From a virus, in IMG/VR virus record IMGVR_UViG_3300021963_000084, positions 18,460-82,459 of that record: 64,000 bases of DNA; one strand, given 5' to 3'. The notes beneath the pieces were generated by a model. That model did not search any database. It was not told the DNA's origin and saw only the letters and a program-made list of their open reading frames with translations. The translations under genes were made by a program, and so were the position numbers. Shown here one piece after another: positions 1-64,000 of the stretch; positions within the stretch are counted from its first letter, which is position 1, and each line of letters opens with the position of its first letter.

Positions 1-350
1 ATCCATTAACAGGTGATTTTGTTATTCTAAAAGATGAAAATGCTATTAAAAGATCTATATTAAATCTTTTCTCATACAGAAAAGGTGAAAAATTTTTTAA
101 TGCTAAATTTGGAAGTGGCATACCAGATTTGCTTTTTGAACCTTTTGACTATGCTACTGCTGGTATGATAAAAACTGAAATTGAAAATTTAATCAAAAAT
201 TATGAAACAAGGGTAAATTTATTGAATATTTTTATTACCCTGAATCAAGATGAAAATTCTTATGAAATACAAATTGAATATACCTTGCAAGATTTTAGTG
301 CAGCACTGAATACAGTCAACCTGAGTTTAAGTTCAAGAACCAGAACATAG
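1..350 (+). CDS. 25: Baseplate wedge subunit gp25 (5' end missing)
   Basis: This is the C-terminal ~115 residues of gp25, the small lysozyme-like wedge protein that joins gp6 and gp53 in the T4 baseplate and helps start sheath assembly. The reading frame is open from base 3 to the TAG at 348-350, so the true start lies outside the window. Conserved gp25 features are visible: 'PLTGDFVILKDENAIKRS' at the edge, 'RKGEKFFN', 'LLFEPFD' and 'NYETRVNL'. T4 gp25 has 132 residues, so only ~15 residues are missing. An in-frame ATG at 129 is internal to this conserved region and is not the real start. gp6 begins 3 bp downstream, as in other T4-like phages. Identification is firm. Confidence 0.95.
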   Translation, partial: PLTGDFVILKDENAIKRSILNLFSYRKGEKFFNAKFGSGIPDLLFEPFDYATAGMIKTEIENLIKNYETRVNLLNIFITLNQDENSYEIQIEYTLQDFSAALNTVNLSLSSRTRT

Positions 351-353
351 TAA

Positions 354-2198
354 ATGGCATTCACACAAGTTAGTTCCTTAGATTTTAATGACATCAAAAC
401 CGCTCTCAGAGAATATCTGAGGACGAATACGGATTTTACTGACTATGACTTTGAATCGTCTACTTTATCTGCTATTCTTGATCTTTTAGCATATAATACT
501 TACTATACTGCCTTCAATACAACGATGGCAGTTAATGAAACTTTTTTAAGTTCTGCTTCGCTAAGAGATAATGTAGTTAAAATCGCAAAACAGCTTGGAT
601 ATACTCCAAAATCAAGAACTTCATCAAAAGCAACTTTATCAATCACTGTCAATTTCTCTTCATTAGCTGCGGTAGATCCTAATTTAGTTCCTAAGTTTGT
701 AACCTTAAAAAAAGGAAATTGCTTTATTTCATCAAATCCAAATAATCGTTCAGAAACATTTCAATTTGCTATTTTAGATGATGTTATTACAGCTGTTACT
801 AATAACAGAGCAGTTATTAGTAATGTACAAGGATTGACTCATATTGATGTAATAGAAGGTTTATATTTAACTTATAAATTTACGGTAGATAATACTATTC
901 CAAATCAAAGATTTATTATTCCAACAGAAAATATTGATACCTCTACAATTAGAGTATTTGTACGTTCAGGAGCAACAAGTTCTACCTTAGTAAAGTATGT
1001 TCAAGCAGAAAATATTTTAAACATCAAATCAACAGACAAAGTTTTCTTTGTCCAAGAAACAGATGATCAAAGATATGAATTAGTATTTGGTGATGGGGTA
1101 ATTGGAAGAAAACTTCAAAACAACGAGATTATTGAAGTTTCTTACTTGGTATCATCAGGAGAAAAATCAAATAATATTCGTAATTTTGTATTTACTGGTG
1201 AAATATATGATGATAACTCTAATAGAATCTTAAATAATATTACTACTGCACTAATTTCTAAATCTTCAGGCGGTAGCGACGTTGAGACAGTTGAACAAAT
1301 TAAATTAAACGCACCAAAATTCTATTCTTCTCAGAATAGAGCGGTAACTTTGGATGACTATAAAATTATCCTTCAAAGAATTTTTCCAGCAATTGCGGAT
1401 ATTATTGTGTATGGTGGAGAAGATGAAAGTCCTCCTGAATATGGCAGAGTTAAAATCGCAATTAAACCTACATATGCCGACAAACTAAGTAGTTCGACAA
1501 AAAGGAATATTTTACTTGAATTAAGAAAATATGCAGTTGCTTCAGTAATTCCAGTAATTGTAGATCCATCTATTATTGAAGTTTTATTATTCAGTCAAGT
1601 TTTTTACGATACTACTGCCACTAATTTAAGTCAGGAACAAATTAAAAGTGTAGTAATTCAAAATTTAAAAAGTTACGAAGATACTAATAACATTAGTAAA
1701 TTTAATGGAGTTATTAGAAAAAGTAAATTAGGAACAGTAATTGATTCATCAGAAGATTCAATTACATCAAATGTTACTAATTTACGATTGAGAAAGAAAA
1801 TGATTCCTGCAATTGGAGCAAGAGCTCAATATTTACTTTGTTATGTAAATCCTTTAGACCCATTATGTGGAGATTCTACTTTATCATCTTCGCCGTTCAG
1901 GATTAGTGATTATCCAAGTGTTGATGCATATTTTGATAATATTAGTGATGGAACAATTAGAATATATACTATTGATCCAATCACATCCAATAAAGTAATT
2001 TTAAAAGATTCAATTGGTAGAGTTGATTTTGAAAAGGGTGAAGTTTCTATCGATTTGATTACCATTACATCTGGTTCTAATGAAAATAATGAAATTTTTA
2101 TGACTGTTATACCAAGAAATCCAGATATTCGTGCTGTTAGGGAAGTTTACTTAGATCTTTCCTTAGACAATAGTGTATTTACTATAGTTCCAGAATAG
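354..2198 (+). CDS. 6: Baseplate wedge subunit gp6
   Basis: This 614-residue protein is the gp6 wedge protein (T4: 660 residues), which dimerises to form the inner ring that holds the six wedges together. The N-terminus 'FNDIKTALREYLRTNTDFTD' and following 'LDLLAYNTYYTAFNTTMAVN' are typical of gp6. A baseplate-J-like core lies around residues 240-375, with 'YELVFGDGVIGRKL', 'SGGSDVETVEQIK' and 'RAVTLDDYKIILQRIFP'. The gene starts 3 bp after gp25 and is followed 11 bp later by the next wedge-region gene, so the three are almost certainly co-transcribed and translationally coupled. Codons are strongly A/T-ending. Nothing is missing or truncated. Confidence 0.95.
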   Translation: MAFTQVSSLDFNDIKTALREYLRTNTDFTDYDFESSTLSAILDLLAYNTYYTAFNTTMAVNETFLSSASLRDNVVKIAKQLGYTPKSRTSSKATLSITVNFSSLAAVDPNLVPKFVTLKKGNCFISSNPNNRSETFQFAILDDVITAVTNNRAVISNVQGLTHIDVIEGLYLTYKFTVDNTIPNQRFIIPTENIDTSTIRVFVRSGATSSTLVKYVQAENILNIKSTDKVFFVQETDDQRYELVFGDGVIGRKLQNNEIIEVSYLVSSGEKSNNIRNFVFTGEIYDDNSNRILNNITTALISKSSGGSDVETVEQIKLNAPKFYSSQNRAVTLDDYKIILQRIFPAIADIIVYGGEDESPPEYGRVKIAIKPTYADKLSSSTKRNILLELRKYAVASVIPVIVDPSIIEVLLFSQVFYDTTATNLSQEQIKSVVIQNLKSYEDTNNISKFNGVIRKSKLGTVIDSSEDSITSNVTNLRLRKKMIPAIGARAQYLLCYVNPLDPLCGDSTLSSSPFRISDYPSVDAYFDNISDGTIRIYTIDPITSNKVILKDSIGRVDFEKGEVSIDLITITSGSNENNEIFMTVIPRNPDIRAVREVYLDLSLDNSVFTIVPE

Positions 2199-2209
2199 AG
2201 TCATTAAAG

Positions 2210-5200
2210 ATGAGTTCAGATAAGTTAAATATTTCAACTTTTATTGAAGAACAACTTCCTTCTTTCATTAAGGAAGAATTTCCTAGATTTTCAAATTTTT
2301 TCACTAGTTATTACAAATCTCTAGAAATTTCTGGAGGTGTACTTGACATTGCCAATAATATTTTAGATTATGTTAATTTTGACTCATTAACAAAAGAAAA
2401 TTTAATAAGTGAAACTAATTTAACTTCTGCGGTAACATCTTCTGGGACAACTATTTCTGTAAATTCAGTAAAAGGATTTCCCGAAAAAGAAGGTATTATT
2501 TTAGTTGATAGAGAAATAATTTTTTACAAAGAAGTAAATAAAACTACTAATCAATTTTTAAATTGTGCTAGAGGATATTCGGCAACTACAGCATTAAGTG
2601 ACTTAGGAACAACAGTCACTAATTCGGTTGCCGCTTCGCATACAAATGGGAGTATCGTAAAAAATCTTTCTAATTTAATTCTATTTGCATTTATTAAAAA
2701 TTATCAGAATCAGTATCTTGATGGATTTCCATATACTCAACTAGATTCTGATATCGATCAAGTAACTTTACTTGAGAATATTAAAGATTTTTATAGTTAT
2801 AAGGGAACTACAACTTCAATTCAATTTTTATTTCAATCAATTTTTGCTGAAGAAGTTGAGGTATTTTTCCCTCGTGAAACTTTACTCAAAGCATCTACAT
2901 CAAATTGGTCTGTAGATGATATTATTAAAGTAGAAGCAATTTTAGGAAATCCTGGTGATTTAGTAGGGTATCAAATTTTTCAAACTGATATTGCTGGTAC
3001 GGCATCAGTTTCTACTGTATTAGAACCAATATTAGTTAATAGTATTTCTAATGCTGGAACTATTTTTGAACTAAATCTTAATATCTTAGAAAGACAAAAT
3101 TTTATAGTTCCATCAACCACAATTTTAAGAAAACAATTATCACCATCTGATGATACTATCTTAGTAGATTCTACTATTGGATTTCCAGAGCAACAAGGAA
3201 TATTACAAATTAATGATGAATATATTACTTATAGATACAAATCTTTTAATCAATTCTTTGATTGTGTAAGAGGTGCTTTTGATAGTGTTCCTGCAAATCA
3301 TGCTTTAAATTCAAATATTAATACAACTGAATATCTTTATGGATATAAGGATGGAATAGTTAATGATTCTAATCTTATAAAAATGAGATTAATTGGTGTT
3401 TTATCTTCTGCAACTATTGAAGATGGATCATCTTTCTATGAATCGAATGAAGATATTGATCTTACTCCTAATGGAGTTGTTGATTTAAGAAAGCAATTTA
3501 CGGAATGGATTTTTAATGAAAATGGAAGAACAGCATCTAGTGCAAATATTGCAATTAATAATGCAGTTAAAAATATTTCATCAGACGTAGCAGCGGTATA
3601 TAAAACTGATGACTATGCTTATGTATCTTCAACTGGATTACCAACTCACGGTATTGGACCATTTAGAGGAGTATCTGGAAATCCAGGAAATCAACTTTTA
3701 CTTAGAAATATTCCATTACAAACTGAAAGACTTACTCAAGCACAACCTGTAGGGCAAAAAGCAACAGGTATATTCGTTAATGGTGTTGAATCATATAGTT
3801 GTATTGATTTAACATCAGAAATTTTTGGTTCTATTGAATCTGTATCAATTATTGATGGTGGTCGTGGATTTTTAACCGATGTAAATCCTGTTTTTAGATT
3901 AAGTGGTGGCGGGGGATCTGGTGCTACATTTAGCGGCGTTACTGCGAATGGTCAAGTTACTTCTGTTGTCGTAGTAAGTGGCGGAACTGGTTATACTTCA
4001 GATCCAACTATTGAAATTGCATATGGTTTTGATGCAACAGCAACTATTTTGAATGAGTCGGATATTGTTGGTGGTTCAATTAGAACTATTACAATCACCA
4101 ATCCAGGAAGTAATTATGTAGTTCCTCCTGATGTTATAATTAGAGACATTACAGGAAGAGGTAGAGGTGCTTTTGCTACAGCTACTATTTCTGGAGGAAC
4201 TGTTACTGGAATCACCATCCTCAATGGTGGTGTAGACTATAATGACAGGAATAATGTTGTAGTTTCTTTAATTTCAAAAGGAACTGGAGTTGTAGCAACT
4301 GCAAACGTCAAACGTTGGAGATATAATAGAGTATTTAAACTTTTAAATGATAGAATTTCATCAACTAGTCCTTGGCAATCAGTAACTTCATCAAAAGTAG
4401 ATTTTTCTAATGGATATTTGTACGAAGGTCTTGATATTCAACGTGGACTTGAATATGCATACGCATTAAATCCTAAACTTCTTAGATATGAATTGAATGA
4501 TAATGTTGAAGGTGTTTCCCTGGGATACCAGGAAGTAACAAGTGGATTTGCACATTCTCCAATTATTGGATGGGCATATGATGGTTCTCCAATTTATGGT
4601 CCGTATGGATACACAAATCCATTAAACTCTTCTTCTGGTATTTCCAGAATGACAAGTAGTTATTCACTAATTTCTTCAATACCAATAGGAAGACCAAATG
4701 TAACTAACTATCCTTTAGGTTCATTTACTAGTGATTATGAATTCTTAAATGGATCTGGAAGTCTTGATCAGCATAATGGCAGATTCTGTGTCACTCCAGA
4801 ATATCCAGAAGGTGTATATGCTTATTTTATCACAGTAGACCAGTTTGGTAATGGAGTATATCCTTATATTATAGGTCCAACTTACAAATATGTTCCTTCA
4901 ATCTCTAATTTTGATGTATCAATTACTCAATTAGAAAGAAACTTACCACTGCAGGCAAAAAGAATCAGAACTCCTCTGATGCCTACTACTGGTGCTGAAG
5001 CAAGACTTTTTGTGAATGCTGTTGACAGGGGTTCAATTGAATCATATGAAGTTTACGATACAGATCCAAACTTTAAGGTAAATGATTATTTGTATGTTGA
5101 TAGCACTGATACTGAAGGTTCTGGTATAATTGCAAAAGTAAATAAAATTGCTGGTGTAACAGTAAGTTCCGTTACATATAGTGTTGCATCAGGATTTACT

Positions 5201-8200
5201 GCATCTGGCATCACTGTAATTAGTGGTTTGACGCAATTCTCATATCCAACTGTTATTACTTGTCCTGGCGTTACAATTCCATATGAAGCATATGTAACCA
5301 CCACAGAACCTCATAGATTATCGATTAATGAGCAAATTGTTGTCAATATGACAGCAAGAAATATTCCTTTGACTATGACTTATAAAGTCAGAGTTTCTGA
5401 TTATCAAACAATTACCTATAATGATCCTTTAGTTGGATCTACATTAGCAACTGATGTTACATTTACTACTACTGTAATTAGTGTAAATAATATCACCTCA
5501 TTCCGTTTGAATGATTATATTAGAATTAATAATGAAATAATGAGAATTACTGCAATTACTGGAACTTTATCTGGTAATCTTACAGTAACAAGAGCGCAGT
5601 TAGGTACTACTCTTGCTTTACATAATGCAACTCAAACAATCACTCGTCACGTTCCAGTTGATGAATTTCCATATCAACTTACAGTTGGGCAAACAATAAC
5701 GGATGGTTCGGCAACTGGAACAATTTATGCATTAAATAAACAGAATAGGACTATAGAAATAAAAGTATCAAGCGGTACTTTTACAAATCTTAGTGTAATA
5801 TCTGATACCAATTCACCAGTAAGAAGAATTGCAATAAACACTGTAACACAAAAAAACAGTTATTGGGAAGTTGATGTCACCAACACTGGAAATCATTATG
5901 TGAGAAATCTTGATTTTGAAATGATTAAAGGAACAAGATATGTTTTTGATGTAAGTCATCCAAGTAACTCTGGATATTCTTTAGTTTTCAGTGAAGATTT
6001 TGGAAATATTAATCAAATTAATTTTGCTACAATATCAGGAGTTCCTGGAACTACAGGAGCATCTATTATTTTCGATGAAAATATTTTTTCTGATTTAGAT
6101 GTACCACGACTTTATTATTATGAATTGAGAAATAGAGTAGTCAATGGTAGAAACAAATTTAATATAAAAAATAATTATGTTTCTGGTACTAAAAATATAA
6201 CTTTGATTGATAATTATACATTTAAATATTCTATTGATGGTCAACCAGAAGAAAGAACATTTAATAATATTAATTATGAAACCACTTCAGAATCTGCAAT
6301 AGGTAAAATTATTTCTATTGAGAATATTGATGGTGGGTTTGGATATAAAAAATTACCTTCAGTGATAGGTATAACACATAAAGAAGTGGATGCTGCAAGA
6401 TTATCGTTTACTTTATCATCTGGAGGTGGATTTAATACTGTATCTGTTTTAAACGGAGGAGAAAGATATTCTAATGATGTTGAACTTCGCATCATCACTT
6501 CAACTGGTTCTGGAGCAACATTATCACCAGTATTAGTAAATGGTAGAATCCAAAATGTGACTATAGTAAAATCTGGAAAAGGATATCGTGCTTCTGATAG
6601 AATTGTAGCAATTGATAAATCTGTTATTATCTTTCCAGAGAGTAATAGCATTGGAAAAATTAAAACTCTTAGATTTAATAATTATGGAAATAGATTTAGT
6701 CTTGATAGAACTCTTTCAAAAGAACTTAAATTTGCAGCAAAAATAACTGTAACAAATTTAACCATACCATACAGAATCGGTGAAATTTTAAATCATCCAA
6801 ATAATGTTTCATTTGAAGTAAAGGAAATTAATAAAGTTGGAAATAAATCCTACTTACTTAAATTAAACTTACTAAGTGGTGATTTAAGTTCTGTAAAAAT
6901 TAATACGTTATTGACAGGAACCGTTAATTTATCCACATCTATCATAAAGAATATTAAGTATCCTGTAGTGTATGGAAACGTTTCTGGATATATTTCAAGA
7001 TTTGGATATTTTGATGACGATCTTGGAAAAATTAGTGCTTCATCTCAAAAAATTACAGATAGTTATTATTATCAAGATTATTCTTATGTTGTAAGAACTA
7101 CAAAATCTCTTAGAAGTTATAGAAAACAATTAAATAAAAGTACTCATCCATTAGGATTCAAACTTTTTGGCGAAGTATCTCTAAGAGATGAAATTGCGTT
7201 TACTGCATCAGGTCATACTGGTAGTGTATTTTTACCAAGTAATCCTACTCAAAATCAAGTAATTATTACAGTAAGTGGAATTAATGTAGAGTCTTTTATT
7301 TCTCAAACCAGAAGAAGTGTCAATATTATAAATCAGTCTATTTTACCTAAAATTCCTGGAACTGGTTCTGCTTTAGTTAATGTATCAAATAATGATGTTG
7401 ATGTGAGAAGAATTAGTGATTTATCATCTCAATTCAATGGTTCAGAAAAAACTTTTAATTTAAGTACAATTGATGGAGCTCCTACATCTGGAATGGAAGA
7501 ATATTCCAGCTTAGTTGTTTTAAATCAAATTATTCAAGAACCAGTAGAAACTAAAAATATTAGTTCTATTTCATACTATGGTGGAAATGCAACCATTACA
7601 ACAACGGAACCACACGGTTATTCTTATACTTTATCTGGACAAACTTATCCAACAAGTAGATATGTAAGTATTACTGGAGTGACTGTAACTGGTGTTCCAT
7701 ATATTTTCAACGATAGGTTTGAAATTTATGATGTACCATCATCAAATACATTCACAGTTCTTTTTGAAAATGAAGTTGGAATTACTACTAATAATGATCC
7801 AAGGACTTGTGCAGATGTCAGATCTACAGTAGATAATTTAGTTGGAATCATAACTAATGCGTTATCTATAGCGAACATCGGGTCAGGAGTAACATTACCA
7901 TCACAAAACAATGGCATTTGGGCAGTTACTTCAGGAAATTCTGATATTATTGCCGCAAATAGACATAGAGATGGTGCTAATTTAATTACCGCAAATCGTA
8001 CAGAAATTCTGAATAGTGCGTATAATGTCATATCAGGTTTTACTGGAAATCCAGACCCAGTAAAATGTATTCGTGATATTGGGTATATTGTTGATGCGGT
8101 AGTGCTCGATTTGTATACTGGCGGCAATAGCAATATATTGAATGCAACAAGAGCTTACTTTACTCCATCTGGAACTACACTTATTTCTAATGGTGTCGAG

Positions 8201-10129
8201 GGAGAAGTTCCTCAAACAATAACTGCTTTTAATGCAGCAAGAGATTTGATGAAGCTTGCTTTGACAAATCAACTTTCAGTTAAAGACTTGACAATCATAC
8301 CTGACTTTATTCCAGCGTCAGGAGTAGTTTCAAATTCAGATCTTCTTAATGCAAAGTTAAGAAAAGGTTCTTTTGATTTTAATAATGGACAAATTATGTT
8401 TGAAGAACCACCTGGAGAAGGTTCTACTTTCTACTCTGCATCTTATAAATTCGTAAGTCCTGCAGATCAAACAAGATATGTTTATAAAGTAAAAACCATT
8501 TTATTTGATGGTATCACAAATTCATTTGAACTTTATAAAGAAAATGGTACTGCACTGACTACTGAAGCAGATGAAAATCTTTTAGTATTCATCGACGGAG
8601 TTCTTCAGTTCTATGGAGAAACTTATACTATCGATAGAACAGTATCTCCAAATAGAATTAATTTTACATTTACTCCAGATAAAGAAAGAAGATTCTTTGC
8701 TTATTCTTTTGGTAAGTATAAGTATCTTGATAGCATCAATAATTTGATTGATGGTTCGCAAACGGTCTTTAATTTACAATTTAACAGTGATAATTATAAA
8801 ATTGGTGTTCCTGATAGATTATTAGTTCTTTTAGATGGAGTTCCTCAACTTTATGGTGATTCTTATACTATTAATGAAAGTGTTATATTCTTTAACGAAC
8901 CTCCTCAGGCAAATAAAAATTGTAAGATGCTTTTCTTCTATGGAAAGTCATTTGATAAAACTTTATCAATTTATGATGGGAAAGTTTTTGACCCAATTTA
9001 CACAATTGGTGATGTAACTCCTGATGGTTGTCAAGTTTGGACTAAGAATCAAACTTCATATTCTTATATTGAACCAGGAGACAGAATTGCTATCGAAGGT
9101 GAAACACCAAAAGAATTAATTGAAATTAGATCTCAATTTGTCAAGTATTCTGATATGCTTCAGTATATTTGTCTTATTTTTGATGATAATTCTTATGTAA
9201 GAGGTAAAAATGCTGTTGCTTCGGCAGTTGTTTCTGGAACTACAAGCGGTGTTACATCAGTAACTCTTTTAAATGGTGGCTTTGACTACGATACTGCTCC
9301 AGTTATTGTCTTCAAAAATTCTTGTGATAACCCAGGAAAAGGAGCAAAAGCTGAACCTGTAATGAGAAATGGTTCAGTAGTAGGTATTAACGTTCTCAGT
9401 TCTGGATCTGGATATACTTCTGCACCTGAAGTAATCTTTGCTAAGAAGTATGAAATTATCAGACAAAAATATCCAGTTTACACTAGAGATAATATTGAAG
9501 TATCTTATACTCCTCCTGCATATCAAACAGGAAACTTCCTATCTGCAAATAGCACTATTTCTAGTACCACTAGTGGGAATGTAGCAGAAAAAGATATTAC
9601 AGTTCCTACAATTAGTGTATTAATGAATACTATTAGTACACCAGTGGTAGTAATGCAAAATCCTGAAACTGATAATATTGGAAATTCACTTGGAATTTTT
9701 GAACATAATGCTTTTGGTTATGAACCACTTAATCTTGATGGTAATAATCCTCCTTTCTTGGGAAGCAATACGAATTTAGAAACATTCATTAGATTGTATC
9801 CTAATTTGACTATTGGTGATTTTGTTAATAGAAGTAATCAAACTACTGGTGTAAATGAATTTAATGAATTTAATCTTGGTTTGGAGACATATATTACTGT
9901 AGGAGCATCGTTAGCAAGTGGAATTACTAATACTGATACTACAATTGTTGTTTCTGGAAATACAAATTATTTCCCAACAGTATCTGGTTATGTACTATTT
10001 GGTAATGAAATTGCTCAATACACAACTATTTCTGGTCAAACATTGTTGAATGTCTCTCGTGGTCTTAATACTACAACAGCATCTGGTCACAGTGCTGGTG
10101 AATATTTCAACATTGCTTGGCGAGGGTAA
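2210..10129 (+). CDS. Giant 2639-residue baseplate protein in the gp7 slot, with YHYH-like domain
   Basis: The gene lies between gp6 and gp8, where T4 has gp7 (1032 residues), but it is 2.5 times longer. The N-terminus 'FPRFSNFFTSYYKSLE' and 'IKDFYSYKGTTTSIQFLFQS' (residues ~20-220) is a segment I recognise from baseplate proteins of marine myoviruses and is the likely wedge-docking part. Further on are several shared modules. Four 'E-x-I-x-Y ... C/R-x-RG ... H' units are at residues ~100, ~345, ~1110 and the C-terminus. Multiple GxGY beta-units occur ('VVSGGTGYTSDPTIEI', 'LSSGSGYTSAPEVIF'). A YHYH-like domain spans ~783-895 ('GWAYDGSPIYGPYGY' to 'YIIGPTYKY'). A helical 'CIRDIGYIVDAVVLDL' domain spans ~1860-2020. 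The C-terminal third has paired 'LLDGVPQLYGDSYTI' units. Homology to T4 gp7 itself is only inferred from position; the function of most domains is unknown. Confidence 0.75.
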   Translation: MSSDKLNISTFIEEQLPSFIKEEFPRFSNFFTSYYKSLEISGGVLDIANNILDYVNFDSLTKENLISETNLTSAVTSSGTTISVNSVKGFPEKEGIILVDREIIFYKEVNKTTNQFLNCARGYSATTALSDLGTTVTNSVAASHTNGSIVKNLSNLILFAFIKNYQNQYLDGFPYTQLDSDIDQVTLLENIKDFYSYKGTTTSIQFLFQSIFAEEVEVFFPRETLLKASTSNWSVDDIIKVEAILGNPGDLVGYQIFQTDIAGTASVSTVLEPILVNSISNAGTIFELNLNILERQNFIVPSTTILRKQLSPSDDTILVDSTIGFPEQQGILQINDEYITYRYKSFNQFFDCVRGAFDSVPANHALNSNINTTEYLYGYKDGIVNDSNLIKMRLIGVLSSATIEDGSSFYESNEDIDLTPNGVVDLRKQFTEWIFNENGRTASSANIAINNAVKNISSDVAAVYKTDDYAYVSSTGLPTHGIGPFRGVSGNPGNQLLLRNIPLQTERLTQAQPVGQKATGIFVNGVESYSCIDLTSEIFGSIESVSIIDGGRGFLTDVNPVFRLSGGGGSGATFSGVTANGQVTSVVVVSGGTGYTSDPTIEIAYGFDATATILNESDIVGGSIRTITITNPGSNYVVPPDVIIRDITGRGRGAFATATISGGTVTGITILNGGVDYNDRNNVVVSLISKGTGVVATANVKRWRYNRVFKLLNDRISSTSPWQSVTSSKVDFSNGYLYEGLDIQRGLEYAYALNPKLLRYELNDNVEGVSLGYQEVTSGFAHSPIIGWAYDGSPIYGPYGYTNPLNSSSGISRMTSSYSLISSIPIGRPNVTNYPLGSFTSDYEFLNGSGSLDQHNGRFCVTPEYPEGVYAYFITVDQFGNGVYPYIIGPTYKYVPSISNFDVSITQLERNLPLQAKRIRTPLMPTTGAEARLFVNAVDRGSIESYEVYDTDPNFKVNDYLYVDSTDTEGSGIIAKVNKIAGVTVSSVTYSVASGFTASGITVISGLTQFSYPTVITCPGVTIPYEAYVTTTEPHRLSINEQIVVNMTARNIPLTMTYKVRVSDYQTITYNDPLVGSTLATDVTFTTTVISVNNITSFRLNDYIRINNEIMRITAITGTLSGNLTVTRAQLGTTLALHNATQTITRHVPVDEFPYQLTVGQTITDGSATGTIYALNKQNRTIEIKVSSGTFTNLSVISDTNSPVRRIAINTVTQKNSYWEVDVTNTGNHYVRNLDFEMIKGTRYVFDVSHPSNSGYSLVFSEDFGNINQINFATISGVPGTTGASIIFDENIFSDLDVPRLYYYELRNRVVNGRNKFNIKNNYVSGTKNITLIDNYTFKYSIDGQPEERTFNNINYETTSESAIGKIISIENIDGGFGYKKLPSVIGITHKEVDAARLSFTLSSGGGFNTVSVLNGGERYSNDVELRIITSTGSGATLSPVLVNGRIQNVTIVKSGKGYRASDRIVAIDKSVIIFPESNSIGKIKTLRFNNYGNRFSLDRTLSKELKFAAKITVTNLTIPYRIGEILNHPNNVSFEVKEINKVGNKSYLLKLNLLSGDLSSVKINTLLTGTVNLSTSIIKNIKYPVVYGNVSGYISRFGYFDDDLGKISASSQKITDSYYYQDYSYVVRTTKSLRSYRKQLNKSTHPLGFKLFGEVSLRDEIAFTASGHTGSVFLPSNPTQNQVIITVSGINVESFISQTRRSVNIINQSILPKIPGTGSALVNVSNNDVDVRRISDLSSQFNGSEKTFNLSTIDGAPTSGMEEYSSLVVLNQIIQEPVETKNISSISYYGGNATITTTEPHGYSYTLSGQTYPTSRYVSITGVTVTGVPYIFNDRFEIYDVPSSNTFTVLFENEVGITTNNDPRTCADVRSTVDNLVGIITNALSIANIGSGVTLPSQNNGIWAVTSGNSDIIAANRHRDGANLITANRTEILNSAYNVISGFTGNPDPVKCIRDIGYIVDAVVLDLYTGGNSNILNATRAYFTPSGTTLISNGVEGEVPQTITAFNAARDLMKLALTNQLSVKDLTIIPDFIPASGVVSNSDLLNAKLRKGSFDFNNGQIMFEEPPGEGSTFYSASYKFVSPADQTRYVYKVKTILFDGITNSFELYKENGTALTTEADENLLVFIDGVLQFYGETYTIDRTVSPNRINFTFTPDKERRFFAYSFGKYKYLDSINNLIDGSQTVFNLQFNSDNYKIGVPDRLLVLLDGVPQLYGDSYTINESVIFFNEPPQANKNCKMLFFYGKSFDKTLSIYDGKVFDPIYTIGDVTPDGCQVWTKNQTSYSYIEPGDRIAIEGETPKELIEIRSQFVKYSDMLQYICLIFDDNSYVRGKNAVASAVVSGTTSGVTSVTLLNGGFDYDTAPVIVFKNSCDNPGKGAKAEPVMRNGSVVGINVLSSGSGYTSAPEVIFAKKYEIIRQKYPVYTRDNIEVSYTPPAYQTGNFLSANSTISSTTSGNVAEKDITVPTISVLMNTISTPVVVMQNPETDNIGNSLGIFEHNAFGYEPLNLDGNNPPFLGSNTNLETFIRLYPNLTIGDFVNRSNQTTGVNEFNEFNLGLETYITVGASLASGITNTDTTIVVSGNTNYFPTVSGYVLFGNEIAQYTTISGQTLLNVSRGLNTTTASGHSAGEYFNIAWRG

Positions 10130-10133
10130 TAAA

Positions 10134-10141
10134 TATAAATA
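10134..10141 (+). promoter_or_regulatory. T4-type late promoter before gp8
   Basis: An exact TATAAATA octamer, the -10-like element read by gp55-bearing RNA polymerase, sits 5 bp after the stop of the preceding giant gene and 30 bp before the gp8 start. No sigma70 -35 box accompanies it, as expected for late promoters. Confidence 0.75.
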
Positions 10142-10170
10142 ACTCAAAGGAAAATTAAGTCTTTAATAAC

Positions 10171-11736
10171 ATGCCAGCTCTTATTTCTGAACAGTTCAGA
10201 ATTCATAACGCAAAACAATTTGAAGAAGCATTTAGTGAAGCATCTCCCACTAATATGTACTTTTTTATTGGTCGTCCACAGGCTTGGGATATTGCTACGG
10301 TTTCTGGTATTACCAGTTATGTTGGTCAATCTTCTGGTAGTCAGCATAGCACTTCTTATCTTGCGACTCCAGATGAAAATAATCCACCAACTCCAATTGA
10401 TAATTTTAATTATGAGAAGGAAATTTTCGATGATATGATTTCATTGAAAAAAGTTGACTCTGCTAATGTCAGACTGGTAATTCCTCGTTATGACTGGACT
10501 TCTGGACAAACATATTCAATGTATCGTCCTAATTATAGTGCTGACTATAGAGCAAATAGTGCTGGTGAAAACGCAACTAATTTATATTCATCGAAGTTCT
10601 ATGTAGTTCATAATTACAAAGTTTATAAGTGCATCTATAATGGTTCAAGTCCATCTAATATTAATGGTGTAGCATCAACGGTAGCACCAACTGGAACTGG
10701 CACTGGGATTATCGGACCTCTTGCCGATGGTTATATGTGGAAATTTATGTATAGTATCGGTACAGATGACGTTCTGAAGTTCTATACCAGTACTTATATC
10801 CCAACACCAGCAGCGTGGGGAATTGGTTCCTCTGGAGACCCTACAAATGGCGTAGATGTAAAAGCAGCGGCGGTTGATGGTTCAATCAATGCTGTTGTAA
10901 TTAAGAATGGTGGTAGTGGTTATACTGATAACACTTATACCAATGTTCCCATTAGAGGAGATCATAATGTTAACGGTGGTATTCAGGCAACTTGTACTTT
11001 AGTGGTTTCTGGCGGAACTATTACATCTGTTACTATTACAAATGCTGGTTCTGGATATACTTTTGGTAAAATTAATGTTAATGTAACTGAAATTCCTGGT
11101 ATTGGAGCTGGTGGTTCTGGAGCTAATTTGGAAGTTATCATTTCTCCAAATGGTGGGCACGGATTTGATGTTTACAAAGAACTCGGCGCAAAACGAGTAA
11201 TGGTTAATGTTCGTCTTGAGTATAGTGAAGCAAATGAATTTCCAATTGATACTGAATTTAGGAGAATTGGTATTCTCAAAGATCCTCGTGAATCTTCAGG
11301 AATTGTAGCTGCTGGATCCACTTATAATGCTCTTACTTCAATCAAATTTCCTTCGGCAAGCACTTCATCTTTCTTAGTTGATGAAATTGTCACTCAAACG
11401 ACAACAAATGCAACTGGAAAGGTTGTTTCTTGGGATAGTTCTACTAAAATTTTGAAAGTTTATCAAAATGAATATGAGCACTCTGCAACTGGTGCTCAAG
11501 GTGGTTTCTTAAATAAATTTGATGGTGCTAACACAATTGTAGGAGCAACTTCAGGAACTTCATTAGCTCCAGACACTGCATATAATCTTTCTACACAAAA
11601 TCTTCAGTTCACCAATGGTTATGCAAGACCTGAGATTAAGAAATATACTGGAGATATCATCTATACAGAAAACAGAAGAACTGTATCTCGTGCAGTAGAT
11701 CAAATTGAAGATGTAAAACTGGTCGTAGAATTCTAA
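10171..11736 (+). CDS. 8: Baseplate wedge subunit gp8, with inserted beta-module
   Basis: This is gp8, a wedge protein that dimerises on gp7 in T4. The N-terminal 'FFIGRPQAW' and 'VIPRYDW' and the C-terminal 'GDIIYTENR' followed by 'AVDQIEDVKL' match the T4 gp8 pattern ('FGRSEPW', 'VIPRRDW', 'GEMIYMENR', 'AMDQTEEINI'). 'PLADGYMWKFMYSI' corresponds to the T4 'GDGYVWEYLFEI' segment. The protein has 521 residues against 334 in T4. The extra length includes residues ~225-320, which hold two GxGY units ('VIKNGGSGYTDN' and 'ITNAGSGYTFGK'), and ~390-450, which hold a second module type ('FLVDEIVTQTTTNATGKVVS'). The core is therefore orthologous to gp8, but two mobile-looking beta modules have been inserted into it. 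The gene has its own late promoter. Confidence 0.9.
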   Translation: MPALISEQFRIHNAKQFEEAFSEASPTNMYFFIGRPQAWDIATVSGITSYVGQSSGSQHSTSYLATPDENNPPTPIDNFNYEKEIFDDMISLKKVDSANVRLVIPRYDWTSGQTYSMYRPNYSADYRANSAGENATNLYSSKFYVVHNYKVYKCIYNGSSPSNINGVASTVAPTGTGTGIIGPLADGYMWKFMYSIGTDDVLKFYTSTYIPTPAAWGIGSSGDPTNGVDVKAAAVDGSINAVVIKNGGSGYTDNTYTNVPIRGDHNVNGGIQATCTLVVSGGTITSVTITNAGSGYTFGKINVNVTEIPGIGAGGSGANLEVIISPNGGHGFDVYKELGAKRVMVNVRLEYSEANEFPIDTEFRRIGILKDPRESSGIVAAGSTYNALTSIKFPSASTSSFLVDEIVTQTTTNATGKVVSWDSSTKILKVYQNEYEHSATGAQGGFLNKFDGANTIVGATSGTSLAPDTAYNLSTQNLQFTNGYARPEIKKYTGDIIYTENRRTVSRAVDQIEDVKLVVEF

Positions 11737-11750
11737 TATATACCTTAGTA

Positions 11751-11769
11751 TAACTAAACTTTTTAGTTA
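11751..11769 (+). other. Perfect hairpin just upstream of the DUF4815 giant's start
   Basis: TAACTAAA (11751-11758) and TTTAGTTA (11762-11769) form an 8-bp perfect stem with a CTT loop, ending 6 bp before the ATG at 11776. It is followed by A residues rather than T, so it does not look like a + strand intrinsic terminator. It occupies the place where a ribosome-binding site should be, and no Shine-Dalgarno sequence is evident. A role in translation control or mRNA processing is possible but unproven. Confidence 0.45.
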
Positions 11770-11775
11770 AAAAAT

Positions 11776-14700
11776 ATGCCCCAGAATACTAATCTAAATA
11801 GGTCGCCATATTTTGACGATTTTGACCCAATAAAGAATTTTTATAGAGTACTTTTTAGACCAGGGTATTCTATTCAATCACGAGAGCTTACTAGTCTTCA
11901 ATCGATTTTACAAAATCAAATTGAGCAATTAAGTAAATCGAGATTTAAACAGGGTTCTATCGTAGTTCCTGGGGAAATTATTTACGATGATCGATATGAT
12001 TATGTCAAATTAAGTTCATTTACAAATAACTTATTAATTACTGATTATATTGGCACAAGAGTCACTGGTAGTGTCTCTGGACTAGTTGCTACCATTGTAA
12101 ACGCAACAGCAGCAACTGCTACAGATTCAGCTACATTTTTTGTAAAATATGAAAATAGTGGTTCTTCTACCACTGCAACCAGATTTACTGAGGGAGAAAC
12201 TCTTACTGCTAATTCTGCTGGCAATCCAACTGCCATCGTAGGAATCACTGGCACTGCAAGACCTACTAGCACTCCTGCAGTTGGTTCTGGATCTGCAGTA
12301 ACTGTTAATGAAGGCGTATATTTTATTAACGGTACTTTAGTAAGAACTGATAGGCAAACTGTAATTCTCGATAAGTATGGTAACACTCCTTCATATAAGG
12401 TTGGATTTGTTGTATCCGAAACACTTGTAACACCAGAAGAAGACTTTTCACTTTTGGATAATGCACAAGGATATTCAAACTTTACTGCTCCAGGAGCACA
12501 CAGACTTAAAATTACTGTAACTCTTGCTAAGAGAGCATTAGATTTCCCAGAACAAAGAGATTTTGTTCAACTTCTTCTAATTCAAGGTGGTGTTGTTAGA
12601 CAAACTGTTGAGACAGGGGACAATTCATCTTTATTTGAAGATGTTTTAGCAAGAAGAACTTATGACGAATCTGGAGACTATGTTGTAAGAGACTTCAATT
12701 TGGGTCTCAGAGAACATTTGAATTCTGGTTCAAATAATGGTGTATATCTTGCATCTGCAGGTGGTGATGCTGGTAAGTTCATCGCTGAATTGAGTCCTGG
12801 TAAAGCATACGTTAGAGGATATGAAATTGAAACTACTTCCACTAGATATGTGGAAATCAATAAAGCTAGGGATACAGCTACAAATTCAGACGTTGCTTTA
12901 TCTATTTTAGAAGGTCCTAATTTTACAGTCAGAAATCTTTATGGATTTCCTGATATTGAAAATATTTCGGGAGGTGGTGGACTAGTAATTACTAGCACAA
13001 AGTCTTTTTCTGAAGTTAAACTATTTCAAAATTATTCTGATGGTATGTTTGGTGATACTTCTTATGGAAGTGATACTACTTCACCAGAGTCAGAAGTTTG
13101 CTGGATAATTACTGTAACTGGTGCTGGACTATCTGCGATCACAGCAGCTGCTGCTGGCGGAACTTGGGTAATTTCATCTGCCCCAGGTGGTTCGATTAAT
13201 GGAATTATCAAGAATTATTCTGTAAATGCTGCAGGAACTTTTGCTACGTTATTCGTAACTAAAACAGGAACTGGAATTTTCAGAGCTGGAAATTCTATTG
13301 CTATCTCTACAACAGGTGGCAATGTTACTGCAACTCTATCAACTTATGAAAAGATAAGCAGTGGTTTGGTAGGTATTTCAAAAACCAAGTATATCAAATT
13401 ACTCAGTCCTGGAAGTACAACTTCCAATGTACTCGATAAATTAAGCACTACATTTAAATTAGGATTATTTAAAACTAATTACACTACTAAAATTGTTTGC
13501 AAAAATAGTGTAAATTTCTTTACTGGTGGCACTACGTTAGCAGTAGGTCGTTATGTTTATGGACAATCTAGTGGCGCTTCTGGTATTTTAGAAACTTATT
13601 CCGATGAAGGACGTGAAATATTTTTATCTAATGTTTCTGGTACTTTCAGACCTGGAGAAACAATCATCACTGAACCAATTGGTACTTCAACACCAGTTAA
13701 TTTTATTGAACCAGAAGGAACTATTGAATATTTTAAACAAGTTAATGGGGGAACTGGATATACTACTGCGAGTGGAATTACAGTTACTATCAATGGCGTA
13801 GATAAAACTTCTATAATTGGAACATCTAATATTAATGTTTCTGGGGGAAAAGTAAATTCTATTGATTTAACTCCTAGTGTAAGAGAAGCATTAGGTTCTT
13901 CTTATACCACTCCACCTACAGTTGTAATTTCTGGAGGTGGTGGAACAGCAGCAGAATTTATTGCAATCACAAATTCTAATACAGTTGTAAACTTTGATTC
14001 TTCTTATGTAAGAAGTTTCTATGGATTTACTAGCAATAATTATTTTTCAGGAGATATCTCTTCAGTTCAAAATGATTATGTAGTATCAAATGGAGCATTA
14101 TTTAGTGCTTCAGATGGAGATCATTTTATTAGAGCTGATAACTTAGGAGCAAGACCAGATTTAGATTTAATTAATGGTGATATTATTAGAGTAGTAAATA
14201 ATACTGGTGCTTCTACGAAATATATTGTAAGACAGGCTGTAAGAGATAGTGGTTCAAATACTGCTAGAATTTATGTTTATGGTAAGGTTCTTTCTACATT
14301 TGGTGCAAAGACTGTCACCAGAATTAGAACAAAACTTAATGGTCTAACTTCTGATACAAATATTATACCATTCGCAAATAAAAATGTTAGTACTGCTGTT
14401 TTAAATCCAGGTTCAAATACTGAAATTAATTACACTATTCAAAAAGAGTTTGTTGATATTTTAGATGGTTCTGGAAGTAAAACATTTACTTTATCAACAG
14501 GTGAGTCATTCATTAATGACACATATGTTTTTACTCTTCTCACATCCCATCCAACAATTGCTGTTATCTCTGCTGGATCATTAATTGACATTTCAAGTAA
14601 TGTTACAAATTCTGGTTCATCATTGACGGTTAATTTAGGTTCTACTTATTCAGGACTTCAATTTAAATTAGTTGCCACAGTAAGAAAATCTGACACCACT

Positions 14701-17700
14701 CCTAAAACAAAAACGCTTTTTGTTGATGCTACGCAAAATATTGATTCAGATTTTACTAACGAAATTATTCCATTGATCTACGCTGATGGATATAAACTCA
14801 AGGGAGTTTATATGTCAACTTCTGGAGCATCAGCAACAGTTAATGATGTCAATATTACTGATAATTTTATTTTTGATGGCGGACAAAGAGAAACTTATTA
14901 TGACCTCGCACGATTAATTAGAAAACCAGGAGCACCTGTTCCCACTAACAAATTATTAGTAGTGTTTGATTATTTTAGACACGTAGGTGCTGGTGATTAT
15001 TTTGTTGTTGATTCATATACTAACATTGATTACGGCGATATTCCTACCTTCAATTCTAGTGTTCATGGTCTGGTTTCTCTATCAGATGTTGTTGATTTTA
15101 GACCACGAGTTGCTGATTATAATGAAACCAATGGATCTTGGATCGCTGGATTTGCTGACAAGAGTTTCATAGAGTCTGCAAATTTTGATGGAGGTGGAGC
15201 ATCTGCTTCATATGTTGCATTATTTGGTCAACCCTTTGATACAGGTTATCGTTATTATCTCAATAGAATTGATTCAATTTATCTTAATAAATCTGGACGT
15301 TTTGTTGTTGCATCAGGAACACCATCACTGAATCCCCAAGTTCCTTCTCAAATTGATGATGCTATCCTCTTATATACTTTAAATATTCCTGCATATACTG
15401 CTAATGTTTCTGATATCAAAATTAGAAGTTTTGATAACAGGCGTTACACTATGCGTGATATTGGAAAGTTAGTTAAGAGAATTGAAAAACTCGAATACTA
15501 CACTACTCTCAGTTTACTTGAGCAGGACACATTTAATTCTCAAGTTCGTGATGAAAACGGAAATGAAAGATTTAAGAATGGTATTATTGTAGATAATTTT
15601 GAAGGACATAATGTAGGTAATACATTATCTACTGACTATGCTTGTTCTGTAGATACTCAAACAGGTATTTTGAGACCAAGTTTCTATGCATCACAAACTG
15701 AATTAATTGAAAATAACTTAACAGATGCTCAGAGAACTGCAAATGGATATAAGAGAACTGGTGATTTAATTACTCTTCCCTATACTGAACAATCAACTGT
15801 TCTAAATCAATTTGCCACTAGAAATTTAACTATTAATCCAGGAAGAGCATCTAGATATGCTGGGGTAATGACTCTTGAACCAAATATTGATGAATGGAGA
15901 GACACCATAACTCCACCTGAGTTAGTTGTAAATGAAAATTCTATTTTTGATACTATTAGGAATAATTCTACTGATCTTTGGGGAAGTATTTGGAATGACT
16001 GGCAATTTGCCTGGACAGGAACTCAGTCTTATAATCTTGCTAACTCGACAACTAGTATTTCAAACGGTATTGCTCAATTTGGAGATAACACAAATAATCT
16101 TGTCAGAGGTTCTACTAGAACAAGGTCGAGAAATGGTACTCAGAATAGATTAACTCCATATGGTTCAGCAGTGAACGCTGTTGGTGAAAGAGTAGTTGCT
16201 AATGTTTATAATCCTTATATTAGAAGTAGAGTTGTTTCTTTTGTAGCAAGAGGTCTTGAACCAAATACAAGACTGTACGCTTTCTTTGATGGTATTGATG
16301 TAAATGCTTGGGTAAGTCCAGACAATGTTAATGGACTATTAACTCCTTTTACTGGAGTAGCAGGTTATGCTGAACTCGGTTTTGGTCAAGCAATTACTAC
16401 TGATGCAAATGGAAATATTAGTGGTCAATTTTTAATTCCTAACGGATATGCACCTGTTTCTGGCAGAAGAGTTCTTGATTTAACTTCATCTCCATCTACT
16501 TTCTATCAAACATCTGGAGAACAGAGAAGATTTACTGCAGGAACTAAAGTTCTCAGACTTACTTCAAGTTCAACCAATACTTCAGATCAGACAAGTGTAA
16601 CTACTTTTGTTGAATCTGAATATGTAGTAAGTGGATCTCCAGAAACTAGTCTTGGAAGTATTCAATCAACTCGTGTTCCCTCTATCAGCAGAAGATCTAT
16701 TTCAAACTCTGATACTGTTCAGTTTGTAGGAACAAATAGAGTTAACGTAAATCAATCTGGGTTATTAGATCCAATTGCACAAACATTTGAGGTTAGTGGT
16801 TTTGATGAGGGATTATTCTTAACCAGTTTAGATTTATATTTCCAAAATAAAACTACATCTTCTGGAACTGATACCGATAGACCTGTCACTGTTTATTTGA
16901 CTGAAACTACTGCAGGTGTACCTACTAGAAGAACTTTACCATTCAGTGAAGTTACACTAAACCCTGATACTATTCTTAGGATTAGAACCACAAATACTGT
17001 ATCTCCTGGAGTATCTTTTACTGCTGGTGTTACAGTTACAGGAGTTTCTTCTGGAGCTACAGGAGAGATTAAAACTACTCAAGTTGTTAGTGATCCAAAT
17101 ACTAGATATAATTTAAGATTGAGAAATCATAATGGTATTTCTTTTATTCCAGGTGAACAACTAATACTGAACGTTTCTCCTGCAATCACAACAACACAAT
17201 TCTTTATTGATCTTGATAGTGGTCAAGTAGAAAGTATTAAAGTGACAGATTTCGGAAGTGGATATTCATCAGTAGCAGGTGGAGTAACTATTAACATCAC
17301 AGGTGATAATGGTGGTGCATTTGGAATTCCTGCAGCAGCGGTTGCTGATGTATATGAGGGAAGGATTTATAATATTAGAGTTACTAATCCTGGAAATGGA
17401 TATTATGCTGCTCCAGCAGTATCAATCACTGGAACTGGTGGTACTGGTGCAACTGCACAAGCAATTTTTAGAATCACTAATCCAGCAGTTAAAATGGGGA
17501 TTTCTGTTTCTACAGATGCAACTGTTAAAACAAGATTTACATTCCCATCTCCTGTTTACTTAGCAAACAATACTACTTATGCTTTTGTAGTATCAAGTAC
17601 TTCACCTGATTATACAGTTTATACCTCAAGAGTTGGTGAAGCACTTTTAGCAAGTACAGTATTAGCTACAAATCAACCTGGAGTTGGTTCTCTTTATAAG

Positions 17701-19413
17701 GCACAAAATTCTTCTTCCTGGGTAGAAGATCCTATAGAAGATATCAAGTTTACTATAAACAGAGCTGTTTTCTCAAGAGGATCTACAGCAAACGTTGAAT
17801 TAGTAAATAAAGATCTTGAAACCGTCATTCTTCCTAATAATCCAATTAGCGTTGATAACACTGTAGGAACTTCTTCAGTATTTGGCGGAAATGAAAAAAT
17901 TCTAAGAATAAATCATCCAAATCATGGTATGCAATCTGGTGATGTGGTATTCTTAAGTGGTATTGCTGGTATCGGAAGTCCTGAAAATGTTTTCGGAATT
18001 CCTGTTTCTATTTTAAATGGATTCCATGATATTTTCAATGTTGGACTTGATGATTACTGTATTTTAATCAATAGTACTTTATGGAGTTCTATTCCAGTTA
18101 CATTAACTGGAAGTGGTTCTGGTGGGGGTTCTCTAGTAAGAGCAACGACAAATAAATTATATCAGATCATTCAATCTCAAGTGGGAACACTCGCATTTTC
18201 TTCATCATCTGTATCTCATTCTATTACCACTACAAATGGCAAAGCAGTTGATAGTTCAACTACTAATGAATATACATTAAGCAGTGCTGTTAATATTATA
18301 CCAGGAGAAAATTATTTCTTTGATACAAGTAGAGTAATTGCTTCTGCACTAAATGAAATTAATTATGATGGCGTAAATCGTCTTAATGGAAGAAAAACAT
18401 TAACATATACATTATCAATGCAAACTGGAAGAGACAATGTTTCTCCAGTAATTGATCTTAGAAGAGCAAATGTAATTACAGTCGGAAGTAGATTAGATAA
18501 TCCAACTGGAAATGAAGTAAGATATGGTGCAAAGAGTCAGGTATTGACAGTTCCTACTTCTTCTTCATATAGTTTAACTTCTACAACTCAACTTGTAAAA
18601 ACTACTATCATCAATTTTACTGCTGCAGCTGGTGGATCTTTTGCCGTCACAACTGGATCTCCAACAGTATTGAATCAAATCCAAGGAGGAACAGTGGTGA
18701 CTGGTGAAATTGTTTCTGTATCAGCAGGGCAACTTAAAGTAATTAATACCACAGGAACTTTTGTAAGTGGCACACAAATTAGTCAAACAATTGGTGCTGC
18801 TACAATTACTACTACTCCTACGAGTGTGGTGAATAAGAGTGGTATTGTAAATGGATGGGATTCTGGAAATGGAACTCTGCGTATTAAATTAACAAGTGAA
18901 ACACCATTTACTGCAAATGATATTATTAATGATTTTTCAGCAACCCCAACTGCAAGGTTAATTTCTGCTGCTTCTTCGACTAGAGGATTCTTGTTTATTC
19001 CTGATACTGAACCAATTGGTACTTCTACGAAATCAAAATATCTCACAAAAGAAGTAACTCTTGAAGCACCAGCAGAATCTCTTGATGTAAGAATTACTGC
19101 AAATCTCTTCTCTAATAGTGATATGAAGGTTATGTATAAGATTAAAGAAGATGGAAGCACTCAAGACTTCAATAGAATTTCTTGGAGTTACTTCAATGGC
19201 ACTGGACTATCAGACAATAATGCAACTGCAACCCCAGATACATTGAACACCCAATCACCAACTGCAGAAGATTTAAACTCTTATATTGAGTATAGATTCA
19301 CCGCAAATGATTTGGCACCTTTCAAGTCATTTGCAATTAAAATTGTATTTACCAGCAGTAATCCTGCTTACCCGCCAAGAGTAGAAGACCTTCGTGCAAT
19401 CGCTCATTCATAA
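11776..19413 (+). CDS. Giant 2545-residue DUF4815-like baseplate/tail protein
   Basis: The N-terminus ('PYFDDFDPIKNFYRVLFRPG' and 'SRELTSLQSILQNQIE') is the signature of the DUF4815-type structural proteins found next to gp8 in marine T4-like phages. A putative coiled coil lies at residues ~1225-1260 ('MRDIGKLVKRIEKLEYYTTL'), then 'ARGLEPNTRLYAFFDGIDVN' (~1490) and 'LLDPIAQTFEVSGFDEG' (~1663), all of which I recall as family landmarks. The rest is beta-rich: GxGY units ('VNGGTGYTTASG', 'VTDFGSGYSSVAG', 'VTNPGNGYYAAPAV') and 'GTFRPGETI'-type units. It is likely a virion protein bridging wedge and fibres, because of its position between gp8 and the fibre genes; no exact T4 counterpart can be named. 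Its stop overlaps the next start as TAATG, so the two are coupled. Confidence 0.75.
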   Translation: MPQNTNLNRSPYFDDFDPIKNFYRVLFRPGYSIQSRELTSLQSILQNQIEQLSKSRFKQGSIVVPGEIIYDDRYDYVKLSSFTNNLLITDYIGTRVTGSVSGLVATIVNATAATATDSATFFVKYENSGSSTTATRFTEGETLTANSAGNPTAIVGITGTARPTSTPAVGSGSAVTVNEGVYFINGTLVRTDRQTVILDKYGNTPSYKVGFVVSETLVTPEEDFSLLDNAQGYSNFTAPGAHRLKITVTLAKRALDFPEQRDFVQLLLIQGGVVRQTVETGDNSSLFEDVLARRTYDESGDYVVRDFNLGLREHLNSGSNNGVYLASAGGDAGKFIAELSPGKAYVRGYEIETTSTRYVEINKARDTATNSDVALSILEGPNFTVRNLYGFPDIENISGGGGLVITSTKSFSEVKLFQNYSDGMFGDTSYGSDTTSPESEVCWIITVTGAGLSAITAAAAGGTWVISSAPGGSINGIIKNYSVNAAGTFATLFVTKTGTGIFRAGNSIAISTTGGNVTATLSTYEKISSGLVGISKTKYIKLLSPGSTTSNVLDKLSTTFKLGLFKTNYTTKIVCKNSVNFFTGGTTLAVGRYVYGQSSGASGILETYSDEGREIFLSNVSGTFRPGETIITEPIGTSTPVNFIEPEGTIEYFKQVNGGTGYTTASGITVTINGVDKTSIIGTSNINVSGGKVNSIDLTPSVREALGSSYTTPPTVVISGGGGTAAEFIAITNSNTVVNFDSSYVRSFYGFTSNNYFSGDISSVQNDYVVSNGALFSASDGDHFIRADNLGARPDLDLINGDIIRVVNNTGASTKYIVRQAVRDSGSNTARIYVYGKVLSTFGAKTVTRIRTKLNGLTSDTNIIPFANKNVSTAVLNPGSNTEINYTIQKEFVDILDGSGSKTFTLSTGESFINDTYVFTLLTSHPTIAVISAGSLIDISSNVTNSGSSLTVNLGSTYSGLQFKLVATVRKSDTTPKTKTLFVDATQNIDSDFTNEIIPLIYADGYKLKGVYMSTSGASATVNDVNITDNFIFDGGQRETYYDLARLIRKPGAPVPTNKLLVVFDYFRHVGAGDYFVVDSYTNIDYGDIPTFNSSVHGLVSLSDVVDFRPRVADYNETNGSWIAGFADKSFIESANFDGGGASASYVALFGQPFDTGYRYYLNRIDSIYLNKSGRFVVASGTPSLNPQVPSQIDDAILLYTLNIPAYTANVSDIKIRSFDNRRYTMRDIGKLVKRIEKLEYYTTLSLLEQDTFNSQVRDENGNERFKNGIIVDNFEGHNVGNTLSTDYACSVDTQTGILRPSFYASQTELIENNLTDAQRTANGYKRTGDLITLPYTEQSTVLNQFATRNLTINPGRASRYAGVMTLEPNIDEWRDTITPPELVVNENSIFDTIRNNSTDLWGSIWNDWQFAWTGTQSYNLANSTTSISNGIAQFGDNTNNLVRGSTRTRSRNGTQNRLTPYGSAVNAVGERVVANVYNPYIRSRVVSFVARGLEPNTRLYAFFDGIDVNAWVSPDNVNGLLTPFTGVAGYAELGFGQAITTDANGNISGQFLIPNGYAPVSGRRVLDLTSSPSTFYQTSGEQRRFTAGTKVLRLTSSSTNTSDQTSVTTFVESEYVVSGSPETSLGSIQSTRVPSISRRSISNSDTVQFVGTNRVNVNQSGLLDPIAQTFEVSGFDEGLFLTSLDLYFQNKTTSSGTDTDRPVTVYLTETTAGVPTRRTLPFSEVTLNPDTILRIRTTNTVSPGVSFTAGVTVTGVSSGATGEIKTTQVVSDPNTRYNLRLRNHNGISFIPGEQLILNVSPAITTTQFFIDLDSGQVESIKVTDFGSGYSSVAGGVTINITGDNGGAFGIPAAAVADVYEGRIYNIRVTNPGNGYYAAPAVSITGTGGTGATAQAIFRITNPAVKMGISVSTDATVKTRFTFPSPVYLANNTTYAFVVSSTSPDYTVYTSRVGEALLASTVLATNQPGVGSLYKAQNSSSWVEDPIEDIKFTINRAVFSRGSTANVELVNKDLETVILPNNPISVDNTVGTSSVFGGNEKILRINHPNHGMQSGDVVFLSGIAGIGSPENVFGIPVSILNGFHDIFNVGLDDYCILINSTLWSSIPVTLTGSGSGGGSLVRATTNKLYQIIQSQVGTLAFSSSSVSHSITTTNGKAVDSSTTNEYTLSSAVNIIPGENYFFDTSRVIASALNEINYDGVNRLNGRKTLTYTLSMQTGRDNVSPVIDLRRANVITVGSRLDNPTGNEVRYGAKSQVLTVPTSSSYSLTSTTQLVKTTIINFTAAAGGSFAVTTGSPTVLNQIQGGTVVTGEIVSVSAGQLKVINTTGTFVSGTQISQTIGAATITTTPTSVVNKSGIVNGWDSGNGTLRIKLTSETPFTANDIINDFSATPTARLISAASSTRGFLFIPDTEPIGTSTKSKYLTKEVTLEAPAESLDVRITANLFSNSDMKVMYKIKEDGSTQDFNRISWSYFNGTGLSDNNATATPDTLNTQSPTAEDLNSYIEYRFTANDLAPFKSFAIKIVFTSSNPAYPPRVEDLRAIAHS

Positions 19414-19616
19414 TGGACAAGTATAAAGTAGAAGGTCACGCTGATCTTTATCGTGATATGAATTCAGGTGCCATCATTAATTCAAATTATGATGAGTACC
19501 TGAAATATAAAAAGGCAAAGGCAAACCGTGACAATATGGTTAATGAGATAAATACTTTGAAGCAAGAACTTGATGAAATCAAGCAATTATTAAAGCAACT
19601 TACCAATGGCAATTAG
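19413..19616 (+). CDS. Small coiled-coil protein (67 residues)
   Basis: The start overlaps the previous stop by one base (TAATG) and the end overlaps the tail-fibre start by 11 bp, so it is wedged between two virion genes and very probably translated. The C-terminal half ('NMVNEINTLKQELDEIKQLL') has clear heptad spacing and should form a coiled coil. The N-terminal half has 'YRDMNSGAIINSN', which I recall from small hypothetical proteins at this place in cyanophages. A role in fibre trimerisation or as a fibre assembly chaperone is only a guess from position and length. Confidence 0.7.
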   Translation: MDKYKVEGHADLYRDMNSGAIINSNYDEYLKYKKAKANRDNMVNEINTLKQELDEIKQLLKQLTNGN

Positions 19617-21792
19617 AGAAGTTTTACTTAGCAATACTTTTGAGCAGCAACGTCAGTTAATCAATCTGATCGGAACTGATATTGGTGATTGTCAAAACTT
19701 AGTTACTCCGTCAAAAGTAGTTACTACTTCTGTTAATCAGGTAGTTGCTGGTTTTGTTACTCTTTCAGGGCAAACAATTCAACTTGAAGATGGTTCTTTA
19801 GGAACACCAAGTTTATCTTTTGATAGTGCTACTAATTTAGGTCTTTATAAGGTAGACGCAAATACTCTTGGTGTTACAAAAAGTCTTTATGTGGCTAGTG
19901 GTCTCACAGTAGAAGGAGATATTACATTTAGAGCTGGTAATGGTAGTGCTGGTAGTATTATTTTTGGAGATTTAGATACTGATAATATTGTCTTTAATGC
20001 TGATTTAAATTCACACGCTATTCCCAATATCGATAATACCTATGATTTAGGTTCTTTATCTAAGGAATGGAGAAATCTTTACATTGATGGAACTGCTTAT
20101 ATTGATACTCTTCAAGTTGATGAAGATTTAACTGTTACTGGAAACGTTGCAGTAAATGGCGGTAACGTTACAACTACTTCAAACACTGTTACAGTATTTA
20201 ATTCAACAGCTGTAAATGCGCTTGTTTTAGGTGATGCTACTACTATCACTTTAGGCGCAACAACAGGAACTTTAACCTTAAGAAATCCTACAGTTGTAGG
20301 AACAAATACGACTCAAAATCTTTATAATACTGTAGCAACCACAGTAAATGCTTTTGGTGCGGCATACAATGTAACCATGGGTGTTACTGCTCCCAGTGGA
20401 GTTCCCAATACTAATTTTAGAATCAGAAGTGATGATACAGTATTAGATGGTGATTTAAATGTAAATGGTGGTGAGATTTTATCTAGTCAGAATACTTTTT
20501 TATTATTAATTAATAATAGTGATATTAGAATTGGTTCTACTATTGGAACTGGAACTACAGTAATTAATAATTCTTTAAAAATTAAAGGTTCTTCCCTTGA
20601 TTTATCAAATCAAGCAGTCACAGTTTCTCTGATTGATAATGTTAATCCAGCCCTTAGAATTAGAGAGGGAACAAATGATTATTTGAGTTTCCAAACAACA
20701 GACAGTGCTGAAAAAGTTATCTTCCACAAAAATGCAAATTTCACCCAGAACGGGTACTTCGGAGATAATAATATTTTGCATCTCGGAGACAGTAATGATC
20801 TAGCAATCTACCACGATGGTTCTCATAGTTACATCAGAGATCAAGGAACTGGAAATCTTTATATTCAAGGAACTAATAATGTTTCTATCAGAAAAGATGA
20901 TGGTTCTGAAGTTATGGCAGTATTCAATGCCGATGGTGCATCAGAACTTTACTTTGATAACTCTAAGAAACTTGAAACAACTGCAACAGGAATTACTGTA
21001 ACAGGTGATATCTCTGTTTCTAATATTAACGGCGCTGGAGCTACATTTACAGGAAATGTAACTGCTTCTGGTGTTACAGTAAATGGTAATTTGACTGTAA
21101 ATGGCACAACCACTACAATAAATTCAACTGTACTAAGTATTGATGATGTTAATATTGTACTTGCCGATGGTGCATCGACTTCAGCAGCAGTAGATGGTGC
21201 TGGCATTACACTCGGAACCACTGGAATTACTTTCACTTATTCAAACACTGGAACTCGCTGGTCATCAACAGAAAACTTAAATATTGCTACAGGAAAAACT
21301 TATCAAATTGCAGGAACTACAGTTCTTTCTGCAACTCAAGTATTAGGAAGAGGATTTACTAATGCTGCTGGTGAAATTGTAACTACAGATGGCACTCAAA
21401 CTTTAAGTGCTAAAACATTAACCAGTCCAGCAATTAATGGTGGTGCCTTTGGATCAGCAAGTTCAACGACTGATGCAGATGCTACTGTTGATGCTTCTGT
21501 AACTACTTTATATGCATATGTGCAAAGTGCCAGTACAACAGCAAGAACAATTAATATTAGCAACCTTGCTCCAGGAAGAATCATTGAATTGTATTTAAGA
21601 AATACTAACGCTGGAGCAAAAACAATTAACATTACAGCAAGCAATACCACAACTGGATTTACTGCTGTCAACCTTTCTAAAGGTGATGCTGGCGGCACAA
21701 GTCAAACTAGCGTAACGTTGGCTGCTACTTCAGGAACAGCAGTTGTACTTATCTTTAACGCAAATGGTGTGATCGGAGGCAGCATTTCATAA
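19606..21792 (+). CDS. Tail fibre-like protein (728 residues)
   Basis: A fibre protein built from well-known marine-phage fibre repeats. 'NIDNTYDLGSLSKEWRNLYI' and 'IDTLQVDEDLTVTGN' (residues ~140-185) come first. 'GDSNDLAIYHDGSHSYIRDQ' through 'LYFDNSKKLETTATGITVTG' (~390-470) follow. 'VNGNLTVNGTTTTINSTVL' and 'TTDGTQTLSAKTLTSPAING' come after that, and the protein ends in a beta-sandwich-like C-terminus ('NISNLAPGRIIELYLRNTNA'). The N-terminus 'LSNTFEQQRQLINLIGTDIG' is short and presumably attaches to the baseplate. The pattern of alternating short glycine- and threonine-rich strands fits a trimeric beta-helical shaft. It likely contributes to host recognition. The receptor-binding part cannot be located from sequence. 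Confidence 0.8.
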   Translation: MAIREVLLSNTFEQQRQLINLIGTDIGDCQNLVTPSKVVTTSVNQVVAGFVTLSGQTIQLEDGSLGTPSLSFDSATNLGLYKVDANTLGVTKSLYVASGLTVEGDITFRAGNGSAGSIIFGDLDTDNIVFNADLNSHAIPNIDNTYDLGSLSKEWRNLYIDGTAYIDTLQVDEDLTVTGNVAVNGGNVTTTSNTVTVFNSTAVNALVLGDATTITLGATTGTLTLRNPTVVGTNTTQNLYNTVATTVNAFGAAYNVTMGVTAPSGVPNTNFRIRSDDTVLDGDLNVNGGEILSSQNTFLLLINNSDIRIGSTIGTGTTVINNSLKIKGSSLDLSNQAVTVSLIDNVNPALRIREGTNDYLSFQTTDSAEKVIFHKNANFTQNGYFGDNNILHLGDSNDLAIYHDGSHSYIRDQGTGNLYIQGTNNVSIRKDDGSEVMAVFNADGASELYFDNSKKLETTATGITVTGDISVSNINGAGATFTGNVTASGVTVNGNLTVNGTTTTINSTVLSIDDVNIVLADGASTSAAVDGAGITLGTTGITFTYSNTGTRWSSTENLNIATGKTYQIAGTTVLSATQVLGRGFTNAAGEIVTTDGTQTLSAKTLTSPAINGGAFGSASSTTDADATVDASVTTLYAYVQSASTTARTINISNLAPGRIIELYLRNTNAGAKTINITASNTTTGFTAVNLSKGDAGGTSQTSVTLAATSGTAVVLIFNANGVIGGSIS

Positions 21793-21799
21793 TCCTTCC

Positions 21800-21828
21800 T
21801 TGACAACCCTTATAAATTATAGTATGAT
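21800..21828 (+). promoter_or_regulatory. Consensus sigma70 promoter driving the glycosyltransferase
   Basis: TTGACA (21800-21805) and TATGAT (21823-21828) are separated by exactly 17 bp, close to the ideal sigma70 promoter, and sit 23 bp before the glycosyltransferase ATG. A 6-bp inverted repeat (TGACAA at 21801-21806, TTGTCA at 21841-21846) brackets the -10 and start region and could serve as an operator or 5' hairpin. This is an early-type promoter in the middle of late genes. Confidence 0.8.
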
Positions 21829-21851
21829 GTCTATGAAAAATTGTCATTTCT

Positions 21852-23033
21852 ATGAGTAAGAAAAAATTATTGTGGATTGGTGACTGTGTTATTCCGAGTG
21901 GATTTGGCAGAGTATCAGAATCCATTCTGACTAGAATTCATTCAAAATATGATACCACAGTAATGGGTATCAATTATTTTGGTCAAAAACACGAGTTTCC
22001 ATTTAAAATTTTCGCCGCTAGTACTAAAGGTGGTGCATCAGATCCTTATGGATTCAATTATGTTGAAGAACTTTATAATGCTATTAAACCAGATATCATT
22101 GTAGCATTCAATGATGTTTGGATTATTAATATGTATTGGCAAAAACTTAAGGCATATAAAGAATCTGATGAATTTAAGTGGATTAATTATTTCCCTGTAG
22201 ATGGGGGCGGTTGGTTTGAACCAGTCGTAAAATGGATGGAGGAAACAGATCTTTCTGTTACATACACTAATTATGCAAAAAACGTAATTCTTGAAGCTGG
22301 TTATGAAGGTAAAATTGAAACCTTAGAGCACGGTGTTGACACGCAAACTTTTTTTCCTATGGACAAAAAGCAATGCCGAGGTATTATTGGCAAAATGCAA
22401 GATGATGATTTCATTGTATTCAATGGCAATCGTAATCAACCACGCAAAAGAATTGATTTAACTATTATGGCATTTGCCAGGTTTGCGGTTGACAAACCAG
22501 ATGCTAAATTATACCTACATATGGGTGTTAAGGATTGTGGATGGGACATTGTACCTCTTTTCAATACTGAAATGAAGAAGAATGGTCTAGACCCACAAGG
22601 AAGACTATATCTTTCTGGTTTGGAAATGACTCCTGAAAAAAATGCAATCACTCCAGAAGTTCTCAACATCATCTATAATTCAGTTGATGTTGGAGTAAAT
22701 ACTTCTGAAGGAGAAGGTTGGGGTCTTGTTCCTTTTGAGCACGCTGCAACTGGTTGTCCTCAAGTAGTTCCTAACTATGCTGCAAGTGCTGAATTGTTTA
22801 AGAATGCTGGTAGTTTAGTTGATATTGCTTTTATGGGTAAAGATGTTAACTACGGAATTGATAGAGCATATGTATCAGTAGAAGGAATAGTGGAAGAACT
22901 TAATAAACTTTATAATGACAAAAAACATTATGAATCTTGTTCCAAAAAATGTATGGCTCTAACTCAGAGACCAGAATATAAGTGGGACAATATCGCTAAA
23001 AAAATGAACAAGTACATCTCATCGGTAATTTAA
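21852..23033 (+). CDS. GT-B fold glycosyltransferase (GT4-like)
   Basis: A 393-residue retaining-type glycosyltransferase. The N-terminal half has the Rossmann-like 'LLWIGDCVIPSGFGRVSESI' with a glycine-rich turn. The C-terminal half has the GT4 signature 'SEGEGWGLVPFEHAATG', where E288 and E296 make the E-x7-E pair that contacts the sugar nucleotide. 'NGNRNQPRKRIDL' (~residue 200) is the usual start of the C-terminal domain, with the Arg/Lys that binds the diphosphate. No membrane segment is seen, so it should act in the cytoplasm. The donor and acceptor are not known: options are a virion protein (the neighbouring fibres are Ser/Thr-rich), host surface glycans or phage DNA. It has its own promoter and shares a terminator with the next gene, so it may be expressed earlier than its neighbours. 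Confidence 0.88.
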   Translation: MSKKKLLWIGDCVIPSGFGRVSESILTRIHSKYDTTVMGINYFGQKHEFPFKIFAASTKGGASDPYGFNYVEELYNAIKPDIIVAFNDVWIINMYWQKLKAYKESDEFKWINYFPVDGGGWFEPVVKWMEETDLSVTYTNYAKNVILEAGYEGKIETLEHGVDTQTFFPMDKKQCRGIIGKMQDDDFIVFNGNRNQPRKRIDLTIMAFARFAVDKPDAKLYLHMGVKDCGWDIVPLFNTEMKKNGLDPQGRLYLSGLEMTPEKNAITPEVLNIIYNSVDVGVNTSEGEGWGLVPFEHAATGCPQVVPNYAASAELFKNAGSLVDIAFMGKDVNYGIDRAYVSVEGIVEELNKLYNDKKHYESCSKKCMALTQRPEYKWDNIAKKMNKYISSVI

Positions 23034-23037
23034 AACT

Positions 23038-23220
23038 ATGGAACGCACAGAACTTAAAGAAAATTTCACCAATCAGTTTAATACTGTAATCGATGAAATC
23101 AAAAATCTTGAAGCACAATTAACTGCTAAACGAGAAATGGCACTTAAACTTAAAGGCGCTATCGAAGCACTATCACTTTTAGAAACTGAAAATACTGAAG
23201 AAGAACCTTCAGAAGAATGA
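23038..23220 (+). CDS. Small coiled-coil protein (60 residues)
   Basis: A 60-residue, highly charged protein starting 4 bp after the glycosyltransferase stop and ending just before the terminator, so it belongs to the same short transcription unit. Residues ~10-45 ('FNTVIDEIKNLEAQLTAKRE') are predicted to be helical with heptads; the tail is acidic ('TENTEEEPSEE'). No enzyme motif is visible. It could be a partner of the glycosyltransferase or a small virion or scaffold protein; the shared transcript favours the former. Confidence 0.65.
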   Translation: MERTELKENFTNQFNTVIDEIKNLEAQLTAKREMALKLKGAIEALSLLETENTEEEPSEE

Positions 23221-23230
23221 TAAATACAGA

Positions 23231-23261
23231 CCTTCCTTATAAATAACAAGGAAGGTTTTTT
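23231..23261 (+). terminator. Intrinsic terminator with a late promoter in its loop
   Basis: CCTTCCTT (23231-23238) pairs with AAGGAAGG (23248-23255), followed by six T residues (23256-23261). The 9-base loop ATAAATAAC together with the last stem base makes TATAAATA. It closes the glycosyltransferase unit. Confidence 0.85.
23238..23245 (+). promoter_or_regulatory. T4-type late promoter inside a terminator loop
   Basis: An exact TATAAATA octamer begins at the last base of the terminator's 5' arm and runs through the loop, 22 bp before the ATG at 23268. The spacing to the next gene is like that of other late promoters in the window. Confidence 0.7.
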
Positions 23262-23267
23262 CATTAT

Positions 23268-23600
23268 ATGTCCGCAATTACAATTAATGTAGTAATAGAG
23301 CAGGGGTCTGATTTTGCAGCGACCTTTACCATTAAGAATGCGGATGGTTCTTACTTGAATCTGACTGGATTCACAGCAGAAAGTAAGATGAAAAAAAGTT
23401 ACTACACTAGTAGTTCTGTGGCATTAAATGTTACTTTTACTGATAGAAGTAGAGGAATGATTACATTATCATTACCCGCTGCAACTACAACTACATTGAC
23501 ACCAAAAAGATACGTTTATGATATTATCTTAACTTCACCAATTGGAGTTAAAACTAGAGTTGTTGAAGGAATTGCTACAGTAACTCCAGGAGTAACATAG
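23268..23600 (+). CDS. Small beta-sandwich virion-like protein (110 residues)
   Basis: The N-terminus 'INVVIEQGSDFAATFTIKNA' followed by 'GSYLNLTGFTAESKMKKSYY' resembles the N-terminal beta-sandwich of phage baseplate upper proteins (BppU-type: 'qGdt...vdltg...akirk'). The C-terminus 'YVYDIILTSPIGVKTRVVEG' fits the same fold. The similarity is by eye only. It sits behind a late promoter and its TAG stop overlaps the GTG start of the next gene, so the two are coupled and probably assemble together. Likely a fibre adaptor or accessory virion protein; exact role unknown. Confidence 0.65.
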   Translation: MSAITINVVIEQGSDFAATFTIKNADGSYLNLTGFTAESKMKKSYYTSSSVALNVTFTDRSRGMITLSLPAATTTTLTPKRYVYDIILTSPIGVKTRVVEGIATVTPGVT

Positions 23601-24301
23601 TGTCCGACTTTCAGGTAACGTTAAACACTAATAATTATACTGTAGTTCCACAGGAACCAGATGAATATCGTGTTGGTGTAGATTATGCACCAGATAATAA
23701 ATCTATTCAATATCAAAATTTAATTATTGATAATTTGTCAGGGCAATTTGATTGTGTCCGCAGAACTTTTGATATTAGAGTAGGTGGGGTTTTGTATAAT
23801 GCACTTAACGATCAACAACTTATCATATCACTAAATAATGTTATATTGCAGCCTGGTGTAGGTTATACTGTATCAGGTAATCAGATTACTTTTGCGACTG
23901 CTCCTTGTAATGTTCCCTTTTTTGGTATCGCTTTAGCAAACACCGCTGATTTGACAAGAACCATAAATTATGTTGTTGATTATGGGTCTAGTCCCATTAA
24001 TGTTGGCGATAAAGGGTCTCTTGCAATTGATGTCACTGGTGTGATAGAATCTTGGGTATTGGTTGCTGATCAAATTGGTAGTTTGGTTTTGGACATTAGA
24101 AAAGCATCATATGCTGATTATCCAAATGTCACTACAATATGTGGAGGGACTAGACCCTCATTAGTAAACCAAAACAAAAACACCAGCAGCAATTTAGGTA
24201 CTTGGAATAAAGTTCTTAATGCTGGTGATATCTTAAATTATAATGTTATCTCAGTGACTGGAATCAACAGGTTCTCAATCGCACTGAAAGTAAAATTATA
24301 A
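23600..24301 (+). CDS. Structural protein of unknown role, GTG start (233 residues)
   Basis: The reading frame begins at a GTG that shares its first G with the upstream TAG stop (TAGTG), so translation probably depends on termination-reinitiation. The next in-frame ATG would remove most of the protein. Residues ~50-120 include 'FDIRVGGVLYNALNDQQLII' and 'LNNVILQPGVGYTVSGNQIT', the same kind of unit as 'LLDGVPQLYGDSYTI' in the 2639-residue baseplate giant. The C-terminus is 'VISVTGINRFSIALKVKL'. These features fit a virion protein exposed on the tail or fibres. No named family can be assigned. A late promoter for the next gene overlaps its stop codon. Confidence 0.7.
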   Translation: MSDFQVTLNTNNYTVVPQEPDEYRVGVDYAPDNKSIQYQNLIIDNLSGQFDCVRRTFDIRVGGVLYNALNDQQLIISLNNVILQPGVGYTVSGNQITFATAPCNVPFFGIALANTADLTRTINYVVDYGSSPINVGDKGSLAIDVTGVIESWVLVADQIGSLVLDIRKASYADYPNVTTICGGTRPSLVNQNKNTSSNLGTWNKVLNAGDILNYNVISVTGINRFSIALKVKL

Positions 24302-24304
24302 ATA
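24297..24304 (+). promoter_or_regulatory. T4-type late promoter overlapping the upstream stop
   Basis: An exact TATAAATA overlaps the TAA stop of the 233-residue gene and lies 49 bp before the ATG at 24354, leaving a longer leader than most late promoters here. Confidence 0.7.
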
Positions 24305-24339
24305 TATTTGAATTCAATACGAAAGTCAATTTTTTCCTC

Positions 24340-24345
24340 GGAGGA
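24340..24345 (+). promoter_or_regulatory. Strong Shine-Dalgarno site before the 393-residue virion protein
   Basis: GGAGGA lies 8 bp before the ATG at 24354. It is one of the strongest ribosome-binding sites in the window, together with that of the capsid gene, and points to high translation. Confidence 0.75.
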
Positions 24346-24353
24346 ACTTTTAA

Positions 24354-25535
24354 ATGGCTCTTTTAGTCCCAAATATTGGTGAAGTAGATTCGCTTCGCAC
24401 TTTGCTGAATGCGACTCATCAGATTCCAAGAAACTTGGTTCTGAAACTCTTCACTTCTAATACGACTCCAGCTGAAGGTGATGTTCCTTCGGCAACCGCT
24501 TACTTTGAACCATATAATGATTCAAATACTAACGGATATGGTTCGGCACCTACCACAGGATATCCTGCTCTTGTAGATAACCGTGGAGACCAATCATATA
24601 CTGCTAATTACGGTATTCTTCTAAATGGTAATCGTTGGCAGATTTCAACCGCTGGTGATCCAGTAGCATCTTCAACTAACTCAACAGGAACTGCTGGCGA
24701 ATATACCATCACTGTAACTGGTCTTACTGGAACAATTAGTGTAGGTAACCTTGTATCTGGTACTGGTATTGCTTCTGGTGCTAAAGTTTCCAGAGTTTCT
24801 GGTAGCACAGTCATTCTGACAATTGCAAATACAGGTACTGTTTCTGGTGCAATCTCATTCACTGGTGGCGTTACTACTGCTACTTATCCTGAGCAGGTAT
24901 TCACATTTACTTCTGCTGCTGGTAACGTTTATGGTTACTATCTGTCCAGAGCACAGAATATGCCTGTAACTCTGCAGGGTGTTGCAAACGCTGCAACTGC
25001 TGCTGCTGGCACAACTCTGAACAAAGGTGATAACAGCAATCCTTGTATTGGTGTCGTTGGAAACAACTTCATTACACTGCCTAACACTGCAGGTATTATG
25101 GATGATATCACCACTGGTATGGTTGTTGGTGGAAACAATGCTGTTGCTTCTGGAACCACAATCAATGGTATCGACCTTGCTCTCAGAAGAATCTATCTGT
25201 CTTCTAACCTGACCGATAACATTCAGGTTGCTACTGACTCAAGCATTACTCTTGATTTCACTCAGATTTCTACTGGTGGTATCAACCACGGTCTGCAAGT
25301 CGGTGATGTTATCTATGTTGCTCGTGGTACAGGTAATACGACAACCACAGCTGGTCATTACACAATCTTCAGTAAGACAAATACAACATTCCAGACAACT
25401 CCTGCTCTGAATGGAACTGGTTCAGCAACGCTGTATCCAAGCATCCTGTTCGCTGAAAGATTCACAAATGGTCCATACCCAATTCAAAACAACGGCGACC
25501 AAATCAAGATTACCCTGAATGTAAGCCTTGACTGA
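24354..25535 (+). CDS. Probable abundant virion protein (393 residues)
   Basis: The N-terminus 'LVPNIGEVDSLRTLLN' followed by 'NLVLKLFTSNTTPAEGDVPS' is a pattern I recall from virion structural proteins of marine myoviruses. Residues ~115-170 ('YTITVTGLTGTISVGNLVSG') form one divergent copy of the ~67-residue unit repeated five times in the 3363-residue giant. Near residue 300, 'INHGLQVGDVIYVARG' is an HGL-type unit also found in that giant. The gene uses many C-ending codons and CTG, unlike the A/T-ending codons of the wedge genes, and has a strong ribosome-binding site and a late promoter, all of which fit a highly expressed virion component. It is closed by an intrinsic terminator. Its exact place in the particle is unknown. 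Confidence 0.7.
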   Translation: MALLVPNIGEVDSLRTLLNATHQIPRNLVLKLFTSNTTPAEGDVPSATAYFEPYNDSNTNGYGSAPTTGYPALVDNRGDQSYTANYGILLNGNRWQISTAGDPVASSTNSTGTAGEYTITVTGLTGTISVGNLVSGTGIASGAKVSRVSGSTVILTIANTGTVSGAISFTGGVTTATYPEQVFTFTSAAGNVYGYYLSRAQNMPVTLQGVANAATAAAGTTLNKGDNSNPCIGVVGNNFITLPNTAGIMDDITTGMVVGGNNAVASGTTINGIDLALRRIYLSSNLTDNIQVATDSSITLDFTQISTGGINHGLQVGDVIYVARGTGNTTTTAGHYTIFSKTNTTFQTTPALNGTGSATLYPSILFAERFTNGPYPIQNNGDQIKITLNVSLD

Positions 25536-25568
25536 TTTTTAAAAATCACTCTTATATTATTAAGTTTG

Positions 25569-25594
25569 GGGGATTACTACGGTAATCCCCTTTT
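25569..25594 (+). terminator. Intrinsic terminator after the 393-residue virion gene
   Basis: GGGGATTAC (25569-25577) pairs with GTAATCCCC (25582-25590) around a TACG loop, followed by TTTT. The short T run suggests partial read-through. No exact late octamer lies between it and the next start at 25610, so the 3021-residue gene may depend on that read-through. Confidence 0.8.
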
Positions 25595-25609
25595 AATTAG
25601 AGAACGTAG

Positions 25610-28600
25610 ATGACAGCATATACCTACAATGCCACATCAAATGAAGGTATGGGCGTTTCGTCCAGTGGGTCGGCTGCGCCTACAATTGTTTACAGTTATA
25701 CAACAGCAACAGAAGATTTAGTTGTTTACAATGATTATTTAAGTGTTTCTCAAGTACATAATGTATCCATAGACTTTGGTAGCATAGTAAGTCCTGGAGA
25801 TGTTGCGTTCGATTATAAGTATATTACACCAGATTTCAATGATCAAAATAAAGTTAAGACATATGGAGGAAGTTCAAATGTCTTAGCAACAAAGGTATTT
25901 AATGGAGAAGGATTAATTAAAGTCGGTGAATATGTACCTCCAGTATTTATTTGGATTGGTTCAGGTACACTCTTTGAAATGGGTGGAGACATTACAAGAA
26001 TGGTGGCACCAGGAATTACTGGTCCACCTATTGTATCGAGCACAACCAGAATTTATACTGGATCTGGTAGTGTAGAATATAATATTAACAGTAGTAAGTC
26101 AAGAAATTATACTTACGACTTTGGTGTATCATTCGATGATACATCATTCATTACAAGAAATTACGGACTGCTGGAGTCACCACACTCTACGGCATTTGAT
26201 TATGGTTCCATTGATAGCTTCAGTAGTTTAGCATACGAAGATTACAGATATATTGATTATATTCCAGTATTTGGAAAACTTTCTATTCAAGGTTTTGCAA
26301 ATCCTCTAAGTAAAGTCTTTACTGAAACTTCATCAGGAACTCTGTTTGAAGTTGGTTCTGTAACAGAATCTATTCTTTATCAAGAACAATCAGATACTAA
26401 TACATCTCTCTTCAGAGTATTTGGTTCTGCAACAATTGATAAAAACCTTCTACCAACTATTAGGTCATATACTGGATTTGCTAATCTATTCAACATTGGC
26501 ACTAAAACTGAATCAGCAACTTACAATTATAATTCTTCTTCAATTGTTGGTTATGCAGAAATTGATTATCAATCAATTACTACTTCTGGAACAACCTCAA
26601 ATTATGGTTCAATAATTGATGAGGTTTCTAATCAATATGATTATGGTTCAATTGTTAATGTTGGTATTGCGAAACCTTACGGTTCTGCTTTTGTAACTGG
26701 TTTCATTGTTAATAAAAACACCAAAACGTTTGTCGGTTCTGGTGATATTTCAAATATCAATGGTTCTGCACAGGCAGTCTCTTATAATACACCAGAAGAA
26801 ACTCTTCTCTTCAATATTTCTGGTGGTTACTCCTCAGCATATCTTGTAAAAACTTATATTGCATCTGGGGATGTTAAAACTGTCATCTCTTCAGAAAATC
26901 GCAATACTTACAATTACGATATTAATGCAGTATCACTTTATAATTCTCAAGACTTTGGTGCAATTACTGCTTCAGGTACAACTGCAAATTATGGCAGTGT
27001 AGCAGTTGGTAGTTCTGCAGAGAAAAATTATGGTTATGTAATTGACAATGACTTTGTATACCCATTTGGTACTCTTACACTATCAGGAAACTTCTCACCG
27101 AAACTCAGAAATTCTTTCTTCGGTTCTGGTGGAGCATCTGTTTATGGAGATGCAACTGTTGTATTCGCAGAACCAACACCTCAAGTTTACAAAGATACCG
27201 AAACAGCTCTCTTCAATGTTTTTGGTGCAGCAACAACAGTATTCCAGAGAGGAGCAATATATTCTGGTTCTGGTTCACTATTCAACATTGGTGGTTCTAC
27301 TTCATCAAGAACCTGGAGTTACACGTTTGGTTCTATTGTAGAATTTGAAAGTGAAAATTATGGATTTATTACTGCGTCTGGAACTACTGTAAATTATGGT
27401 CTGGTTTCTGTTGATAGTGATGCTGAATCTGATTATGGTTATGTATTCAATCGCCAGACTGAATACCCATACAGAGGTCTTACAACCCTCCAAGGTCAAT
27501 CCACCACGATATTCAATCTTGGACCTTCAGTTATTGGTTCAGGTAGTCTGTTTGCAATCAATGGTGCTGCAGATACATCAGCATTTGTAGGTAACGTATT
27601 CGATAGCACAGACCTCTTTAGAGTCACTGGAGATGCTATTGCACTTCGTAGTCCTAAGTATGATGCTTCTGGAGCATACAAAGCACTCTCTGGTTCTACA
27701 AACACTACAACTTATAGCTATAACTTCTCTGCAACTCAAAGTTATACTGAAGGCGATTATGGTTCAATCACTGCCTCAGGAACAACTATTAATTATGGAC
27801 TTGTTTCCGAAGGAAGTTCTGTAGGGTTTGATTATGGTTATGTTATTGATAATAAGATTCTTAAATCACCATTTGGTTCCATCTTCATCAGTGGTGCATT
27901 TAGTAATCTTAAACTTACAGATGCTTATGCTGGTTCTGGAACAATTAATGTTTCTGGTAATGCAGCACTTGTATTTGTTGAACCATCACCACAGATTTAT
28001 GTTGACAAAGACCCAGTTCTCTTCTTCGTAACTGGTAATGCAAATGTAGAATTCTATCGCAGACCTTCCTTTATTGGAACTGGCAGAATTTCCACTCTTA
28101 ATGGTTCTGCATCATCCAGAGTATTTACATATAGTGAGCAGTCAATTAATCCATACAGCACTACAAATTATGGATTTATTACTGCATCTGGAACTACTGT
28201 TAATTATGGTCTGATTATCAATAGCAGTGATTCCGAATTCACTTATGGATTTGTTGTTGAAAGAGGCATTCAGTATCCATACGGAACTCTTCAATTATCT
28301 TCAGAATCAACATCTGCAAAAACAAAAACAGCAGTTGGTGAAGGTTCATTCTTTACCATCAAAGGTTCTGCTGAATCTACTACATTTGTCGATAAGTCTG
28401 TCGAATCTACAGAACTCTTTACTTTATCTGGTGCATCTACTAATAATGTTGCATTCAAAGAATTTGGTTCTGGTTCCATCAAAACTATTCTCGGAACATC
28501 AGATTCTGCAACATATCACTATAACACATCTTCAGTTAATCTGTTTAATACAACAGACTTTGGTTCTATTACTGCATCTGGAACTACTGTTAATTATGGA

Positions 28601-31600
28601 TTAATTTCTGTTGGTAGTGATGCTGAATCTGATTATGGATATGTATTTGATACTATTTCAATTTATCCATTCGGTCCTCTGAATGTTCGTGGTAATGCAA
28701 CTACCGACCTCGATACAGCTCCATCATATGTTGGTTCTGGTTCTCTGTTTATTCTTAGAGGTTCTGCTGATACTTTAGTTCCAGCAATTAAAACTGATAC
28801 CGAGACTTCACTCTTTACAATTTATGGTGATGCTGCAGTTGTATCAAGAACTGCTTATGTTGGTTCTGGTTCAGTGCTTAATATTGGAATTGGTGGAGAA
28901 AGTGCATCATACAACTATAATCAGTCTTCAACATACGCTGATGGATTTGCACAAACTTACACAACCGAAGATTTTGGTCTTATTACTGCATCTGGAATTA
29001 CAGAAAATTATGGAAGCATTACTGTAGGAAGTTCTGCGGAACTTGATTATGGAACTCTTGTAATTGGTAGTGTTGTTGTTCCTTATGGAAACTTAACCAT
29101 CAGTGGTGGAATCAGCAACTTCAAGAGAGCATTTGGATTCTCTGGTTCTGGTTCTATCAATTCTTCTGGTGCTGCAGGAGTTGTATTTGCAGAACCAACT
29201 CCACAAGTTTATGTTGATAAAGAAATTGCTCTATTTAGAGTATATGGTGATGCGACAACTGCACTTAATAGAAGACCAATTTATGTTGGTTCTGGTTCAC
29301 TCTTTAGTATCAGTGAATCTATATCTTCAGTTACTTATAATTATTCCTTCACTTCAATTGAAGAATTTAATACTCTTAATCTCGGAACAATTACAACTTC
29401 TGGAACCACTACAAATTACGGTTCCATAACGACTGGTTCTACTGGTGATATTGATTATGGTTATGTAATTATTAGAGAAACTGAATTCCCATACAGAGGA
29501 AGAGTTGACATTTCTGGTTCTGCTACTGTTCAGTTCAATAGAATTCCATCTTATGAGGGAAGTGGAACTCTATTTGAAACAGGTGGTAGTGCTCTTATCT
29601 TCAGTTTGTTTGGCAAGAAAGTTCTTGAAAGTACAGACCTTTATAATGTTTATGGTAATGCTAAAACTCATTTCGTTCCATCATACAATACTTCAGGTTC
29701 ATTTGCAACTATCAACGCTCCGCAAGATAGTGCATCTTACTCATATAATACCTCATCAATTCTTGGTTATGGAACTCTTAATCTCGGAACAATTACAACT
29801 TCTGGAACAACTGCGAATTATGGTTCTGTAACACAAGGAAGTTCTGCTGAATTTGATTATGGTTACCTAATTGATACTGATGTTGTATATCCATTTGGAA
29901 CTCTCAATGTTTATGGTTCTTCACCAAGTATCAGAATTCTTGGTGTTTCCATTCCTGCAACAGGTTCACTGTTTGCAATTGGAGGCGAAGCAGATTCTAG
30001 AGCAATTACTGTCGAAACAGATACTGAAACAACGAATCTGTTCAATGTATATGGCGAAGCAAATGTTCAGGTTGCCAGTGCATACGATCAATTCTCATCT
30101 ATTTCTTTTGGTTCTTTCTTTGGAACTGGATATATCGAAGAAAGAGCAACCTATCATTACAATACCAGTTCTAAGAATCTTTTCAGTCAATTTGATTATC
30201 AGTCAGTATCTACTTCACCTTCAATTACTGCTGATTATGGTCTCATCATCAATGAAACTAATAGTGAATTAAATTATGGATACATTAATCAAAACCAATC
30301 ACTTTATGCTTTCGGTCCATTTACTATTGGCGGAAGTGTAACAAGTTCGTTCTTACCGACTCTGAACTTTAAAGGTTCTGGAAGAATTGATATTTATGGT
30401 GCTTGCGATCTTGTTGTTATTCTCACTGCTAAGAAAGAACCAGAAAGCACTGACCTCTATGAAGTCAGTGGTTCCGCAAACGTTGCTGTCATCAAACCAG
30501 TACCACAAGAAAAAGGATATATTACTTTACTTTCTGGTGCTGCAGAATCTGTTACTTATATTTACAACGAAACTGTTGTTAATGAATTCAGTGGTATTGA
30601 CTATGGAACAATTACAGCATCTGGAACGACAATTGATTATGGTTCAGTAACAATTCCAAGTAGTAGTGGTATAGATTATGGTTCAGTCGTATTTACCACA
30701 ACAACATATCCCTACGGTTCATTCTCGTATAGTGGTTCTGCAGCAGCAGTATTTAATCTTGGACCAATTTACATTGGATCTGGTTCACTGCTTGCAACTG
30801 GTGGTGCTGCAGAAACTGTATTGTTTGCCGCAGAAACAACAGATCTATTTAAGGTATCTGGTTCTGCAAATGCTCCGTTCATTAAGTCTTATGTTGGCGA
30901 TGGTTCTCTCTTCAACATCGGTGAAAAGATTGAAGCAGCGACCTTCGCATATAATACTTATTCAGTATCAGAATTTGTTTCCCAAGATTATCAGTCAGTA
31001 TCTTCTGTTGCAGGAATCGCAAATAATTATGATTCTATTGATGACGAACCTGCACTTGCACTCAGTTATGGATTAATTACTGATGTTACCACACTGTATC
31101 CATTCGGAACATTTAATGTTTCTGGATCTGCTGCTGTTGTTGCATATCAAGTATACACACAAATTGGTACTGGTTCACTGTTTGCAACTGGTGGATCTGC
31201 AGAAACCAGACTCTTTGCAGAAGTTTCTACAGACCTCTTCAAGGTATCTGGTTCTGCAAATGCTCCATTCAGCAGACCTTATACTGGAACTGGTTCACTG
31301 TTCAAGATTGGAGATAAGATTGAGGCAGTAACTTATAGTTACAATGGTTCTTCTGAAATTCCATTCAATAATTTTGATTATGGTTTAGTTACTGCGTTTG
31401 GAATTACTGAAAATTATGGTTCTATTACAAATAACAGTGCCGTTGCAGAAGATTATGGTTCAATCACTCTGATTGACCCAATCAAACCTTATGGTGCAAT
31501 CAGATTCAATGGTTCATCTGGGGTTGTATTTGCACCAACACCTTATCAAGGTTCAGGTACACTTTTTGCTGCTGGTGGAGAAGCAGATGCAAAAGTTATT

Positions 31601-34600
31601 ATTGCATCTACAGAAACTCAACTCTTTACAATCAGTGGTGCTGCATCCAATGTTCAGAGAGGATTTGGTTACTTTGCTACTGGTTCACTCTTCAATATTG
31701 GTTCACTGGAAGAAAAAGTTGCTTATAGTTACAACACTTCTTCAAGTACTAAATTTGAAAATCTTGATTATCAATTTATTGATAATTCACCTACAATTAC
31801 AGATGATTATGGCTATATCAATAATGCTGCGGGAGATATTGACGATTACGGCAATATAGGTATTACTTCACAGCAAACACCATTTGGTATTCTTAATCTT
31901 AGTGGTGGTTCTGCCGAAGTATTCAAACCAATTCTTGCTTGGAATGGTTCAGGTAATATTAATATTAGGGGTGAAGTTCTCGTTGGATTTACTCTTAGTG
32001 GTAAGTTTAGTCCTGAAAGCACTGACCTCTTTACAATCTTTGGTACTGCTGAATCTTCTAGACCATTCGTTGCAGTAACTGGTGGTTCACTCTTTACTGT
32101 TGGAGATAGAGTAGAAAGAGCATCTTACAGCTATAATACTTCTTCAATCGTTGCATATGACACCAGAGATTATCAGTTTATCACTGCCTCTGGAATTACA
32201 ATTGATTATGGAAATATTCTTGGTACTCAAACGAATATTGAAAATTATGGTTATATTGTAAATCTTGAGTACGCTTATCCATTTGGTAAGTTCAGAATTC
32301 TTGGCGGTGAAGATGAAAGCATTATTCGCAGAAGAGCATTTGCTGGTTCTGGTTCTCTGTTTGCTATTGGAGGAGAAGGTGATGCTTACAGTAGAATTGC
32401 TGTTACTGAAACTCAACTTTTCAATATTTCTGGTTCTGCTATCGAGAAGAATACCGAAAGATATATTGGAACTGGTTCACTCTTCTCATACAATGGTCTT
32501 GTAGAATCTGTTGCTGTAAGTCCAGACGAAGAAACCACTGGTCTCTTCAGAATTTCTGGTGCTGCAATCGAGAAGAACACAGAAAGATATATTGGTTCTG
32601 GCGATGCTATTACAATCCAAACTGCGATATTCCCAGAATATCTGTACTATCGTCCAGTTCCTCGTTATGTCAATTCTGTTTATGGACCTATTGGCGGAGA
32701 GTTTTCAATCTCTGGTGCTATTTCACAGAGAGCAACAAATTCTTATGTTGGAACTGGAAGCATTTTTGCTGGTGGAACAGCAGTAGAAGTATTCCAGAAA
32801 GCATATGTTGGTTCTGGTGTAGAATTTGTTTCTGGAACTTCCAAAGAAAGATTTATGCCAGTACATATTGGTACTGGTTCACTGTTCAGTATTGGAGGAA
32901 TTTCGGAGGCAACGACAAAAGTTGTTCCATCAGAGACTCAACTCTTCAAAGTTTCTGGTGCTGCTGTCGAAACTCACACCGAAGTATACATTGGAACAGG
33001 AACAGAATTTGTATCTGGCGATTCTACTACTTCCAAGTCCAACATTCATATTGGTTCTGGTTCACTGTTTACGTTCAACAGCGGCACGGAGTCTGTTGCG
33101 GTTGTTGCAACTACAACAATTCTTTACAATATCTCTGGTCAGGCAACAGAAGCATTTGGCAGAGCAACATACGAAGGTTCAGGAAGTCTGTTTACTCAAA
33201 ACGGAATTGCTGAATCCAGAACTTATATTGCTCCTACCGAAACTTGCCTCTTCAGAGTATCCAGTGCAACAACTGAAAGTGTTACTTCTGCAAATGTTGG
33301 TTCTGGAACAGAATTTGTTTCTGGAATTTCAATCAACAGCTTTATTCCTCGTTACTTTGGTTCTGGTTCGCTGTTTGCTGTTGGCGGAGAGGGCAATGCA
33401 TATGCAAGAATTGCTTCAACCGAAACCCAACTCTTCAATGTAACTGGTTCTGCAGAAGCAAGCAGAACAAATCTTTACGTTGGTTCTGGTTCGCTCTTTG
33501 CAATCAACAGCGGCACCGAATCTGCTGCAGTTGTACCATTAACAACTGGTCTCTACAATATCAATGGTCAAGCAACAGAATCAAGAACGCAAACGCAAAT
33601 TGGTTCTGGTTCTCTGTTCGCTGTTGGTGGTGCATCAGTTGTATTCAGCGATGTTGCAACAACCGAAACTCAACTCTTCAGAATTTCTGGTGCTGCAACA
33701 GAAGCACATACAGAATTCTACTCAGGTTCTGGTTCCGAGTTTATTTCTGGAACGGCAGCGGAAAGATATCTGCCTACTATTATTGGCACTGGTTCTCTGT
33801 TTGCATTCAACAGTGCAACAGAATCTTCAACTGTTTCTATTCCAACCGAAACTCAACTTTTCAGAGTTTCTGGTTCTGCAGATATCAGAGAATCCAATAC
33901 TTATGTTGCATTTGGAACGGAATTTATTTCTGGTTCACTTACAGAGAACAGCAGAAAATCTTATGTTGGTTCTGGTTCTCTGTTCACAATCAATAGTGCA
34001 ACCGAATCTACTTCTATTGCAGTTCAAGCAGAGACTCAACTCTTCAGAGTTTCTGGTTCCGCTCTGGAAAAAGATTCAGCATCCTATGTTGGTTCTGGTT
34101 CCGTTACTCTTGCAGCGGGCGCAGCAGAAATCAAAACTTCTGTTCCTACAATCGAAACTCAACTGTTCAGAGTTTCTGGTTTTGCAACCGAGAGACATAC
34201 AGAATCTTATGTTGGAACTGGAACAGAATTTGTTTATGGTGGAGTTCAGGATTCTTCTACTGCAATTTATGTTGGTACTGGAACACTCAGAACAGTTTCT
34301 GGTGCAGCAGAATCCACAACAATTTCGATTCCAAACGAAACTCAACTCTTCAGAGTTTCTGGATTTGCTACTACTGCATACAACGCAGTATTTACAAATA
34401 TTGGTTCTGGTCAAGAAACAATTTCTGGTTCTGCAACAGAAAAGAATGCAGAAAACTATGTTGGCAAAGGTTCACTCTTTACCTTCAATTCAGCATCAAT
34501 TGCCAGCACTATTATTATTCCAATTCAGACAAATCTCTTCAGAATTTCTGGTAGAGGTGCTGATAGTTACACCAGAATTTCTGTATTTGAAGGCGGTCAA

Positions 34601-34675
34601 ATTAATATTTCTGGTCAGTCTACAGATCAAAGAGTTGAGTTTGTTCCTGCAAGAATCTTCGGAACAATAATTTAA
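25610..34675 (+). CDS. Giant 3021-residue repeat protein (probable adhesin or fibre)
   Basis: I do not recognise a family for this protein. Two repeat regions dominate. From ~25700 to ~32300 there are about 17 copies of a ~133-residue unit. Each has a 'Y-x-YNTSS' strand, a triplet such as 'DYGSITASGTTVNYGLV' plus 'DYGYV', a 'YPFGTL' strand and a 'GSGSLF-x-x-GG' strand. From ~32300 to ~34640 the units shorten to ~61 residues with 'ETQLFRVSGSA' and 'YVGSGSLFTIN'. Composition is rich in Gly, Ser, Thr, Tyr and Phe, nearly free of Cys, with no signal peptide or membrane segment. Regular spacing suggests an extended beta-solenoid or fibrous protein. Its place among fibre genes and the Mtd-N-like gene makes a host- or surface-binding virion protein the best guess. 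The N-terminus has no known attachment domain. Confidence 0.75.
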   Translation: MTAYTYNATSNEGMGVSSSGSAAPTIVYSYTTATEDLVVYNDYLSVSQVHNVSIDFGSIVSPGDVAFDYKYITPDFNDQNKVKTYGGSSNVLATKVFNGEGLIKVGEYVPPVFIWIGSGTLFEMGGDITRMVAPGITGPPIVSSTTRIYTGSGSVEYNINSSKSRNYTYDFGVSFDDTSFITRNYGLLESPHSTAFDYGSIDSFSSLAYEDYRYIDYIPVFGKLSIQGFANPLSKVFTETSSGTLFEVGSVTESILYQEQSDTNTSLFRVFGSATIDKNLLPTIRSYTGFANLFNIGTKTESATYNYNSSSIVGYAEIDYQSITTSGTTSNYGSIIDEVSNQYDYGSIVNVGIAKPYGSAFVTGFIVNKNTKTFVGSGDISNINGSAQAVSYNTPEETLLFNISGGYSSAYLVKTYIASGDVKTVISSENRNTYNYDINAVSLYNSQDFGAITASGTTANYGSVAVGSSAEKNYGYVIDNDFVYPFGTLTLSGNFSPKLRNSFFGSGGASVYGDATVVFAEPTPQVYKDTETALFNVFGAATTVFQRGAIYSGSGSLFNIGGSTSSRTWSYTFGSIVEFESENYGFITASGTTVNYGLVSVDSDAESDYGYVFNRQTEYPYRGLTTLQGQSTTIFNLGPSVIGSGSLFAINGAADTSAFVGNVFDSTDLFRVTGDAIALRSPKYDASGAYKALSGSTNTTTYSYNFSATQSYTEGDYGSITASGTTINYGLVSEGSSVGFDYGYVIDNKILKSPFGSIFISGAFSNLKLTDAYAGSGTINVSGNAALVFVEPSPQIYVDKDPVLFFVTGNANVEFYRRPSFIGTGRISTLNGSASSRVFTYSEQSINPYSTTNYGFITASGTTVNYGLIINSSDSEFTYGFVVERGIQYPYGTLQLSSESTSAKTKTAVGEGSFFTIKGSAESTTFVDKSVESTELFTLSGASTNNVAFKEFGSGSIKTILGTSDSATYHYNTSSVNLFNTTDFGSITASGTTVNYGLISVGSDAESDYGYVFDTISIYPFGPLNVRGNATTDLDTAPSYVGSGSLFILRGSADTLVPAIKTDTETSLFTIYGDAAVVSRTAYVGSGSVLNIGIGGESASYNYNQSSTYADGFAQTYTTEDFGLITASGITENYGSITVGSSAELDYGTLVIGSVVVPYGNLTISGGISNFKRAFGFSGSGSINSSGAAGVVFAEPTPQVYVDKEIALFRVYGDATTALNRRPIYVGSGSLFSISESISSVTYNYSFTSIEEFNTLNLGTITTSGTTTNYGSITTGSTGDIDYGYVIIRETEFPYRGRVDISGSATVQFNRIPSYEGSGTLFETGGSALIFSLFGKKVLESTDLYNVYGNAKTHFVPSYNTSGSFATINAPQDSASYSYNTSSILGYGTLNLGTITTSGTTANYGSVTQGSSAEFDYGYLIDTDVVYPFGTLNVYGSSPSIRILGVSIPATGSLFAIGGEADSRAITVETDTETTNLFNVYGEANVQVASAYDQFSSISFGSFFGTGYIEERATYHYNTSSKNLFSQFDYQSVSTSPSITADYGLIINETNSELNYGYINQNQSLYAFGPFTIGGSVTSSFLPTLNFKGSGRIDIYGACDLVVILTAKKEPESTDLYEVSGSANVAVIKPVPQEKGYITLLSGAAESVTYIYNETVVNEFSGIDYGTITASGTTIDYGSVTIPSSSGIDYGSVVFTTTTYPYGSFSYSGSAAAVFNLGPIYIGSGSLLATGGAAETVLFAAETTDLFKVSGSANAPFIKSYVGDGSLFNIGEKIEAATFAYNTYSVSEFVSQDYQSVSSVAGIANNYDSIDDEPALALSYGLITDVTTLYPFGTFNVSGSAAVVAYQVYTQIGTGSLFATGGSAETRLFAEVSTDLFKVSGSANAPFSRPYTGTGSLFKIGDKIEAVTYSYNGSSEIPFNNFDYGLVTAFGITENYGSITNNSAVAEDYGSITLIDPIKPYGAIRFNGSSGVVFAPTPYQGSGTLFAAGGEADAKVIIASTETQLFTISGAASNVQRGFGYFATGSLFNIGSLEEKVAYSYNTSSSTKFENLDYQFIDNSPTITDDYGYINNAAGDIDDYGNIGITSQQTPFGILNLSGGSAEVFKPILAWNGSGNINIRGEVLVGFTLSGKFSPESTDLFTIFGTAESSRPFVAVTGGSLFTVGDRVERASYSYNTSSIVAYDTRDYQFITASGITIDYGNILGTQTNIENYGYIVNLEYAYPFGKFRILGGEDESIIRRRAFAGSGSLFAIGGEGDAYSRIAVTETQLFNISGSAIEKNTERYIGTGSLFSYNGLVESVAVSPDEETTGLFRISGAAIEKNTERYIGSGDAITIQTAIFPEYLYYRPVPRYVNSVYGPIGGEFSISGAISQRATNSYVGTGSIFAGGTAVEVFQKAYVGSGVEFVSGTSKERFMPVHIGTGSLFSIGGISEATTKVVPSETQLFKVSGAAVETHTEVYIGTGTEFVSGDSTTSKSNIHIGSGSLFTFNSGTESVAVVATTTILYNISGQATEAFGRATYEGSGSLFTQNGIAESRTYIAPTETCLFRVSSATTESVTSANVGSGTEFVSGISINSFIPRYFGSGSLFAVGGEGNAYARIASTETQLFNVTGSAEASRTNLYVGSGSLFAINSGTESAAVVPLTTGLYNINGQATESRTQTQIGSGSLFAVGGASVVFSDVATTETQLFRISGAATEAHTEFYSGSGSEFISGTAAERYLPTIIGTGSLFAFNSATESSTVSIPTETQLFRVSGSADIRESNTYVAFGTEFISGSLTENSRKSYVGSGSLFTINSATESTSIAVQAETQLFRVSGSALEKDSASYVGSGSVTLAAGAAEIKTSVPTIETQLFRVSGFATERHTESYVGTGTEFVYGGVQDSSTAIYVGTGTLRTVSGAAESTTISIPNETQLFRVSGFATTAYNAVFTNIGSGQETISGSATEKNAENYVGKGSLFTFNSASIASTIIIPIQTNLFRISGRGADSYTRISVFEGGQINISGQSTDQRVEFVPARIFGTII
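25700..32300 (+). repeat. ~400-bp (133-residue) coding tandem repeats, about 17 copies
   Basis: The triplet strand occurs near 26563, 26950, 27350, 27757, 28165, 28557, 28970, 29380, 29780, 30195, 30600, 30985, 31378, 31768 and 32168. Spacing is always 385-415 bp. Two more divergent copies lie near 25764 and 26170. Copies share protein strongly and DNA moderately, so they are older duplications kept in register. Confidence 0.85.
32300..34640 (+). repeat. Shorter ~61-residue coding repeats, about 14 copies
   Basis: ETQLF-type strands recur near 32402, 32533, 32934, 33113, 33239, 33421, 33545, 33662, 33845, 34028, 34152, 34334 and 34523, often ~183 bp apart, alternating with 'GSGSLF' or 'GSGTEF' strands. 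Short DNA stretches such as GGTTCTGGTTC are reused almost unchanged, for example at ~33055, ~33360, ~33483, ~33603 and ~33968. Confidence 0.8.
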
Positions 34676-34682
34676 AATATTT

Positions 34683-34690
34683 TATAAATA
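34683..34690 (+). promoter_or_regulatory. T4-type late promoter before the 62-residue protein
   Basis: An exact TATAAATA, 8 bp after the stop of the 3021-residue gene and 24 bp before the ATG at 34715. Confidence 0.7.
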
Positions 34691-34714
34691 AAGTAGCAAC
34701 TATTCAACCGCCAG

Positions 34715-34903
34715 ATGACAACACAAGTACAATTCCGTAGAGGAACAACGGCACAACACGCCACGTTTACTGGTGCTCAAGGAGAGATTACAGTAGATAC
34801 CGACAAAAAAACAGCAATTGTACATGATGGTTCAACAGCTGGCGGAATTGAATTAGCCAGAGCGGATGGAGCGATTGCTTATTCCATCATTTTTGGATTG
34901 TGA
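34715..34903 (+). CDS. Stand-alone Mtd-N-like fibre domain (62 residues)
   Basis: The sequence 'VQFRRGTTAQHATFTGAQGE' with 'ITVDTDKKTAIVHDGSTAGG' fits the short N-terminal domain of phage tropism determinants and fibres (Mtd_N type: 'iRrGtaaew...GEigvdtdt...iGDGst'). In most phages this domain sits at the head of a much longer fibre and helps trimerise and attach it. Here it is the whole protein: the stop is clear and the next gene starts 52 bp later in another frame with its own leader. It may be a free-standing adaptor for the fibre proteins on either side. The family assignment is by pattern, so moderately sure. Confidence 0.75.
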   Translation: MTTQVQFRRGTTAQHATFTGAQGEITVDTDKKTAIVHDGSTAGGIELARADGAIAYSIIFGL

Positions 34904-34955
34904 TTTTAGATATATAGTTATAAAGTAAAAACAGCCCTCGCAGGAAATTTAAGAA

Positions 34956-37900
34956 ATGGCAAAGCAGTTATCTTATTACTACACTTTTACACCAGGCACA
35001 AACACTGTTGTAGTGAGTGGTAATGTTAACAGGAAAAGACTGTTACTGATTACCAACACCACAAGAAATGTAATCATTTATAATATGACCCAGCCATCGC
35101 TGGGTGCATCATCAATTACATATAATGATGCAACAAATGAAACTACAGTTGTACTTACATACAATTGTGGTGCTGCTGGAATGCTTTCCACAGACGTTCT
35201 TCAGATTTTCTCTGAACAAGACGCTGTAACATTCCAACCTGCAGATTGGTTAGTTGACCCTGTTAGCAAATTGCGTGTATCGCAACCTAACACTTTGATT
35301 GATACAGACTTTGAATATGGTCTTCAGTCAACCAAGTGGGAATCTCTGGAAAGAGTAAACAACATTCCAAGTTTCTATTCTTCCACAAACGACACTCCAC
35401 TTAGCAACATTACGAGTGTAACTACAAATGGCGGCAAGGAAGTTACGGTAACTACTTCTTCTGCTCACGGTCTGACCACTGGTACTCCAATTGATATTCG
35501 TGGTCTGAACTCAATCACTGCCGAGGGCACATATCTTATCCGTAAGACAACTGATTATCAATTCACCTTTGAGGTATCTGCTGTTCAGGGTGGTACTCCT
35601 TCTATACCTATTTCAATTTTAACACCTTATACTAATGTAATTGTTGGTCGTTTCTATGTCAACTCTTCACTGAATCTTGACAATAGCACAACAAACGAAG
35701 ATGGTCCTATTGCAACTGATTCTGTATCACCATCTAGTACATTAACCGCAACAACTTCGTATGACCACGGTTTTGTTGCTAATGCACCTTTTTATATCAC
35801 AAACAGCCTTGGTAATACTTCGGTAAACTTTGACCCCGCAGCGTTCTCGATCGGTGGTAATATTGAAGATAGAACTGCTTTCGACTTTGATACAGGTTTC
35901 TTTAACCCATATGAACCAGTACACGATGGTTGCACACTCAGAAGAATTCCTGCAACTCAACTTGATAACCGTTCAACAACCGCTGTAGTAACTGGTTCAA
36001 TTTCTGGTACTACTCTTAACGTTTCTGGTGTAACTTCAGGTACTCTTGTAATTGGACAAACAATTACTGGTGCTGGTGTATCACCAAACACTGTAATTAC
36101 TGCTCTTGGTACTGGGTCAGGTGGAACTGGTAGTTATACTGTTAATATTACTCAAACTGTATCTGCTGGTACTACTTTAACTGCAGCATTCCCAACTTCT
36201 GGTTTTATTACAATTCCTAATCATGGACTTGTAACTGGTGATGCAATTTGCTACATCGGTACAACTGGATCACAAAGTCCTCAAATTGCTGCTGTTACCG
36301 CTGGATACTTCCAGGTTTCTTCAGGTAATATTCCAACATATAATAATGGTCCTACAACGCCTGGTCAGAGCACAGACCTCTCCAGTTGGATGTATGCCGT
36401 TGTAATCGATAAGGATACCATTAGAGTAGCAACCAACCCTAAGGATGCTTATGATAGAACTAACCTGATTGTATTCACATCTTTTGGTGATTCTCCTAAC
36501 AATGATCTGTTCTTTGGTCTGATGGCTAAGAGAGGATTTGAAATTCAATCTTCAATCCTAAACGTTCAAACTATTGCTGGTTCTTCTGAAGTAAAAGTAA
36601 ATCTTGTTTCTGGTGCAACTTGCAGAAGTGTTGGCATTTACCCAGAAATGCAGGTAACACTTTCCGACACTGGCGTAAGTGCTATGGATGGTGTTTATGT
36701 AGTCAAGGAAAACCCAGTTACTGTAAACTTTGCAAATGAGATTTTCCAAGAGAATGACACTCATTTCATTATGGAAGGTCCTACAAATGCATCCGCAGCA
36801 CTTGTAACTCAGGCAGCTACTGCTACCTACACCTTATCAGCAACTGCTGCTGCAACTAATGTATTCCTGACACAAAATCTTCTTGAGAGAACTGTAACAC
36901 CAGCAAGCATCGTAACTGTTTCTGGTTCTACTGTAACAATTAGCGGTGTATCTAATCTTGGTGATGGTGCATCTCCTTATAGAGTTGGATCCACTGTAAG
37001 ATTTACAGCTCTCGGTGGTGTAATCACTGGTGCTACTGCGTATACTGATTATTATATCACTGCAGCAACTGCTATTGTTAATGGTGTATCGACACTGACA
37101 CTTTCTTCAACTCATCCAACAGTTGCTAACACAGCACTGACTCTTGCAACTACTGCAACAACTATTGCTACTTGCACGGGTTCGATTTCAGGTACTACTC
37201 TGACTGTAAGCGTAGCTCCAACTGGTGGTACTTTACAAATTGGTCAAGTAATTACTGGAACTGGTATTGCTCCTGGTACTACAATTGTAGGTTTTGGTAC
37301 TGGTAATGGTAGCAACACTGGTACTTACTATGTAAGTATTTCGCAAACAGTATCTTCTACTTCAATTACTGCATCAGTATTCTTGAAAGTTTACACTAGT
37401 GGTATTCGTACTCAGATTCACGCTGGTGCGCTTTCTTGGATGAACCACACCAGAATGTCGATACATGATTGGGGTTCAATCACTGCTAAGATGTTTACTC
37501 GTGAGTGCATCTCAAACAGTGGTTCGCAAATTTTCCTCAAGAATCACGGTCTGTTAAATGGTCAACCTCTGATGTATGTCGGTGGTGGTAACGGTTGGGC
37601 AATTAATAGTGGTACTCCATTCTTCTTCCAAGAATCTGCAAACCAGTCACCAATATACTTCGTTGAAACAGTTGACCGTGATAATATCAGAATTTGGACT
37701 TCTGAACCTGATGGTGTTGTAGGTGCTTATGGTGGTTATACAAATAACGCATCTTCAATTTCTGGTAACCAGCAAGTTACTCTGAGTCCAACAGGTTCAC
37801 CAAGCGTTCTGCCTGTAACTCACGCTGGTGGTGTATATCAACTGCACCCTGGATTTGTAGTTGCAAACTTCACTTCAGTTGCCAATACTCAAGGTCAAGG

Positions 37901-40900
37901 TAGAGATAAGGCTGTCGGTCTGTTCCAGAGAGTCCCTGCTTGGATGACTGAGAATGCTCCTGTCATTATCAAGACTAACGTAGGTGCTTCACTGCCCGTA
38001 TCTGATACAAGACAAGTTCCTGGTGGTTGGCCTTCAACTGGTCCAGCAATTTTCCAATCAACACCAAGTACTTGGGGTACTTCTGCTGCAAACAATACTG
38101 TTCAGTTTGCTAAGTACTTCGCAAGAGGTATTCAGGAAAACTATTCAGGTGAAACAACCTTCACTGGTACTATTGCAGGAACCACTCTTACAGTAACTGC
38201 AGTTCCCGTAAACTCAGTAATTCCAATTCAAGTTGGAATGGAACTGACTGGAACTGGAGTATCTGCTGGCACCGTAATCATTGCTGGTCCTACTGCAGGT
38301 GGAACTGGTACTTATACAGTTAATATTACTCAATCAGTAAGCAGCACCACAATTAGAGGTGTAACTAGAGCAGAATATACTCAGTCAGGTAGAGCAGAAT
38401 TTGCATTCTCGATTGCTCCTAATGGACAACCAATCAACTTTATTACTACAAGTGCTGTTCCTGGAACTTCAACTGCAACTGCTCCAGCAAGATTCTTCTG
38501 CACAAGAGTTGTAGATAATCCTTATGCTAACACATTCTTCCTGCCATTCCACGGTGGTACTGTAGGTAGAAGAACAACATATGTAACTGGTGCGTTCAAT
38601 ACTTCAACACCAGTAGGATCACAAGAAACAGAATCAATTCTTCCTATTGCAACTGGATTCCCAAGACCTGCATTTGATTACATCACCGACCGTAACAACA
38701 TTAGATGGCCAAGAACAAACCTTGTTCTGAACCACGGTGCTGCTCAAGGTACTACAACATTTACTGGTTTCGATTTCAATGGTACTGATTACGCTAACGT
38801 TGTTTCTAACAACACTCGTTATCAAATGGTTCCTCTGACAAATGATATCTTCAGAATTGCACAGGTAGGTACAAGACTACCAACAGGTTCACCTACAATT
38901 CAATTCACACTGAACCAGTCACAAACTCAGAGACAGAACCTTCAAACCGTTGCTAACGTAGGTACAAGAGCTACTAACGCTGCTGGTGGTCCTTTCGGTG
39001 TAACACAAGTCAAGTTCTTGACTTCAGCGACAACAAGAATTCCTAATGCTAATGCAAACAGAATTATTGTTCCTATTCAAAGACTGACATTCCTTGAGAA
39101 TGACCTTGTAAGATATGATACAAATGGTGGTTCCGAAGTTAATAGCTTGTTTGGTGGTCTGAACGGTCTTCAGAATGGTAGCGTTTATTCGATTAAAAAC
39201 GTTTCTCTCAAAACACCTATCGGAACTGGTCTTTCCACAAGCAGAAACTTCAGTTCAACTGCAACTGTATTAGAGTTTGATACTGCAAATACTGCAATTT
39301 ACACTGCTTCGATTGCAGGAAATGTAATGACAGTAACTGCTGTTTCTACTGGTGTACTCCAAGTTGGTGAATTAGTTACGGGAACTGGTGTTGCTGCTAA
39401 TACAATTATTACAGCATTTGGTACTGGAACTGGTGGTATCGGAACATACTCTGTATCTGGTCCAGCACAAACAGTATCATCAACCACAATGCAAGGTGTA
39501 TCCTCAGTAAGAGTTGAAGAAGGAGATATTCTTCAAATTGGTTCTCCTGATGGTGCTGCTGAGCAAGTTCTTGTAGGAGCTGCTGCAAGATTTACTGGTA
39601 GTATTTCAGGCACAACTCTCACAGTTTCTGGAGTAACAAGTGGCACTCTTGCTCTGAATCAAACACTGACTGGAACTGGCGTAACTCCTGGAACAGCAAT
39701 TGTTGCATTTGGTTCAGGTAGTGGTGGTGCTGGTACTTATACTGTTAATATTTCACAAACAGTTACTGCTGGAACTGTAATGGCTGCTTCAAGTGGAAGC
39801 AATTCAATTACAGTAACAAGAGGATTTGCTGGCACAACACCTCAGGCAATTCCAGAGGCTGCTCCAATCTTTAAAATTTTTGGTTCATTCCAACTATATT
39901 CACAGAACTTGCTGACACCAAGAAACTTCACTATTCTTGCTGCTTCGGTCAATGCAACAACCTTTATCTTTACCCAAACTGACCATAGACTGAATACTGG
40001 TGACCCAATCGTATACATCAGTGGTGGTGCTACTGATCCATTCACAGGTGCTGGACTTGCTGCAAACACTATTGTATTTGCAATCGTAATTGATGCAAAC
40101 ACATTCAGAATTGCACCTACTAAGGAAGCTGCATATTCAGACTTCTTCATAACAACCACTTCAACGAATACCAACTTCCTCACAGTTGTTGATACAATTC
40201 CTCTGAAGTCGTTCGTTAACCAGTCTGACTTTGACCACAAACTTCTCAACGTTTCTTCAACTGGTTCGATTGATGGTCCTTATACTGCTCAATCTGTAAC
40301 TTCAAGAACTCTGAGACTGAAGCCAACTAATAATTCTGCACTGACCATTAACCCAAGAGAACTGGTATTCAACCCAGCAAAAACAGTTAACCTGAAGACT
40401 GGTCAGTTCTACTATGGTGGTCACGGTTTCTCGCAAGGAACGAGAGTTATTTACTCCAGAAACGGAAACCGTTTTGAGATTGGTAGACAGAAGCAACTGG
40501 TATTTGAGATTTCTCAAATTAACAGAACAAACAATGTTGCTACAATTACATTTACTGCACCTCATGGTTTAACTGTTGGTCAAACTTATCAGGCACAATA
40601 CCTCAATGTAACGACTGCTGGACAAGATAGTTTTGATATTACAAATGCTCCTGTATTTGCAGTATCAGCAACTCAAGTTTCTTATGCGACTGGTCAAAAT
40701 GGGCAATCAGCAGTTTCTACACAATCTGGTACTGGAACAATGGCGCTGTGGGGCACACAACACCCAATGCAAGGATTTAATTGCCTATATGATATCGACC
40801 TTTCAACTGTTACTGCTCCTGTAGGAAATGGCACTACTGTAACCTACACCATTGCACATAACACAGTTCAAGAACCATTTGCTGTTGGCGATACTGTAAA

Positions 40901-43900
40901 CGTAACTGGTGTTCTGGTTGGAGGTAGCACCAATAATGGTTACAATGGTACATTCAAGGTTGTGTCTTCAACTTCAACCACTATCACAGTAACCAATAAT
41001 ACTACTGGCGGTTCTCCATCTGTTCCTGCAACTGGTTGTTCAATCAGAGGTGTTTATTTCGTAGTTCGTGAAAGTTTCGATATCTTCCGTCTCGCTAGAA
41101 CAAAAGCTCTGGCACACGCTGGCGTAGGTATTCAAAACTTCTCTTGCCAAGGTTCCAACTTTGTTGCTCCAGTTCAGTTTGCAATTAGCAATATTTCACG
41201 TTCAGCAAACGTTGCTACTGTAACAACAGCTGCTGCTCACAATCTTGTAGTTAATCAAACATATAATGCTTCTATCATTGAGATTACAACTGCTGGTTTC
41301 TTATCATTCGCAGCAAGCAACGTATACATTACTGTCACTGGTGCTAATACATTTACATATGCTAACGCTGGTACGAACGTAGGTTCAACTGCTGTTACTG
41401 GAACTCTGACAATTTCAGGTATTAATGAAGTTGGTCATAAACTGATTTCGTTCCAGGTAAGTGGTGAAACTCTGGGTAATGGTACTGCTACCGTTATCGC
41501 AAGAGACGCTATCCTGACTGACCCAACAACACTTGCAAACAGTGTAAGACCAGCGACCGATAGAATCTCTTTCGGTATAGTGAGTCACGGTTTCGTAACG
41601 GGTGACCGTATTACCTACCGTATTTGGGGTAATGGTTCTGTAATCCTTGGTCTGACTGATGGTGCTAATTATTTTATTAACAACACTGTCAACCCTAACA
41701 CGACTGGTCCTCTCTCAAGAGGTGGTGTTGAATCTGGACAAACTGCAACACAATTCTCACTTCACAATACTTGGGTAGGTGCTTATACCAACACTGATAT
41801 TGTTGATATTCTTGGTGGTGGTACTGGTGCTCTGCATCAGTTTAAGGTTTCCAACCCAACTCTGAGAGGCACTACATTCAAGGGTGAATGGTCATCTGGA
41901 GATAACTATGCTTACGGTGATGTTGTCACATATCGTGGCGAATACTTTATGTCAGTCAGCGGTGCTACTGCTCCTGGGCAAACAACATTTGTTGCTAACA
42001 CTGGTAGAACTCCTGTAGAAACTAGTGGTGCATATAACAACGCTTGGCAGCAGGTTCCTAACCTTCCTGCATACTCATCAAGATTCCTTGCACAGTATAA
42101 GGGTGGCGATACAGTTCTTCTGTCGAATACTGTTCCAACGAGAACTGTTCCTTTTGCTGCTAGTGTTACTACACCTTCACAAACAACTGGTGTATTCTCT
42201 GTTGCTAACCACAGACTTGCTACGGGTGATGGCGTAATTTACCGTACTAATAACCTCGGCGGTCAAAACTCCAACGGTTCATCACTGCAGAGCATTTATG
42301 CATCAGGTATTCCACAAAGACCACAAGCTGGTAACAGCGTAGTCTGGAATAACGATAAAATTCTTGCTGACAACATCTATTATGTAAACGTTCTCGATGA
42401 GAGCAACTTCACGCTGCACTTATCACTTGCTGGAGCACTTTCAGGTAACTCTTTCGTCGGCAACATTAACCAACCAACTGGTTTTGCGATTACCAACTTC
42501 ACAAGAGCTCAAATCAATAACATCTGGACTAACACTATTACTGCTACCTCTCACGGTCTCGTAGTTGGTGCAAGATATCTGGGTTCTGTTGATTGTGCAA
42601 CTGGTCCTGCTGACCCATCAACTTTTGACGCATACAACGTAGTTCTGACTGTAACTGATGCTAACACACTGACATATCCAAGTACAACCTCGGGTGCTGT
42701 CGGTTCAATTGCTGGTACTGGTACTCTGAGACTTATCGACGCAACTGATTTGGTAATTCCTGGTTCAGCATTCACTGGAACTGGTGTTCATAGACTTGAG
42801 AAACTTGAAGGTGTTGTTTATCAACCAACTGTTATCTCGGTTAACAGCGATAACGAAATGGTTATCACTGACCCACTGCCTTCCAGACAGATTGTATTCA
42901 ACCCACAAGGTTCATTCGTAAATCAGGCTGGTACAACTCAACCAATTGTTAACCTTGTAACTGGTGACATTTATCTGCCCAATCACGGTATTACTACTGG
43001 TACTAAACTGTACTATTCATCTGGTTTCCAGATTGGTACAAGACTTGGTAATACTCCTGTCGCTGCTGGTATTTACTTTGCAATTAAGATTAACGATGAT
43101 ATTATTAGACTTGGTGCAAGCACGACTGCTGATGCTGCAAACGCATTAGCAAACCTGTCTGCTGCTCTTCGTGGTCAAGCATTTGTTCCATCATCAACAG
43201 GTTCTGGTTTCAACCACTACCTCATCGTTGCTGCTCCTGCTGGTTCTACCAACATTCGTTATAACACAAGTGGTGATTTAATCAATGATACAACTGGCGC
43301 TGCAGCTGCTAACATTGGACCCGCAAACTCCAACTACTACAGCAACCAAGTTTCTGCTAACCTTCGTGACGGTGTACTTCAGGGTGTTAACTTCCTGTAT
43401 CCAACTCAAGTTTATACCAGAGCAAACTGTGTTAACGTTCATAGACCATTTGACGGTGGTGTAGAACTTCAGGCTGCTAAGGCACCTCAAGTTATGATTA
43501 CCAGACAGACACGTAAGTACTTCCGTTATCAGTCTGGTAAGGGTCTCCAGTATTCAACTGGTATCAACTTCAGTCCATCACTGGATGTTTCATACATCAC
43601 GCACGATGGTTCTACCTATGCAACTATTGTAACCAGAAAGGCACATAACCTTGTTGCTGGTAACAGAATTATGGTAGAGAACGTTGAAGTAACTTCAGGT
43701 GTAGCAACTCCATACACAAATCCATCAAACAATCTGTACTTCACAGTATTTGATGTAATTGACGAGTTTACCTTCCGTTATGCAACAAACGGAGTACCTG
43801 CAGACCTCGCTCCTTCAGGATTCCCAGATCTGTTTGTATACGAATGGTCTGGTGCTTCTGTTCGTGCTGGTATGTTTGATGACCAAAATGGTATGTACTT

Positions 43901-45047
43901 TGAATATGATGGTCAAAATCTGAATTGTGTAAGAAGATCTGCAACTGGTCAGTTAGGTGGTTTTGTAAGTGTAGCATTCAACAGCAATATTGTAACTGGT
44001 ACTAACACTAGATTTACTAAGCAACTTTCACCTGGACACTCAATCGTCATTCGTGGACAAACCTACAAGGTTGGTTCGGTTGTAAGTGATACTCAAATCA
44101 ACATCACTCCTGCATACAGAGGTGTTGCTGGTAGCAGAATCGTTATGACGAAAGTTGAAGAAGTCAGAGTTCCTCAATCACAGTGGAATATTGATAAGTG
44201 TGATGGAACAGGAATTAATGGATTCCACCTGAATATTCACAGAATGCAGATGGCATACATTGATTACTCCTGGTATGGTGCTGGTAAGGTACGTTTCGGA
44301 TTTAAGGATACTGATGGTCGTGTATTCTACTGCCACGAGTTTGTACATAACAACAAGAAAGTTGAAGCATACCTCCGTTCTGGTAACCTTCCCGCTCGTT
44401 ATGAAATTGAAAATGGTATTAACCCAACCTACTCACCATCGCTCTATCACTGGGGTGCTTCGGTAATTATGGATGGCGTATTTGAGGATGACAAGGCATA
44501 CCTGTTCACCGCTGCTTCAGGTTCCGCTGGTTCTGACATTATTACAGTTCCTCAGTCTCTCGCAGGAACAGTTGTTCCAATTCTTTCACTGAGATTAGCA
44601 CCTGCTGTTGATAGTTCTCTCTCTGGTTCACTTGGAAGCAGAGACTTAATCAACCGAATGACTGTTAAACCTAACTCTTGCGGTCTGGTTATTACTAACG
44701 CAGCAAGCAGAGCTGCTTCGGTTCGTCTGATTCTCAATGGCAACCTTTCACAATCTGCTTATTTTAGCGGTTATGGTTCACCATCACTGTGTCAAGTAAT
44801 TAAGCACACTGGTCAGGCACAAGATACTATCACTGGCGGTACGATTGTATTTGAATTCCGTGCTGCTGCTGGCGCTCCTATCACTCAGGACCTAGGACAG
44901 CTGATTGAACTTGGTAACTCGATTATGGGCGGTGACTTTGTATATCCAAACGGTCCAGATATTCTGACTCTGGCAATCGTTCCTACTGATACTGGTGCAG
45001 TAACAACCGTCACTGCACGTCTCACCTGGACTGAATCGCAGGCATAA
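34956..45047 (+). CDS. Giant 3363-residue modular fibre protein, expanded paralogue of the 424-residue protein
   Basis: The longest gene in the window. Residues ~103-130 ('[19 protein letters not shown]') and the last ~515 residues ('[20 protein letters not shown]', '[12 protein letters not shown]', 'QWNIDKCDG', '[16 protein letters not shown]', 'LPARYEIEN') align with the 424-residue protein encoded at 48504. Some 2,700 residues of repeats lie between. These include about ten HGL-type units ('[19 protein letters not shown]', '[13 protein letters not shown]', '[14 protein letters not shown]') that often end in 'DxxxxRxAxxxxxA'. They also include five ~67-residue '[13 protein letters not shown]' units. 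Codon use is rich in C- and G-ending codons towards the end, as in the capsid gene. Only a weak late-like TATAAAGT (34919-34926) precedes it. A strong terminator follows. Probably a long tail or capsid-surface fibre. Confidence 0.8.
35988..39788 (+). repeat. Five ~67-residue 'GSISGTTL' coding units
   Basis: Copies begin near 35988, 37175, 38159, 39300 and 39591. Each reads roughly '[14 protein letters not shown]', '[15 protein letters not shown]', '[11 protein letters not shown]'. They are dispersed rather than strictly tandem, being separated by HGL-type domains. Confidence 0.8.
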
Positions 45048-45069
45048 TTCTCTCAAACATAAGATACAG

Positions 45070-45095
45070 AGAGGGGGGCAACCCCCTCTTTTTTT
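45070..45095 (+). terminator. Strong intrinsic terminator after the 3363-residue gene
   Basis: AGAGGGGG (45070-45077) pairs with CCCCCTCT (45082-45089) around a GCAA tetraloop and is followed by seven T residues (45089-45095). It closes the fibre cluster before the neck genes. Confidence 0.9.
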
Positions 45096-45102
45096 ATAAA
45101 TA
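45095..45102 (+). promoter_or_regulatory. T4-type late promoter fused to the terminator T-run
   Basis: An exact TATAAATA whose first T is the last T of the terminator, 23 bp before the gp13 ATG. It restarts late transcription for the neck and head block. Confidence 0.75.
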
Positions 45103-45125
45103 ACTTTATAGGAATATTATAACTA

Positions 45126-45920
45126 ATGGCAAGACCCGCTTCTAGGCAGCAATTAATAGACTATTGTTTGCGTAAACTAGGATTTCCTGTACTTGAAATT
45201 AACGTAGATGACGACCAAATTGAAGATGCAATTGATGATGCAATTCAATTTTTTCAAGAACGTCATTTTGACGGTAGCATTCGCACCATTTTAAAATTAA
45301 GAATTACACCAGAAATAGTATCATCTGCGAAAACCAATACTACAGTATCAGGAACTACATACTTAGAACAAAATAATTACATCACAATTCCAGACCATAT
45401 CCTTGGAATCACTCAAGTTTATGCTCAGGACAACAGTGTATCTTCAGTATCAGGAAATATTTTTAGTATCAAATATCAGTTATTTTTAAATGATTTCTAT
45501 AACTTCGGTTCAATGGAAATCCTTAATTACTATATGATTAAGAGTTATCTTGAAACTCTTGACTGGGTTATCTCAAACTTTAAACCTATTCGTTTTAATA
45601 AAAGAGAAAATAAACTTTGGTTAGATACTGATTTCGACCAACTTACATCAGGTAATTATCTATTAATTGATTGTTATAGAATGCTTGACCCAACACAAAG
45701 CACTGAAGTATGGAATGATGTTTGGATGAAGAAGTATGCCACAGCACTCATCAAACGTCAATGGGGTCAGAACTTAATCAAGTTCAGAAATGTCTCTCTG
45801 CCTGGAGGAATTACATTAAATGGCAGAGAAATTTATGAAGATGCAGAAGCAGAAATTGAAAAGATTATGGCAGAATTCCAACTGGCAGCAGAACTTCCAC
45901 CTCTGGATATGATTGGATAA
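45126..45920 (+). CDS. 13: Neck protein gp13
   Basis: A 264-residue protein (T4 gp13: 309 residues). In T4, gp13 and gp14 close the filled head and form the tail attachment site. The N-terminus 'SRQQLIDYCLRKLGFPVLEI' and 'DDAIQFFQERHFDG' are hallmarks of gp13 in marine T4-like phages. 'WMKKYATALIKRQWGQNLIK' near residue 205 is also conserved. The C-terminal 'AEAEIEKIMAEFQLA' is helical. Transcription starts at its own late promoter directly behind the fibre terminator. Its stop overlaps gp14's start as TAATG, so gp13 and gp14 should be made in matched amounts. Confidence 0.93.
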   Translation: MARPASRQQLIDYCLRKLGFPVLEINVDDDQIEDAIDDAIQFFQERHFDGSIRTILKLRITPEIVSSAKTNTTVSGTTYLEQNNYITIPDHILGITQVYAQDNSVSSVSGNIFSIKYQLFLNDFYNFGSMEILNYYMIKSYLETLDWVISNFKPIRFNKRENKLWLDTDFDQLTSGNYLLIDCYRMLDPTQSTEVWNDVWMKKYATALIKRQWGQNLIKFRNVSLPGGITLNGREIYEDAEAEIEKIMAEFQLAAELPPLDMIG

Positions 45921-47020
45921 TGACACGAAATCTTTACTTCACTCAAGGAACAAAGGGTGAACAAAATTTAATACACGACTTGATTGAAGAACAAATCAAG
46001 ATGTATGGCATTGAAGTATTTTATATTCCAAGAAAAGTTTATGAAGATAAACTTTGGAATGATATTTACTATTCACAGTACAGAGATAGTTATCTCATTG
46101 AAATGTATCTGGAGAATTTTGAGAACTTTGGCGGCAAAGGAGATATGCTTTCCAAGTTTGGATTGCGTGTTACTGATGAAATATCTTTAACTGTATCACG
46201 CCGTAGATGGAAAGATTTTGTTGATTTAGCGACAAATAAAATTGTTGCAGGTAGACCTAATGATGGTGATTTAATTTTCTTTCCATTGAATAATACAGTA
46301 TTTGAAATCAAGTATGTAGAAAATCAGAAACCTTTCTACCAACTAAATAGCTTATACGTCTATACAATGACGTGTGAGATTTTTGAATATGGCGACAGCA
46401 TATTTGAAACTGGAAACCAGAAGATTGATAATCTTGAACAAGAATCTGGAGTATTCCCCATCTATCTTTATAGTGGTGGAACAGGTAATTTTAGTCCTGA
46501 TGAAACAGTAGTTGGTACAAGATTTACTGCTACTGCCTCTGGTACATTAGTTGGTAGTTATCTTGGAACTATTATTGTTACAAATCCTGGTGCTGGGTAT
46601 GTTACTCCGCCATCGGTAGCAATATATGACGCTCAAGGTAACTTTGTTGACAATGGTTCTTGCACAATTTCTGGAGGATTAGTTACATCAGTAACTGGTC
46701 CAAATGCAGTTTATACTTTCTCTGGTGTTCCTAGAATTGTTATTGGTTCTTCACCCAAAAACTATACTGCTAAAGCAGCAGAATGGAATCCAACAGCAAT
46801 CGTTCTTGACGTTGCTTACAGCACTGGAAACTTTGCTCCGAATGAACAAATCATCGGTCAAACATCTGGTGCTAAGTGGAGAGTTAGAGAATATGATACT
46901 CTTGATATGACTGATAGTTATTCAGAAAATAGAGTAATTGAAAATAATGGAGATTTAATTATTGACTTTACTGAAAGCAATCCTTTCGGTGAATTCGGAG
47001 ACATTCAAGGTAGCTTCTAA
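45920..47020 (+). CDS. 14: Neck protein gp14, with inserted beta-modules
   Basis: The partner of gp13 at the head-tail junction. The N-terminal part is conserved ('YGIEVFYIPRKVYEDKLWND', 'SRRRWKDF', 'RPNDGDLIFFPLNNTVFEIK'), as is the C-terminal 'DLIIDFTESNPFGEFGDIQG'. It has 366 residues against 256 in T4. The additional sequence is mostly residues ~185-315, which carry a GxGY unit ('IIVTNPGAGYVTPPSVAIYD') and two GE/SGA units ('GNFSPDETVVGTRFT', 'GNFAPNEQIIGQTSGAKW'). These modules are the same kinds as in gp8 and the baseplate giants, which is odd for a neck protein. Both ends overlap neighbours as TAATG. Confidence 0.92.
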   Translation: MTRNLYFTQGTKGEQNLIHDLIEEQIKMYGIEVFYIPRKVYEDKLWNDIYYSQYRDSYLIEMYLENFENFGGKGDMLSKFGLRVTDEISLTVSRRRWKDFVDLATNKIVAGRPNDGDLIFFPLNNTVFEIKYVENQKPFYQLNSLYVYTMTCEIFEYGDSIFETGNQKIDNLEQESGVFPIYLYSGGTGNFSPDETVVGTRFTATASGTLVGSYLGTIIVTNPGAGYVTPPSVAIYDAQGNFVDNGSCTISGGLVTSVTGPNAVYTFSGVPRIVIGSSPKNYTAKAAEWNPTAIVLDVAYSTGNFAPNEQIIGQTSGAKWRVREYDTLDMTDSYSENRVIENNGDLIIDFTESNPFGEFGDIQGSF

Positions 47021-47826
47021 TGTTAGGAACTTATTTTTATCACAAAATTATTCGTAAAACAGTTACCACATTTGGTACGCTGTTTAATAATATTCAACTT
47101 AATACATTTGATGAGCAAGGAAACTTTGTAAAACAAGAAAAGGTTCCTTTGGCATATGGACCTGCTCAAAAGTTTTTAGCAAGATTGCAGCAGGCACCAG
47201 ACTTAGATAGAAAATTTACCATCACAATTCCAAGAATGTCATTTGAAATGACAGGAATTTCTTATGATGGTAGTAGAAAAGTTCCCCCTACACAATTAAA
47301 TAGAGCACTTTCTGATAACAGTGGTTCTACTAACAGAAAGCAGTATATGCCAGTTCCTTATAATGTAGAATTTGAATTAACAGTTATTGCAAAAACTCAG
47401 GATGATGGTCTTCAGATTGTGGAGCAAATCTTACCATTCTTTCAACCACAATTTACAGTCACGATTAATCTTATTCCTGAGATGGAAGAAAGTCGTGATG
47501 TTCCCATCATTTTAAACAGCGTTGATTATAATGATGATTATGAAGGTGATTATAGTACAAGAAGATATATAACTTGGACACTTCGTTTTACTGCAAAAAC
47601 TTATCTGTACGGTCCCGTCACTGCTGGCAATATTATCAAAAAATCTATCGCTAATATCAACATTGGTGATAAGGTTACTAATGCCAGAGTTCTTAAGTAT
47701 CAAGTTCAACCAGAAGCAATTACTGATCAGGATGGAGATAATGATGTAGATGCTGTCGATACAGCACTACTTACAGCAGAAGATGATTTTGGATTTAATG
47801 AGGGTATAACATACTATGGACCATAA
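47020..47826 (+). CDS. 15: Tail terminator / sheath stabiliser gp15
   Basis: At 268 residues it matches T4 gp15 (272 residues), the hexameric ring that caps the tail tube and sheath and connects to the neck. The N-terminal 'LGTYFYHKIIRKTVTTFGTL' followed by 'NNIQL' and 'VPLAYGPAQKFLARL' parallels T4 ('FGYFYNSSFRRY...LFSNIQI...VPITY'). 'IPRMSFEMTGISYDGSRK' corresponds to T4 'LPRINLHLVDFSYNAPFK'. The end 'DGDNDVDAVDTALLTAEDDF' contains a Ca-loop-like D-x-D-x-D stretch, probably incidental. It overlaps gp14 (TAATG) and gp16. Confidence 0.93.
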   Translation: MLGTYFYHKIIRKTVTTFGTLFNNIQLNTFDEQGNFVKQEKVPLAYGPAQKFLARLQQAPDLDRKFTITIPRMSFEMTGISYDGSRKVPPTQLNRALSDNSGSTNRKQYMPVPYNVEFELTVIAKTQDDGLQIVEQILPFFQPQFTVTINLIPEMEESRDVPIILNSVDYNDDYEGDYSTRRYITWTLRFTAKTYLYGPVTAGNIIKKSIANINIGDKVTNARVLKYQVQPEAITDQDGDNDVDAVDTALLTAEDDFGFNEGITYYGP

Positions 47827-48238
47827 ATTTCAAGAAAATATGGAAGATCTTTTTGATATTGAACCTGTGGAAACTGAAGTAGTTTCCACTAAACCTCCTG
47901 TTCAGAATGAAGAGGATATTGATGCTGACTATAAGTATGCTCGTACAGAACTTTATGAATTAATTCAGAAAGGTCAAGTTGCAATTGATGAACTGATTGA
48001 AGTTGCTCGTAGTAGCAATCATCCTAGAGCATATGAAGTTGCTTTTCAGGGTATTAAAAATGTTGCTGACATCACTGATAAGTTAGCAGACCTTCAAAAG
48101 AAAATGAAGGATATTAAAACTGAAGATAAAAAATCTCCCACTACTGTTAATAATACTATGTTTGTTGGTTCCACTGCTGACCTTGCAAAGATGCTTAAGA
48201 ACGCATCAAAAAACCTAAATAATCAAAAAGGCAAATAA
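47816..48238 (+). CDS. 16: Terminase small subunit gp16
   Basis: A 140-residue acidic-helical protein (T4 gp16: 164 residues) that forms the ring regulating gp17 and choosing DNA for packaging. The conserved C-terminal 'NNTMFVGSTADLAKML' aligns with T4 'NATVFMGSPTELMDEI', and the central 'AIDELIEVARSSNHPRAYEV' aligns with T4 '[21 protein letters not shown]'. The start overlaps gp15 by 11 bp; a second ATG eight codons in is also possible. In T4, gp16 and gp17 are adjacent, whereas four extra genes separate them here. Residues ~65-110 are predicted coiled coil. Confidence 0.88.
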   Translation: MDHKFQENMEDLFDIEPVETEVVSTKPPVQNEEDIDADYKYARTELYELIQKGQVAIDELIEVARSSNHPRAYEVAFQGIKNVADITDKLADLQKKMKDIKTEDKKSPTTVNNTMFVGSTADLAKMLKNASKNLNNQKGK

Positions 48239-48240
48239 AA

Positions 48241-48501
48241 ATGAGAATCAGATTACTCGGAAGCGAGGCAGCACTATCTACAAGTAGCGGCAACACTTTT
48301 GGAAATGCAACATTAGTAAGATTAGTTAATCCCACTGGTTCTGGTGTTGTAGTAACTCTCAATGAATCTGATGATTCTACTGCTGTGGGTACATTTACTA
48401 TTCCTGCTGGTCAATCAGAATTGCTTGAAAAAGAACCAGAACAAAGAGTTCGTGCCGCAAGCACCAGTGTTCTTGGAGTTAAAGTAGGTTATACTCACTA
48501 A
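48241..48501 (+). CDS. Small beta-rich protein (86 residues)
   Basis: It begins 2 bp after gp16 and ends 2 bp before the 424-residue gene. The protein is beta-rich: 'ATLVRLVNPTGSGVVVTLNE' followed by 'GTFTIPAGQSELLEKEPEQR' and 'VLGVKVGYTH'. The layout resembles small phage proteins that supply a single beta-sandwich, with a 'tip' at the 'PAGQS' turn. The spacing suggests it works with the next protein, which I take to be a surface or fibre component. Not assigned to a named family. Confidence 0.7.
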   Translation: MRIRLLGSEAALSTSSGNTFGNATLVRLVNPTGSGVVVTLNESDDSTAVGTFTIPAGQSELLEKEPEQRVRAASTSVLGVKVGYTH

Positions 48502-48503
48502 TC

Positions 48504-49778
48504 ATGGCACAGTATAGTAAGCATTATAACGATTATCTAGAGCAACAAAAGACCAACTTTGAAGTTGTGATGCTTGCCGATAACTACGGCAACATCAACG
48601 CTGGAACTGGTGGTACGGCAACTGATGCTTTTGGCAGAAGTAGAGTTGCAGATCCAGTAACATTATTTGATAGTCAGCATCGTTACGAAGAAAATTATCA
48701 TTGGAATACTGCTTTAACTGGTGCTGCTAATAAGCAATATAATATTCATGAAAGTTCTATATCGCTTGTAGTATCTGGTGCTCTCAATGACAAAGTAGTT
48801 AGAGAAACCAAAAGAGTATTTCCATATCAACCAGGAAAGTCTCTGCTGATTATGAATTCATTTGCTTTCAATCCTCAACTTTCTGGTCTTCGTCAGAGAA
48901 TTGGATACTTTGGTACAGATAACGGTATCTATTTTGAGAATGATGGAACAGGAAACTATCTTGTTCTTCGTAGAAAACTCACATCTGGTGCTGCTACTGA
49001 AGTAAGAGTAGCACAGGCAAATTGGAATACCGATAAGTTTGATGGAGCTGGTCCAACATTAAGAACGCTTGATATCTCAAAAGCAAATATCTTCTGGTTA
49101 GATATTGAGTGGTTAGGTGTTGGTGATGTTCGCTGTGGATTTGTTGTTGATGGAAGAATGGCAATCGCCCATACTTTCCATAACGATAATGTCAATCCAT
49201 CTGCTTATATGACCACTGCTATTCTACCACTAAGATTGGAGATTGAAAATACTGCTGCCACTGGCGTGTCTTCAACGATGAAGCAGATTTGTAACACAGT
49301 TATTTCCGAAGGTGGTTACGAGAAGAAAGTAAGAAAATCTCATGTAAGTAGAGATAGTAATATCGCTGCTTCAACATCGGCACTAACTCCTATAATCTCA
49401 TTCAGGTTGAACTCGGCATATAAAGATGCCGTGATTCTCCCAGAATCATTCCACGTATTTTCTAGCGTACAAGGAAATTTTGAAATTGTTGTTGTTCGTG
49501 GTGGTACATTAAATAATAATACTTGGGTCACTCAAGGAAAAGTTGATTACAATACTGCTGCAACAACTATTTCTGGAGGTACAAACACAACTCATTTTTA
49601 TCTTTCAACTACACAACAATCTGGTGGAGTTGGAGCTGGTGAAGATGGATATAACTGGGACACTCAACTCACTAGAGATTTAAATGGTACGACAGAAATT
49701 GTTACTCTTACTGCTAGATCTTTAGATGCTACTGATAAAAATATTCGTGGATCAATCTCATACTACGATCTGACATGA
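48504..49778 (+). CDS. Virion-like protein, compact paralogue of the 3363-residue giant (424 residues)
   Basis: 'DAFGRSRVADPVTLFDSQHR' (residues ~40-60) is a motif seen in phage surface proteins. 'RETKRVFPYQPGKSLLIMNS' (~100-119), 'TDNGIYFENDG' (~140), 'NWNTDKFDG' (~172), 'LGVGDVRCGFVVDGR' (~200) and 'LPLRLEIEN' (~240) all have counterparts in the same order in the 3363-residue giant. The last ~130 residues ('PIISFRLNSAYKDAVILPES' to 'GSISYYDLT') also match its C-terminus. This is therefore the minimal form of that fold. It is probably a virion or fibre component, since the family is found among marine phage structural proteins. It ends in an ATGA overlap with the next gene. Confidence 0.75.
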   Translation: MAQYSKHYNDYLEQQKTNFEVVMLADNYGNINAGTGGTATDAFGRSRVADPVTLFDSQHRYEENYHWNTALTGAANKQYNIHESSISLVVSGALNDKVVRETKRVFPYQPGKSLLIMNSFAFNPQLSGLRQRIGYFGTDNGIYFENDGTGNYLVLRRKLTSGAATEVRVAQANWNTDKFDGAGPTLRTLDISKANIFWLDIEWLGVGDVRCGFVVDGRMAIAHTFHNDNVNPSAYMTTAILPLRLEIENTAATGVSSTMKQICNTVISEGGYEKKVRKSHVSRDSNIAASTSALTPIISFRLNSAYKDAVILPESFHVFSSVQGNFEIVVVRGGTLNNNTWVTQGKVDYNTAATTISGGTNTTHFYLSTTQQSGGVGAGEDGYNWDTQLTRDLNGTTEIVTLTARSLDATDKNIRGSISYYDLT

Positions 49779-50533
49779 AAAAGAAAGTACCTACCGAAAA
49801 AGAAATCGCACAGAAGCACGGTGTATCTGTTGATTATGTTGTGCGTCAAGCGGAGGTTGGTTCAACTGTAGAACGTGAGCACGTTACTACACACGAAGAA
49901 GCTTATGGTATTGCTCTGCAGCATATTGATGAGTTCCCAGATTATTACAAGCATCTTTTAGATATGGAAAAGAAACTTAAGAAAGAATGGAGGAACGGAA
50001 AAATGAAAAACGTCCAAGAAAATCATATCGATGTAGCGATGGGTAGAGAACTTGATGATGAAGGTTCAATGATTATGAATCAACTTGATGAACTTGAGCA
50101 CTATTGCGACATGCTTCGTCAAGTTGTTACAAGTCCAACTATGCAAGTTCCTGCATGGGTTCAATCTAAAATTACATTAGCAACAGATTATCTTAACTCT
50201 GCTGCGATGTATATGTCAAGTAAAAATGAAGAGGTTCAACCTGAACTAAATAAACTATCCTTTAAGGAGTTTATCGAACTTGACGAGGGGGCTGCCTGGA
50301 CAAAAAAGTCTGGTAAGAGTTCCAGTGGGGGACTCAATGAGAAAGGAAGAAAATCTTACGAAAGAGAGAATCCTGGAAGCGACCTTAAAGCACCTTCAAA
50401 GAAGGTTGGAAATCCCCGCAGGGCATCATTCTGCGCTAGAATGAAAGGAATGAAAAAGAAACTTACATCAAAGAAAACTGCGAGAGACCCTGATTCAAGA
50501 ATCAATAAATCATTAAGAGCTTGGAACTGTTAG
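49775..50533 (+). CDS. DUF5661-like plus C-terminal phage domain fusion (252 residues)
   Basis: Residues ~5-70 ('EIAQKHGVSVDYVVRQAEVG' and 'HEEAYGIALQHIDEFPDYYK') look like the DUF5661 domain. Residues ~172-252 ('GAAWTKKSGKSSSGGLNEKG', 'RKSYERENPGSDLKAPSKKV', 'RRASFCARMKGMKKKL', 'SLRAWNC') match a widespread basic phage domain that I recall as DUF6321, usually found alone. Between them is a helical linker. The C-terminal part is strongly basic with a conserved Cys near each end, which would suit DNA or RNA binding. It sits between gp16 and gp17, so a packaging or head-linked role is plausible but not shown. Confidence 0.75.
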   Translation: MKKKVPTEKEIAQKHGVSVDYVVRQAEVGSTVEREHVTTHEEAYGIALQHIDEFPDYYKHLLDMEKKLKKEWRNGKMKNVQENHIDVAMGRELDDEGSMIMNQLDELEHYCDMLRQVVTSPTMQVPAWVQSKITLATDYLNSAAMYMSSKNEEVQPELNKLSFKEFIELDEGAAWTKKSGKSSSGGLNEKGRKSYERENPGSDLKAPSKKVGNPRRASFCARMKGMKKKLTSKKTARDPDSRINKSLRAWNC

Positions 50534-50534
50534 T

Positions 50535-50705
50535 ATGATTTATACTATTGAAAATATTACTGATGAAGATATCACTGTTACTTTAAGTGGTGATACTAAT
50601 TATCAACTTCTGAATATACCTGCAAGATCTTCTATACCAGTACAAATACCAGAAGGATATAAAATATTTGGAGATTTAATGGCGTTTAATGTAACTAAAC
50701 ATTGA
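50535..50705 (+). CDS. Small protein (56 residues) between the DUF fusion and gp17
   Basis: An open frame from ATG 50535 to TGA 50703-50705, starting 1 bp after the upstream stop and ending 9 bp before gp17. It reads 'MIYTIENITDEDITVTLSGD' and then 'LLNIPARSSIPVQIPEGYKI'. The alternating polar/hydrophobic pattern predicts a small beta-fold. The 'IPARSSIPVQIPEG' turn is like the 'IPAGQSELL' turn of the 86-residue protein upstream. Tight packing between genes in the same direction supports that it is real; no function can be given. Confidence 0.6.
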   Translation: MIYTIENITDEDITVTLSGDTNYQLLNIPARSSIPVQIPEGYKIFGDLMAFNVTKH

Positions 50706-50714
50706 TAAAATAAT

Positions 50715-52385
50715 ATGTCTCAAAATCAAGTATATAAAGGTTCGCCAAACCTTAAAGCAGCGAATGTGCAAATTCAATTTACTCCCGAGCAAATCGAGGA
50801 GTGGTTGAAGTGTAAGGATGATCCTGTATATTTTACCAAACATTATATCAAAATCGTTTCTCTTGATGAAGGTCTAGTCCCCTTTGAAATGTGGGACTTT
50901 CAAGAAGAAATGATTCGTAGGTTTCACGAGAATCGTTTTAATATTGCAAAATTACCTAGACAGACAGGAAAATCCACCACAGTGGTCTCCTACCTTCTGC
51001 ACTATGCTTTGTTTAATGATAACGTAAACATAGGTATTCTTGCAAACAAACTGTCAACGTCCAGAGAACTGCTTGGCAGACTGCAGTTGGCATATGAGAA
51101 TCTTCCAAAGTGGATGCAGCAAGGTATCATTTCTTGGAACAAAGGTTCACTAGAACTTGAGAATGGTTCCAAGATTATGGCAGCATCAACCTCCAGTTCT
51201 GCTGTGCGAGGAATGTCATTCAACATTATTTTCTTGGACGAATTTGCGTTCGTCCCAACTCATATTGCAGAACAGTTTTTCAGTTCAGTATATCCTACTA
51301 TCTCGTCTGGTAAATCTACTAAAGTTATTATCATCTCTACACCGAACGGGATGAATATGTTCTACAAGCTTTGGCATGATGCCGAACGTGGAAAGAACGA
51401 ATATATTACTACAGAAGTTCACTGGTCTCAAGTTCCTGGCAGAGATGCGAAATGGAAGGAGCAAACCATTGCAAACACTTCGCAGAGACAGTTCACTCAA
51501 GAGTTTGAATGCGAATTCTTGGGATCGGTCGATACACTGATTGCTGCAAGTAAATTGCGTACAATGGTTTATGAAGACCCCCTAAAGGATAATGGTAAAG
51601 GATTAGTAGTTTATGAAGAACCTCAAAAGGACCACGATTATATTGTTACTGTTGACGTTGCTCGTGGTGTTGGAAACGATTACTCTGCGTTTCTGGTTTT
51701 CGACATTACAAAGTTTCCTTATAAATTAGTAGCAAGATATAAGAATAATGAAATCAAACCAATACTTTTTCCTAATGTTATCGTAGAACTTGCAAGGTCT
51801 TATAATAGAGCATACATTTTAACAGAGGTGAATGATATTGGTGATCAAGTTGCTGGAATGATTCACTTTGATCTTGAATATGATCACGTACTTATGTGTG
51901 CGATGAGAGGTCGTGCAGGTCAGATTGTAGGCACAGGTTTTTCTGGAAAGAAAACTCAGTTGGGTGTAAAGATGTCCAAGACCGTGAAGAAGGTCGGATG
52001 CCTCAACTTAAAAACATTTATTGAAGATGATAAACTTGTCATTCCAGACTACGATACAATCGCAGAACTGACAACATTTATTCAAAAAAACAATTCATTT
52101 GAGGCAGAAGAAGGTTGTCACGATGACCTTGCAATGTGTTTGGTAATCTTCTGCTGGTTAGCGGTTCAAGATTATTTCAAAGAAATGACGGATAATGATG
52201 TTCGCCAAAGAATCTATGAAGAACAGAAAAATCAGATTGAACAAGATATGTCACCGTTTGGATTTATCTCTGATGGCATCAATGATGAAGAGAAAAGTTT
52301 TGTTGACGTAGATGGAGACCGCTGGTATCTAGATGAATACGGTGATGTAGCAAGCGAATTCACTTATATGGGAACCTACCTCTGA
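50715..52385 (+). CDS. 17: Terminase large subunit gp17
   Basis: The packaging motor, an ATPase and headful nuclease (556 residues; T4: 610). The ATPase domain has a Walker A-like 'PRQTGKST' with K86 and Walker B 'FLDE' at 173-176. The RNase H-like nuclease domain has 'VTVDVARG' (D314), 'ILTEVND' (E371) and 'CHDDLAM' (D470/D471), which correspond to T4 D401, E458 and D542. The coupling motif region 'TPNGMNMFY' follows Walker B. The gene is intact, with no intron or inserted homing nuclease, unlike some T4-like terminases. It works with gp16 and docks on gp20. Confidence 0.97.
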   Translation: MSQNQVYKGSPNLKAANVQIQFTPEQIEEWLKCKDDPVYFTKHYIKIVSLDEGLVPFEMWDFQEEMIRRFHENRFNIAKLPRQTGKSTTVVSYLLHYALFNDNVNIGILANKLSTSRELLGRLQLAYENLPKWMQQGIISWNKGSLELENGSKIMAASTSSSAVRGMSFNIIFLDEFAFVPTHIAEQFFSSVYPTISSGKSTKVIIISTPNGMNMFYKLWHDAERGKNEYITTEVHWSQVPGRDAKWKEQTIANTSQRQFTQEFECEFLGSVDTLIAASKLRTMVYEDPLKDNGKGLVVYEEPQKDHDYIVTVDVARGVGNDYSAFLVFDITKFPYKLVARYKNNEIKPILFPNVIVELARSYNRAYILTEVNDIGDQVAGMIHFDLEYDHVLMCAMRGRAGQIVGTGFSGKKTQLGVKMSKTVKKVGCLNLKTFIEDDKLVIPDYDTIAELTTFIQKNNSFEAEEGCHDDLAMCLVIFCWLAVQDYFKEMTDNDVRQRIYEEQKNQIEQDMSPFGFISDGINDEEKSFVDVDGDRWYLDEYGDVASEFTYMGTYL

Positions 52386-52398
52386 AATAGAGTAATTT

Positions 52399-52406
52399 AT
52401 AAATAA
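52399..52406 (+). promoter_or_regulatory. T4-type late promoter before gp18
   Basis: An exact TATAAATA, 14 bp after the gp17 stop and 34 bp before the gp18 ATG, followed by a GGGG-containing ribosome-binding region (52430-52433). Confidence 0.75.
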
Positions 52407-52440
52407 GTTTAGAATCAAATCTGAACTTTAGGGGTAAAAG

Positions 52441-54390
52441 ATGGCAACACAATTATCGCCAGGTATTATTGTTCAGGAGCGTGACCTTACTAATTCAAGG
52501 CTTCAGGAAACAATCACAAACGTTGGTGCTATTGCTGGTCCTTTCACAAAGGGTGAAGTAGGAGTAGCAAAACTCATTACATCTGAGAAAGACTTAGTAG
52601 AAACTTTCGGAAAACCCACCGCTGAAAATTTTGAGTGGTGGTTTACTGCATCAGAGTTTTTAAACTACGGTGGTAATCTGCAGGTAGCAAGAATCTCTGA
52701 TAGCAGCGCAAGCAACCTTACAAATGCTAATGCGACTGGTGCGACTGCAAGTGGTATTGCTAACATTAAAGTAAATAGTGTTAGTGACTATGAAACTAGT
52801 GTAGAAGGTGTAACTCCAGGATATAAGTTTGTAGCAAAAAATCCTGGTACTTGGGGTAATGCACTGAGAGTAGCAGTAATTGACAGAGGTGCAGACCAAA
52901 TTCTGACTCTTGCTTCTGGTGTTTCATTTGCTGCTGGTGCAACTGTAACTGATGGAACCGCAACAGGTAAAGCATACGAGAGTAATGCAGGAGATACTAC
53001 TCAAGTAGCAGTTGTTCTGGATGCTGGTTCTGTTAAATTTACAACTACATCTGTAGTTTCTGGTTCTGCAGTATCAGCAGTGGCAGATTGGTATGATGAG
53101 CAGTATGCGATTGCTGGTTCAGTAAAATGGAATTCAGTAGCTCCTCGTCCAGGAACTTCACCTTTTGCTGCAAGTAAAGGTGGTAAGTGGGATGAAGTAC
53201 ACGTACTTGTAATTGATGACACTGGTGCAATTACAGGAACTCCCTCTACAATTGTAGAAAGACTTCTTTATCTTTCAAAAGCATCTGATGCAAAGACTAC
53301 TGAAGGAGAAACTAATTTCTATAAAACAGTAATCAAAGGTCGTTCTAAGTATATCTACCTCGGTGCTCATGAAACATCATATGCATACACTGGTAGTGGT
53401 GTAGATATTACAAACTCTGCTCTTGCATCATCGACATTTAAACTCCTCGGTTCTAAGCAATATGATTTTGCTGCTGGTACTGATTATGCAAATTACAATG
53501 TAGGAAACGAAACTCAAACATATCTTGATGCTTTTAGCGATACTGAGAATATTTCTATTGACTATATTCTTGCTGGTCCAACTACTTCATCAAAAGCAAA
53601 TACTTTAATTAATATTGCAAATACTAGAAAAGATTGTATTGCATTTATTTCACCAAGAAGATCTGATGTTCTTGGTAGTGGTGCTTCAACTTCAGCACAG
53701 CAAAAAACTAACGTAGTTGCTTTCTTTGACGCTATTAGTGATAGTTCATCATATGCAGTATTTGATAACAACTACAAGTACTTGTATGACAGATTCAATG
53801 ATACTTATCGTTGGATTCCTTGCAACGCTGACGTTGCTGGTCTGTGTGTAAATACGTCTGCTGTTTCTGAGCCTTGGTTCTCACCTGCTGGTTTTAACAG
53901 AGGTAATCTCCGTAATGCAGTAAAGATTGCATTCAATCCCACTAAAGACCAAAGAGATGAGCTTTATGCGAAGCGTGTAAATCCTATTGTATCTTTCCCT
54001 GGTCAGGGTGTAGTTCTTTATGGAGATAAAACTGCTCTGCGTAGTCCATCTGCATTTGATCGCATCAATGTTCGTCGTCTGTTCCTCACTATCGAAAGAA
54101 CAGTAAAGGATTTCTCCAAAAATGTACTGTTTGAACTGAATGACGAAACGACTAGAAACAACTTTACATCTCAGGTCGATGCATACTTAAGAGATGTACA
54201 AGCAAGAAGAGGTGTTACAGATTATTTGGTAGTTGCTGACGGTTCAAATAATACTCCTGATGTAATCGATCGTAATGAATTTGTAGCTGATATCTACATC
54301 AAACCATCCCGTTCCATTAATTTCATCACTCTGACATTTGTTGCAACACGCACTGGTGTAAGTTTTGATGAAGTAATTGGTAGAGTTTGA
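52441..54390 (+). CDS. 18: Contractile tail sheath protein gp18
   Basis: A 649-residue sheath subunit (T4: 659 residues). Landmarks: N-terminal 'LSPGIIVQERDLTNSRLQET' with 'FTKGEVG' and 'WWFTASEFLNYGGNLQVARI', and the conserved C-terminal assembly domain from about residue 480 ('SPAGFNRGNLRNAVKIAFNP', 'RINVRRLFLTIERTVKDF', 'RSINFITLTFVATRTGVSFD'). The central region (~150-250) is variable and likely the surface-exposed domain. It forms helical rings around the gp19 tube and contracts on infection. Confidence 0.96.
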   Translation: MATQLSPGIIVQERDLTNSRLQETITNVGAIAGPFTKGEVGVAKLITSEKDLVETFGKPTAENFEWWFTASEFLNYGGNLQVARISDSSASNLTNANATGATASGIANIKVNSVSDYETSVEGVTPGYKFVAKNPGTWGNALRVAVIDRGADQILTLASGVSFAAGATVTDGTATGKAYESNAGDTTQVAVVLDAGSVKFTTTSVVSGSAVSAVADWYDEQYAIAGSVKWNSVAPRPGTSPFAASKGGKWDEVHVLVIDDTGAITGTPSTIVERLLYLSKASDAKTTEGETNFYKTVIKGRSKYIYLGAHETSYAYTGSGVDITNSALASSTFKLLGSKQYDFAAGTDYANYNVGNETQTYLDAFSDTENISIDYILAGPTTSSKANTLINIANTRKDCIAFISPRRSDVLGSGASTSAQQKTNVVAFFDAISDSSSYAVFDNNYKYLYDRFNDTYRWIPCNADVAGLCVNTSAVSEPWFSPAGFNRGNLRNAVKIAFNPTKDQRDELYAKRVNPIVSFPGQGVVLYGDKTALRSPSAFDRINVRRLFLTIERTVKDFSKNVLFELNDETTRNNFTSQVDAYLRDVQARRGVTDYLVVADGSNNTPDVIDRNEFVADIYIKPSRSINFITLTFVATRTGVSFDEVIGRV

Positions 54391-54391
54391 T

Positions 54392-54400
54392 TATAAAATA
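54392..54400 (+). promoter_or_regulatory. Variant late promoter before gp19
   Basis: TATAAAATA, the late octamer with one extra A, lies 26 bp before the gp19 ATG and just after the gp18 stop. A purine-rich ribosome-binding site (AAGGGAGA, 54411-54418) follows. Confidence 0.35.
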
Positions 54401-54425
54401 AATACAACATAAGGGAGACCTAACA

Positions 54426-55034
54426 ATGCCAAATTTAGCAAACTTTAAAGAAAGAATTGGTTATGGAATTCGTCCAAATTTATTCAGGATTGAAATTCCT
54501 GATATTTCTGCAGCAATAGGTACTTTTACCAGTTCAACTGATAACAGTGGAAGGGTATCATTTTTAGGAAGATCTGCATCTCTTCCATCTTCTTCAATCG
54601 GTACTGTTGAAGTTCCTTACAGAGGAAGAGTAATTAAACTTCCTGGTGACAGAACATTTGAATCCTGGACTATCACAATATTTGCTGATCCTTCATTGAA
54701 TACAAGAAGTTTCCTTGAGAAGTGGATGGATAAACTGAATGAGCATAGAAGTGGTGGTGGTTATACTGGCGGTACAAGTGCGAATGAATTTACAAAAAAC
54801 ATTGCTATTCATCAACTTCAAAGAGGCACTAATATCGCTGGTGCTGGCGATAACGATCCACACACTATCATTAAGACATATAGATTTATTAATGCTTGGC
54901 CAAGCAATCTTTCCGCAATCGATGTGTCATACGACAATAATAATTCGATTGCAGAATATACTTGCGAATGGCAGTATGACTGGTGGGAAGCAGAAACTGG
55001 TGATAACAGAGCTGGTAACGGCACTATCACCTGA
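54426..55034 (+). CDS. 19: Tail tube protein gp19
   Basis: A 202-residue tube subunit (T4: 163 residues). It has the gp19-family layout: N-terminal 'YGIRPNLFRIEIPD', 'SASLPSSSIGTVEVPYRGRV', 'LPGDRTFESWTITIFADPSL' and 'FLEKWMDKLNEHRSG', ending 'YTCEWQYDWWEAE'. The extra length is in the C-terminal half ('SNLSAIDVSYDNNNSIAEYT'), which may be a small surface module. Hexameric rings of gp19 stack to make the tube inside the gp18 sheath. It directly follows gp18 as in T4. Confidence 0.94.
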   Translation: MPNLANFKERIGYGIRPNLFRIEIPDISAAIGTFTSSTDNSGRVSFLGRSASLPSSSIGTVEVPYRGRVIKLPGDRTFESWTITIFADPSLNTRSFLEKWMDKLNEHRSGGGYTGGTSANEFTKNIAIHQLQRGTNIAGAGDNDPHTIIKTYRFINAWPSNLSAIDVSYDNNNSIAEYTCEWQYDWWEAETGDNRAGNGTIT

Positions 55035-55040
55035 TAAATA
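55033..55040 (+). promoter_or_regulatory. Variant late promoter before gp20
   Basis: GATAAATA, one mismatch from the late octamer, overlaps the gp19 TGA and lies 30 bp before the gp20 ATG. Confidence 0.35.
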
Positions 55041-55070
55041 ACTACAGTAAAGTAGTTTCAACTCTATACA

Positions 55071-56717
55071 ATGGCAGAATTGTTTGGATTTTCTTTAGAC
55101 AAAGATAATCAAAAGAAAAAGAAGCAGCAGGGGTTAGTATCCCCTGTTGCTCCTAATAATGACGATGGGACCGTAACGATCTCCGCTGGAGGTTATTACG
55201 GTCAATATGTTGATATTGAAGGTATCTCAAAAAATGAATTTGAGATGATCCGAAAGTATCGTGAAGTATCTCTGCATCCTGAAGTTGATTCAGCAATTGA
55301 TGAAGTTGTTAATGAAGCTATTGTAGCAGATGGTGATGATTCTCCAGTAGAAATTGAACTTTCTAATCTGGAAGTTAGTGATTCAATTAAGAAAAGAATT
55401 CGTGAAGAATTCAAAGAAATTAAAAGACTTTTACAGTTTGACAAAAAGTGCTACCAGTTGTTCCGTCGCTGGTATATTGATGGCAGACTGTACTATCATA
55501 AAGTAATTGATGTCAACAAACCCACAGAGGGCATCAAAGAACTTCGCTATATTGATCCTCTGAAGATCAAGAAGATGAGGGAGGTTAAGAAACCTGTAAC
55601 TCCTCCTACTCAAGAACAAGCAAAAGTAGATTTTGGTGATGTAAAGGAATACTATCTCTTCAACCCAAAAGGTATTTTTACTAGCACATCCACTGTACAA
55701 GGTCCCCGTGATCATTTAGGCATCAAGATTTCTCTTGATGCTATCACCTTTGTTCCTTCAGGTCTGATGGATCTGAATATGAATATTCCTTTATCATACC
55801 TCCATAAGGCACTCAAGGCAGTTAACCAACTGAGAATGATTGAGGATTCTCTGGTTATCTACAGATTATCTCGTGCTCCTGAACGTCGTATTTTCTACAT
55901 TGATGTAGGTAATCTTCCTAAGGTAAAGGCAGAGCAATACCTGCGTGAGGTTATGTCTCGCTACAGAAACAAACTTGTGTATGACGCAAGCACTGGTGAG
56001 ATTCGTGACGATAAGAAGTTTATGAGTATGCTGGAAGACTTCTGGTTGCCTCGCCGTGAAGGTGGCAGAGGAACTGAAATTACTACACTCCCTGGTGCTC
56101 AAAACCTTGGAGAACTCAAGGACGTTGAATACTTCCTCAAGAAACTTTATAAATCGCTTAACCTCCCACCATCTCGCGTGGGCGAGGAAAAGGGATTTAG
56201 TCTCGGTCGTTCTAATGAAATCCTCCGCGATGAACTTAAGTTTATTAAATTTGTAGGCAGACTGCGTAAGCAATTTGCACATCTATTCAATGATATGCTG
56301 AAGACTCAATTAGTTCTGAAAGGTGTTATCACCACAGACGATTGGGAATTTATGGAAGAGCATATTCAATATGACTTCCTGTTTGATAATCATTTCACTG
56401 AACTAAAAGAAATTGAAATGATTAACGAGCGTCTGAATCTCGTCAATCAAATGCAACCTTTCCTTGGCGTTTATTATTCAAATGATTATATCAAACGTCA
56501 AATTCTGCAGCAAACTGAACAAGAAATTATTGATATTGCTGCTCAAATTAAGAAAGAAAAGGCATCTGGTGAACTGATGGATATTCCCATTGCACCCGTA
56601 GAACAGGATCCAATGGCAACTCCTCCACCTAAAAATGGACCTAAAGAAACTAAAACAAAAGATTCTTTAAAGGCACAAACACCTAAAAAAACTAACAATA
56701 AAGAGTTAGAAAACTAA
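55071..56717 (+). CDS. 20: Portal vertex protein gp20
   Basis: The dodecameric portal (548 residues; T4: 524) through which DNA enters and leaves, and on which head assembly starts. Conserved segments: 'REVSLHPEVDSAIDEVVNEA' (~65-85), 'RRWYIDGRLYYHKVID' (~130), 'YRLSRAPERRIFYIDVGNLP' (~265), 'LPRREGGRGTEITTLPG' (~330) and 'LKTQLVLKGVITTDDWE' (~410). The C-terminal ~60 residues are Lys/Pro/Thr-rich and probably disordered. The sequence is the classic diversity marker of marine myoviruses. Confidence 0.96.
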   Translation: MAELFGFSLDKDNQKKKKQQGLVSPVAPNNDDGTVTISAGGYYGQYVDIEGISKNEFEMIRKYREVSLHPEVDSAIDEVVNEAIVADGDDSPVEIELSNLEVSDSIKKRIREEFKEIKRLLQFDKKCYQLFRRWYIDGRLYYHKVIDVNKPTEGIKELRYIDPLKIKKMREVKKPVTPPTQEQAKVDFGDVKEYYLFNPKGIFTSTSTVQGPRDHLGIKISLDAITFVPSGLMDLNMNIPLSYLHKALKAVNQLRMIEDSLVIYRLSRAPERRIFYIDVGNLPKVKAEQYLREVMSRYRNKLVYDASTGEIRDDKKFMSMLEDFWLPRREGGRGTEITTLPGAQNLGELKDVEYFLKKLYKSLNLPPSRVGEEKGFSLGRSNEILRDELKFIKFVGRLRKQFAHLFNDMLKTQLVLKGVITTDDWEFMEEHIQYDFLFDNHFTELKEIEMINERLNLVNQMQPFLGVYYSNDYIKRQILQQTEQEIIDIAAQIKKEKASGELMDIPIAPVEQDPMATPPPKNGPKETKTKDSLKAQTPKKTNNKELEN

Positions 56718-56743
56718 ATAATTAATACATTCACAATATAACT

Positions 56744-56935
56744 ATGACTGTTACTAAAGAATTGATTGATAAAATTGTCTCTGGACAAAACTCTGAAGCT
56801 GCTGATGAAGTAATTGATTTGCTTTATCAGAAGTCTGTTGAGCAACTTGAGCGTTATAAGCAAGAGTATGCTTCGCAATTAATGAACCCCACAGAAGAAG
56901 AAACTACGGAAGAACCTACCGAAGAAGAACAATGA
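56744..56935 (+). CDS. Possible prohead core protein gp67-like (63 residues)
   Basis: It lies between gp20 and gp21, the place of T4 gp67, and overlaps gp21 as ATGA. The N-terminal half is helical ('KELIDKIVSGQNSEAADEVI', 'LERYKQEYASQLM'), and the C-terminal tail is very acidic ('EEETTEEPTEEEQ'). T4 gp67 has the same plan: a short helical 'LIEAIKSND' part and a long acidic tail. The match is by position and composition, so it is only a reasonable guess that it is a scaffold core protein cleaved by gp21. Confidence 0.6.
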   Translation: MTVTKELIDKIVSGQNSEAADEVIDLLYQKSVEQLERYKQEYASQLMNPTEEETTEEPTEEEQ

Positions 56936-57576
56936 AACTTATCGTAGAGCACATTGAGGACATTCAGTTCCTCACCGAAGAGAAGGACGGAAAAGAGTAT
57001 ACATATATTCAGGGAGTATTCCTACAGGGAGATATCAAGAACCGTAACGGTCGTGTATATCCTATGCCAGTTCTTCAACGAGAAGTGACGAACTATTCTC
57101 AAAACTATATTGAGAAGTCCCGTGCTCTCGGTGAACTCGGACACCCTGACGGACCCACTATTAATCTTGATAGAGTGTCTCATAAAATTGTAGAACTTTA
57201 TCAAGATGGTTCTAACTTCATTGGTAAAGCAAAACTGCTTGAAACACCAATGGGTAACATTGCCAAAAACCTTCTGCGTGAAGGTGTTCAACTGGGAGTT
57301 TCTTCCAGAGGTGTTGGCAGTTTAGAATCAAAAGGTGGTTCTAATTATGTTCGTGATGATTTTATGCTCACAACTGCTGCAGATATTGTAGCAGACCCTT
57401 CTGCTCCTGATGCATTTGTTAATGGAATTATGGAAGGAAAGGAGTGGGTATGGGAGAATGGTCTGCTCAAAGAAGCAGAAATTCAGAGAGTTAAAAAAGA
57501 GTTAGAACGAGTTTCCCGCAATCAACTTGAGGGTAAAATCCTTGAGTCGTTTGAGAGACTGCTGTTTAACTTATAA
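56932..57576 (+). CDS. 21: Prohead maturation protease gp21
   Basis: A 214-residue serine protease (T4: 212) of the herpes-assemblin-like type that digests the scaffold and trims gp23. The catalytic His is in 'GELGHPDG' (H71), the Ser in 'LGVSSRGVG' (S124 or S125), and a third acidic residue may be in 'IVADPSAPDAF' (D155). The N-terminal 'GVFLQGDIKNRNGRVYP' is also conserved. Its start overlaps the upstream gene's stop. The C-terminal ~35 residues are helical and may be removed by self-cleavage. Confidence 0.95.
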   Translation: MKLIVEHIEDIQFLTEEKDGKEYTYIQGVFLQGDIKNRNGRVYPMPVLQREVTNYSQNYIEKSRALGELGHPDGPTINLDRVSHKIVELYQDGSNFIGKAKLLETPMGNIAKNLLREGVQLGVSSRGVGSLESKGGSNYVRDDFMLTTAADIVADPSAPDAFVNGIMEGKEWVWENGLLKEAEIQRVKKELERVSRNQLEGKILESFERLLFNL

Positions 57577-57580
57577 AATT

Positions 57581-57588
57581 AATAAATA
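57581..57588 (+). promoter_or_regulatory. Variant late promoter before gp22
   Basis: AATAAATA, one mismatch from the late octamer, 38 bp before the gp22 ATG; a GGGG-containing ribosome-binding region follows (57614-57617). Confidence 0.3.
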
Positions 57589-57626
57589 AGTATTAGAAAA
57601 TCAAAGTATCCGTAGGGGTAATTTTA

Positions 57627-58802
57627 ATGGCAAATTCGTTAAACGAGAAATTTGAGGAGTTCGTATCAGATAACATTGATGCGGAGACCGTTACAGAAAT
57701 GAAAAACGCTGTAACTGCTGGTGCTGCACCTGCAGAGAAATCACATCTTCCAAGTGCTTCTGGGTCCGAAGTTGCTGTTGCTAATGTAGAGCCAATGGCA
57801 GCAGGTACTTCTGCTGAGTACAACGGTAAGTTTGAAAACTCTGGTGCTAAGGCAGCAGCTCCTGTCAAGAAATCCAGAACTCAAGTTAATGCTGGTGAGG
57901 GTGGTCAAGACCCAATGCCTAAACTGGGTTCATCATTCCCAGGTGATCGTGGTGGTAAAGGAACCACCCGTGGTGGCGGGGAAGCAATGCCAACTCTTAA
58001 GAAAGAAGAGAAGGAAGTAGAAAAGGAAAAAGCACACGAAGATGAGAAAGAAGATAAAAAGCTCATCAAAAAAATGATGAAGAAAGAAGATGTTGACGTT
58101 ACTGCAGATGTAAATGCTCTGGTAAACGGCGAAGATCTTTCGGAAGAATTTAAAGAAAAAGCAACTACTATTTTTGAAGCTGCTCTTGTTTCCAAACTCA
58201 ATGAAGAGATTGAGAAACTGGAAGAGCAGTATGCTGCTCAACTGAATGAGCAAATTGAAGTGGCAAAGGAAGAAATGACCGCTAAGGTTGATGCTTTCCT
58301 TAATTACGTTGTAGAACAATGGATTCAAGATAACAAACTCGCTGTTGATCACGGTGTTCGCACCGAGATTGCAGAGTCGTTTATGTCAGCACTGAAGGAA
58401 GTCTTTGTAGAGCACTACATGGACATTCCTGAAGAGAAGTATGACATGGTTGAGGGTATGACAGAAAAACTTGATGAGATGGAACAAAAACTCAACGAAC
58501 AAATTGAAAAGAATATTGAACTGAACTCTGCACTGGGAGAATTCATTAAGGAGTCAATCGTTAGTGAAGTATCTCAGGGTCTCGCAGACACACAAAAAGA
58601 AAAACTTGCTTCCCTCTCAGAGGGTGTAGAGTTTAGCGATGAGGAAACTTATCGTGAGAAAATTGAGACAATCAAGGAAAATTATTTCCCCAAGTCCCAA
58701 GTTTCTGAAATGATCGCTGAAGCATCTGAGCCCGTAATTGAACAGGAAGTTCCTGCTCATATGAAGGCTTATGTTCAAGCAATCGCTCGTTATTCTAAGT
58801 GA
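57627..58802 (+). CDS. 22: Prohead scaffolding core protein gp22
   Basis: A 391-residue scaffold (T4: 269). It lies between gp21 and gp23 as in T4. The N-terminal ~130 residues are Ala/Gly/Pro-rich and disordered. Residues ~130-160 are dense in Lys and Glu ('KEEKEVEKEKAHEDEKEDKK'). The rest is helical and coiled-coil-like ('LNEEIEKLEEQYAAQLNEQI', 'MTEKLDEMEQKLNEQIEKNI'). 'YFPKSQVSEMI' and the C-terminal 'AHMKAYVQAIARYSK' are typical of cyanophage gp22. The extra N-terminal length is unusual compared with T4. It forms the internal core and is degraded by gp21 during maturation. Confidence 0.92.
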   Translation: MANSLNEKFEEFVSDNIDAETVTEMKNAVTAGAAPAEKSHLPSASGSEVAVANVEPMAAGTSAEYNGKFENSGAKAAAPVKKSRTQVNAGEGGQDPMPKLGSSFPGDRGGKGTTRGGGEAMPTLKKEEKEVEKEKAHEDEKEDKKLIKKMMKKEDVDVTADVNALVNGEDLSEEFKEKATTIFEAALVSKLNEEIEKLEEQYAAQLNEQIEVAKEEMTAKVDAFLNYVVEQWIQDNKLAVDHGVRTEIAESFMSALKEVFVEHYMDIPEEKYDMVEGMTEKLDEMEQKLNEQIEKNIELNSALGEFIKESIVSEVSQGLADTQKEKLASLSEGVEFSDEETYREKIETIKENYFPKSQVSEMIAEASEPVIEQEVPAHMKAYVQAIARYSK

Positions 58803-58811
58803 TTTCTAATT

Positions 58812-58819
58812 TATAAATA
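58812..58819 (+). promoter_or_regulatory. T4-type late promoter before gp23
   Basis: An exact TATAAATA, 9 bp after the gp22 stop and 36 bp before the gp23 ATG. Confidence 0.8.
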
Positions 58820-58839
58820 GTTCAAACCTAACATTTTCC

Positions 58840-58845
58840 AAGGAG
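58840..58845 (+). promoter_or_regulatory. Strong ribosome-binding site of gp23
   Basis: AAGGAG lies 10 bp before the gp23 ATG, in keeping with its very high expression. Confidence 0.75.
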
Positions 58846-58855
58846 TTAAAAGCAA

Positions 58856-60211
58856 ATGTTCAATACCGAGCATCTGCAGGAAAAGTGGGCACCTGTTCTG
58901 TCTCACGGCAATCTGCCTGAAATCAAGGACAATTACAAAAAGGCTGTCACTTCAATCCTGCTCGAAAACCAAGAGAAGTTCCTCCGTGAGGAGAGAATGC
59001 TGACCGAGGCTGCACCTACAAACAGCGGTCCTATCAATACTCAAACCACAGGCGCTGGCAACATCGCAGGTTTCGATCCCGTACTGATCTCGCTGATCCG
59101 TCGTTCGATGCCTAACCTGATTGCTTATGACATCTGTGGCGTACAACCAATGAACGGTCCTACTGGACTGATCTTTGCAATGCGCTCACGTTATACCAAC
59201 CAGACTGGTGCTGAGACTTTCTACAACGAAGTCAATGGTCAGTATTCAGGTTCACCATACGTTACCGCTTCTGGTTCAACTGGTGCTACACCTGTTGGTA
59301 CTAACCCTGCTGTACTCAACGCTTCAGGTACTTATACCTCTGGCGCAGCAATGAGCACTTCGACTGCAGAAGCTCTTGGAGATTCAGCGAACAATCAGTT
59401 CCCTGAAATGGCATTCAGCATCGAGAAGATTGCTGTTACTGCTAAGTCAAGAGCACTGAAAGCAGAATACAGCATCGAACTCGCACAAGACCTGAAGGCA
59501 ATTCACGGTCTGGATGCTGAGACTGAACTCGCAAACATTCTTTCAGCAGAAATTCTGACTGAAATCAACCGTGAAGTTGTTCGTACCGTATTCCGCTCCG
59601 CTAAGCCTGGTGCTCAGCAGAACGTTGCTTCTACTGGTACTTTCGACCTTGACGTTGATTCAAACGGTCGTTGGTCTGTTGAGAAGTTCAAGGGTCTTCT
59701 GTTCCAGATTGAGCGTGAAATGAACGCTATCGCTAAAGAGACTCGTAGAGGAAAGGGCAACATGCTCATCTGTTCTTCGGATGTTGCATCTGCTCTGTCA
59801 ATGGCAGGCGTTCTGGATTACACTCCTGCGCTGAACACCAACCTCAACGTTGATGACACTGGCAACACCTTCGTTGGTACTCTGAACGGTCGTATCAAGG
59901 TCTACATTGATCCTTATTCGGCACTGCCTTCAGAGGGCAACACTGCTGCTCAGTTCTTCATCGCTGGTTATAAGGGCACTTCCCCTTATGATGCTGGTCT
60001 GTTCTATTGCCCATATGTACCTCTCCAGATGGTACGTGCAATCGGTCAGGACACCTTCCAGCCCAAGATTGGCTTCAAGACCAGATATGGTATGGTCCTG
60101 AATCCATTCGCAAAAGGCGACGTTGCACTGACAGATTCCGATCCAGTAGCGGGCGGAAACCTCAGCAGCAACGTTTACTACAGAAGAGTAAGAGTCACTA
60201 ATCTGATGTGA
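58856..60211 (+). CDS. 23: Major capsid protein gp23
   Basis: A 451-residue capsid protein (T4: 521). The N-terminal propeptide 'EHLQEKWAPVLSHGNLPEIK' is typical. A gp21 cleavage motif of the L-x-E type is at L49-T50-E51, so the mature protein probably starts at A52 ('AAPTNSGP'). Core landmarks are 'FDPVLISLIRRSMPNLIAYD' with 'GVQPMNGPTGLIFAMRSRYT' and 'YSIELAQDLKAIHGLDAETE'. The end is 'FQPKIGFKTRYGMVLNPFAK' and then 'YYRRVRVTNLM'. Codons are C- and G-ending far more than in the baseplate genes, as expected for the most abundant phage protein. Late promoter, strong ribosome-binding site and own terminator. Confidence 0.98.
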   Translation: MFNTEHLQEKWAPVLSHGNLPEIKDNYKKAVTSILLENQEKFLREERMLTEAAPTNSGPINTQTTGAGNIAGFDPVLISLIRRSMPNLIAYDICGVQPMNGPTGLIFAMRSRYTNQTGAETFYNEVNGQYSGSPYVTASGSTGATPVGTNPAVLNASGTYTSGAAMSTSTAEALGDSANNQFPEMAFSIEKIAVTAKSRALKAEYSIELAQDLKAIHGLDAETELANILSAEILTEINREVVRTVFRSAKPGAQQNVASTGTFDLDVDSNGRWSVEKFKGLLFQIEREMNAIAKETRRGKGNMLICSSDVASALSMAGVLDYTPALNTNLNVDDTGNTFVGTLNGRIKVYIDPYSALPSEGNTAAQFFIAGYKGTSPYDAGLFYCPYVPLQMVRAIGQDTFQPKIGFKTRYGMVLNPFAKGDVALTDSDPVAGGNLSSNVYYRRVRVTNLM

Positions 60212-60234
60212 TTCAATGCCTTGCAGGCGCTTCT

Positions 60235-60261
60235 AGACCCCTCTCAGAGGGGTCTTTTTTT
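60235..60261 (+). terminator. Strong intrinsic terminator after gp23
   Basis: AGACCCCTC (60235-60243) pairs with GAGGGGTCT (60247-60255) around a TCA loop; T run 60255-60261. A one-mismatch late-like octamer, TCTAAATA (60263-60270), follows directly and may restart transcription. Confidence 0.92.
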
Positions 60262-60282
60262 ATCTAAATATTTTTATTTAAA

Positions 60283-60801
60283 ATGGCACAATCAAAATGG
60301 GTTAATGAAAGGATTGAAAATAAAAATTTTCTCGCTCCTAATGGATTCAAATTATCTTTACTTAAATTTCCTAAGGTAGCATTTTATTGTCAGTCAGCAA
60401 ATATTCCAGGAATTAGTATTCCCAGTATTGATATTCCAACTCCATTCAGGGATTATCCAGTAGCAGGAACTGAAACAGAATATGAAGATCTTACAGTTAA
60501 GTTTCTGATTGATGAGGATATGACAAACTATGCAACGATTCACAAATGGTTGCGTAAAACTGGTCTTGCAGAAACTTTTGATACTTCAGTAAATCCCGAA
60601 GAAAGTCAAGGTGTTTTAGAAATTTTAAACAGTAACTGGAGAGCAAATATTATTGTTGAATTCGATGATTTGTTTCCCGTTTCTTTAACAGCACTAGAGT
60701 TTGATGCTGGAGATAATAACGTAGATTATATGGTCGCTCAAGCGACTTTTAAATATCGAATATATAGAATTAAGAACGATGATGGAGATGTGATTAGTTA
60801 A
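60283..60801 (+). CDS. Second tail-tube-fold protein, in the position usually annotated gp3
   Basis: A 172-residue protein with the same order of motifs as gp19: 'FLAPNGFKLSLLKFPKVAFY', 'SANIPGISIPSIDIPTPFRD', 'EYEDLTVKFLIDEDMTNYAT' and 'IHKWLRKTGL'. These parallel gp19's 'PNLFRIEIP', 'ASLPSSSIGTVEVPYRG', 'FESWTITIFADPSLNTRSF' and 'LEKWMDKLN'. It is thus a member of the tube/initiator superfamily (gp19, gp54, gp48). I recall this locus, after gp23 and before uvsY, being named gp3 (tail completion) in cyanophages; the sequence itself fits a tube cap or initiator such as gp54 equally well. Coupled to uvsY by TAATG. Confidence 0.75.
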   Translation: MAQSKWVNERIENKNFLAPNGFKLSLLKFPKVAFYCQSANIPGISIPSIDIPTPFRDYPVAGTETEYEDLTVKFLIDEDMTNYATIHKWLRKTGLAETFDTSVNPEESQGVLEILNSNWRANIIVEFDDLFPVSLTALEFDAGDNNVDYMVAQATFKYRIYRIKNDDGDVIS

Positions 60802-61229
60802 TGACCTTTGATGAAATTCAAGCAATGTGGGAGCAGGATTCTAAAATTGATCCCGTAGAACTAGATACTGCTTCCCTTTCTATTCCTTCGTTACACGCAA
60901 AGTATTTTAAAATTTTTTCAGATTATCGCTTCAAGAAAAAACAAGCAACACTTAACCTCAAGCAATTAACTCGTAAAAAGTTTGAATACTATACAGGCAA
61001 AGCAGAACCTGAAGAGTATAAAGAAAATCCTTTTGACTTAAAAATTCTCAAATCAGATTTACCAATGTATATCGAATCTGATCCTGAGATTAAAGACTTA
61101 CAACTTAAGATTGATATGTATGAAATCATTATTGAGTACCTTGATGGTGTCATCAAAATGATTTCCAATCGTTCATATCAAATCAAAAATGCTATCCAAT
61201 GGAAATCCTATATTGACGGTATTGCTTAA
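60801..61229 (+). CDS. uvsY: Recombination mediator UvsY
   Basis: A 142-residue protein (T4: 137) that loads the UvsX recombinase onto gp32-coated single-stranded DNA. The core 'LTRKKFEYYTGKAEPEEYKE' matches T4 'KKVALKARLDYYSGRGDGDE', and the C-terminal 'YLDGVIKMISNRSYQIKNAI' matches 'FCSGALDAIKSRGFAIKHIQ'. N-terminal 'MTFDEIQAMWEQDSKIDPVE' is the usual cyanophage form. It overlaps neighbours on both sides by TAATG. It lies in the same order relative to uvsW as in other T4-like marine phages. Confidence 0.93.
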   Translation: MTFDEIQAMWEQDSKIDPVELDTASLSIPSLHAKYFKIFSDYRFKKKQATLNLKQLTRKKFEYYTGKAEPEEYKENPFDLKILKSDLPMYIESDPEIKDLQLKIDMYEIIIEYLDGVIKMISNRSYQIKNAIQWKSYIDGIA

Positions 61230-62695
61230 TGGCAGACATTACTATTCAGAAGCGCAATGAAGTATATCTTCAACTTGACTGTGAACCACACATCAAATAC
61301 GAACTCTCGGAATACTTTACATTTGAAGTACCCGATGCAAAGTTTATGCCACAGTTCAAGAGCAGAATGTGGGATGGAAAAATTCGTTTATTCAGTCCAT
61401 CTAACGGACAACTCTACATCGGATTATTGTCTTACCTTATGGAGTGGGCAGAGGAACGAGAGTACACCTGTGCTTTTGAAGATAATAAGTTCTACGGTAA
61501 ACCTAACGAAACAAATCCTTACATCTCTCCAGAAGCGATTAAGGAATATATGGATTACCTTACGCCGAAGATTAAACCACGAGACTATCAATACGATGCA
61601 GTCTACAGAGGATTAAAGAACTACCGCAGAATTATTCTGTCTCCTACTGGTTCAGGTAAGTCATTTATGATTTATTCTTTAGTAAGATACTTTACTGCTG
61701 CTAATCTCAAGACTCTGATTATTGTACCAAGTATATCATTGGTTACTCAACTCTTCAACGATTTTGTTGATTATGGTTGGGATGCTGAAAACTATTGTCA
61801 TCAAGTCTATGCTGGTGAAGCAAAACTGTCTGATATGCCAGTGGTCATAACCACTTGGCAAAGTGTCTACAAACTTCCCAAAAAATATTTTGACAGTTAT
61901 ACTGCAGTAATTGGAGATGAGTGCCATACCTTTAAGGCAAAATCTCTCACAAGCATTATGACTAAACTCCACGAGGCAAAGTACAGAATTGGTTTTACTG
62001 GAACTTTGGATGGAACTAAAACACATCGCTTAGTCTTGGAGGGACTGTTTGGACTTTCAAACAAAGTTACCAATACCGCTGAACTGATGAAGCGTGGTCA
62101 GTTGTCTGATCTTAAAATTAAAATTTTGTTACTTAAGCACGAATCTTTTAGGTTTGCTAATTATCCAGACGAGATGGATTGTATCGTATCACACCATAAG
62201 AGAAATAAATTTATTCGTAACTTATGTCGAGATATCAGCGGAAATACCCTATTACTCTTCAATTATGTCGAGAAACACGGTGAACCACTTTACGAACTTA
62301 TAAATAGTACCATCGGGTCGGAACGAAAAGTTTTCTTTGTTCACGGTGGAGTTGAAGCCGAAGAACGAGAACAGATCCGACAATTAACAGAACAACAAAA
62401 TAATTGCATAATCATTGCTAGTTACGGAACATTTTCCACTGGCATTAATATCAAGAACCTTCACAATATTATATTTGCATCTCCTAGTAAATCAAGGATT
62501 AGAAACCTACAGTCTATTGGTAGAGTTCTAAGAAAAGGAGAAAATAAATCTCAAGCAGTTCTCTATGATATTGCTGATGATTTTTCAAAAGGTAATTATA
62601 GTAATTACACTTTGAATCACCTAAAAGAAAGAATTAAGATTTATAATGAGGAGAATTTTAACTACGAAATTATTCCAGTAAACATAAAAAAATGA
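61229..62695 (+). CDS. uvsW: Recombination helicase UvsW
   Basis: A 488-residue superfamily 2 helicase (T4: about 500). It unwinds R-loops and branched DNA, moving the phage from origin-dependent to recombination-dependent replication. Motif I is 'SPTGSGKS' (K144), motif II is 'DECH' (230-233), motif III is 'FTGTLDGT' and motif VI is 'QSIGRVLR' (428-435). 'KPRDYQYDAVYRGL' is the Q-like region. The N-terminal ~80 residues include 'MWDGKIRLFSPSNGQLYIGL', the DNA-binding domain typical of UvsW. The last 4 bp overlap the next start (ATGA). An internal TATAAATA occurs at 62299-62306. Confidence 0.96.
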   Translation: MADITIQKRNEVYLQLDCEPHIKYELSEYFTFEVPDAKFMPQFKSRMWDGKIRLFSPSNGQLYIGLLSYLMEWAEEREYTCAFEDNKFYGKPNETNPYISPEAIKEYMDYLTPKIKPRDYQYDAVYRGLKNYRRIILSPTGSGKSFMIYSLVRYFTAANLKTLIIVPSISLVTQLFNDFVDYGWDAENYCHQVYAGEAKLSDMPVVITTWQSVYKLPKKYFDSYTAVIGDECHTFKAKSLTSIMTKLHEAKYRIGFTGTLDGTKTHRLVLEGLFGLSNKVTNTAELMKRGQLSDLKIKILLLKHESFRFANYPDEMDCIVSHHKRNKFIRNLCRDISGNTLLLFNYVEKHGEPLYELINSTIGSERKVFFVHGGVEAEEREQIRQLTEQQNNCIIIASYGTFSTGINIKNLHNIIFASPSKSRIRNLQSIGRVLRKGENKSQAVLYDIADDFSKGNYSNYTLNHLKERIKIYNEENFNYEIIPVNIKK

Positions 62696-63087
62696 ATGAT
62701 GACTTTTTTGCAGTAGTAAAACTTATCACAGGAGAAGAAATTCTCGGACTCATTAGTGTTGTGGATGAAGGCATTCTTATTGAGAATGCCTTAATACTAG
62801 AAGATATGAGTATGTTTGAAGAACTTTTAAATCAAGATACTAATGGTATGATAAGATTAACAAAATGGATTAAGTCAACAACAGATAATGTACAATATAT
62901 TAAAGATGATAAAGTTGTAACAATATCTGAATTAATTGAACCAGGACTCACAGTATACAAAAGAGCGGTTACCGACCTTAGTAGAGTGGGAAAGCATAAA
63001 CCTCAAAGTAAAAGAAAATACAACGGTCATAAAAGTACCGTTAAAGAGGCACGTATTAAATTTGAAAAACTATTTAAAGATTATTAG
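62692..63087 (+). CDS. Sm-like small protein (131 residues)
   Basis: Residues ~5-40 ('FFAVVKLITGEEILGLISVV' then 'DEGILIENALILE') resemble the Sm1 motif of LSm/Hfq-type proteins ('v.v.l.dG..i.G.l...D...nl.l'). Residues ~60-95 are less clear. The C-terminal third is very basic ('SRVGKHKPQSKRKYNGHKST'), which would suit nucleic-acid binding. The start overlaps uvsW's stop by ATGA. A role in RNA regulation or in recombination is possible; the family match is by eye. It is a conserved small gene at this locus as far as I recall. Confidence 0.65.
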   Translation: MNDDFFAVVKLITGEEILGLISVVDEGILIENALILEDMSMFEELLNQDTNGMIRLTKWIKSTTDNVQYIKDDKVVTISELIEPGLTVYKRAVTDLSRVGKHKPQSKRKYNGHKSTVKEARIKFEKLFKDY

Positions 63088-63142
63088 AAGCTATTATTAA
63101 TCTTGAACCTTAACAGAGTGATCCTACTCACAATTTTGATTC

Positions 63143-63171
63143 TTGTCAAGCCCCCTGAAATGTGTTATAAT
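63143..63171 (+). promoter_or_regulatory. Sigma70 extended -10 promoter for gp55
   Basis: TTGTCA (63143-63148), 17 bp spacer and perfect TATAAT (63166-63171), with an upstream TGT giving an extended -10. The transcript would start ~30 bp before the gp55 ATG. It lies in the only sizeable gap of the window (63088-63204), in which I see nothing else clear. Confidence 0.85.
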
Positions 63172-63204
63172 GTACCTACAATCACAAAAGGATAATGACC
63201 ACTG

Positions 63205-63681
63205 ATGAGAATCAAGAAGAAACCAGAGCATTATGTAGACAATAAGGAATTCTTATCTGCATTGTCTGTATACAAAAAGAAAGTTGATACGGCATTGACA
63301 GAGGGCAAAACTCGCCCTATGATTCCTAATTATATTGGTGAATGTTTCCTGAAGATTGCGACTCATCTTTCTTATCGTCCCAACTTCATTAACTATCCTT
63401 TTCGTGAGGATATGATTAGTGATGGAATTGAAAATTGTGTTCAGTATATTGATAACTTTGATCCAGATAGGGGTAATCCTTTTGCCTACTTTACTCAAAT
63501 TATCTACTATGCTTTTCTCAGAAGAATTCAAAAGGAAAAGAAGCAATTAGAAATTAAAGCAAAAATTCTTGAAAGGTCGGGGTATGACGAAGTGTTATAT
63601 GCAGACCGCAATGAGTTGAACTTCTCCAGTTCAGATTACAACGGCATTAAACAAACTATTGAACAAAAAACTAGAAAATGA
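63205..63681 (+). CDS. 55: Late sigma factor gp55
   Basis: A 158-residue minimal sigma (T4: 185) that directs host RNA polymerase to TATAAATA late promoters. The conserved stretch 'IPNYIGECFLKIATHLSYRP' and 'FREDMISDGIENCVQYIDNF', then 'NPFAYFTQIIYYAFLRRIQK' corresponds to T4 'PPYVTECIIKIVNKLASRPN', 'KQDMIGDAIIKM' and 'AFNYFTTIAFNAFINRIKKE', equivalent to sigma region 2. No sigma region 4 is present, which is normal for gp55. Expression from a host-type promoter puts it upstream of the late programme. The stop overlaps the gp47 start (ATGA). Confidence 0.95.
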   Translation: MRIKKKPEHYVDNKEFLSALSVYKKKVDTALTEGKTRPMIPNYIGECFLKIATHLSYRPNFINYPFREDMISDGIENCVQYIDNFDPDRGNPFAYFTQIIYYAFLRRIQKEKKQLEIKAKILERSGYDEVLYADRNELNFSSSDYNGIKQTIEQKTRK

Positions 63682-64000
63682 AAATTGCCCTGATTACTGA
63701 CACACATTATGGATTCAAGAAAGGTAATCAAGATTATCATGATTACTTCAAACGTTTCTATGATAATGTGTTCTTCCCATCTCTAATTAAGCACAAGGTT
63801 AAGCACGTCATTCATATGGGTGATGTATTTGATGTGCGTAGGAATATTGATTTCTGGAGTCTGAATTGGGCGAAGCAAAACATATTTGACACTCTTGAAT
63901 CTATGGGTGTCACTTGTGATTTGATGGTTGGTAATCACGATGCATTTTATAAGAACACTCTGGAGATTAATTCTCTGGAGTGTTTGTTGATGGAATACAG
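63678..64000 (+). CDS. 47: Recombination endonuclease subunit gp47 (3' end missing)
   Basis: The first 107 residues of gp47, the Mre11-like nuclease that pairs with gp46 (Rad50-like) to resect DNA ends and supply recombination with single strands. Metallophosphatase motifs are present: 'ITDTHYG' (D8, H10), 'HMGDVFD' (D49) and 'GNHD' (N86-H87-D88). Later His motifs lie beyond the window end. It starts with an ATGA overlap with gp55. gp46 is expected next. Confidence 0.95.
   Translation, partial: MKIALITDTHYGFKKGNQDYHDYFKRFYDNVFFPSLIKHKVKHVIHMGDVFDVRRNIDFWSLNWAKQNIFDTLESMGVTCDLMVGNHDAFYKNTLEINSLECLLMEY

Follow-up and report, generated by a model that had tools for sequence, protein, structure and literature searches.

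A standing regulatory slot is proposed for one clade of T4-like cyanophages, within their late fibre cluster. In this slot the tail fibre gene is followed by a sigma70-type promoter, an optional glycosyltransferase gene (GT), a small coiled-coil gene (cc60), a terminator whose loop contains a late promoter, and late virion genes; the GT product would modify a glycan of the host surface. This reading, taken as a whole, was given about an even chance of being right. The anatomy of the locus, its conservation, the presence or absence of GT, the purifying selection on GT and its predicted fold were all read from sequence.

The whole stretch of DNA analysed (the window; 64,000 nucleotides, positions 18,460 to 82,459 of IMGVR_UViG_3300021963_000084) is contained in an 82,459-bp virus record. 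Its gp23 was approximately 70% identical to gp23 of marine T4-like phages, cyanophages among them. One relative, G006 (177,686 bp), carried two photosystem reaction-centre genes with PF00124 matches, which were read as psbA and psbD. The clade was assigned to the cyanophages, with the host presumed, because of these two genes, and together with the gp23 identity they led to the window being read as a fragment of a T4-like cyanophage. The window was mosaic, L007-like upstream and L009-like downstream, with a junction near 23,400-23,800.

Many relatives at the locus were obtained from scans of viral contigs and sorted into three groups. Group A carried GT at the position seen in the window, with the promoter 5' of GT. 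Group B lacked GT and had the same type of promoter immediately 5' of cc60. In both groups a hairpin with TATAAATA in its loop preceded the next gene. Group C, which was more distant and S-CAM1/S-CAM3-like, had neither GT nor such a hairpin, and most of its loci had a NATAAATA-type late motif 5' of cc60. The features of the locus in the window are listed in Table 1.

Table 1. Features of the locus, in window coordinates.
Feature	Position	Strand	Basis
Tail fibre gene, 728 aa; N-terminal ~380 aa conserved, C-terminal tip exchangeable	19606..21792	+	PHROG tail fibre, E 3e-22
Sigma70-type promoter, TTGACA-17-TATGAT	21800..21828	+	Motif match; three blocks kept in 29 distinct loci
Late-promoter-like core TATAAATT in the sigma70 spacer (ATAAAT, 21812-21817)	21811..21818	+	Promoter alignment; late-motif comparison
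GT4-type glycosyltransferase (GT), 393 aa, predicted GT-B fold	21852..23033	+	Pfam, PHROG, structure prediction, alignments
cc60, 60-aa coiled-coil protein	23038..23220	+	PHROG 580 match (E 2e-16); locus comparison
Second late-promoter-like motif GATAAATA, overlapping the cc60 stop codon	23219..23226	+	Late-motif comparison; not kept in all relatives
Intrinsic terminator, 11-pair hairpin then T6	23229..23261	+	Folding; pattern comparison
T4-type late promoter TATAAATA in the terminator loop	23238..23245	+	Exact motif; 22 nt before the start codon at 23268
First downstream gene, L-shaped tail fibre assembly-like, 110 aa	23268..23600	+	PHROG 1084 match
Virion structural protein, 233 aa	23600..24301	+	PHROG 10330 match

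The sigma70-type promoter and the fibre-tip border

The first-pass annotation had reported a near-consensus sigma70 promoter, and this was present: TTGACA (21800-21805), a 17-bp spacer and TATGAT (21823-21828) gave 11/12 consensus matches. Promoter-like sites of such quality were as frequent as expected by chance (80 found versus 76 ± 7 expected, 19 kb scanned). The window promoter is nevertheless beyond chance, because it was kept in 29 distinct relatives while the adjacent upstream sequence changed. No ingroup locus with the promoter stretch in view failed the promoter search. Two 12/12 sigma70 promoter matches, approximately 90 bp apart, were also seen in the upstream part of record L046 (positions 4645 and 4737).

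The promoter alignment comprised 29 distinct loci, 10 with GT and 19 without. Three blocks were common to all of them, TTGACA-N6-ATAAAT-N5-TANNAT, with column conservation of 100% in TTGAC and TA..AT, 97-100% in ATAAAT and 38-90% in the other spacer columns. In the 19 GT-less loci the promoter was joined directly to cc60 and the same terminator followed. The ATAAAT block resembles the core of a T4 late promoter and stands 33 nt from the start codon (21-51 nt for the other late motifs of the window). Its motif read TATAAATT in loci with GT, and AAATAAAT followed by a T/C region in those without; the eighth base was T or C (T in the window), versus A in each of the window's 11 other intergenic late motifs. 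With the final A of NATAAATA missing, the block may be inactive as a late promoter. The promoter is not separated from the fibre gene by a terminator, which leaves late read-through into GT unblocked, so that GT may be expressed late too.

The fibre stop codon ended 7 nt before the -35 box in the window, and in relatives it overlapped this box, directly adjoined it or lay 5-17 nt upstream. The last 100 fibre residues fell into 13 clusters, between which no similarity was detected. Two clusters held members both with and without GT, and the loci with GT had at least three tip types. The position of the stop codon at the -35 box, together with 13 unrelated tips, indicates that the promoter marks the border of fibre-tip exchange. 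A more far-reaching form of this view was held tentatively, as somewhat less probable than its converse. In this form the -35 box of a composite sigma70/late-like promoter would supply or abut the fibre stop codon and anchor both tip exchange and cargo insertion, while the terminator with its loop late promoter would switch the locus from a short unit in the early phase to the virion operon in the late phase, giving a fixed two-phase joint in cyanophage fibre clusters. With the frame tied to the site of tip swaps, tip exchange in uncultured cyanophages would be traceable by a short DNA signature. Elsewhere in the window, a 62-aa ORF (34715-34903) matched the N-terminal domain of the Major tropism determinant (Pfam Mtd_N, E 5e-18).

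A terminator that encloses a late promoter

The intrinsic terminator of the first-pass annotation was recovered as a GC-containing hairpin (23229-23257) followed by a U run (T6 in the DNA), with a folding energy of -13.1 kcal/mol and a z-score of -4.9; no shuffle was equally stable, and z ranged from -4.2 to -4.9 across three loci. The loop carries TATAAATA, a match to NATAAATA shortly upstream of a late gene. This loop motif, the spacer ATAAAT and the second late-type motif GATAAATA are additions to that annotation. The hairpin with TATAAATA preceded the next gene alike in loci with and without GT. Scanning viral contigs with the exact hairpin pattern returned 32 stretches, and in each of them the pattern lay 11-12 nt before the same gene. 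A scan for ATAAATA within terminator-like hairpins gave one occurrence in the 82-kb record and one in G006, at the same site, and none in S-CAM1, T4 or block-shuffled controls. No Rfam families were found at the locus. At 45069-45102 of the window the T-run of a strong terminator led straight into a late promoter, CCCCCTCTTTTTTTATAAATAAC, as a side-by-side overlap of terminator and late promoter.

From this layout we infer early timing and two-phase switching. Host RNA polymerase would start early at the sigma70 promoter and produce a short GT-cc60 transcript ending at the hairpin; such early expression, which had been suggested before, is plausible. Later, a gp55-type RNA polymerase would start at TATAAATA in the hairpin loop. 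A late start a few bases downstream of TATAAATA would fall in the 3' arm of the hairpin, so that the terminator could not re-form and the virion genes would be read. GT is the only accessory part of the slot, one cargo placed in an existing frame. Such an arrangement suggests a way to keep an early-capable gene in a late operon without collision of transcription programmes, with one short element acting as both stop and start signal.

Promoter-early stem-loops (PeSLs; associated with Arbiol 2010 and Comeau 2014) are said to be compact terminator-plus-early-promoter joints scattered through variable regions. The locus shares with them a sigma70-like early promoter and a stem-loop terminator, and on these sequence features it is a PeSL-like variant. 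It differs in having a gene unit flanked by promoter and stem-loop at a single fixed site of the late cluster, and in that the stem-loop encloses a late promoter. The exact patterns occurred at this locus only, not as a compact cassette at many intergenic sites. A mobile cassette scattered through genomes was rejected, as the pattern scans of viral contigs matched only this site plus one promoter match on an unrelated contig. The PeSL cassettes of T4-type phages are described in PMC4503421 as a sigma70-like promoter with a terminator stem-loop, tied to gene exchange in T4-like genomes.

The leaders of T4 gene e and I-TevI have a late promoter at a hairpin, by which transcripts of the late phase avoid a block to translation (PMC3014915). 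The likeness lies in the placing of the late promoter at the hairpin, such that late transcripts without the 5' arm escape the effect of the hairpin. Their hairpin hides a ribosome-binding site, whereas the hairpin here is a transcription terminator. The element in the window would thus do for termination what the gene e and I-TevI hairpins do for translation.

The glycosyltransferase and cc60

The GT4-like glycosyltransferase and the 60-residue coiled-coil protein of the first-pass annotation were both confirmed. GT matched Pfam Glycos_transf_1 above the cut-off and PHROG 2170 with an E value of 5e-50. Its motifs HGVD, NRNQPRKR and E288-x7-E296 were conserved in the cyanophage copies; the E-x7-E pair (E288/E296) and the basic nucleotide-binding residues (NRNQPRKR) were present in all cyanophage T4-like copies, and the first E of E-x7-E was missing in the S-EIV1 homologue. 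The AlphaFold model had a pLDDT of 88.9 and showed two Rossmann-like domains (GT-B fold), with GT-B matches in Foldseek. The best of these was 3oy2, chlorovirus NY-2A B736L (TM 0.83), which shares the GT-B fold and GT4-type motifs; it comes from an algal virus, however, and identity in the structural alignment was 24%. Sequence and predicted fold point to GT4, and GT is in all likelihood an active, retaining enzyme of that family.

B736L binds GDP-mannose best (PMC9614988), and the donor for GT is probably also GDP-mannose. The donor of B736L is itself unsettled, because NY-2A capsid glycans are without mannose (PMC9614988). The PHROG 2170 glycosyltransferases of S-CBS4, S-EIV1 and uncultured phages belong to the same protein family (approximately 40-46% identity) but are found in other phage types and neighbourhoods, many with a GH130-type partner. 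In a deeper scan, a GH130-type gene came after GT in 64 contigs of another phage group (including L137 and L167), and the two genes were encoded on the opposite strand from terL. This pairing with GH130, a mannoside phosphorylase family, supports mannose chemistry and separately regulated expression in that other phage group. No GH130 partner was found in the eight cyanophage records tested. With its mannose link, GT is a testable candidate for surface change in infection.

GT is under purifying selection, with a dN/dS of 0.06-0.17 against relatives with unsaturated dS. It was absent from the whole records of the GT-less phages G005, G006 and G007, which ruled out its relocation elsewhere in them. 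On the tree of the two downstream genes, GT state required two changes and was clustered relative to shuffles; its history was probably one gain and one loss. The tree of the upstream gene also required two changes; among its bootstrap trees, 14% needed a single change. Because recombination occurs at the locus, GT may have a history other than that of these trees. L080, labelled GT-less in the tree, is cut at a contig end and its GT state is not visible.

cc60 occurred in the fibre clusters of cyanophages, distant ones included, whether or not GT was present. Small coiled-coil genes of its family, PHROG 580, are widespread in such clusters. Homology of cc60 to the T4 tail-fibre chaperone gp57A was rejected (1.4% probability in profile comparison). 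A tblastn search with cc60 against the phage collection gave no match, the query being too short and divergent.

Alternative readings of the locus

The first-pass annotation took the locus for a moron, in which GT, cc60, promoter and terminator arrived as one self-regulated unit. The layout of promoter, cargo and terminator stands as described, with GT after a conserved promoter and the terminator ending the unit, and GT is accessory, being missing in some close relatives. The promoter and terminator do not come and go with the gene, however: both, with cc60, remain in 19 distinct relatives without GT, cc60 lies in the fibre cluster of distant GT-less cyanophages, and the late promoter for the virion gene that follows lies within the terminator loop. 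Universal presence of the cassette, named beforehand as evidence against a moron, was found for the promoter-cc60-terminator frame within the clade as far as seen, but not for GT. Joint arrival was judged very unlikely. It is equally improbable that the sigma70-like promoter is inert and GT expressed solely by late read-through from the fibre gene. The unexceptional frequency of such matches and the lack of a terminator after the fibre gene fit this; the three blocks kept in 29 distinct loci next to wholly changed upstream sequence do not. Rather unlikely, but a stronger contender, is a working late promoter in the spacer, so that GT and cc60 would be produced at early and at late times. For RB49 and S-PM2, early promoters that overlap late ones have been proposed (PMC2984593), and the likeness lies in early and late elements in one place. 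Conservation of ATAAAT equals that of the -35 and -10 boxes, the block keeps its position with and without GT, its distance to the start codon is within the range of the window's other late motifs, and cc60 of the distant clade is preceded by a plain NATAAATA late motif. Against this stands the eighth base; in contrast to RB49 and S-PM2, the late-like core lies within the sigma70 spacer and is without the final A.

The standing slot leaves a choice of acceptor. GT may act on the phage itself, by glycosylating its fibres or further virion proteins, much as glycosyltransferases of chloroviruses act on the capsid (PMC4691112); the location of GT among the fibre genes would then reflect this function. 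GT adjoins fibre genes in all cyanophage loci found to carry it, its closest structure belongs to a virus group that glycosylates its capsid, and S-CBS4 has its homologue close to portal and head genes, together with a second glycosyltransferase and a methyltransferase. The same tip families occur with and without GT, however, and several tip types accompany it, which weakly disfavours the tip-specific form of the fibre glycosylation suggested in the first-pass annotation; the opposite orientation to terL and the GH130-type partner in the 64 contigs also speak against virion targets. Virion glycosylation was considered unlikely, and modification of the host surface was favoured over it with modest confidence. 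GT would then alter a host surface glycan during infection, with superinfection exclusion or receptor masking as the possible effect, a role that was itself put at a little below an even chance.

Follow-up and report, generated by a model that had tools for sequence, protein, structure and literature searches.

One core shared by a giant and a small virion protein of a T4-like cyanophage, with modules inserted at predicted loops of the giant

Comparison of two proteins encoded in one gene cluster of a T4-like cyanophage, a giant of 3363 amino acids and a small protein of 424 amino acids, confirmed that they are homologous and share one core. Both probably go back to one ancestral virion protein, of which the giant would be a form with filled loops, a lectin-like platform equipped with binding arms, and the small protein the older form. 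The genes are located in a stretch of 64,000 nucleotides (the window), which is part of an 82,459-base IMG/VR virus record. Gene order and profile matches (baseplate wedge, equivalents of gp13, gp14, and gp15, gp16, gp17, sheath, and portal) place the virus among cyanophages of the Kyanoviridae kind. Both open reading frames are present as described in the original prediction, about 3.5 kb apart, the giant gene directly upstream of gp13 and the small gene between gp16 and gp17 (Table 1). The window also encodes a 3021-residue neighbour made of short repeats of the GSGSLFxIxGxA type (phrog_11522, function unknown, positions 25610–34675) and, among fibre genes, a glycosyltransferase (21852–23033) and a protein resembling an L-shaped tail fibre assembly factor (23268–23600).

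Table 1. Features of the giant and small genes (window positions; residues numbered within the respective protein).
Feature	Residues	Position	Strand	Remark
Giant virion protein gene		34956..45047	+	3363 aa, phrog_5838 family
Giant N-terminal domain	1–95	34956..35240	+	conserved in giants
Core segment N	98–132	35247..35351	+	counterpart of small residues ~38–72
Insert 1	133–2827	35352..43436	+	2695 aa
Core segment A	2828–2867	43437..43556	+	
Insert 2	2868–2966	43557..43853	+	99 aa, one HGL module
Core segment B	2967–2992	43854..43931	+	
Insert 3	2993–3069	43932..44162	+	77 aa
Core segments C–Z	3070–3363	44163..45044	+	remaining jelly roll and C-terminal beta domain
Insertion site 4 of giant		44415..44438	+	empty in this giant (8 residues)
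Small virion protein gene		48504..49778	+	424 aa, phrog_1645 family, between gp16 and gp17
Small-protein N-terminal tag	1–36	48504..48611	+	also on proteins without core
Small-protein turn region	73–84	48720..48755	+	matches insertion site 1
Small-protein loop	122–128	48867..48887	+	matches insertion site 2
Small-protein loop	158–164	48975..48995	+	matches insertion site 3
Small-protein loop	250–256	49251..49271	+	matches insertion site 4

Five pairs of landmarks had been proposed to follow each other in the same order in both proteins, and all were found at their places, at residues 106, 2850, 2975, 3076, and 3145 of the giant and residues 47, 100, 138, 173, and 241 of the small protein. BLASTP of the small against the giant protein yielded a main block with an E-value of 2e-19 and two further blocks of 0.002 each, the N-terminal block alone not being significant in this search. 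The best local score was 201, compared with a maximum of 69 in 300 shuffles. Profile alignment, which had been suggested as a check, matched the small family to the C-terminal part of the giant with probability 100 and E 8.4e-75, covering the small protein from about residue 77 to the C-terminus; a second alignment pair gave probability 100 and E 3e-53 for small residues 77–423. The giant is a member of phrog_5838 (profile E 2e-173, N-terminal domain and C-terminal core covered), the small protein a full-length member of phrog_1645 (E 3e-111, residues 1–420 of 424) like the proteins of S-RIM12 and S-RIM2 and S-SZBM1_190. The giant also matches the phrog_1645 profile (E 1e-50) but departs from the architecture of that family, an uninterrupted core with an N-terminal tag, by three loop inserts which break the core and by another N-terminus in which the tag is absent. 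A sequence search of the PDB gave no match for either protein, Pfam yielded nothing above cut-off for either, and a full-text literature search with incomplete coverage found no paper describing their relation.

The weakest of the matches is the N-terminal landmark (probability 84, E 8e-7 between family profiles). A hidden Markov model (HMM) of this landmark derived from giants only gave 12.1 bits with the small protein of the window, the maximum in 4,400 shuffles of 44 small proteins being 7.2 bits, and 31 of these 44 proteins scored above all their own shuffles. Of 179 small homologues, 140 have the match 5–7 residues ahead of the following landmark, and in the remaining 39 the HMM does not find it or puts it elsewhere. 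It is hard to detect by HMM in small proteins of the S-RIM2 type, where by eye 'YGLETDVWETD' comes near the giants' '[12 protein letters not shown]'. The modest match and the 39 failures would fit domain shuffling, in which the giant gained only the C-terminal lectin part and the likeness at the N-terminal landmark is accidental. This is unlikely, since the landmark is locked in position in most homologues and beats shuffles, and since the segment preceding the insert in a modelled 955-residue giant has the same strand pattern as the small protein.

The structure of the small protein was predicted with AlphaFold2 from 74 aligned sequences, yielding a model that consists almost wholly of beta structure and is poorly ordered over its first ~50 residues (pLDDT 85, pTM 0.81). 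In place of the over-long 3363-residue protein the giant side of the fold was represented by the complete 955-residue relative (locus L098, 41 aligned sequences), which is predicted to be almost all beta (pLDDT 80, pTM 0.78). Comparison of these models relied on strand order and on Foldseek hits common to both. As anticipated for the ends of the two proteins, the predicted strand order of the two models agrees, a concanavalin-A-like jelly roll being followed by a second beta domain, and all inserts are at positions where the small model has loops. Which loop received insert 1 is not certain, the landmarks in the sequence pointing to residues 73–77 and the order of strands to 81–84. Across the inserts, the small model also aligns with BFVD models of the giant type, in the case of one of 1253 residues with TM 0.69 over 780 columns; this model belongs to the giant type by TM 0.80 and 33% identity. 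The jelly roll of the small model conforms to the fold of the concanavalin-A-like superfamily, and its Foldseek matches in the PDB are lectin and GH16 domains (E about 1e-6, TM ~0.5–0.58 by target length), a fold also represented by the sugar-recognition domains of Emp46p and Emp47p. It differs from these domains by sequence identities of 9–13%, by the lack of a Pfam lectin family hit, and by the extra C-terminal beta domain, and the many top Foldseek hits reflect a common fold rather than kinship with any single protein.

At their N-terminal ends, over ~95 residues in the giant and ~36 in the small protein, the two proteins are unrelated. The 36-residue tag recurs on otherwise different proteins, some of them at the same gp16-gp17 locus, which suggests a reusable docking tag; proteins carrying it without the core are found for example at L001:17876-18664 and L030:13583-14230. 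Nothing corresponding to the N-terminal domain of the giant is present in the small protein or in the rest of the window. This domain is common to giants of all sizes, and the N-terminal 140 residues were found in 55 related giants. As the ends differ, their sequences suggest that the small and giant forms attach differently to the particle.

The inserts of the giant had been estimated at ~2,700, ~90, and ~75 residues, close to the sizes measured here. Besides HGL modules, insert 1 contains a ~70-residue GTGxYTV repeat in five copies and a weak stretch resembling the carbohydrate-binding CBM5/12 (window positions 41886–41972, giant residues 2311–2339, below the Pfam cut-off). The single module of insert 2 is homologous to the HGL modules of insert 1 (best E 7e-4), so that one module type occupies two loops. 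No DNA tandem repeats were found in the giant gene, the repeats thus having diverged at the DNA level.

A census of 65 non-redundant giants and 179 small homologues showed where the length resides. Insert 1 ranges from 181 to 2,728 residues in giants with both ends held, insert 2 from 88 to 397 residues in the 65 giants, and insert 3 is nearly constant with 77–86 residues in all giants. Site 4, following LPARYEIEN, holds 8–12 residues in some giants and 92–248 in others. Small homologues have 5–7, 11–20, and 9–27 residues at the first three sites. The giants reach from 955 to 3,400 amino acids. S-PM2 p173 (1095 aa), also of phrog_5838, has the same N-terminal domain, core, and HGL inserts; the giant of the window is three times longer, nearly all of this at site 1, and its site 4 is empty as compared to ~247 residues in S-PM2. 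In the shortest giants site 1 contains two HGL modules and site 2 a single one, and the larger site-2 inserts (218–397 residues) mostly contain two. Growth by HGL copies alone was considered and rejected, as the number of modules is only loosely correlated with the length of the insert (r 0.68). In S-B43 the region near site 3 carries another kind of insert, of ~80 residues. The intermediate homologues which the original prediction had proposed to look for were thus found as graded lengths among the giants, but no homologue with just one of the three inserts was encountered among the 65 giants and 179 small homologues. In the ten longest small forms (483–644 aa) the extra length is only between tag and core; the small homologues L112, L116, L162, L182, L183, and L185 have about 60–200 extra residues there. 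Tandem pairs of giant-family genes (e.g., 2471 and 1918 residues) were seen in L049/L050/L051, L060, L063/L068, and L095.

An unrooted maximum-likelihood tree of the shared core (88 rows, 378 columns, 44 giants and 44 small forms) separated the giants as one clade from all small forms with support of 100/100 and a long branch between them. The tree program warns of long branches meeting at this split, where the exact attachment is unsure. The second giant copies in L060 and L063 are placed with the S-CAM1 type. The two genes of the window are clearly not each other's closest relatives. L031, which encodes the nearest relative of the giant, lacks a small gene between gp16 and gp17; the small gene of L028 belongs to a different clade, and L030 has only a tag protein. 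Loci that include both gp15 and gp17, some of them redundant, contain 26 giant genes, of which five are accompanied by a small gene, one by a tag-only protein, and 20 by neither. The cultured complete genomes of S-BM3, S-PM2, S-RIM44, and S-CAM1 contain the giant only, those of S-SRM01, S-RIM12, and S-RIM2 the small form only. A small and a giant version of one fold occur together in the genome of the window and also in that of the cultured S-RIM32, with some 60 kb between them in the latter, and might coexist in one particle as originally predicted. A 3496-residue protein of S-RIM32, proteins of 1907–2073 residues upstream of gp13 in S-RIM12, S-RIM2, and S-SZBM1, and gp130 and gp137 of S-CREM2, which were checked as possible family members, are not homologous to these forms.

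With the deep split in the tree and partners that are not fixed, the giant and small forms are ancient paralogues or were separately acquired, and were not duplicated in place. The short distance within one cluster would fit a duplication of recent ancestry, the small gene having been copied in this phage and one copy then expanded. Such an event is highly improbable in view of the one deep branch parting all giants from all small forms, the near relatives of the giant with no small gene, one of another clade, or a tag-only protein, the distance in S-RIM32, and the complete cultured genomes which mostly have one form or the other. From the original scheme of duplication followed by nested expansion, the same fold, the inserts in loops, and the graded expansion are therefore retained, and the duplication in this genome or lineage is not.

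The small form also occurs in podoviruses and, by fold only, as proteins of similar length in archaeal tailed viruses. BFVD models of proteins from four haloarchaeal tailed viruses and from several giant viruses align with the small model along the greater part of its length. R4T8W4 of HGTV-1 and A0A410N6U5 of HFTV1 match in fold over the whole length (TM 0.76 and 0.65 by query length), and the haloarchaeal proteins, of 418–592 amino acids, are too short for long inserts. Independently, the phiGT1_4 record notes homology to Halovirus HGTV-1. The loci concerned are L269:10332-11588 in HFTV1 and L270:3697-4917 in phiGT1. From its length of 418 residues A0A410N6U5 is probably gp20 of HFTV1, the sequence of which gave no significant match to the small profile. 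HFTV1 gp20 was detected by mass spectrometry, and passages on the solved particle assign places in it to other gene products (PMC12494034). Judged from the models, this detected virion protein may share the fold of the small protein, and the archaeal link would offer a handle on a particle component detected in virions without an assigned place.

The unrooted tree leaves the direction of change unfixed, and the small form could have been derived from a giant through loss of inserts. We regard this as quite improbable, since the form without interruptions is found across podoviruses and, judged by fold, in tailed viruses of archaea, and a clean removal of all inserts is the less simple event. 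A wider reading is put forward only tentatively and may well not hold: the small core could be an ancient virion protein of tailed viruses, common to phages, haloarchaeal viruses, and perhaps also giant viruses of eukaryotes. It would have been retained as a lectin-like chassis that took up receptor-binding modules in its loops again and again, most extremely in the cyanophage giants.

Regarding function, T4 fibritin (wac), which has a coiled-coil whisker architecture, was considered for the giant owing to the position upstream of gp13 and was rejected, as the 955-residue relative is predicted almost all beta and the giant gene is not adjacent to gp13 in S-PM2 and S-RIM44. S-SZBM1_190, a 424-residue protein of the small family, was detected in purified virions with 3 peptides (PMC9146016, Table 1) and was tied to the small-family gene by order and length and by HMM. 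In S-PM2 the giant p173 carries the annotation virion structural protein and closes the co-oriented run p175-p174-p173. Its neighbour p175 belongs to a block described as adhesin components, with a mutation under strong selection while phage and host coexisted (PMC9910659); from gene order we infer that p173 is part of the same block. Head genes adjoin the gene for the small form in podovirus phiGT1 and that for the HFTV1 protein, which belongs here by fold. A lectin fold by itself does not establish sugar binding. Virion detection, gene context, and the predicted lectin fold together favour an adsorption protein at the particle surface which would bind glycans through modular arms, and this is our best guess. 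That the giant forms a long fibre is plausible.

According to the favoured explanation of loop filling, the common ancestor of both proteins would have been a virion protein with a concanavalin-A-like jelly roll and a second beta domain. In the lineage leading to the giant, beta modules would have been inserted into three surface loops of this jelly roll: a pair of HGL modules at site 1, a single one at site 2, and the 77-residue domain at site 3. Site 1 would then have grown by further internal additions up to 2,728 residues, and the N-terminal end would have come to differ, with the ~36-residue tag in the small and the ~95-residue domain in the giant form. On the particle the core may act as a lectin-like platform, with the modular inserts as arms that bind receptors or glycans and aid adsorption to cyanobacteria. 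The distribution of the small form, viewed beside an unrooted tree, suggests that it has the older architecture.

Very large adhesion proteins are common in marine phages, and to our knowledge their origin is rarely traceable. Here the series from an uninterrupted core of 420 residues to a version of 3,400 residues can be aligned and the points of growth located, and with this range alignable the lengthening of such proteins becomes testable by comparison.
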